Virus record (IMG/VR): IMGVR_UViG_3300037225_000072
Span: 1-25,180 of that record
Reading direction: 5' to 3' (one strand)
DNA length: 25,180 nt
Source: a virus
Every line of letters begins with the position of its first letter. Positions within the stretch are counted from its first letter, which is position 1. Of the stretch, positions 1 through 25,180 are shown piece after piece. Both the position numbers and the translations under genes were made by a program. The notes below the pieces were generated by a model. It did not search any database. It had not been told where the DNA came from and saw only the letters and a list, made by a program, of their open reading frames with translations.

Positions 1-20
1 GGACCCGGACCCGTCGAGAG

Positions 21-296
21 TTACTTCGAGGACAGCCATTTCTTCTCGTCCGTGTCGATGATGCTGATAACCGCTCGGCAGGGAATACGGGCAGTCCCCA
101 CGGGGTCCAGCTTCGTCTTGCTCGTAGGTCCGTTCAGGGCAAGCTCGCCGAGGCCGTTCGTCGTCCCCCAATATCGGATGTTTTTCGCATCCTCCACCGT
201 GGCGAACTCCCCGTCCCACGTCATCCTTCCGACGTAGACGAATCCACGGTCAGCGACCACGATGCAGTAGCCAGTGCGGATCGTTTTCGTTTCCAT
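21..296 (-). CDS. Small phage protein, 91 aa, of a family with a GPT motif (DUF6948-like); unknown function
   Basis: The product (METKTIRTGYCIVVADRGFV...) has a small beta-rich fold by appearance. It contains a block of the form IRYWGTTNGLGELALNGPTS followed by KTKLDPVG, which I have seen as a conserved pattern in small phage proteins; I believe it is the family called DUF6948, but cannot check. No catalytic residues, membrane segment or signal peptide are evident. The ATG at 296 lies five bases after AGGAGGTA. The gene has its own consensus promoter beyond the late-operon terminator, so it may be expressed early or in a way separate from the structural genes. A role in early takeover or as a moron gene is possible (inference). 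Confidence 0.65.
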   Translation of the reverse strand: METKTIRTGYCIVVADRGFVYVGRMTWDGEFATVEDAKNIRYWGTTNGLGELALNGPTSKTKLDPVGTARIPCRAVISIIDTDEKKWLSSK

Positions 297-300
297 TGGT

Positions 301-338
301 ACCTCCTAAGATAGAGAGATTATACCATATCAGGAGGT
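301..338 (-). promoter_or_regulatory. Anti-SD/SD inverted repeat enclosing the -10 box
   Basis: ACCTCCT (338-332, minus strand) is the exact complement of the SD AGGAGGT (307-301); pairing can extend to nine pairs with one G-U wobble. The -10 box of the promoter lies in the loop. Read-through RNA would contain both arms and could hide the SD, while RNA started at the local promoter would contain only the SD. Confidence 0.6.
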
Positions 339-347
339 TGATGTCAA
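319..347 (-). promoter_or_regulatory. Consensus sigma-70 promoter for the 91-aa gene
   Basis: TTGACA (347-342) and TATAAT (324-319) match the sigma-70 consensus exactly and are separated by exactly 17 bases. A TG precedes the -10 box (TGGTATAAT), and an A/T-rich palindrome (350-369) lies directly upstream and could act as an UP element or operator. The predicted start is near 312, about 16 bases before the ATG at 296. Confidence 0.9.
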
Positions 348-374
348 AAGAAAAATACGATTATTTTTCTACAT

Positions 375-416
375 AAAAAGGAAGGGGCGACCCGGGAGGT
401 AGCGCCGGATCACCCC
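375..416 (-). terminator. Intrinsic terminator after the lysis genes
   Basis: On the minus strand GGGGTG (416-411) pairs with CGCCCC (389-384), with one G-U wobble; inside, CCGG and CCGG can pair. A T-rich run (TTCCTTTTT, 383-375) follows. It lies about 60 bases after the stop of the spanin-like gene and upstream of the independent promoter at 319-347, so it would separate the late operon from the last gene. Confidence 0.55.
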
Positions 417-478
417 GAGGAACGCCCACATCACCGGGGAAGGTTACCCAGCGCCTGTGAACGTGGCGACCGAAGATT

Positions 479-1060
479 TTACTTCCAGGCGCCGAGCGAG
501 TGTCCAGTGATGTAGACCGCCTCCCCCGCCGCCAGTAGTCCAAGTCCGTAGAGTCCGATCCGTAGAATCCCATTCTGGAGCTCCAGTGCCTTCGCGTCAA
601 CCTGGGCCTTTGATAGCTTGGCTTCCAGCTCCGTCACCTGAGATTCCAATTTCACTTGCAGCGCGACTACTGAAGTCTGCGAGTCGGCCAATTGCTGCTT
701 CAGCTTCCGGATATCCTCCAAGAGCTGCTGTAAGTATGTCGTTGAGTCTCCCGAGTGCGCTGTCACGCTCGCCAGCAAGTCGTCGTATTTCTGCGTCGCG
801 TCCGCCAAGTTGTTTTCGATAATCTGCTTCTGCGCTAAGGCGTCCGTCAATGCTTGCTGTGATGCTTTGGACTGTGCCCTGATTATCGCCAAGTCGATCT
901 GCGATTGCGCGTAGTCCTGCGGCGTCAGCTTTTGCGTTGTCGATGACGAGCTGCTTGGCGTCGGCGAGTTGCTTGTTGAGGTCTGCGCCTGAACGAGCGG
1001 CGAAGTGCAGAGCAAGAGCACCGCACAGAACAGCGCCGAGGAGAAACGAGGGTATCGCAA
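479..1060 (-). CDS. Coiled-coil protein with signal peptide and C-terminal membrane span, u-spanin-like, 193 aa
   Basis: This frame encodes a signal peptide (RYPRFSSALFCAVLLLCTSP then LVQA), a Ser/Thr/Pro-rich linker, and a Gln/Leu/Lys coiled coil (residues ~50-160, LQQLLEDIRKLKQQLADSQT). A C-terminal membrane segment follows at ~163-186 (NGILRIGLYGLGLLAAGEAV). An outer N-terminus plus inner-membrane C-terminus is the topology of unimolecular spanins such as T1 gp11, which fuse inner and outer membranes. The Cys in LLLC is a poor lipobox (no Gly/Ala/Ser at -1), and VQA|Q fits signal peptidase I better. The only start is TTG at 1060, with no well-spaced SD, 16 bases after the upstream stop, so re-initiation is probable. 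Third positions are GC-rich and the last ~118 bases are unique to this frame, which argues it is real. Confidence 0.62.
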   Translation of the reverse strand: MRYPRFSSALFCAVLLLCTSPLVQAQTSTSNSPTPSSSSSTTQKLTPQDYAQSQIDLAIIRAQSKASQQALTDALAQKQIIENNLADATQKYDDLLASVTAHSGDSTTYLQQLLEDIRKLKQQLADSQTSVVALQVKLESQVTELEAKLSKAQVDAKALELQNGILRIGLYGLGLLAAGEAVYITGHSLGAWK

Positions 1061-1079
1061 CCTTCCACCAGCCTTTCAT
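597..1079 (-). CDS. Rz-like inner-membrane spanin candidate, 160 aa (overlaps the next gene)
   Basis: The ATG at 1079 overlaps the previous stop (ATGA), as for most genes here. The product has a single N-terminal membrane segment (residues 6-27, KVAIPSFLLGAVLCGALALHF) followed by a long charged helix (ADLNKQLADAKQLVIDNAKA and onward), the layout of an i-spanin (Rz), which links the inner membrane to the outer-membrane partner during lysis. Of its 483 bases, 464 are shared with the frame at 479-1060. By eye its third codon positions are less GC-rich than those of the other frame, and its C-terminal third is Gly/Ala/Arg-rich, so it may be partly or wholly spurious despite the good start. Confidence 0.45.
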   Translation of the reverse strand: MKGWWKVAIPSFLLGAVLCGALALHFAARSGADLNKQLADAKQLVIDNAKADAAGLRAIADRLGDNQGTVQSITASIDGRLSAEADYRKQLGGRDAEIRRLAGERDSALGRLNDILTAALGGYPEAEAAIGRLADFSSRAASEIGISGDGAGSQAIKGPG

Positions 1080-1276
1080 ACGGGGGGGTGCCTGTCCATT
1101 GATGTCAGTCCGAGAAGGGTCGTACCGGTGATGAACATCGTCATCGTGAGCGCGGAGTCATACCTCTTCTCGAAAAACCCGGCTAGGAATCCGAAGTACG
1201 ACACCAGCGCGGCACCGAGAAGCGCCGCCCCAAACATCGCCCTCTTTCCGTTGTGGTCACGGAAGAACTTCATCAT
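1076..1276 (-). CDS. Two-span membrane protein, 66 aa; holin-like
   Basis: The ATG at 1276 overlaps the previous stop (ATGA); a second ATG follows at once. The protein has a basic N-terminus (MMKFFRDHNGKR) and two membrane segments, 13-35 (AMFGAALLGAALVSYFGFLAGFF) and 41-60 (ALTMTMFITGTTLLGLTS), joined by a short charged turn (EKRYD). It ends in MDRHPPV. Its size and topology are those of class II holins, and it lies directly upstream of the spanin-like genes, overlapping the first of them by ATGA. With the 132-aa protein it could form a holin/antiholin pair. No sequence family is recognised. Confidence 0.6.
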   Translation of the reverse strand: MMKFFRDHNGKRAMFGAALLGAALVSYFGFLAGFFEKRYDSALTMTMFITGTTLLGLTSMDRHPPV

Positions 1277-1671
1277 GTCCGGGTTACCGCCGAGATCACC
1301 GCCAAAACCAGCGTGAGGACCCCGCAACCGAGAGCTCCCCAAGGATCCCCGATGATGAGCTGACGAATGCCGATCACGAACGAGGCGAGCGCAATCAGCC
1401 TCTTGCTGGAAAATTTGCTCCGGCCGTTCGCGTCCGCCGGGGAGTCGAGGAACTGGAAGAAGGTCATCAGCCACACCCACACGGCGCGGACCCCGTTCCA
1501 GAACTTCCCCAGGTCCTTCGCCACCGTCTTCTCCGCGCCGGAAGTCGCCGCCACGATGGGGCCGATGATGTCCTGCACGTCCTTGCCGATCAGCGCCGCC
1601 TCTGCCCTCGCCTTCTCCAGCACCGCGCGCCCTCCGGCTTCAAACTCGTCGTAGATTTCCTTCTCTGTCAT
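1273..1671 (-). CDS. Small membrane protein, 132 aa; holin-like or envelope protein
   Basis: The ATG at 1671 lies about eight bases after AGGAGGT. The first 55 residues are soluble and helical (EIYDEFEAGGRAVLEKARAE), then hydrophobic segments follow at about 60-75 (VRAVWVWLMTFFQFL), 90-107 (RLIALASFVIGIRQLII) and 111-130 (WGALGCGVLTLVLAVISAVT). A basic SKFSSKR stretch precedes the last pair, which form a likely hairpin in the membrane. The 'S-S-K-R-L-I-A-L-x-S-F' beginning of the membrane part is common in phage holin-like proteins. It overlaps the next gene by ATGA and heads the spanin operon, so a role in lysis is likely but inferred. Confidence 0.6.
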   Translation of the reverse strand: MTEKEIYDEFEAGGRAVLEKARAEAALIGKDVQDIIGPIVAATSGAEKTVAKDLGKFWNGVRAVWVWLMTFFQFLDSPADANGRSKFSSKRLIALASFVIGIRQLIIGDPWGALGCGVLTLVLAVISAVTRT

Positions 1672-1707
1672 GGGATGCTACCTCCTGAAGTGTTGAGATA
1701 CACGTCG

Positions 1708-1734
1708 AGGCGGGGACCCAAGAAATCCCCGCCT
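1708..1734 (-). terminator. Perfect 9-bp hairpin before the membrane-protein operon (no U tract)
   Basis: AGGCGGGGA (1734-1726 on the minus strand) pairs exactly with TCCCCGCCT (1716-1708), loop of nine bases. No U run follows on either strand, so it may be a weak terminator, an mRNA stabiliser or a processing site rather than an intrinsic terminator. It lies 36 bases before the ATG at 1671. Confidence 0.4.
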
Positions 1735-1739
1735 GACGG

Positions 1740-1919
1740 CTAGCCTTTCGGCTTCGGTGAAGTATCTAGTACTTCTTTCCGTGGCGCTTCCGGCGTTCGG
1801 CCATGAGCTTCATCTGGAACTCCTTTCTTGAAGGTGAGCGGCCTCGTAGCCACTCGCACGACCCTTGGTCGTGGCCCGTTGTGAATCGGCGGCAGATCAC
1901 CGTCGAGCCTTGAAATCAC
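1740..1919 (-). CDS. Possible small gene, 59 aa, unknown
   Basis: A GTG overlaps the previous stop (GTGA), the same coupling used by the gene after the portal. The frame encodes a basic, Pro-rich protein starting MISRLDGDLPPIHNGPRPRV and ending DTSPKPKG, and it stops just before the hairpin at 1708-1734. I do not recognise it. Two other readings of this DNA compete. One is a 44-codon frame from the GTG at 1897 to 1766 with an AAGG site seven bases upstream and more GC-rich third positions. The other is a 15-codon end of that frame that has its own strong SD. Only one is likely to matter. Confidence 0.4.
   Translation of the reverse strand: MISRLDGDLPPIHNGPRPRVVRVATRPLTFKKGVPDEAHGRTPEAPRKEVLDTSPKPKG
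1766..1813 (-). CDS. Possible 15-residue basic peptide with strong ribosome site (or end of a 44-aa frame)
   Basis: AAAGGAG lies six bases before the ATG at 1813, an excellent ribosome site, but the frame encodes only MKLMAERRKRHGKKY before TAG. The same frame is open upstream to a GTG at 1897, giving a 44-residue protein with two Cys and one His in its first half. It overlaps the 59-codon frame at 1740-1919. Whether the short or the 44-residue form is made cannot be decided by eye. Confidence 0.3.
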   Translation of the reverse strand: MKLMAERRKRHGKKY

Positions 1920-2224
1920 CAGACTCTCTTGTCCTGGGGACCGTGGTACTGCTCCACAGTGCCGCGGCCTCCGTCGATGGTTGTCTGCTGCCGGAAAGGC
2001 TGCTGTCGGACCATCTCCTTGTCCCTCTTCGCCTCGTCGAACCATTTCTGGTAGTGAAGCCCGCAGAGGAACATCGGTTTCCCGTATGCGTACGCGAAGT
2101 GAAGCCCATCCCGGCTTGAGCACTTCTCGCAGAAGGTCTTGGAGGACGGGTTGAAACGCCCGTCCCCCGGAACCTTCAAGGTCTGCAACCTGACGTGATT
2201 CCCGCCAGGAGTGAACCGAGGCAA
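1916..2224 (-). CDS. Small Cys/His-rich (zinc-ribbon-like) protein, paralogue of the one at 23773-23985
   Basis: The product has a TFCEKC pair and, 18 residues later, FLCGLHYQKW, giving the same C-x2-C...C-x2-H layout and flanking FNPSSKT and Trp as the 70-aa protein near the terminase. The annotated start is a TTG at 2224 three bases after the previous stop, with GAGGG upstream; a TTG 15 codons further in is also possible and would align the two paralogues better. The C-terminal third is Gln/Arg-rich and specific to this copy (VRQQPFRQQTTIDGGRG). Zinc binding is inferred from residue spacing. The function is unknown. It overlaps the next possible gene by GTGA. Confidence 0.62.
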   Translation of the reverse strand: MPRFTPGGNHVRLQTLKVPGDGRFNPSSKTFCEKCSSRDGLHFAYAYGKPMFLCGLHYQKWFDEAKRDKEMVRQQPFRQQTTIDGGRGTVEQYHGPQDKRVW

Positions 2225-2227
2225 GGG

Positions 2228-2896
2228 TTAGACCCTCGCCAGCTCGTAGGTCAGTTCCACCGCGTACAACGCCGTGGAGGTGGCCGCCTGCGTGGTCAGC
2301 GAGAGGGCCGCGTTCGGAGCAACGCCCATGTCGCCGTCGTACATGATGGAGAGCTGGATCTCCGCGATGACCGCCGCGACGGTTCCCGTGAACAGTGTGA
2401 TCCCGGCAGGGGACCAGAACACGGGGGCCGCGGTGTAGGTGTTGATCGCCGGCGCCCAGAAGGCGTTCACGGTGTCCGTGGCCGGAGTTCCACCCGCGAG
2501 GGCATTGACGATCGCGACCTTGGTGAAGGTGGCGATGGGTCCGCCCGTAGCGATTGCCGCACCAGCGCCCAGCGTCGAGCACCAGTACAGTGCACCGGGG
2601 GCGTCCGTTCCCGAGACACGGGCCAGCGTGAGCTGGGCGAACTCGGCATTGTAGATCCCTCCCGCGGGGACCCACAGCGTGGGATGGTTTCCCGTGGTGG
2701 CCGAGATGATGAGGGCGATGCCCGCCGTCAGCGTGGTGGCCTTGTACACGAGACCCCTCGAAAGGCCCTCGTAGTACTTGCCGTGCGATTCCTGCATGAC
2801 CATGGACGAATCACGGCTCGCCCTGATCCCGAAGTTGCCCTGGAAACCGTCGTTGACGATCGTGGGGCCTATGTTGCCCTGAAAACTGAAACCCAT
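2228..2896 (-). CDS. Beta-rich protein of unknown function, 222 aa; probably a virion protein
   Basis: The ATG at 2896 lies nine bases after AGGAGG. The protein begins MGFSFQGNIGPTIVNDGFQG and continues with YYEGLSRGLVYKATTLTAGI. It is then low in charge, rich in Ala/Gly/Thr/Val, with strands such as HPTLWVPAGGIYNAEFAQLT and GITLFTGTVAAVIAEIQLSI. There are no enzyme motifs, signal peptide or membrane spans. The style is that of phage capsid or tail surface proteins (head fibre or decoration), but I cannot assign it. Together with the gene at 2954-3403 it forms a unit with its own promoter, apart from the main structural block, so it may be an exchangeable surface module. Confidence 0.68.
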   Translation of the reverse strand: MGFSFQGNIGPTIVNDGFQGNFGIRASRDSSMVMQESHGKYYEGLSRGLVYKATTLTAGIALIISATTGNHPTLWVPAGGIYNAEFAQLTLARVSGTDAPGALYWCSTLGAGAAIATGGPIATFTKVAIVNALAGGTPATDTVNAFWAPAINTYTAAPVFWSPAGITLFTGTVAAVIAEIQLSIMYDGDMGVAPNAALSLTTQAATSTALYAVELTYELARV

Positions 2897-2911
2897 TTAG
2901 AGTTTCCTCCT

Positions 2912-2932
2912 GGGGGCTTGACCCCCGTCAAG
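2912..2932 (-). promoter_or_regulatory. Two mutually exclusive short hairpins just before a ribosome site
   Basis: On the minus strand CTTGAC (2932-2927) pairs with GTCAAG (2922-2917), while GGGGG (2926-2922) can instead pair with CCCCC (2916-2912). The second hairpin ends directly against the AGGAGG SD of the gene at 2228-2896. Only one of the two can form at a time. Confidence 0.35.
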
Positions 2933-2953
2933 ATACGACACCGGCAACGCCGG

Positions 2954-3403
2954 CTAGAAGCTGAACCCGCCCACGTTCACAGCCCCCTGGTTGGGAATGT
3001 CCAACCCGAGCTCCGAGAACATGATAATGAGCATCTGGAGCATCTGGGTGTTCGGGTCGGCCAAATTGACCAGACCGTCCACTTCGAGCTGCACCACCCC
3101 CCCCTGGCTCGCCGTGGCGAGGATCGTCTCACCGTTGACGAGGTTCCCCTGCAACAGGATCTGGACTACGGGAACGCTCGGCGAGATCCCGGCGAGGGCC
3201 GCGATGGTCCCGCTTGCGATCACGTTGTTCAGGGAGTCCTGAAAAATCGTGTAGTTCACGGGGATGTTGGCGGTGTTGGTCAGAAGGAACCCGTAGAGCT
3301 GGACACCCGTGGGGTTCGTCACGGAGTACATCTTGTACGGGTTGGGGCTGGAAGAGGCGGGAATCGCCTCAGAACCCAGAACTATCGTCCCTGAAATCGG
3401 CAT
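2954..3403 (-). CDS. Beta-rich protein of unknown function, 149 aa; probably structural
   Basis: I start it at the ATG at 3403, eight bases after GGAGGG; the upstream in-frame ATGs lie in the promoter. The protein begins MPISGTIVLGSEAIPASSSP and has alternating hydrophobic strands such as VQLYGFLLTNTANIPVNYTIF and GGVVQLEVDGLVNL, and a Met-rich helix (TQMLQMLIIMFSELGL). It ends in QGAVNVGGFSF. There is no signal peptide; the composition (Gly, Ser, Thr, Val, Asn, few charges) is that of a virion surface or decoration protein. I know no family for it. It is followed after 57 bases by another beta-rich protein of similar type, and the two may act together. Confidence 0.65.
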   Translation of the reverse strand: MPISGTIVLGSEAIPASSSPNPYKMYSVTNPTGVQLYGFLLTNTANIPVNYTIFQDSLNNVIASGTIAALAGISPSVPVVQILLQGNLVNGETILATASQGGVVQLEVDGLVNLADPNTQMLQMLIIMFSELGLDIPNQGAVNVGGFSF

Positions 3404-3423
3404 TCTCGTGCCCTCCTGCATAC

Positions 3424-3451
3424 AAAGTATCATGCCGGTGGGGCCTGTCAA
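3424..3451 (-). promoter_or_regulatory. Sigma-70-type promoter for the 149-aa gene
   Basis: A perfect -35 TTGACA (3451-3446) is followed after 16 bases by TACTTT (3429-3424), which is preceded by TGA, giving an extended but weak -10 box. The predicted start is close to 3417, and the ATG of the next gene is at 3403 with GGAGGG in between. The AT-rich region upstream could supply regulator sites. Confidence 0.5.
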
Positions 3452-3502
3452 CGCCGTTTCTTTACGTCAGTCTGTGTGTATCAGAAAGACCCATAGTGAG
3501 TT

Positions 3503-3538
3503 GTTTTGTCCATCACGACCTAAGTTTTGTCCATCACG
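3503..3538. repeat. Two 15-bp direct repeats, 21-bp period
   Basis: GTTTTGTCCATCACG occurs at 3503-3517 and again at 3524-3538, exactly two helical turns apart. On the minus strand the unit is CGTGATGGACAAAAC. The spacing would place bound proteins on the same DNA face, so an operator or activator site is possible. The second copy overlaps the stop of the 22-codon ORF. Confidence 0.8.
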
Positions 3539-3602
3539 TAAAAATCCATGCCACGATGAAGAACGCGGCGTAGAGCAAAAGGAACATCACGAAGTACTTC
3601 AT
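3534..3602 (-). CDS. Possible 22-residue membrane peptide
   Basis: The ATG at 3602 opens a 22-codon frame ending at TGA (3534-3536). The product is a single hydrophobic helix with a basic start (MKYFVMFLLLYAAFFIVAWI, then FT). It has no SD sequence, but an extended -10 box lies seven bases upstream, so a leaderless mRNA is possible. Small single-span peptides occur in phage lysis and superinfection-control loci, and it lies between the lysis pair and the next operon. The frame is short enough to arise by chance, so confidence is low. Confidence 0.33.
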   Translation of the reverse strand: MKYFVMFLLLYAAFFIVAWIFT

Positions 3603-3608
3603 ACGTTG

Positions 3609-3617
3609 ATTGTACCA
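3609..3617 (-). promoter_or_regulatory. Extended -10 box upstream of the 22-codon ORF
   Basis: The minus strand reads TGGTACAAT, one base from the TGGTATAAT of the two other promoters. No convincing -35 box is present. The ATG of the tiny ORF begins seven bases after the box, so a transcript from here would start at or next to the ATG. Confidence 0.42.
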
Positions 3618-3815
3618 CAAAAAATCACTACCCATCATAAGAATATTTATATATTCTGTGCATACTTATACATGGATATCCATACAATCCGCGCATACAT
3701 ATTTCATATTGACACACACTTCAACCTGTGCCCGAATCTAGTAGCCAGCACTCCTACAACTCCAACCAAGATACCGCTCAGGGCGCGCGGGCGCTCAGAG
3801 GTTTACAGGGATAGC

Positions 3816-4274
3816 TTAGACAATCTTGACGATTACCTTCTCCACGAGAGTCCAGAACTTCGACATGATATCGGGCCGGTTCATGGAGTCCCACGCTACA
3901 TTCTGTTCGACGCTGGTGAACGGACGGCCGTCGCCAACTACGAAGTGAAACCCGCCGATGTTTGACAGTGACCCCTTCAGGATCTCCTTCTCGTCGTCCT
4001 CGCACTGGTAGGATGCGCCTGCGATTCTGGAGAACTGGAGAGGGTACTTCACCACGGTCTCGCTGGAGGGCAGGCAGGCGAGGAAGCGCGACCAGGATCG
4101 TATCGTGCAGTCGGGGTCGAGGATCTTCTGCGTAATGAGGGAGGCCACGAGCTCGTTGACCATCTCCGGGGTGTACTCGTCGGGCAACAGGTAGATTCCG
4201 TCGAGGACCGCGCAGGCGTACTTCTCTTCGGTCATCGTCAGCAGAGGGTCGGTCTGCCACCATCCCGAAATCAT
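3816..4274 (-). CDS. Probable C39-like (papain-fold) cysteine peptidase; endolysin candidate, 152 aa
   Basis: The pattern suggests a bacterial or phage C39-like domain. An N-terminal WWQTDPLL stretch (compare 'Q-x-D-P-x-W') is followed by EKYACAVLDGIYLL with a possible nucleophile Cys21, in the position of the 'Y-G-C-x-x-T-S' motif. Near the end are GGFHFVVGDG with a possible catalytic His110 and NVAWDSMN with Asp129, matching 'H-F-V-x-V-x-G ... x-D-P/S'. Cys-His-Asp in this order and spacing fits papain-like peptidases used as endolysins or peptidoglycan endopeptidases. The ATGA overlap with a holin-like membrane gene supports lysis. No other endolysin is visible in the window. The call is tentative, as the motifs are degenerate and the residues between are not conserved by eye. 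Confidence 0.5.
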   Translation of the reverse strand: MISGWWQTDPLLTMTEEKYACAVLDGIYLLPDEYTPEMVNELVASLITQKILDPDCTIRSWSRFLACLPSSETVVKYPLQFSRIAGASYQCEDDEKEILKGSLSNIGGFHFVVGDGRPFTSVEQNVAWDSMNRPDIMSKFWTLVEKVIVKIV

Positions 4275-4609
4275 TCGTCATCCTCTTTGAACAGATCAGC
4301 AAGGTTGTCGGGGCGTGCCAGCGCCGCCCTCCGCAGGAACTCGTCGGTCCTCTCCTGATCTGTGAGGACGGCCTTCACCGCCTCGTCGGCCTCACCGTTG
4401 GTCGAACCGTTCTTCAGGGCGACGGCGATCTTCTGGAGCGCCACCCCCTGGTACTTGTTGGACCGAAGGATCCGGTAGAGCGCCGCGGTGATGATGATGA
4501 CCTGCTTCGGGACATCGAGAAACTTCCTCCCGAACGCCATGAGCGCCGTGATGCCCACCACGGCAAGGCTGCTGATTACGATGCTGATGATCTCATGCCA
4601 GTCTGCCAC
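4271..4609 (-). CDS. Small membrane protein with one N-terminal span, holin-like, 112 aa
   Basis: The start is GTG at 4609, four bases after GGAGG. Residues 6-26 (EIISIVISSLAVVGITALMAF) form a membrane segment followed at once by basic residues (GRKF), then a second weakly hydrophobic stretch (KQVIIITAALYRIL) and a charged, soluble C-terminal half ending in acidic residues (LFKEDDE). The size, the topology and the ATGA overlap with a probable peptidoglycan-cleaving enzyme are typical of a holin-endolysin cassette. Holins are too diverse to call by sequence alone, so this is inferred from context. Two other small membrane proteins at 1076-1671 are competing holin candidates. Confidence 0.6.
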   Translation of the reverse strand: MADWHEIISIVISSLAVVGITALMAFGRKFLDVPKQVIIITAALYRILRSNKYQGVALQKIAVALKNGSTNGEADEAVKAVLTDQERTDEFLRRAALARPDNLADLFKEDDE

Positions 4610-4618
4610 GTTGCCTCC

Positions 4619-4972
4619 CTATCCTTTGACCTGCGCCCTCAGCGCCTGCCATGCCGCTATCGGGTCATCTTTCGGCACCACGCCTTTTCCAGCCGTTCCT
4701 TGCGCTTGAGCGATGAGTGCGTCTATCACGTCCGGCACCAGAGCCGCTAGCTGAATCTGCGCCGCGACAACCGGGTCCAGAGGGACGGGCTCCGGAGTAA
4801 CGTACGGATCGGCCTTGTTCCCCGCCGCCAGCCAGTCCTTAATGCTCTGCAACAGAGGGGAAAACTCGCGGTCTGTCGTAACGTTGTACTGCGGATAGTT
4901 AGGGTTCGACACCGCTACCACGTAGGAGCCATCGAGCATCAGGAGTACCGGCTGTGTGAAGTCTACGGTCAT
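4619..4972 (-). CDS. Small protein downstream of the fibre-like gene, 117 aa; possible fibre-associated protein
   Basis: The ATG at 4972 overlaps the stop of the beta-propeller gene (ATGA), so I use it rather than the ATG at 4999. The protein has an N-terminal beta-hairpin-like part (VLLMLDGSYVVAVSNPNYPQ), then DREFSPLLQSIKDWLAAGNK, a Pro-rich linker (ADPYVTPEPVPLDPV) and a helical Ala/Gln-rich end. The 'I-x-x-W-L-A-A-G-N' plus Pro-rich linker pattern is frequent in small phage proteins encoded next to tail fibres. Tight coupling to the fibre-like gene suggests a fibre assembly or tip role, but I cannot name a family. No membrane segment or signal is present. Confidence 0.65.
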   Translation of the reverse strand: MTVDFTQPVLLMLDGSYVVAVSNPNYPQYNVTTDREFSPLLQSIKDWLAAGNKADPYVTPEPVPLDPVVAAQIQLAALVPDVIDALIAQAQGTAGKGVVPKDDPIAAWQALRAQVKG

Positions 4973-6477
4973 GCGATTCTCCAGGCCCATCCATTCCATA
5001 CTTGGTTAGCCGCTGCGGCTCCGATAGTATTTCCCCCGGCATCGAATCCTCCGTATTGTCCGGACGAGACCCCCGTTACAGCGGAAAATCTCTGGATAAA
5101 TGAAATCCATGTTCCCCCAGCGTTGAGCGTTACAGAGGCAACGGACAAGTATGTAACGTACTGCCCCACCCCCGCCGCCGTCTGGGGAAGGGGGGCGGCG
5201 ATGGAGTCGGAAATCTCGTTCCACCCCGCGGTGGCGATGGAGCCGGCAACTCCCACTGCTACTATGTTGCCGGTGCCGGGGGTCGTCTGGGGGGAGGAGG
5301 CGATGGAGTAGATGGCGTTGGCACCGAATGGGTTGGTTACTAGACCTCCCCACGTGAGACCGTTGTCGTAGGACCGTGCTGTGGCTCCAGTACCGGCGCC
5401 GGCCTGGAATATCCCAAAATTGTAACTCATGGAATATATCTGCTGTCCGCCGAGTGGATTCGTTATTAGGGAACCCCATGTCACTCCCAAGTCTACAGAA
5501 CGTGCGATTGTTGCACTTTGACTTCCAGCAACAAATACTCCGTTTCCAAAAGCCATTCCTAGAATGTTAGTGGCTCCCCCAAAGGGGTTAGCAATCAAAG
5601 AACCCCACGTAAGACCAAGGTCTGTTGACCTAGCAATTTTCCCACCATCAGCTACGACAACAAAAACACCAGATCCGAAAGAACAATTATGGATAATGGA
5701 ACCACCAAAGGGATTCACTATAAATGCTGACCACGTGACACCTAGATCTAGAGATCGTGATATGTTTCCTCCATCGCTCACCGCAACGAAAACTCCGTCC
5801 CCGTATGCTATTGAGTAGATTTGTTCTCCACCACCAAACGGATTCGCAATAAGGGCGCTCCACGTTACCCCGTAATCAGTAGAACGGCATATCTCACCGA
5901 GAGAAGCGGTGGCGACGAAAACACCATTTCCGTATGCAATAGAAAAGATGCCTGCACCACCAAATGAGTTGGCTATCAACCCACTCCATGTTGCCCCGAA
6001 ATCAGTTGATCTTGCTATCTTCCCTCCCCCTACGGTTACAGCAACAAAAACCCCATTTCCAAAAGCAATACCGCGGATGTCACGTCCTGCGAAGCTATTC
6101 GCTATCAGCCCGCTCCACGCCTCCCCGAGGGATTGGTAGACGTGCCCGCGAACGTACACGTCCCCCGGGAACCCCGTGGTGTTGATCTGGGAAAGGGAGG
6201 ACGCCAGAGCGTCGATCTGCGCAAACCTCCCCTTGTTCAACTCCCCGTTGACGATGAGGTTGCCATCGACCGTCAGGTCGGTTCGCCCACCGTTGAAAAT
6301 CTTGATCTGGTTACCCATCGAGACCTGCCACGTTTCCCCGTGATCCAAAGAGCGTGCAATGCTCCCACCAGCCCCGACCGCAACCATCACGCCCCTTCTC
6401 GGGTGTGACAGGCTGGAGTCCGGCATTGTGCATGAGGCCAAGACCAGTGTGAGAATCAACCCTGCGAGAATCTTCAT
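4969..6477 (-). CDS. Asp-box beta-propeller protein with lipoprotein signal and fibre-like ends, 502 aa
   Basis: The first residues MKILAGLILTLVLASC form a lipoprotein signal with a good lipobox (LASC, Cys16); residue +2 is Thr, which would favour outer-membrane sorting. Seven Asp-box motifs (S-x-D-x-G-x-T-W) occur, at residues 43-50 and then about every 42-43 residues from 157 to 376, in repeats such as ARSTDFGATWSGLIANSFGG. This predicts a sialidase-like beta-propeller; no sialidase catalytic Arg/Tyr set is evident, so it probably binds rather than cuts. Residues 55-120 (DLTVDGNLIVNGEL) and the C-terminus (GGTWISFIQRF...NGWAWRIA) look like tail-fibre pieces. The gene lies at the T7 fibre position. 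A TAGGAGGT site seven bases before the ATG supports this start. By eye the propeller DNA (about 5400-6110) is AT-richer than its flanks, which suggests acquisition. It may be the receptor-binding fibre or a surface-displayed exclusion lipoprotein. Confidence 0.75.
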   Translation of the reverse strand: MKILAGLILTLVLASCTMPDSSLSHPRRGVMVAVGAGGSIARSLDHGETWQVSMGNQIKIFNGGRTDLTVDGNLIVNGELNKGRFAQIDALASSLSQINTTGFPGDVYVRGHVYQSLGEAWSGLIANSFAGRDIRGIAFGNGVFVAVTVGGGKIARSTDFGATWSGLIANSFGGAGIFSIAYGNGVFVATASLGEICRSTDYGVTWSALIANPFGGGEQIYSIAYGDGVFVAVSDGGNISRSLDLGVTWSAFIVNPFGGSIIHNCSFGSGVFVVVADGGKIARSTDLGLTWGSLIANPFGGATNILGMAFGNGVFVAGSQSATIARSVDLGVTWGSLITNPLGGQQIYSMSYNFGIFQAGAGTGATARSYDNGLTWGGLVTNPFGANAIYSIASSPQTTPGTGNIVAVGVAGSIATAGWNEISDSIAAPLPQTAAGVGQYVTYLSVASVTLNAGGTWISFIQRFSAVTGVSSGQYGGFDAGGNTIGAAAANQVWNGWAWRIA

Positions 6478-6487
6478 TCCGTGTACC

Positions 6488-6534
6488 TCCTACGGTAGAG
6501 ATATTATACCACACTTTATTCCTCCCCCGTAGGA
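6488..6534 (-). promoter_or_regulatory. Inverted repeat pairing the ribosome site of the beta-propeller gene, with the promoter in its loop
   Basis: On the minus strand TCCTACGG (6534-6527) is the exact complement of CCGTAGGA (6495-6488), which contains part of the SD TAGGAGGT. The -10 box of the local promoter lies between the arms. RNA reading through from the gp16-like gene contains both arms and can fold over the SD; RNA starting at the local promoter (predicted near 6496) lacks the first arm. Confidence 0.55.
6503..6511 (-). promoter_or_regulatory. Extended -10 sigma-70-type promoter for the beta-propeller gene
   Basis: The minus strand reads TGGTATAAT (6511-6503): a consensus -10 box with the TGn extension. 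No good -35 box lies 16-18 bases upstream (TACGGG at best), as is usual for extended -10 promoters. The same TGGTATAAT occurs at 319-327. The predicted start is about 19 bases before the ATG at 6477. Confidence 0.68.
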
Positions 6535-9500
6535 TTTTTTTTGGCGAGTATCGCCTGGGCGTAGTCGGAGATGCTTCTATAGGACACGCCCGCCGTTAGG
6601 CTGAGGATCATGTCGGGCAAGGAAGTCAGAAGATCGTTCCGAGCCTTCATCCCCTTCTTCGTCCCCGCCCCGTTCTTCGCCCACTGGTAGGTGTCGTACC
6701 CCAGCCTCTTTGCCACCCCCAGGTACTGGTCGAGGAAAAAGCTGGAGCTGTCAGCGGCCGGGGAGAAAGGCCCGTTCTCCACCATCGCCATGCCGGACCG
6801 AACGGCCCCGCCGATCCCCGGAAGGCCCCCCACCGCCTGAAACACCATCTCGTCAGTCCACTTCGGCTCCTTCTTCCGGTGGAGCAACTGCGCCTGCAAT
6901 GCACGGATGCCCCAGATCACGGTGGGCTCTGCAAGGCCGAGAACGAGCCCCGTCCGGATCATCTTCCTCCACCCGCCCGGGGTGTACTTCATGTCCATGA
7001 ACTTCCTGCGCATCGCGCCGAGGGCCGCGTGGAACTCGCTCTGGAAGACGGCGAGCTGCGACGTGTAGACATCCTTGTTCATCAAAGACTGGACCTCGGG
7101 GAAGTTGGATGCGTGCGTTCGTACGACCGAGTACGTGCTGAATCGTGATGCGGTGCTCGGCAGAGATTCAGCGGGGAGGGCCTTCAACTGCTCGTCGGTC
7201 AAAAGGTTCCCCTTCTCGTCAGCCATCGCCCGGGCTACGTCCGGATCGAAGTCACGGAGGGACGCCACCTTCCCGTTCCTCAGTGCCTTCAGTCCCCGCA
7301 TCGCGTGATGCCATGCCTGATTCATCTCCGATGCAATCGCCCACTGCGTTGCCTTCTGGACGGGCTTGGCCCCCACCTTCCCCGCCTTCTCCATCACCTT
7401 CGACGACACGTTCATCGCGTAGATTTCCGACTGCTCCCGCGTGAACCCCCGGGCAACACCCTGCGCATAGTAGGGGTTGATCTCCTTCATCCTCCCATGA
7501 ACCATCCCCGGCCTGATCGTGTTCTCCACGATCCCCACCAGACCATCACGGAGACCTGCATAGATCATCCCGCGGAACTGCAACGATGCGTTGATAGCGG
7601 CGGTCGTCGGTCTAAGGAAAAGAATGGCGGTCTTCCCCTTGCGCGAAAGGTCGGACACCAGCTTCTGCCCGGCCGTGTAGGGCTCCCGCATCCCCGCGAA
7701 GTCCTTCAGGTTGCGGTCCATGATCTGGTACATCCGTTTCCCGTGCGGCGCCGCCTCCAATGCCGCCTTGTACTTCGGGCTGTAGAGAACCCTCCCCGCC
7801 ATTCGGGTGTGCGCCTCTTTCGTCACGTACGTCGAAACGTTGTCCAGGTGCTTCACCAGAGAGTCGATGTCTATCCCAAGGACGATCGGACCCGTGTACC
7901 CCGTCCTCTCCTTCATGTGCCCCTTGTCCACCCCCGCACGGGTGAACCTCTGGTTGTAGTCGTGCAGGGCGATGTCGAACTCCGCTTTCGGACCCCGCGT
8001 CCCCGGGATCCTCGTCACCCCGCGGTACAGGTCCTCCAGCCGAAGGTGGCGCTTGTTCAACTCGTAGTGCGTGGCATCCACCGCCTGCCCGGCCTTCTTG
8101 TAGACCTCATCCTCGACGGCTATCCATTCCTTGTCCAAGGCCCCCATCTGGGAAAGGATCTTCTGGATGTCCCCCCTCCTCCGATCCAGAAGGTCCTCCG
8201 GGGTCATGTTCTTGTCCTCGGCCTGCACGTGCGACGGGTCCTTGCTGTATCTGAAGGAGTATCCCGCCTCCAGATTCTTCTTGTTGTACGGGTGTCGGTT
8301 CTGCCCGAACATCTCGTGCATCGTCCCGCGCATCACCACCGCGCTCCGGCCGTCCCCCAGGTCGACGCTGATCTTCTCGTGCCACCATCCCCAATCCAGC
8401 TTGTTCTTCTTCATGAAGTCGGAGATGGGCTGCATCCGCTCTGAAAGGTCACGCAGGTAGTTTTCCTCGATGCGAAGCAGCTTGCCGCTCATCAGGTCGT
8501 AGCCCACGGAGTCCTGATTCCCCTTGAACCACGCCTGTATCGCAAGGTCAGGGTCGTCGATAAGCTGCCAGAAAAACTCCTGCACGCCCATCCCCGCCTT
8601 CTTCGCGGCCTCGGCGAGTGTCGGCTGGTCCCTCTGGATCTGGTCGTCGACCTCCGCGGGAACCCGTGCCTCGTTCTTCAGGATCTCCGCGGCGGCCTCC
8701 ACAGTCTTCTGACCCGTGCGAAGCTCGATCCTCCTCTCCTCGTTGTCCAGAGCCTCGTACATCTTCAGAAGGTCGTGAACGTCCTGCAATTCCCCTAGCG
8801 TCAACTGCCGCAAATTCTTGCTCGTCAGGTCCGCGAACCTCTTCCGGTCCTGCGCGTCCATCGGGAACCACTTGTCTTTCTCCAACGTCGAGGCGATCTG
8901 GTCCAGAGCATCGCCCAGCGGCTCGGTCCCCGTCCTCATGTTGCGGACCTTGTTGATGATGTCCTCTGCCGGCAGACGGTACTCGTCCCGCATGTTGCTG
9001 GGGTTGATGTCGAGAATCCCGCGTTCCAACTGACTGCGGAGCTCCACCGCGGCCCGCCTCTGGTCCCGCGCGCTGAACCGATCCTGAACCGCCGCGGCCT
9101 TCGCCTTCCCCTCGTCCACCGCACGGTTCACGGCCCCCTTCATCTGGGCGACCTTCTCGTTGTACTTCAGCTTCAGTACAGCCTCGCGTGCCGCGGCTTT
9201 CTCCCGGGTAGCCTTCAAAGCCTGCCGCAGTTTCTCCAGACGGATGTTGCTCTCGATCTTCCCCTTCGCAACGGCGACCTTCCCTTTTTCTTTCTCCGCG
9301 GCGATTCGGTCCTGAAGGGTCTTGATCTCCCCCTGCGCCCGCTCGTAGCCGGGGTCGTGGGTGAGGATGTCCTTGAACTCCTCAGCCGTTACAGGTTCGC
9401 GTTGGGAGGCAGGATCTCCTTCAGCCGTTCTGACAGGCGCTTCCTGTGCTTTGGCTTCAGGTACAGGCTGTCTTTCAACGCTCTTTTCAGGTTGCGCTGC

Positions 9501-12401
9501 TCGCGCTTCTTCTCTCGGCTTTTCACGTACTACCTCCTCCGGTGTCGGCGCCCGCACTACGGCCGGCGCAAGTTTCGCTCTCGATCTCGCCTCGTCCATC
9601 AGCGGCGGGTCATTCCACGGGCTCGCCCACCGAAGGATCTCATCGTCCAGCTCCGCGATGCGGGCCTTGATCTCTTCCTTCGTCCCCGCGGTCTTCCAGC
9701 CCAGCTCGTCCAGTACCTTCCGCGCGTTCTCCTTCGACAAGCTCATGGCCTTCGACAGCGCCCCCCGGGTGGCCGACAACTCGTGTTGCCTCTCGGTGAC
9801 AGCCGCTTCCAGCTTGTCCGCCTCTACCATCATGGGCTCGTCGTCTCCCCAAAGAACGCCCTGCCCTACCTTTCCCGATTCCCGCTCGGTGTACTTGATC
9901 GCGTTGATGTAGTTGACAAGCTCATCCGCCCCGAGAGTCTTTGCCCTACCGATCGCCTTGCGCTGCATCGCAGCGTCCAGTGGGGCAGCCGATGCTATGG
10001 CCGCTGCTTTTTCCGCCGTGATTCTATCGTTTCGATAGAGGGTATAGAGATCATCTTCAGCCCAAGTACCAATGGCGAAACCTTCGCGTGCCCTGGCTGA
10101 TCCCAGAAGTCCTTGGTCGAAGGCTTGCTGTTCTGTGAGTCCGAGTCTTTTGTGAACTCTGGCATAGTCTTTTACGCTCCCACGTCCATCCTGAATGTTG
10201 CTCTTCGCATCGAGGAAGTGCATGTCCTCCGGTGTCCATCCGTCCGCCTCACGGTAGATCTGCGCAGGAATCGTTTTCTCTCCGATCCTTCCCGCGAACT
10301 CCTTGCGATGCCTACCGGTGGCAACCTCTCTCCATCCGTCGAGAAACTGGTATTCGATAATGGGCCGCACAGGGTCTTTGTCGTAGACCTTCCCCTCTAT
10401 CTTGTCCTTCTCGTTGATGCCCTGCTCGTTCACCCCTTCCTTCATGTTCGGAAGTCGTTCCTGGACGTGCAGCCCTTCCAGCGGTACTTCAACAACCGCC
10501 CTGTCAGAGGGGTGCTCGGCCATATCCGACCGCGGGGGGTCCTTCGGGGTAGCCGATGGGGCGATCTCCTGTATCTGGACCTCCGCGGCCGTACGGGGAA
10601 CGTCAGGGTTGGATTGAGCCGCGTCCTCGAACATCCTCATCTGCTGGGCTTCGTCAGCCATCTCGGCCGGGGTCTTGTCCGCGAACCCGAACGCCCCCTG
10701 AACGACCTCGGGAGGCTTCGCGTGTTGGAGCTCCTCCAGGGGTTGCTCCAACTGGAAGTCCGGAGCGTCCCCCTCGCGCATGGTGTCCCCGACGTTCTGG
10801 TCCTCGGGCTTGTCGGAGGCGAACCACTGAAGGTCCACGTTGTCGAGTTGGGTCCTGAAGTCGGAAAGGTCGGTTCGGATTCGACGCTGGATCTCCGGAT
10901 CCTTCTCGATGGAAAGGCGGGCTTTCAGGTCGTTGACCCTGGCCTCCAACTCATGACGGCGAGGGTTGTCCTTCAGGATCTGGTCCCTGACCTTCACTTC
11001 CTCGGGTGTCCGGGGGTTCCACTGGACCTTCTCTCCGACGTGATCCCTCATGAAGTTGATGACAGCCTCTCGGGTGTCCGGTGCCGTCACCTTCTCGATC
11101 GTTGCACCGTTCGCCCCGTAGTTTGCCTCGATGCGGTCCCCGGGGCGCTCCGGGTGGGTGTAGGTGTACTTGAACCCGTTCTCGTCTGCCTGCGTCACGA
11201 TGCGGCGCGCCTGCGGTGCCTCGGGTGCTGCCGCCGCCTCGGGGGTCCTTGCAAGGTCCTCCTCGATCTGGTGAGATACCAGACCGTGTGAATCGAGAAG
11301 GCCGAGCCCCACCAGCGGAGCTCCGGTTAGGCCTCCCACCGCCGCCGACAATCCGAGTTGAGTCATCCACTCCTGAACCGTGGCCTTCGGGACGTTCTGC
11401 TCGTTGGTGAGGATCTTCCCCATCTCTATTCCCAGCATGTTCGCGCTGGATGCCGCGGCCGAGAAAAGGCTCATTCCAACAGTCCCCGCCGCGAAGGCCG
11501 CCGCCTTCCCGGATAGACCGATCTCCATCGCCGCTTTGATGAGGGCCCTCTCGACGATCGTTCCTCCCTGCTTCACGCCGGGGATCTCCCCGATGAGGGC
11601 CTTCTCGACGATCGTTCCTCCCTGCTTCACGCCGGGGATCTCCCCGATCTTCAGGAAGTTGAGTGCCGTCATCACCGCTCCCATACCCAGGGAAACGCCG
11701 CGGGCAACGGTAGGGTCTACCCCTTTCCCGTTCTCGTCCCTCCAATCCATCATGGCGTCGAACTGGCTGGACACCACGCTATCGAATTGCTCACGGATGG
11801 GAACGGACGCCCCGGCCAACCCACCAGCCGCCATCCCCACGGGGCCGAGAAGGAATCCTCCCATTGCGGCGCCCACCTGCGCCCCCACCATCCCCTCGAT
11901 GCCCTTCCCTAACTGGATGCCGAGATCGACCAGTGACGACATCACCTGCTTGGGGAACTCCTTGATCGTCTGATCCGCGGGGTGCAATTTCTCCTTGAGG
12001 GCCTTGATCCGTTCAACCGTCGAATCGTCCCCCTTGAGGTACCGTTCCGTGGAGAGCTGGTTGATCTGCCGGCGCGTACTCCAGTCCTCCGCCGTGTTCT
12101 TCAGCCTCTCCCAGAACGTGGTGGGCTTCACTTCCCCGCCGTACATCTTCTGACGGATCTGGTCGTGGTTCCCCCAGATCGTGGAAACGTCAAGGCCAAG
12201 CCTCGGTGCAAGGAACTGCGAACTATCCAGCTTCGCCGCGTCCTCCACGGGATTGTCCGAGTGTTGCATGATGAGCTGGCGGGCCTTCTGCTGGCGGGCC
12301 TCCACGTCGTCCGGTGTAGGGTTCTGGCCGGGATCCGGAGACGGTGCTCCCCAACTCGTCGTGCTCTGGTCGAGAAGAGTCTGGAGTCCGGGATCCGGCA
12401 T
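6516..12401 (-). CDS. Giant internal virion protein D-like ejection protein (T7 gp16 position) with ParB-like domain
   Basis: At 1961 aa this is much larger than T7 gp16 (1318 aa). I start it at the ATG at 12401, which overlaps the previous stop (TAATG). Regions seen: a charged N-terminus; a Gly/Ala-rich hydrophobic stretch at about 164-200 that could enter membrane; an 18-residue tandem repeat at 252-287; and a ParB/Srx-like segment at about 634-825 (VPLEGLHVQERLPN, then FLDGWREVATGRHRKEFAGR and RGSVKDYARVHKRLGLTEQQ). These are followed by a SAP-like motif near 880-927 (ARKVLDELGWKTAGTKEEIK), a Lys/Ala/Glu coiled coil at about 1012-1130, and a C-terminal part with hydrophobic segments near 1810-1836. 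I find no lytic transglycosylase motif at the N-terminus, unlike T7 gp16. The layout is like phage 'polyvalent' proteins. It is probably ejected with the DNA and could act on host DNA or DNA entry (inference). Confidence 0.8.
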   Translation of the reverse strand: MPDPGLQTLLDQSTTSWGAPSPDPGQNPTPDDVEARQQKARQLIMQHSDNPVEDAAKLDSSQFLAPRLGLDVSTIWGNHDQIRQKMYGGEVKPTTFWERLKNTAEDWSTRRQINQLSTERYLKGDDSTVERIKALKEKLHPADQTIKEFPKQVMSSLVDLGIQLGKGIEGMVGAQVGAAMGGFLLGPVGMAAGGLAGASVPIREQFDSVVSSQFDAMMDWRDENGKGVDPTVARGVSLGMGAVMTALNFLKIGEIPGVKQGGTIVEKALIGEIPGVKQGGTIVERALIKAAMEIGLSGKAAAFAAGTVGMSLFSAAASSANMLGIEMGKILTNEQNVPKATVQEWMTQLGLSAAVGGLTGAPLVGLGLLDSHGLVSHQIEEDLARTPEAAAAPEAPQARRIVTQADENGFKYTYTHPERPGDRIEANYGANGATIEKVTAPDTREAVINFMRDHVGEKVQWNPRTPEEVKVRDQILKDNPRRHELEARVNDLKARLSIEKDPEIQRRIRTDLSDFRTQLDNVDLQWFASDKPEDQNVGDTMREGDAPDFQLEQPLEELQHAKPPEVVQGAFGFADKTPAEMADEAQQMRMFEDAAQSNPDVPRTAAEVQIQEIAPSATPKDPPRSDMAEHPSDRAVVEVPLEGLHVQERLPNMKEGVNEQGINEKDKIEGKVYDKDPVRPIIEYQFLDGWREVATGRHRKEFAGRIGEKTIPAQIYREADGWTPEDMHFLDAKSNIQDGRGSVKDYARVHKRLGLTEQQAFDQGLLGSARAREGFAIGTWAEDDLYTLYRNDRITAEKAAAIASAAPLDAAMQRKAIGRAKTLGADELVNYINAIKYTERESGKVGQGVLWGDDEPMMVEADKLEAAVTERQHELSATRGALSKAMSLSKENARKVLDELGWKTAGTKEEIKARIAELDDEILRWASPWNDPPLMDEARSRAKLAPAVVRAPTPEEVVREKPREEARAAQPEKSVERQPVPEAKAQEAPVRTAEGDPASQREPVTAEEFKDILTHDPGYERAQGEIKTLQDRIAAEKEKGKVAVAKGKIESNIRLEKLRQALKATREKAAAREAVLKLKYNEKVAQMKGAVNRAVDEGKAKAAAVQDRFSARDQRRAAVELRSQLERGILDINPSNMRDEYRLPAEDIINKVRNMRTGTEPLGDALDQIASTLEKDKWFPMDAQDRKRFADLTSKNLRQLTLGELQDVHDLLKMYEALDNEERRIELRTGQKTVEAAAEILKNEARVPAEVDDQIQRDQPTLAEAAKKAGMGVQEFFWQLIDDPDLAIQAWFKGNQDSVGYDLMSGKLLRIEENYLRDLSERMQPISDFMKKNKLDWGWWHEKISVDLGDGRSAVVMRGTMHEMFGQNRHPYNKKNLEAGYSFRYSKDPSHVQAEDKNMTPEDLLDRRRGDIQKILSQMGALDKEWIAVEDEVYKKAGQAVDATHYELNKRHLRLEDLYRGVTRIPGTRGPKAEFDIALHDYNQRFTRAGVDKGHMKERTGYTGPIVLGIDIDSLVKHLDNVSTYVTKEAHTRMAGRVLYSPKYKAALEAAPHGKRMYQIMDRNLKDFAGMREPYTAGQKLVSDLSRKGKTAILFLRPTTAAINASLQFRGMIYAGLRDGLVGIVENTIRPGMVHGRMKEINPYYAQGVARGFTREQSEIYAMNVSSKVMEKAGKVGAKPVQKATQWAIASEMNQAWHHAMRGLKALRNGKVASLRDFDPDVARAMADEKGNLLTDEQLKALPAESLPSTASRFSTYSVVRTHASNFPEVQSLMNKDVYTSQLAVFQSEFHAALGAMRRKFMDMKYTPGGWRKMIRTGLVLGLAEPTVIWGIRALQAQLLHRKKEPKWTDEMVFQAVGGLPGIGGAVRSGMAMVENGPFSPAADSSSFFLDQYLGVAKRLGYDTYQWAKNGAGTKKGMKARNDLLTSLPDMILSLTAGVSYRSISDYAQAILAKKNPTGEE
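11538..11645 (-). repeat. Two 54-bp direct tandem repeats inside the gp16-like gene
   Basis: Bases 11538-11591 and 11592-11645 match at 53 of 54 positions. The unit is in frame and encodes 18 residues (GEIPGVKQGGTIVEKALI), repeated with one Lys/Arg difference. The near-identity at DNA level indicates a recent duplication. Confidence 0.93.
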
Positions 12402-14134
12402 TACTGGTGCTCCTGCCAGTTTTTCGGATCGTCGGGGTGGGTTGCGAACTGCCACATGACGCGGCCCTGCTTTGAATCGAAGAAGGGCCTCCAGTACAGC
12501 CCATCCGTCGTTGCGATGATGGGGATCGCCTTCGTCAGACGCGACTTCCTCGGATCCACCGAAACCCCACGGGTCATCTTGGAGAACACGTTGTAGTCGA
12601 AGTCCTTTATGGCGAGGGTCTGGAGTTTCGCTATCGTCGAGCGTGCCTTACTGTCAGACGGCGCAACGTCGTCCAACTCCCCGGCCTGTGCCGCGGTCAT
12701 CGCTTTCGCAAGGTTCTGGTACGGGGAGTCCTGACCGAGAAGGAATGCCGCGTTGCCCTTCGATTTGTAGTCGAACTCCGAGAGCGCCGTGTCGAGAATC
12801 GGGTCCATGACCCACTTCTTGATCTGCTTCCTCGCGTCGTCGATCTCCTGACCGTTAGGGTCCCGTCCCTTGTTGTCGGTCTTGTACTTCTTCTTCCACT
12901 CGTCGAGGGCGATGACGGCCTTCCCCCCGGCGTCAGGAATGTCCTTCAGATCCTTCTGGAGACTGCTCGCCGCCGTCGATATGTTGGGGTCTGTTGCCTG
13001 CGTGGTGAGCTGGAGGAGACGAGCCTGATTCTCCCATGTGATCGACCCGGCCCGAATGTCCGGTGTCGCGTACTGCTCGTAGCCCTTCACACCGGCCGCC
13101 GCGTTCACGATGTTCATGTAGTTCTGCCGTGACAGAGGATCGGTCCCCTTGATCTGGTATCCCATCGCAATGAGCTTCCCCATCGTGGAATCCTCGGACG
13201 CCGACTTCTTCCCCCCGCGGCCTCCCTGCTTCACGTACGACTCCAGGTTCGCAAGCCACGACCGTTTCAACTGCGCCCCCTCCTGGCGCCTGAAGTCACC
13301 TCCGTCAATTGCCTTCTTCATCTGGTCGAGGCTGATGTCCTTCTCGCCGATGAGGAAGTCGCTCCACATGTCGGCCAGTTTGATATCGGTGTCCCCGTTG
13401 ATCTTGTCGTCCTCTTTCTTCTGGCGGGCCTCCGCGTAGTCCCTCTGGCGCTCCATCGTCGTTGTGAATGCGTCCACCTGCCCCGGTGACTTCAACTCCG
13501 AATACTGCCCCGCGATCTCGGGGATCTTCGCAATGGCCGCGTCCCACCCGTTCGCCCGGGCTTCCTCCCTGATCTTTCTGCTTGCCTCGGCCGTCTGCAT
13601 GTAGGCTTTCGACTGCTCTCCCGTGGTGAACGCCGCGGTGGGGTCGATTACAGAAGTGTCGGATGCTGCCTTCAGGTCTGCGTCGTTTGCCGATGCTGCT
13701 TCCGCTGCGGTAATCGTCCCCGCCTCAACGTCCTTCTCGCGCTGGTCAATCCTTTTCACCAGATCGGCGTGGTATATTTTGATGCGCACGTTGTTGGAGA
13801 TATTCCCTATCGCCCCGAGGTGAGCGTCCCTCATCTGCTGCCAAGTCTGCTGAAGCTCGTTCTTCGCTCCCTGGTGCTTGGTGGCCTGATCGACCTGCTG
13901 CCAAAGCTCGTTCTCTTTCTGGGCCGCGAGCTCGGGGTACTTCCTCCAGTCGGGGTTCTGATCCAATGAAAGGTCGAACTGCGTCAGCCCGCGGCGAAGG
14001 GTCTCCACGCCGTTGTTGTACTCGCTTGCCTTCTCTGCATCGTCGAGCTTCCCCGCGACGGTGAAAAATAAATTGGCGACCGAGTTTCCGAGATCCCCTA
14101 CTGCTGCCGGGGAGGGCCTGAATGCGTCAGCCAT
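12401..14134 (-). CDS. Internal virion protein C-like (T7 gp15-like ejection protein)
   Basis: The 577-aa product (T7 gp15 has 747) is a long, mostly helical, highly charged soluble protein without signal peptide, as expected for the middle component of the ejected trans-envelope channel. It starts MADAFRPSPAAVGDLGNSVA, continues with FDLSLDQNPDWRKYPELAAQKENELWQQ, and contains many amphipathic helices, for example WQQMRDAHLGAIGNISNNVR. The true start is the ATG at 14134, two bases after the previous stop; the 50 residues further upstream are an out-of-frame Arg/His/Gln run. The stop overlaps the next start (TAATG). No catalytic motif is visible. The identification is by position, size and composition. 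Confidence 0.75.
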   Translation of the reverse strand: MADAFRPSPAAVGDLGNSVANLFFTVAGKLDDAEKASEYNNGVETLRRGLTQFDLSLDQNPDWRKYPELAAQKENELWQQVDQATKHQGAKNELQQTWQQMRDAHLGAIGNISNNVRIKIYHADLVKRIDQREKDVEAGTITAAEAASANDADLKAASDTSVIDPTAAFTTGEQSKAYMQTAEASRKIREEARANGWDAAIAKIPEIAGQYSELKSPGQVDAFTTTMERQRDYAEARQKKEDDKINGDTDIKLADMWSDFLIGEKDISLDQMKKAIDGGDFRRQEGAQLKRSWLANLESYVKQGGRGGKKSASEDSTMGKLIAMGYQIKGTDPLSRQNYMNIVNAAAGVKGYEQYATPDIRAGSITWENQARLLQLTTQATDPNISTAASSLQKDLKDIPDAGGKAVIALDEWKKKYKTDNKGRDPNGQEIDDARKQIKKWVMDPILDTALSEFDYKSKGNAAFLLGQDSPYQNLAKAMTAAQAGELDDVAPSDSKARSTIAKLQTLAIKDFDYNVFSKMTRGVSVDPRKSRLTKAIPIIATTDGLYWRPFFDSKQGRVMWQFATHPDDPKNWQEHQ

Positions 14135-14136
14135 TT

Positions 14137-14907
14137 TCAGTACCCATAGTATCCAATCCCGCCTTCTCCCTGCGGACCACCCGTCGCCGGGTTGTAGACG
14201 TTCTGCATGTTCTGCGCCGGGTTCCAGAACTTGCCGAGGAATGACGTGGTGTTGTTGATGACGTTCGTGAAGGATTGCAGCCACATGTTCGACAGGTCAG
14301 TATTGATTTGCAACTGAGAGTTGGACATGTTCAGCAACCCCGAGTTGTAGGACGCCAGATTCGATTCCCGCTGCGCCTTATCTCCGAGGTTGAATGCTGT
14401 CTCAGCTCCTGAAATAGCCGTCGCCCCAGCCTGCTTCTGCGCGTTCAACTGGTACAGCGGTGATCCTTCCAGCTTCAACCCACGGGTGGCCGCCCCCGCT
14501 ATGATCGAACTCTCCTGCTTGGCCTCCTGCAACTGAAGGTTCTGAATGGACGAAAGCCCCTGCTCCTCGTAGGCGATCTGGGAAAGGTTGGCCGCGTCCG
14601 ACCTCTCGTTGATGACATCCATCTCATTCGGGACCATAGACGTTCCCGAAGTTGCCCCAGGGGTGTTTCCCCCCGCTCCACCTGTACCAGCTCCACTGAG
14701 ATCGGTAGTGCTCCCAGAATTACCAACGGGATTGTTGTCCTGCTGGGCCTTTGCATCATTGGCGTTCTTCTCGGCGATAAATGTTTTTGCTATGTCGCCA
14801 ACTCCAGCAGCGGAAATCAAAAGAGACGCCCCCCCGGTGACCGGGGCAAGGGCAATTCCAACAACGACCTCCGCAACGTCGACGATCGTGCTTACTACTT
14901 GGCTCAT
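14137..14907 (-). CDS. Internal virion protein B-like (T7 gp14-like ejection protein)
   Basis: T7 gp14 is ejected first and forms a pore in the outer membrane. This 256-aa product (T7 gp14 has 196) lies in the same place and has matching features. These are a hydrophobic N-terminal segment (residues 8-35, VDVAEVVVGIALAPVTGGAS and following), a Gly/Thr-rich linker, a long helical Gln/Ser/Ala-rich middle (QIAYEEQGLSSIQNLQLQEA), and a Tyr/Gly-rich end. No enzyme motif is visible. I start it at the ATG at 14907, which overlaps the previous stop (ATGA). The stop is followed after two bases by the ATG of the gp15-like gene. The call is by position and composition; sequence similarity to gp14 itself is not obvious by eye. 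Confidence 0.72.
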   Translation of the reverse strand: MSQVVSTIVDVAEVVVGIALAPVTGGASLLISAAGVGDIAKTFIAEKNANDAKAQQDNNPVGNSGSTTDLSGAGTGGAGGNTPGATSGTSMVPNEMDVINERSDAANLSQIAYEEQGLSSIQNLQLQEAKQESSIIAGAATRGLKLEGSPLYQLNAQKQAGATAISGAETAFNLGDKAQRESNLASYNSGLLNMSNSQLQINTDLSNMWLQSFTNVINNTTSFLGKFWNPAQNMQNVYNPATGGPQGEGGIGYYGY

Positions 14908-15341
14908 TCTCTCACCCACGAATACATCAGGTAGTCCTCACCATGGGGTCCGTACTTCCTCAAAACCCCCTCGCGCTGCATTCCCAGCCATTCAAGGAAT
15001 GGAGGAAGTCTTTCCCACGTCACCGGCCCCGTCGCCTGAAGTCTCACCAGCCGGCATCCTTCGATCCATCGGTACATCTGTTCTCGTAGTGCCTTCACCG
15101 CATGGGGTCCCGCCTTCTTCGATACGCGAACCCATATCTCCGCGCTCCCCTTGAACATCATCGCAAGACCGCCGCAGGCGATCGCCTCGTTGTTCTCATT
15201 CACCAGCGTCAGACATGGACCTTTCGTTTTTGATTTCTTCGCAAGGTCCAGCAAGTCAATCCCCACCTGCTCCTGGCGGACGCTGGGAGCAACGTCCATC
15301 ACCCAGAGAAGGTGCTCCGGCTCGTACTCGATGAACCTCAT
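14904..15341 (-). CDS. GNAT-fold acetyltransferase-like protein (T7 gp13-like position)
   Basis: The 145-aa product has the layout of a GNAT domain. There is an N-terminal helix pair, then central strands CLTLVNENNEAIACGGLAMM and SAEIWVRVS, a helix KAVKALREQMYRWIEG-like region, and C-terminal LEWLGMQREGVLRKYGPHGE, the usual 'F-L-x-x-L-G-F-x-x-E-G' end of acetyltransferases. A protein of this size and fold occupies the gp13 position in T7-like phages (T7 gp13 has 138 aa), between the nozzle and internal core genes. I see no clear acetyl-CoA loop (Q/R-x-x-G-x-G/A), so it may have lost catalysis and act as an assembly factor for the internal core. It overlaps its neighbours by ATGA on both sides. 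Confidence 0.72.
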   Translation of the reverse strand: MRFIEYEPEHLLWVMDVAPSVRQEQVGIDLLDLAKKSKTKGPCLTLVNENNEAIACGGLAMMFKGSAEIWVRVSKKAGPHAVKALREQMYRWIEGCRLVRLQATGPVTWERLPPFLEWLGMQREGVLRKYGPHGEDYLMYSWVRE

Positions 15342-17482
15342 TGCCCGCTCTCCGCTTCGGAAACGTCAGGAACAATCGCCGTCAGAGAGCACGGGAGAGG
15401 AAGGTCGGAGACTATCGAAAGGAACGTGTCGTCGCGCATGGCATCGAGAATTGATGCACGGCAGTACCCGGAGTACGGAGTCGGGTTGGCCTTCGTGTAG
15501 TCCACCCCCACGTCCCCCATCCTCACGTTCGTCATCGGGGAGAGACCGCTTGCGTTCGGAGTCGTGAACTGACCGGCCTTCATGTAAAGGGTGTTGTAGA
15601 CCCTGAATCGGCTTCGGGGAATGGCCGACTTCTTCAACTGCCCCGTCCCTTCCTTGTCCTGCGGAACCAGCGGCATCGAAGTAACAGTCGAAGTGAAGTT
15701 GAATCCGCACACGGCGTAGTTGGCGCTTACTCCACCGGGGAGCGTGAGAACGCCGGCGGCCGGTATCGCGGTCCCGATGTACGCTCCATCGGCAACGACC
15801 TCCAGCGTCTGACCGTTCAATCCCGTGTCCACCGCCATCGTCTTGAACTTCACCGCGTTGAACTTGTACGTGGCGCAATCCGAGAAAATCGCCTGACGAT
15901 TGTCCGTCCAATACGGGGTTGCCACCTGCTCGATGTAGGTTTTCGCCCCGCGCTGCACACACAGGTACACCACGTCACGGTCGGTTATCCCCTGAAGGTC
16001 GGGTCCGGGGACAACGCACAGGCTCACCACCGTCCCGTTGGTCACCCTGTTCCACCACGCCATGACACCCATCGGCTGGTTGTAGACAAGAACGGCCAGG
16101 GTCCCGTCCGTCCTCATGTACCAGAGCATACAGTCCGGGGTGAACTGCACGTCGAAGTCGATGATCGGATTGTTCATGAAAAGGTGCTCGGCGAAAAACG
16201 TCAGGTCCTGCGGAGGAGGGAAAGGGTTCTGAGCTCCCTGCCAGTCGATTCGGATCACGTGCCTGCCCAGCTTCTGCACCATGATGACGCCACCGGAGAC
16301 GAGGAGAGGTGGAATGGGAAAGTCCGTCACCGCTGAAATCTGGTTCGCCGAGAAGGTGTTCGGGTTCGACCCCGCCGGTATGATCCACTCCCCGTACGCT
16401 GATCCCACCAGCATGTCCACTATGGGAACCGCCCAGTAAATCTCGTCGTCCCGAGGGGAGTTGAGCGTGTAGTCCCCGGCGTCAGCGTCGTTGATCTGGT
16501 CCTGAAATGTCACGGTGGGCAAGTACGTCGGAGGGTTTGTCGTCGGGCTTCCGTCCGCGTTGGCCTGAAGGATTGGAACGGAGAAGGTAGATATGTCACT
16601 CCACGCCATTCCCACCAGACCCACGGCTCCGTTTACGTCGCTCGGATCGTAAATCCCCACGATACTTTGCCATAGCGTCTGAGGGTTGTTCGTCGTGTTC
16701 ATCAGCCAAATACGCTGAAAAGATACCTGACACGACCTCGGATAGTTTCCGGAGCTCCCGAACGGGATGGGCTGAAGGGTCAGCGTCAGCGACACGGTTG
16801 CGTTCGTCGCCGTCCCGTTGCCGCTCATCAGCGCTTGAAACGCCAGAGGCGAACTCCCCGTCGTCGGCGTTACCGTCTTCAGGTACGTCCCCGCGGTGAT
16901 CCCCGCCCCCGAGAGAAGCCAGATCGCTTCCGTGGGAAGAAGGTTGAAGGGGTTCCCGTTGGTGTCCTTGATGTTCAAGATCGTCGGGGATCCGCTGGTC
17001 ACGTCCGCCGTGATGCTGATCGTCGCGGTCTTGTACGTCAGGTTTGCCAGCGTCATAGAAGGAGCCGCCGCCCACCGTATCCTGGCCGGTGGATGATTCT
17101 GGTGCGTGATGAACATGTCGGGGTAGAATGTGCATGTCTGAAGATCGGCGAGCTCTGCCGTTGTGTACGTGGTCACGATATCCGCAATCGTCGCCCCGTA
17201 GTACACCCCGTCCTTCCACACCCGGATGAGGTTGTTCGTGAACTCCAGAACGTATGCCGTGGTCTGGTTGATGATGAAGGGAATGAGAATCGCCGGCAGA
17301 TCGGTCTTCGTGTGCCCAGCAACTAGTGTCCCTGGGGCCTTGTAGAATCCTCCCGTTGACTTCGGGACGAAATTCTGAACCTTCGATGCCCCCTTGTAAT
17401 AGACGGGCTGCTGGGACATCCCCTGAAGGTATGGACTCAGCTCTCCTGCTGTGAAGTCAGAGATCAGCGGCGTGCTGGTCAT
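15338..17482 (-). CDS. Tail tubular protein B (T7 gp12-like nozzle protein)
   Basis: This is the large nozzle protein at the tip of the short tail; six copies form the end of the DNA channel. The 714-aa product (T7 gp12 has 794) has the characteristic N-terminus LISDFTAGELSPYLQGMSQQ followed by YYKGASKVQNFVPKSTGGFYKAPGT, with the usual 'D-F-x-x-G-E-L-S' and 'G-A-x-x-x-x-N-F-x-P-x-x-x-G-G-x-x-x-x-P-G-T' patterns. The rest is beta-rich, with repeated Trp/Tyr-rich strands and a segment LWYMRTDGTLAVLVYNQPMG typical of the propeller part. I use the ATG at 17482, which overlaps the previous stop (ATGA), rather than the upstream codons. It also overlaps the next gene by ATGA. Confidence 0.87.
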   Translation of the reverse strand: MTSTPLISDFTAGELSPYLQGMSQQPVYYKGASKVQNFVPKSTGGFYKAPGTLVAGHTKTDLPAILIPFIINQTTAYVLEFTNNLIRVWKDGVYYGATIADIVTTYTTAELADLQTCTFYPDMFITHQNHPPARIRWAAAPSMTLANLTYKTATISITADVTSGSPTILNIKDTNGNPFNLLPTEAIWLLSGAGITAGTYLKTVTPTTGSSPLAFQALMSGNGTATNATVSLTLTLQPIPFGSSGNYPRSCQVSFQRIWLMNTTNNPQTLWQSIVGIYDPSDVNGAVGLVGMAWSDISTFSVPILQANADGSPTTNPPTYLPTVTFQDQINDADAGDYTLNSPRDDEIYWAVPIVDMLVGSAYGEWIIPAGSNPNTFSANQISAVTDFPIPPLLVSGGVIMVQKLGRHVIRIDWQGAQNPFPPPQDLTFFAEHLFMNNPIIDFDVQFTPDCMLWYMRTDGTLAVLVYNQPMGVMAWWNRVTNGTVVSLCVVPGPDLQGITDRDVVYLCVQRGAKTYIEQVATPYWTDNRQAIFSDCATYKFNAVKFKTMAVDTGLNGQTLEVVADGAYIGTAIPAAGVLTLPGGVSANYAVCGFNFTSTVTSMPLVPQDKEGTGQLKKSAIPRSRFRVYNTLYMKAGQFTTPNASGLSPMTNVRMGDVGVDYTKANPTPYSGYCRASILDAMRDDTFLSIVSDLPLPCSLTAIVPDVSEAESGQ

Positions 17483-18162
17483 CCACCGTCTCCCCAACCT
17501 CCGGTGAACTGACCGCGGTCACTCCAATACGTCTGCCCTGAATCGGGAAGGTCGTCCTCTTTGTCCATTGCGTTTCGTCCCTTCGCGCGTTCGATGAGGG
17601 CCGCGTACTCGTTCGCGTAGAGTCCGGAGATCCCCACCGAGTTGAGGTTCGCCGTGGCCTTCGGGAGCATCTTGCTGGCAAGCCTCATCACCATCGCGTC
17701 AACGAAATTCGCGTCCGTCCACCCGGTCCCCAGCGGCATTTCCTTGATGTACTTCACGTACGGGTTGCCGTTGGTCGGGTCGAGATCGGTGTAGTACAAG
17801 TCCTCGTTGATGTACGGAGTCTGGATGATGTGAAGGTACTTCCTCGGGTAGAGAAACACCCACTGAGGAAGGATCGCGTAGAGGAAAAGAGTGAACGCGC
17901 AGTCCGTGGGGATGTTGTAGGCGAACCAGAACCCGGTGATGTTCGGCGCAGTTGTGTTCAACACCAGGGCCTGCCGTTTGATTGCGAACTTCCACTCGTT
18001 GATCCGCAGCTCCGCGTTGCGCGTCTGCTGGAACCATCTCCCCGCCCACTGACCCCAATTTGATGCGTCACTCCCGTCAACCGCCGTCACCGCCGCATCA
18101 TAGGACGAGCCCACGAGATCGAGGGCCATGTTTATCATCTGGGCGTCAGTGACAGAGTACAT
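17479..18162 (-). CDS. Tail tubular protein A (T7 gp11-like head-tail adaptor)
   Basis: The protein forms the ring between the portal and the nozzle of the short tail. The 227-aa product (T7 gp11 has 196) shows the family pattern: an N-terminal helix (TDAQMINMALDLVGS), then WFQQTRNAELRINEWKFAIKR, followed by the NITGFWFAYNIPTDCAFTLFL segment, where an aromatic-rich 'W-x-x-A/K-R' and 'Y-x-x-P-x-D-C' arrangement is typical. A C-terminal part, YVKYIKEMPLGTGWTDANF then VDAMVMRLASKMLPK, completes the fold. The ATG at 18162 comes one base after the previous stop. The gene overlaps the next by ATGA. Its place upstream of a gp12-like gene supports the call strongly. Confidence 0.87.
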   Translation of the reverse strand: MYSVTDAQMINMALDLVGSSYDAAVTAVDGSDASNWGQWAGRWFQQTRNAELRINEWKFAIKRQALVLNTTAPNITGFWFAYNIPTDCAFTLFLYAILPQWVFLYPRKYLHIIQTPYINEDLYYTDLDPTNGNPYVKYIKEMPLGTGWTDANFVDAMVMRLASKMLPKATANLNSVGISGLYANEYAALIERAKGRNAMDKEDDLPDSGQTYWSDRGQFTGGWGDGG

Positions 18163-18163
18163 T

Positions 18164-18310
18164 CTATTTCGTTCTCGGAGCCGTCCGCTCGGTCACCACG
18201 GAGACCGTCCTCACGATCGGAACCCTGTCCACCTTCTGATCGGAAGGCTTGGAGTGATCCTTCGCAGGGCCTATGTGCAACCGCTCTTCAACACAATCCT
18301 CGTGTTCCAT
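18164..18310 (-). CDS. Small hypothetical protein, 48 aa
   Basis: The ATG at 18310 follows AAGGAGG by five bases, an almost ideal ribosome site; another ATG five bases upstream leads to a 14-codon frame and is rejected. The product begins MEHEDCVEERLHIGPAKDHS and ends SVVTERTAPRTK. It is charged, has one cysteine and no membrane segment, and I do not recognise it. The stop lies one base before the ATG of the tail-tube gene, so translation of the two is probably coupled. It is the first gene after the terminator that follows the coat genes. Confidence 0.6.
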   Translation of the reverse strand: MEHEDCVEERLHIGPAKDHSKPSDQKVDRVPIVRTVSVVTERTAPRTK

Positions 18311-18323
18311 TCCATCCTCCTTG

Positions 18324-18350
18324 AAAATGGGGCGAGGTTTCCCCCGCCCC
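18324..18350 (-). terminator. Hairpin terminator with GAAA tetraloop after the capsid/cement genes
   Basis: On the minus strand a GGGGCG arm (18350-18345) pairs with CGCCCC (18334-18329). Inside it, GGG can pair with CCU (one G-U wobble), closing a GAAA tetraloop for a nine-pair stem. An A followed by four U and a C comes next, so the U tract is short. The position just after the coat genes matches that of the partial T-phi terminator of T7, so it may lower expression of downstream genes relative to the coat. Confidence 0.68.
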
Positions 18351-18356
18351 TGATTT

Positions 18357-18845
18357 CTACATCACTTCGATTCGTGCGTTTATTGCTCCACCAGTGAAGG
18401 GACCTCCCGCAACAAGGTAGAACATCCTCAGGTACTGCCTAAGGATCGTACCCGTCTGCGTGCTCCCTCCGATACCCGGAAGATCCCCCTGGAGGATGTT
18501 CTGTCCGAGAATCTGGAGAGTTGTCAGGTTCTCCGCGAGGATGTCGCTCAGGTTCGTGTTCGCCCAGTTCACGTTGTCCGCCGAGTCCTGAAGGAACACC
18601 TGAAGTGTTGCGTTCACCGGACCCAAGAACAACTGTGCAACCGAGACGCTCAGGATGAACCTCTGCGGGCTCCCTCCGAAAACACCCTGCTGTCCGAACC
18701 CACCGGATCCGCCGGGGGAAGGGACGAGAAGGCCGGTGTCAAGAACACCAGCCCCTGCCGAGCCCGCACCGGTCCCCGCGTAGTTGGACGCCGCGGAGAC
18801 GGTGATGAGCTGGTTCTGGGAAAAGATCGTCAAATCGTCTGTCAT
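18357..18845 (-). CDS. Capsid cement/decoration-like protein, 162 aa
   Basis: The product resembles the Bbp16-type capsid-associated proteins found next to coat genes of many podoviruses. The pattern is an N-terminal DLTIFSQNQLITVSAASNYAGT, a Gly/Ser-rich loop, a beta-rich core with FILSVSVAQLFLGPVNATLQVFLQDSADNVNW, and a C-terminal RQYLRMFYLVAGGPFTGGAINARIEV. Proteins of this type sit on or between coat subunits and stabilise the shell. I start it at the ATG at 18845 because an AGGAG site, which overlaps the capsid stop codon, lies nine bases before it; the 17 residues further upstream are an Arg-rich out-of-frame run. It ends seven bases before a hairpin terminator. The family call is by pattern and position. 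Confidence 0.72.
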   Translation of the reverse strand: MTDDLTIFSQNQLITVSAASNYAGTGAGSAGAGVLDTGLLVPSPGGSGGFGQQGVFGGSPQRFILSVSVAQLFLGPVNATLQVFLQDSADNVNWANTNLSDILAENLTTLQILGQNILQGDLPGIGGSTQTGTILRQYLRMFYLVAGGPFTGGAINARIEVM

Positions 18846-18855
18846 CGCCAGTCTC

Positions 18856-19980
18856 CTAGCTCGCCACCGGCTCGTACTGCGTCGTCGGGACCGCATACGT
18901 TGCTCCGGTGAAGGGGTTGATATCTCCCACCAGCTTGTTCACGGGGAAGATCCTTTCGCACAGTTTCACGGGCACCATGTGACAGTGCAGCACCCTGCGG
19001 CCCCACGCTTCATCCATGGAAAGCCACACGTTGGACTTCGACTCCAGCGCGATGTTCATCTGCGTCCACACGGGCCGCGAGGTGTAGGTGACAACCCCGT
19101 CAAGGTTGTCATCGGGGAACTGCGAGTATGCCGCGATCTGCGCGGGAGCCGCGTTGGGCGTCGATCCCGCCCATGTCGGGTTGGCTCCGTTCTGGGGGTT
19201 GGCCCACGTCGCCAGAGCGCCGGTCCCTACGTCGATGTTCGCCACGCGCTGAACGTAGCGCGGATCCTCGACGACCAGACCGAACTGGATGATGAACGTG
19301 GTGACCATCGCCCAGTAGTACTTCGGGGGAGTGGAGTTGTCGGGGACAAGCTGCTCGCCCCCGTCCTTGATGACGATGAAATCCCGTCCGCCTCGAGGGT
19401 AGACGAAATACACGCATCCGGGTCCCCACTTCACGGAGTAGGTCGATGTCTCCCCTGCTCCACCGACGCCCGGGGCGATGCGCCCTCCGTTGTCGATGAC
19501 GCTGGGTCCGATCTGCCCGCCGCTTGCGAGGTTGGGAAACATGCTCCACAGACCGTTTATCTGGTCGGGGAACATCGAGGCGTTCCCGTACTGGATGCGG
19601 TCGTGAACTGTGTTCTTCAGACCGGAGATGGTGAGAAGGTCCCGCGCCATGCGGAACCCCTGGGGGTCTCTCTCTCTCGAAAGGAGAACCGTGTCGATCT
19701 TGGTGTTGGTGGCGATGCCCTGAACGGGGGCCACGGCCGGCAAGGTGACAGGATTCTCCCAGGTATATCCGAGGTTCACGCGAACATCGGAACCCTGCGG
19801 CTTGGAGAGGGTCTGCATGTAGTTGTGCGAATTGAAGTTATTCGCCTCCATGAAGGGTCCCTCTTCCAAGTAGGGCGCCTTGAAAGAGATCGTGTCGGCG
19901 ATGGACAACTGCCGTCCATCGGCTCCGTGGGAACGCGCCACTTCAGTCATCGTGTACTGAGTAGCCAAACCTGAAGGCAT
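18856..19980 (-). CDS. Major capsid protein
   Basis: This is the coat protein that builds the icosahedral shell. The 374-aa product starts MPSGLATQYTMTEVARSHGA and continues with an N-terminal ISFKAPYLEEGPFMEANNF segment typical of a family of podovirus and metagenomic phage coat proteins thought to have the HK97 fold. Later regions include LSRERDPQGFRMARDLLTIS, a Gly-rich loop (GQIGPSVIDNGGRIAPGVGG), WGPGCVYFVYPRGG, EDPRYVQRVANI and a C-terminal domain ending TTQYEPVAS. The ATG at 19980 has a GGGGAG site about eight bases upstream. An ATG ten codons later is possible but less well placed. The position after scaffold and before a cement-like protein supports the call. The HK97 fold is from family knowledge, not seen directly. 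Confidence 0.87.
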   Translation of the reverse strand: MPSGLATQYTMTEVARSHGADGRQLSIADTISFKAPYLEEGPFMEANNFNSHNYMQTLSKPQGSDVRVNLGYTWENPVTLPAVAPVQGIATNTKIDTVLLSRERDPQGFRMARDLLTISGLKNTVHDRIQYGNASMFPDQINGLWSMFPNLASGGQIGPSVIDNGGRIAPGVGGAGETSTYSVKWGPGCVYFVYPRGGRDFIVIKDGGEQLVPDNSTPPKYYWAMVTTFIIQFGLVVEDPRYVQRVANIDVGTGALATWANPQNGANPTWAGSTPNAAPAQIAAYSQFPDDNLDGVVTYTSRPVWTQMNIALESKSNVWLSMDEAWGRRVLHCHMVPVKLCERIFPVNKLVGDINPFTGATYAVPTTQYEPVAS

Positions 19981-20001
19981 AAGGGGTCTCCCCCCAGCGG
20001 A

Positions 20002-20859
20002 TTACTCTGCCTTGACCCGGTACTTTGGATCCTTTTCCATTCCCGGATAGAACTGCGTCATCGGCTGTCCCGTCCTCGGGTTTATAGGAAGTCCCGGCCT
20101 GCTCTGTTCCGCCCTCACCGTCCCCGTATCACCAGCGATCATCGTGTCCGCGTCCATCCTCCGTCCGACTTCCACGAACATCCGGATGAAATCGGGGTGA
20201 TTGTCCAGCGTGACTCCGTTGGGGAGTCTCGCCTGCTTGATGATGTCGAGGGCCTTGGTGCCGCCGAACCTCGCCAGGGCCGCGCTCATGGACTGCATCG
20301 CCGCGGGAAATGCGTCCTTGAACTCTGCCTGCAACTCTTCGGTGGCCTGCTTTGCGAAGGCGATCCGCTGATCCTCAATGGCTTTCTGATTCGCCGTGAA
20401 GGTAGCGGTCTGCAAGGCGTTCCAGTCGTTGAACATCTTCTGTGCCATGCCGTCAGGAACACCTGCGTCGAACAGCTCTTGCCGGAACCATTTTTCCAGC
20501 CGGTCGTTGTAAGGCAATCCGTTGGGTAGTTGGGGTTTCGTGAGACTGTACCCTTCTGGGGCGTCAGGTATCTGCATCGCCTTTCGGTATGCAGCCCATT
20601 GCTCTTTCGTCGCGTCCTTCCCGGGAACCCTGATTCCGTTGCCTACTTCCCCATCCAGACGCCGCACTTCCGCTACGAGATCATCGAGCCTTTCCAGCTT
20701 TCCGAATCTCGACGCATCGAACGACTTCTTTCCGGGTTCAGACAGTTGGTCATAGAGCTTGGGACGGCTGGGGGCCTCACCCCCCGGCGGCTTTCCGGTT
20801 TCAGCGGGCGCCGGTGCAGCAACGCTGCCCGTGGCCTCTGGTATCATTGCGTCAGCCAT
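20002..20859 (-). CDS. Capsid assembly scaffolding protein (T7 gp9-like)
   Basis: Scaffolding proteins line the inside of the prohead, direct coat assembly with the portal, and leave before or during packaging. The 285-aa product fits: a Pro/Ala-rich flexible N-terminus (residues 1-35), an acidic helical middle (LERLDDLVAEVRRLDGEV), and a conserved-looking segment VPGKDATKEQWAAYRKAMQI followed by PDAPEGY near residues 78-104. A long charged helix (QRIAFAKQATEELQAEFKDAF) and a basic C-terminal end (MEKDPKYRVKAE) that would suit coat binding complete it. There are no cysteines and no membrane span. The gene lies between portal and major capsid protein, as in T7, with 21 bases to the capsid gene. 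The start ATG has an AGGAGGT site upstream. The identification rests on composition, motifs and position. Confidence 0.8.
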   Translation of the reverse strand: MADAMIPEATGSVAAPAPAETGKPPGGEAPSRPKLYDQLSEPGKKSFDASRFGKLERLDDLVAEVRRLDGEVGNGIRVPGKDATKEQWAAYRKAMQIPDAPEGYSLTKPQLPNGLPYNDRLEKWFRQELFDAGVPDGMAQKMFNDWNALQTATFTANQKAIEDQRIAFAKQATEELQAEFKDAFPAAMQSMSAALARFGGTKALDIIKQARLPNGVTLDNHPDFIRMFVEVGRRMDADTMIAGDTGTVRAEQSRPGLPINPRTGQPMTQFYPGMEKDPKYRVKAE

Positions 20860-20868
20860 AGAACTCTC

Positions 20869-20883
20869 TACCTCCTAAGATAG
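20869..20883 (-). promoter_or_regulatory. Strong ribosome-binding leader of the scaffold gene (15-nt element)
   Basis: On the minus strand this reads CTATCTTAGGAGGTA, with the SD core AGGAGG 11 bases before the scaffold ATG at 20859. The same 15 bases occur at 300-314 in front of the 91-aa gene, and a 13/15 match lies in front of the beta-propeller gene. Only a 5-base complement (CTCCT) to the SD is present upstream, and no -10 box lies at a usable distance from the TTGACA at 20890-20895, so I do not call a promoter here. Confidence 0.55.
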
Positions 20884-20891
20884 CACAGTTG

Positions 20892-21179
20892 TCAAGGAGC
20901 GTCTTCAGGTCTTTCGTGCTCGATGACGAGGGTGAGTCTTTCGAGATCCTTCAGATTTGTCGAAGGGTTCGCCCTCATCTCCCCCATGATTTCCAACGAG
21001 ACGTTGTGCAGCGCGACGCTTTCGGCCGAGTCCAGTTTTCCCCATAGCCTCAGCTTTGCCATCAGCCACCCGAACACTTCCATCGCCATCTCCGGGCTTG
21101 CTCGGCCCGTGAATGTCGCCACTGCCATTTCTCCCATCGTCGGGCCTTGCGTCCTCCTGTTGAACGGGTTCTGCAACAT
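20892..21179 (-). CDS. Unknown 95-aa helical protein nested within the preceding open frame
   Basis: The ATG at 21179 sits directly after a near-perfect AAAGGAGGTGG ribosome site. A second in-frame ATG at 21137 is a weaker alternative. The product is helical and amphipathic, with MAMEVFGWLMAKLRLWGKLDS, AESVALHNVSLEIMGEMRAN and LKDLERLTLVIEHERPED, and has no cysteines, signal or membrane span. Third codon positions in this frame are GC-rich, like the flanking genes, which supports it over the frame that overlaps it. It ends just before the leader of the scaffold gene. I do not know its function. The helical content and place between portal and scaffold would suit an assembly factor, but this is inference. 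Confidence 0.65.
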   Translation of the reverse strand: MLQNPFNRRTQGPTMGEMAVATFTGRASPEMAMEVFGWLMAKLRLWGKLDSAESVALHNVSLEIMGEMRANPSTNLKDLERLTLVIEHERPEDAP

Positions 21180-21417
21180 CCACCTCCTTTGCGAATGGCT
21201 CGAAGTCGGCGGCCTTGTAGACCCTCACCACCGCTCCGTCCAGTGTTGAAACCAAGTAATCCCCTGGCTCGAAGAACTCCTGTCCGATGGTGGTCGTGAC
21301 GTACGGTGCTCCGTCCGGGTTGTAGGAATGAGAAACCCCCTCCCTGTCCGCGAACACCAGCTTTTTCGCCAGCCTCTCCATCGTCCCCCGGTACAGGTAC
21401 TTCTTCAACTCGATCAC
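20905..21417 (-). CDS. Unknown 170-aa protein; C-terminal half shares its DNA with the next gene
   Basis: The start is a GTG that overlaps the portal stop (GTGA). The first ~80 residues look like a normal protein, with a basic helix (TMERLAKKLVF), then HSYNPDGAPYVTTTIGQEFFEPGDYLVSTLDGAVVRVYKAADFEPFAKEV. From about residue 81 the frame runs through the whole of the gene at 20892-21179 in a different frame. There the composition changes to Gly/Arg/Asp/Lys-rich with few hydrophobic residues, and by eye the third codon positions are less GC-rich than those of the overlapping frame. So the last half may be an incidental open frame, or the gene may have lost its stop through a one-base change. I do not recognise the N-terminal domain. 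The position next to the portal suggests a head-related role, but nothing proves it. Confidence 0.55.
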   Translation of the reverse strand: MIELKKYLYRGTMERLAKKLVFADREGVSHSYNPDGAPYVTTTIGQEFFEPGDYLVSTLDGAVVRVYKAADFEPFAKEVDVAEPVQQEDARPDDGRNGSGDIHGPSKPGDGDGSVRVADGKAEAMGKTGLGRKRRAAQRLVGNHGGDEGEPFDKSEGSRKTHPRHRARKT

Positions 21418-23201
21418 TGCCCGCCTCCCTGATTCATCAACTGTTCCCCGGGACTGCCGGGCTCTGGGGCCTTCGTCGCCTTGGAGTACCCGTCAGCGGC
21501 CTCCTTCGCCATAGCCATTTTCCTCATCGCTTCCTGCTGCTTCAGCTTCGCCGCTCGGATCTGGGCCAGTGCCGCCGGATCCTGTCCCACCTTCATCGGT
21601 GCACCATCTGCCTCGAAGTACATGTCGAAAAGCTCGTCTGGCTTGATCTTGTCCTTCATCTCGGGCCACACCTGAAGCAAGGGGATACCATCCCCGATGA
21701 GGCGGCTGATGAAAGGATTCAGCCCCTGCGTCTGCACGAATCTTTTCAACGCCGTGGCGATCGGTCCAAGGAACTCCAAGTCCATCGGGGAATTGGCGTA
21801 CTGCATCGCGGTGATCGGCGGCCGCGGTGCCCTCCCATTCTTTATCAGAACTGCAACGGTTGAGTTGATGATCGGACCCAGGAGCTCGAACTCCCTTCGC
21901 CCGATGATTGGACCTAGCTGGGAAGCCTTCTCTCCTTTGATCTCGGCGATCTGCATCATGTTCATTCGCTGGGTCATCTCGGTGAGGTGCGAAAGGAGCA
22001 TGAAGGTTTTCGCTTTGAACTTGTCGCGGAGCTCGTCGCGCATCTTCATCAGGGAGTCCATCGCAATCGGGTAGTCGGGGTTCTGCTTGAAAAGCTCCCG
22101 TATGCTCGCTCCCTCATTCCCGGTGACCCACGTAATCCCGTACGGCCCGATCTTGATCTTCGACTTCAGCGACTCGTCGGCAACCATCGGCCTCTGCACG
22201 GCAAGCTGGGCCGCGTCGAGAAGGTAGTGCATCGCCGAGTTGAGCGTGGCACTCTCGAAGATGGTGTCCATCGCGGGGCCGCGCCCGTAGGTCTCCTGGG
22301 AGTTGAGCCTCCAGCACCACGTCATTTGCGGCCACTCGTCGAACCCGCTCTTTCGGAGGATCAGCTTCTCGCTCTCCAGAACGTAGACGCTTGCGATCCT
22401 CTTGTTCTCGGCCGTCCACTTCCTCGTGTCCCTCTCGGTGTTGAGATACATCGCGTGGATGACCATCCTCCTGCTGAACGGATTGTTGATGACAGCCTGC
22501 CGAAGTTTCAGGTCCAGCTTGTCCTCGCCGAACTTGTCCGCGATGTTGCGCAGGGTCATGGGGAACTTCCGGTGACGGAGGTTGATGATCCCGTTGTCGT
22601 CCCGGGCGATGAACATTTCCCTGGGGTGTCGGGTCTGGTAGTGAAGCCTTCCCAACTCCGGCAACCAGATCGGCTTATCCATCGTCGCCGTCCCCATGAA
22701 CACGGCGTCCTGCGTGGCCTCGTTGTCCTGATCGTACAGGTCGGACTGCCCCATCTCCGTCAGGGCGCAGTCCTGGATGTCGTCGATCCACTGGCGCATC
22801 ATGTAGTCCTTCTGCGCCGTCTTGTCCCGGAGGTGCGCCGCCCACCACGTCAATCCCTTGATCGCCGTCTGACCCTGCAACCCATCGGCAAGATCCTGGC
22901 CGGCAGCGGACATCGTTCCGTCGTAAATCTTCTCCCCGATCTTCTCCCCCACCAGCCGGCCCCGGGTCTGCCCCAGATCGTAGACCGCCCTCCGCGATGT
23001 CCCGATGTTGTCGATCAGATCCCACGTCGAATCGACCAGCGCCCTCTCGTCCTCGAGCCTCACCTGACGCTTGACGATCTTCTCGGCGAGCTTCTGGTCA
23101 GCCTCGCTCTGTCCGACGAACGGCTGCTGAGACGCTGAGATCCCGATGTCGGCATCGGTGGAAATCGCCCCTCGGTCTACGGTGGTCCCCGGTACTGGCA
23201 T
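21414..23201 (-). CDS. Portal protein (T7 gp8-like head-tail connector)
   Basis: The portal forms the dodecameric ring at one capsid vertex through which DNA enters and leaves, and on which the tail is built. The 595-aa product is close to the T7 connector length (536 aa) and shows the family's features. These include an N-terminal helical region, RQWIDDIQDCALTEMGQSDL, the wing segment with HYQTRHPREMFIARDDNG, and an ETYGRGPAMDTIFE motif near residue 308. Also present are the long stem helix around FKAKTFMLLSHLTEMTQRMNMMQIAE and a Gln/Ala/Lys-rich C-terminal tail. The ATG at 23201 follows a GGGAGGG site. The gene overlaps the next by GTGA. It lies upstream of scaffold and capsid genes as in T7-like phages. 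The family assignment is firm; residue-level roles are inferred. Confidence 0.9.
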   Translation of the reverse strand: MPVPGTTVDRGAISTDADIGISASQQPFVGQSEADQKLAEKIVKRQVRLEDERALVDSTWDLIDNIGTSRRAVYDLGQTRGRLVGEKIGEKIYDGTMSAAGQDLADGLQGQTAIKGLTWWAAHLRDKTAQKDYMMRQWIDDIQDCALTEMGQSDLYDQDNEATQDAVFMGTATMDKPIWLPELGRLHYQTRHPREMFIARDDNGIINLRHRKFPMTLRNIADKFGEDKLDLKLRQAVINNPFSRRMVIHAMYLNTERDTRKWTAENKRIASVYVLESEKLILRKSGFDEWPQMTWCWRLNSQETYGRGPAMDTIFESATLNSAMHYLLDAAQLAVQRPMVADESLKSKIKIGPYGITWVTGNEGASIRELFKQNPDYPIAMDSLMKMRDELRDKFKAKTFMLLSHLTEMTQRMNMMQIAEIKGEKASQLGPIIGRREFELLGPIINSTVAVLIKNGRAPRPPITAMQYANSPMDLEFLGPIATALKRFVQTQGLNPFISRLIGDGIPLLQVWPEMKDKIKPDELFDMYFEADGAPMKVGQDPAALAQIRAAKLKQQEAMRKMAMAKEAADGYSKATKAPEPGSPGEQLMNQGGGQ

Positions 23202-23204
23202 GGC

Positions 23205-23771
23205 CTACCCTCCCATCACCGAGGAGGACCCCCCCTTCTTTTTCTTCCGGGCATCCTGGAGCCACTGCTCTTTTTCGGCCTGAGAGAGACTGTCCCATCT
23301 CTTCTTTAGAGACTGCTTGTCTTTTTCATGGAGACCGTTGGGATAGGTGATACTCATGTACTCCTGAAGGTTGGCGTCGTCCGAACCACCCTGCTCTGCC
23401 TTCTGGTCGGTTGGCGTAACCTGCCAATCGGGCTGCTTCTCCTGTGCGGGCTTCCCTCCGGTGACCCCCCACCCGGCCGTCCCCGTTTTCTTCTCCATCC
23501 CGAAGGCGTCCATTACGGACTGCGCCGGAGCTCCACCCGCCGCCTGCGCCTGCTCGTTGGGAAGGTCTTTCAGTTTCTGCCGGGGAATCTCATCCTCCTT
23601 CAGAGCGATATTTCCCTCTGCATCGGCGTACTTCACCCCGGCCTCATCCTCCCAATGGTCTCCAACCTTCTTCAGCTTCTTCTTCCCCGGCGTCCCCGGT
23701 GCCGCATCGGCCCCCGTCGCACCGCTTCCCTGAAAGTTGGATCCCATGAGACTCGCCAAGTCTACCGGCAC
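23205..23771 (-). CDS. Charged low-complexity protein with HMG-box-like C-terminus, 188 aa
   Basis: I do not recognise the whole protein. The start is GTG at 23771, six bases after a GGAGG site; an ATG two bases upstream leads straight to a stop and is rejected. Residues 1-110 are Gly/Ala/Pro/Gln-rich and probably disordered, with a small folded-looking piece near residues 35-55 (VGDHWEDEAGVKYADAEGN). The last 50 residues form a basic helical unit (YPNGLHEKDKQSLKKRWDSLSQ) followed by AEKEQWLQDARKKKK. The W-x-x-L-S-x-x-E-K-x-x-W-x-x-x-A spacing resembles helices 2-3 of an HMG box, which suggests DNA contact. The gene lies directly upstream of the portal, separated by three bases, so a head or packaging accessory role is plausible but inferred. 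Confidence 0.65.
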   Translation of the reverse strand: MPVDLASLMGSNFQGSGATGADAAPGTPGKKKLKKVGDHWEDEAGVKYADAEGNIALKEDEIPRQKLKDLPNEQAQAAGGAPAQSVMDAFGMEKKTGTAGWGVTGGKPAQEKQPDWQVTPTDQKAEQGGSDDANLQEYMSITYPNGLHEKDKQSLKKRWDSLSQAEKEQWLQDARKKKKGGSSSVMGG

Positions 23772-23772
23772 A

Positions 23773-23985
23773 TCAGGCCTCCTCGCTCAGAATCTTGTCA
23801 CGGTCTCTCTCGCTCTTGTTGCAGGCGTCCATCCACTCCCGAAAGTGTTTCGTGCAGGCGTACTTCCTGCTCCCGCGAATGAACACGTAGTGGTCCCCGT
23901 GCTCCATACATCGGAAACAGAGGGTCTTGCTCGTCGGGTTGAACTCGCCTTCCCCCTTCGATCGTGCATGGATGATGTTAGACAA
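23773..23985 (-). CDS. Small Cys/His-rich (zinc-ribbon-like) protein, 70 aa
   Basis: The protein has a CFRC pair at residues 23-26 followed about 18 residues later by CTKHFREW, giving a C-x2-C...C-x2-H arrangement that could bind one zinc ion. The start is a TTG at 23985, the first usable start codon after an upstream stop, and it overlaps the previous stop. The segment FNPTSKTLC...YVFIRGSRKYACTKHFREW is clearly similar to FNPSSKTFC...FAYAYGKPMFLCGLHYQKW in the gene at 1916-2224, so the two are paralogues within one phage. The function is unknown; binding of DNA, RNA or a partner protein is possible. It sits in the terminase-portal interval. Metal binding is inferred from residue spacing only. 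Confidence 0.65.
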   Translation of the reverse strand: MSNIIHARSKGEGEFNPTSKTLCFRCMEHGDHYVFIRGSRKYACTKHFREWMDACNKSERDRDKILSEEA

Positions 23986-24148
23986 GGGTTGCCTTGGTGA
24001 ACTTCCACCGCTCGACCTGCGTGGTCTTTCCCGTTGCCGTGTCCTTCACGGTAATCATCGTCCTGCCCGTATCGAGAACGACAACTGTTTTCCCGTCGAT
24101 CTTGAACTGATCCCCAAGGTCGGGGATAACTCTCGGGGAGGGCGTCAT
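23978..24148 (-). CDS. Small phage protein of unknown function, 56 aa
   Basis: This short gene was found by reading the minus strand between the two neighbouring genes. It starts with ATG at 24148, overlapping the end of the upstream gene, and stops with TAA at 23978-23980, overlapping the TTG start of the downstream gene. The product begins MTPSPRVIPDLGDQF and ends KFTKATLV. Its pattern of alternating hydrophobic and charged residues (FKIDGKTVVVLDTGRTMITVKD) suggests a small beta-barrel, SH3- or OB-like, and it resembles small phage proteins of the type 'GDxFKIDGKTxxV'. That fold is my inference. Codon use matches the neighbours and the tight overlaps on both sides support a real gene. Confidence 0.6.
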   Translation of the reverse strand: MTPSPRVIPDLGDQFKIDGKTVVVLDTGRTMITVKDTATGKTTQVERWKFTKATLV

Positions 24149-24405
24149 GGTGTCACCGCCGCTACCGCGACAGCAGAGATCGCAGTCGAGAGTGTTGCCG
24201 CGTTGATAGTGATCGAGGATGCGGCCATGTTCGCCAGCGCCGTCATCCCCGCCTCGTCAATCTTCCCCGTCGCATCCACCTGAATCGCCTGCGCCGACTT
24301 CCCCAGGTTGATGAGGAACAGCTTCATCTCGTAGGCGAGGGCCTGACTCTCCGTTGTCCAGTAGGACCCATCGTTGGCGATCCAGACCTCAGCTTGCGTT
24401 GCCAT
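24145..24405 (-). CDS. Small phage protein of unknown function, 86 aa
   Basis: I do not recognise this protein. I chose the ATG at 24405 rather than the in-frame GTG or ATG-like codons up to 24426 because an AAGGAG sequence sits eight bases before it, and the upstream residues (HRRRTP) look like out-of-frame translation. The protein begins MATQAEVWIANDGSYWTTESQA, contains a helix (AYEMKLFLINLG), and ends with an Ala/Val/Thr-rich tail (SAVAVAAVTP) that is hydrophobic but short for a membrane span. It overlaps the end of the upstream gene by 17 bases and the start of the downstream gene by 4 bases (ATGG/TCAT region), so the block is probably translated as a coupled unit. Confidence 0.65.
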   Translation of the reverse strand: MATQAEVWIANDGSYWTTESQALAYEMKLFLINLGKSAQAIQVDATGKIDEAGMTALANMAASSITINAATLSTAISAVAVAAVTP

Positions 24406-24676
24406 CGGCGTTCTCCTTCGGTGCAATCAGGGTGAGTATGTCGTTGATGAGGGCGTCCGGATCCCCGCCGTTCTTCTCGATCGCCTGCGCGATATCCACC
24501 GCTCTTTTGTTCACCACGTTGTAGATGATATCACGGCCTGCAAGCCGCTCAATCTCCTTCGCCTCTTCCTCGGTGTCCACCATCTGCCCGGGAGCGAACC
24601 AGTAGAAACCGCCTTTCGCGTCTTTCGCCATCACCTGATTGGGGATCTCTGGCAAGTACTTCGTCAAAATCTTCAC
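24389..24676 (-). CDS. Small phage protein of unknown function, 95 aa
   Basis: I do not recognise this protein. The start is a GTG preceded by AGGAGGT four bases upstream, a strong ribosome site. The sequence is a small soluble alpha/beta-looking protein. It has an aromatic patch near residues 24-27 (GFYWFAPG), an acidic helix (TEEEAKEIERLAG) and a second helix (NKRAVDIAQAIEKNGGD). No signal peptide, membrane segment or cysteine pair is visible. It lies between the terminase and portal genes, where many podoviruses carry small uncharacterised proteins, so a packaging or head-assembly role is possible but only inferred. Its 3' end overlaps the start of the next gene by 17 bases. Confidence 0.7.
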   Translation of the reverse strand: MKILTKYLPEIPNQVMAKDAKGGFYWFAPGQMVDTEEEAKEIERLAGRDIIYNVVNKRAVDIAQAIEKNGGDPDALINDILTLIAPKENADGNAS

Positions 24677-24685
24677 AGCTACCTC

Positions 24686-25180
24686 CTATCCAAACCTTGA
24701 ATCGAAATCGACGACGATCTGCCCGTCGCCGTATCCTCGGGATGACAACGCATCCGAGTATGACTGGTTGCCGATGATCCTGTTCGCCACGCTCTCCCGA
24801 GCCTCGGCCTTCATGTCCGGGTAGAACAGCATCACCACCACGTACTGAAGGGCATCGTGGATATGCGAGAAAAGGTTCTTCTTCGGGTCCGCCTTGAACT
24901 CGCTCATCCCCATGCGCGGGTTCTCCTCGTAGACATACCCTCCCTGGAATCCGTTCAGCAGTCTCGTGCAGGAAGGATCGGCGAGGAACCCACCGCGGCG
25001 GGCGAGCAACTGGTCCACCGCGTTCAGCCGCACGTCCAGCTCCTGGCGGCTGGGAATCAACTTGATCCCGCAGAGCTCCATCTGCATCTGCGCGTTGCTC
25101 GTGAGCCCTCCCCGGACATCGCTCATCTTGTTGAACGCCGCGGGGTCGCAGTAGTGCGTCGTGAAGTTTCCGGGGAAGTG
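24686..25180 (-). CDS. Terminase large subunit, C-terminal part (5' end outside window)
   Basis: This is the DNA-packaging motor protein, which cuts and pumps phage DNA into the prohead. The reading frame is open to the window edge, so only the last 164 codons are visible and the start lies outside. The visible part fits the C-terminal nuclease domain of large terminases: a CDPAAFNK segment at the edge, an RLLNGFQGGYVY stretch, and a late FSHIHDALQYVV motif whose Asp is a typical metal ligand. The ATG at 25126 is internal, because the frame continues in-frame upstream. The next gene (GTG at 24676) follows after 9 bases. In T7 the large terminase lies after the lysis genes; here it lies just before the portal. 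The family call is from motifs; the length of the whole protein is unknown. Confidence 0.85.
   Translation of the reverse strand, partial: HFPGNFTTHYCDPAAFNKMSDVRGGLTSNAQMQMELCGIKLIPSRQELDVRLNAVDQLLARRGGFLADPSCTRLLNGFQGGYVYEENPRMGMSEFKADPKKNLFSHIHDALQYVVVMLFYPDMKAEARESVANRIIGNQSYSDALSSRGYGDGQIVVDFDSRFG

Follow-up and report, generated by a model that had tools for sequence, protein, structure and literature searches.

Genes that stand downstream of active ones in crowded genomes are transcribed regardless of need, and the locus described here raises the question of how translation of such a gene might be made to depend on the origin of its transcript. The window, by which we mean the whole stretch of DNA that was analysed, is a 25,180-base virus fragment whose other end seems, by inspection, to lie in a terminase gene; because the record is partial, the early genes and any phage RNA polymerase are unseen. 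A gene for a 91-aa protein follows a run of late structural genes and is codirectional with them, with a terminator-like hairpin between. A sequence-only reading of this DNA had claimed that a TTGACA-17-TATAAT promoter ahead of the 91-aa gene carries in its spacer ACCTCCT, the exact complement of the downstream SD, and we find all of these elements on the minus strand, in the following arrangement.

342..347, minus strand: −35 hexamer TTGACA (sequence and consensus promoter scan).
319..324, minus strand: −10 hexamer TATAAT with TGG in front, an extended −10 of the TGn kind (sequence and promoter scan).
Between 342 and 324, minus strand: promoter spacer of 17 nt, TCAACCTCCTGATATGG.
332..338, minus strand: anti-SD ACCTCCT inside the promoter spacer, the 5′ arm of the hairpin (folding and sequence).
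301..307, minus strand: SD AGGAGGT, the 3′ arm of the hairpin (folding and sequence).
348..370, minus strand: A/T-rich tract directly upstream of the −35, a possible UP element (sequence).
312, minus strand: predicted transcription start, an A 7 nt past TATAAT (promoter geometry).
296-294, minus strand: ATG of the 91-aa gene.
21..296, minus strand: 91-aa ORF with a weak DUF6948 match (profile match below the curated cut-off).
375..416, minus strand: terminator-like element, a GC-rich stem (about 416-384) and then UUCCUUUUU (folding).
479..1060, minus strand: a 193-aa ORF, the last in the run of late genes, ending 132 nt upstream of the −35.

The anti-SD and SD arms flank the −10 hexamer, and pairing of the 5′ arm continues past ACCTCCT through positions 331-330 (G-U and A-U) in the predicted fold. 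An in-frame TAG overlaps the SD, so that the ATG at 296 is the first possible start. A consensus scan returns the TTGACA-17-TATAAT site as the sole 12/12 promoter match within bases 1-20000, and ACCTCCT occurs only once on the minus strand of the whole window. The A/T-rich tract upstream of the −35 also forms a weak hairpin on folding.

We find that minus-strand RNA from 400 to 250 is predicted to form a 9-bp helix (one G-U pair), followed by a 1x1 mismatch and then 4 more bp, in which the SD is buried; the isolated hairpin (345-285) has a predicted stability of −15.6 kcal/mol, and 6 of 200 shuffles are equally stable. The mean unpaired probability of the SD is predicted to be ~0.01 or less in long or read-through RNA (0.0015), compared with 0.66-0.80 in promoter-derived RNA (0.75), and the difference expected between the 400-250 RNA and RNA from 312 is borne out in these folds, the SD being almost fully paired in the first and mostly free in the second. 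As in masking of the T4 type, the SD is predicted to be paired in the long transcript, and the promoter is so placed that its own transcript, from the predicted start at 312, carries neither the 5′ arm, which lies upstream of that start (338-332), nor the CTCTCT tract.

A further element, absent from the sequence-only reading and missed by a simple consensus scan, precedes the promoter: the terminator-like stem reads GGGGUGAUCCGG...CCGGGUCGCCCC, then UUCCUUUUU, and the fold of 418-372 is predicted at −24.1 kcal/mol, with a z of −4.4. To judge from its sequence, this hairpin would remove most read-through before masking matters, and in this sense it apparently lessens the need for masking. The claim that the SD is masked in upstream-derived transcripts is supported by folding and by the extended pairing with which the layout recurs independently, as described below, but its reach is narrowed by the terminator-like hairpin, which would take most read-through first. 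Because a strong terminator-like hairpin precedes the promoter, masking would be a second lock, acting on RNA that escapes termination.

At the end of the late gene run, two long minus-strand ORFs, 479-1060 and 597-1079, share more than 460 nt in different frames. By eye, both look membrane-linked and coiled-coil, and they stand in an Rz/Rz1-like place at the late-gene end. GC3 is 0.73 for 479-1060 and 0.44 for 597-1079, compared with 0.77-0.85 in clear genes, and on these grounds ORF 597-1079 may be spurious.

We consider it probable that the DNA from the end of the last late gene to the 91-aa gene forms an insulated unit of expression, in which the gene's own promoter gives a free SD and read-through is either terminated or masked. 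A strong sigma70-type promoter would start a short-leader mRNA at about 312 with its SD free, polymerase arriving from the late genes would first meet the GC-rich terminator-like hairpin (416-375), and in residual read-through RNA ACCTCCT would pair with the SD and block 30S binding. The 91-aa protein would then appear while its own promoter is at work, either early in infection or in a lysogen, and late read-through would yield none; in proposing this we infer promoter and terminator activity, the start site, masking in the cell and timing. That the 91-aa gene is translated only from its own promoter, as the sequence-only reading held, is what this mechanism predicts. A promoter inside an SD-masking hairpin makes translation depend on transcript origin, with no protein needed and within about 50 bases.

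The same layout could also be a coincidence, in which ACCTCCT lies by accident in the spacer of a strong promoter that serves a good SD and insulation comes from the upstream terminator alone, a reading that we regard as unlikely while granting it appreciable weight. The strong terminator-like hairpin already present speaks for it, as does the post hoc choice of the site after reading of the whole 25 kb. When the 60 nt upstream are shuffled with dinucleotides preserved, only 7 of 2000 shuffles contain ACCTCCT, which argues against coincidence; the SD is masked equally well in 2.75% of these shuffles, and when foreign phage promoter regions are put upstream of the 91-aa leader, none of the 90 masks the SD as well. 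Pairing past the hexamer core amounts here to only 3 bp, an extension that 20% of mismatched pairs reach and that is therefore within chance, in favour of coincidence. Taken by itself, the feature is suggestive: it is unusual, though not overwhelming, given that it was chosen from 25 kb. The intergenic stretch yields no DNA match of substance, bases 1-8000 of the window have no DNA match in named phages, and an Rfam search gave no match. No homologue of the site was found, so that conservation or covariation of its arms lends masking no support here.

The argument is carried further by other genomes. Viral contigs were scanned for CCTCCT-TATAAT-AGGAGG, with at least 120 matches, and many loci among the matches listed combine a correctly spaced TTGACA with a gene downstream of the SD. 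After dereplication, and again among the matches listed, 8 of the 72 promoters whose spacer carries CCTCCT have AGGAGG plus a start codon behind them, compared with 1 of 66 that carry the control CCTTCC, a difference that is only modestly significant (Fisher p 0.035); with 8 found against about 1 expected from the control hexamer, the co-occurrence of anti-SD and SD is mostly above chance, which counts against coincidence. Pairing beyond the six core bases is unselected by the search, and its baseline was obtained by permuting arms between different loci. Among the matches listed, 21 phage loci have both a good −35 and a gene; they show 4.19 extra bp compared with 1.57 when permuted, a value reached in 0 of 20000 permutations, and those listed matches that lack both a gene and a −35 extend by 1.64 bp, compared with 1.40 permuted. 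GTDB genomes searched with the geometry of the window (anti-SD 4 nt after the −35) give 11 matches, all 11 with a start codon and an ORF, and the extension there is 6.75 bp, compared with 1.89 bp (p 0.00025, n = 8). We observe, beside the sequence layout and predicted folds of the window, a recurrence with extended pairing in unrelated phages and in bacterial genes. Whether phage promoters generally tend to mask their own SD was examined, and such a tendency is rejected, as 90 unselected promoters with an SD give 0.498 versus 0.498, and this lack of a trend is a point for coincidence. The nested-promoter layout is a recurrent but small minority class, and most promoters lack such masking.

The gene upstream stops, in many class members, between a few and about 36 nt short of the −35, and read-through is therefore expected there. 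A shared function of the downstream genes was looked for across the class and not found; they include genes for a CHAP endolysin, a helicase, a primase, a phosphoesterase, a SprT-like protein and a SAM decarboxylase. A U-rich tract comes after the 3′ arm in many members (a mean of 4.3 T in 8, compared with 2.6 in non-gene matches), a richness that also reflects AT-rich genomes. In members with the U tract, the hairpin looks, from its sequence, like the terminator of the upstream gene, its 5′ arm and loop holding the promoter and its 3′ arm being the SD; the window is a simpler form, its terminator-like element being separate from the SD hairpin. It is possible, although we hold it at somewhat short of an even chance, that the anti-SD/SD-hairpin promoter is a widespread means of insulating genes in phages and bacteria and has evolved repeatedly; often it would be joined to an intrinsic terminator, a single short sequence then serving as upstream terminator, promoter and ribosome site, with the window as the separate-terminator form. 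If common beyond T4, such promoters would change the annotation of phage promoters and ribosome sites and would offer compact insulators for synthetic circuits.

The class also bears on the possibility that the inverted repeat is a DNA operator, bound on both arms around the −10 by a dimeric repressor, for example in lysogeny. Operators commonly take the form of an inverted repeat spanning a promoter, and the placement of the arms on either side of the −10 fits this. We find this reading improbable, however, as one arm is exactly the SD at the proper distance from the ATG, and as the spacing from TATAAT to AGGAGG in the class varies from 8 to 26 nt, which is unusual for a dimer site. The over-representation of G-U pairs at the first non-Watson-Crick position (29%, compared with 20% expected, p 0.03) also favours pairing in RNA over a DNA operator. 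Least probable, and very much so, is that the hairpin is mainly a terminator part or an RNA-processing site for read-through RNA rather than translational: the U-rich tract after AGGAGG in many class members speaks for it, but in the window the 3′ arm is followed by UACCAAUG, with no U tract, and the terminator-like element is separate and upstream.

Among individual members of the class, those of Megasphaera (L487, L488, L491, L493, L494-L498) have an exonuclease-like gene preceded by an inverted repeat of up to 18 bp. The repeat holds the promoter, the SD and a U tract and is kept across genomes; five Megasphaera orthologues keep both arms, with a loop that varies and with A-to-G changes on the spacer side that leave G-U pairs. 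A Desulfarculales bacterium (L485:6192-6237) carries a 20-bp palindrome with TATAAT, in which the SD is part of the 3′ arm and which is present as a single copy in the genome; the ORF that follows is transposase-like, an identity that Pfam did not confirm.

Two families of related stretches were also seen. A conserved CCTCCT-TATAAT-AGGAGG stretch with a weak −35 stands before varied small genes (L052, L056, L062, L064, L073, L093, L118, L125 and L131), with two related copies in L052, and is found in 29 named Streptococcus phages as well. A repeated promoter-like stretch lies before different genes in L038, L077, L084 and L085, and by eye its arms change together, CCTCCTGCC/GGCAGGAGG in L038 versus CCTCCTGTC/GACAGGAGG in L077, a compensatory change.

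The DUF6948 score of the 91-aa protein, 25.1 bits, lies below the curated cut-off of 27, which places it outside formal membership, and no paper on DUF6948 was found in the literature searched. Homologues exist at 36-74% identity; those examined (L002-L012) lie in other contexts, where the nested-promoter layout was not found. In two named phages, the neighbours of the homologue are a repressor or regulator, an Erf-type gene and small genes, which suggests that the 91-aa gene is early-type.

The phage had been taken to be T7-like, and we find no support for this in the partial record beyond a shared connector family (the portal/connector matches PF12236). The capsid protein matches Pfam GP7 (E 3e-41), with best phage hits of the epsilon15/phiV10 type and similar (HU1, CP2 and phiV10 at about 23-26% identity), and the phage is a non-T4 podovirus. 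One near relative, L482, was found via the portal (71%), and its contig ends before the promoter region; single-protein scans with the 1979-aa protein and with the capsid found no relative. The 1979-aa protein (6516-12455, minus strand) is located where an internal virion protein would be expected, and over residues 652-971, a region that looks ParB-like by eye, it matches phage proteins with a DNA methylase annotation.

Among known systems, read-through RNA in IS10 and IS50 folds over the ribosome site of the transposase, and the RNA of the inner promoter does not. The likeness is in protection from outside transcription by start-dependent folding; the repeat there belongs to the end of the element, whereas the window shows no evident mobile element. 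Cluster K mycobacteriophages have inverted repeats (ESAS) beside an SD-containing start-associated sequence (SAS), but these are 17-bp repeats upstream of the SAS in which the SD is not an arm (PMC3203893), unlike the SD of the 91-aa gene, which is one.

The closest parallel is in T4 e, soc, 49 and I-TevI (and also segB and Aeh1 mobE), where a promoter overlaps the 5′ strand of an SD-hiding hairpin, such that long transcripts are silent and promoter-derived transcripts lack the 5′ strand (PMC3014915, PMC2988022). For gene e, SD masking in read-through transcripts lowers lysozyme about 100-fold, and T4 late promoters inside the 5′ strand yield translatable RNA (PMC3014915); the earlier comparison of our site with gene e was correct (PMC3014915, PMC2988022). 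What the two share is the nested promoter and the SD-hiding hairpin, which is here predicted. They differ in that T4 late promoters hold back a late gene on early transcripts, whereas here the promoter has a sigma70 consensus and the upstream genes are late, and in that the window has a terminator-like hairpin before the promoter and belongs to a non-T4 podovirus. A gp55-dependent T4 late promoter was considered for the site and rejected, as the site has a consensus −35 and −10; it may work like T4 gene e, yet it is no T4 late-promoter case. No description of a sigma70 version of nested-promoter masking was found in the literature searched, which does not prove its absence. The principle is known from T4, and new here are the consensus sigma70-type promoter, the reversed order of late and own transcription, the added terminator-like hairpin and the recurrence as a class; that the arrangement works in this way at the present site is what we infer.
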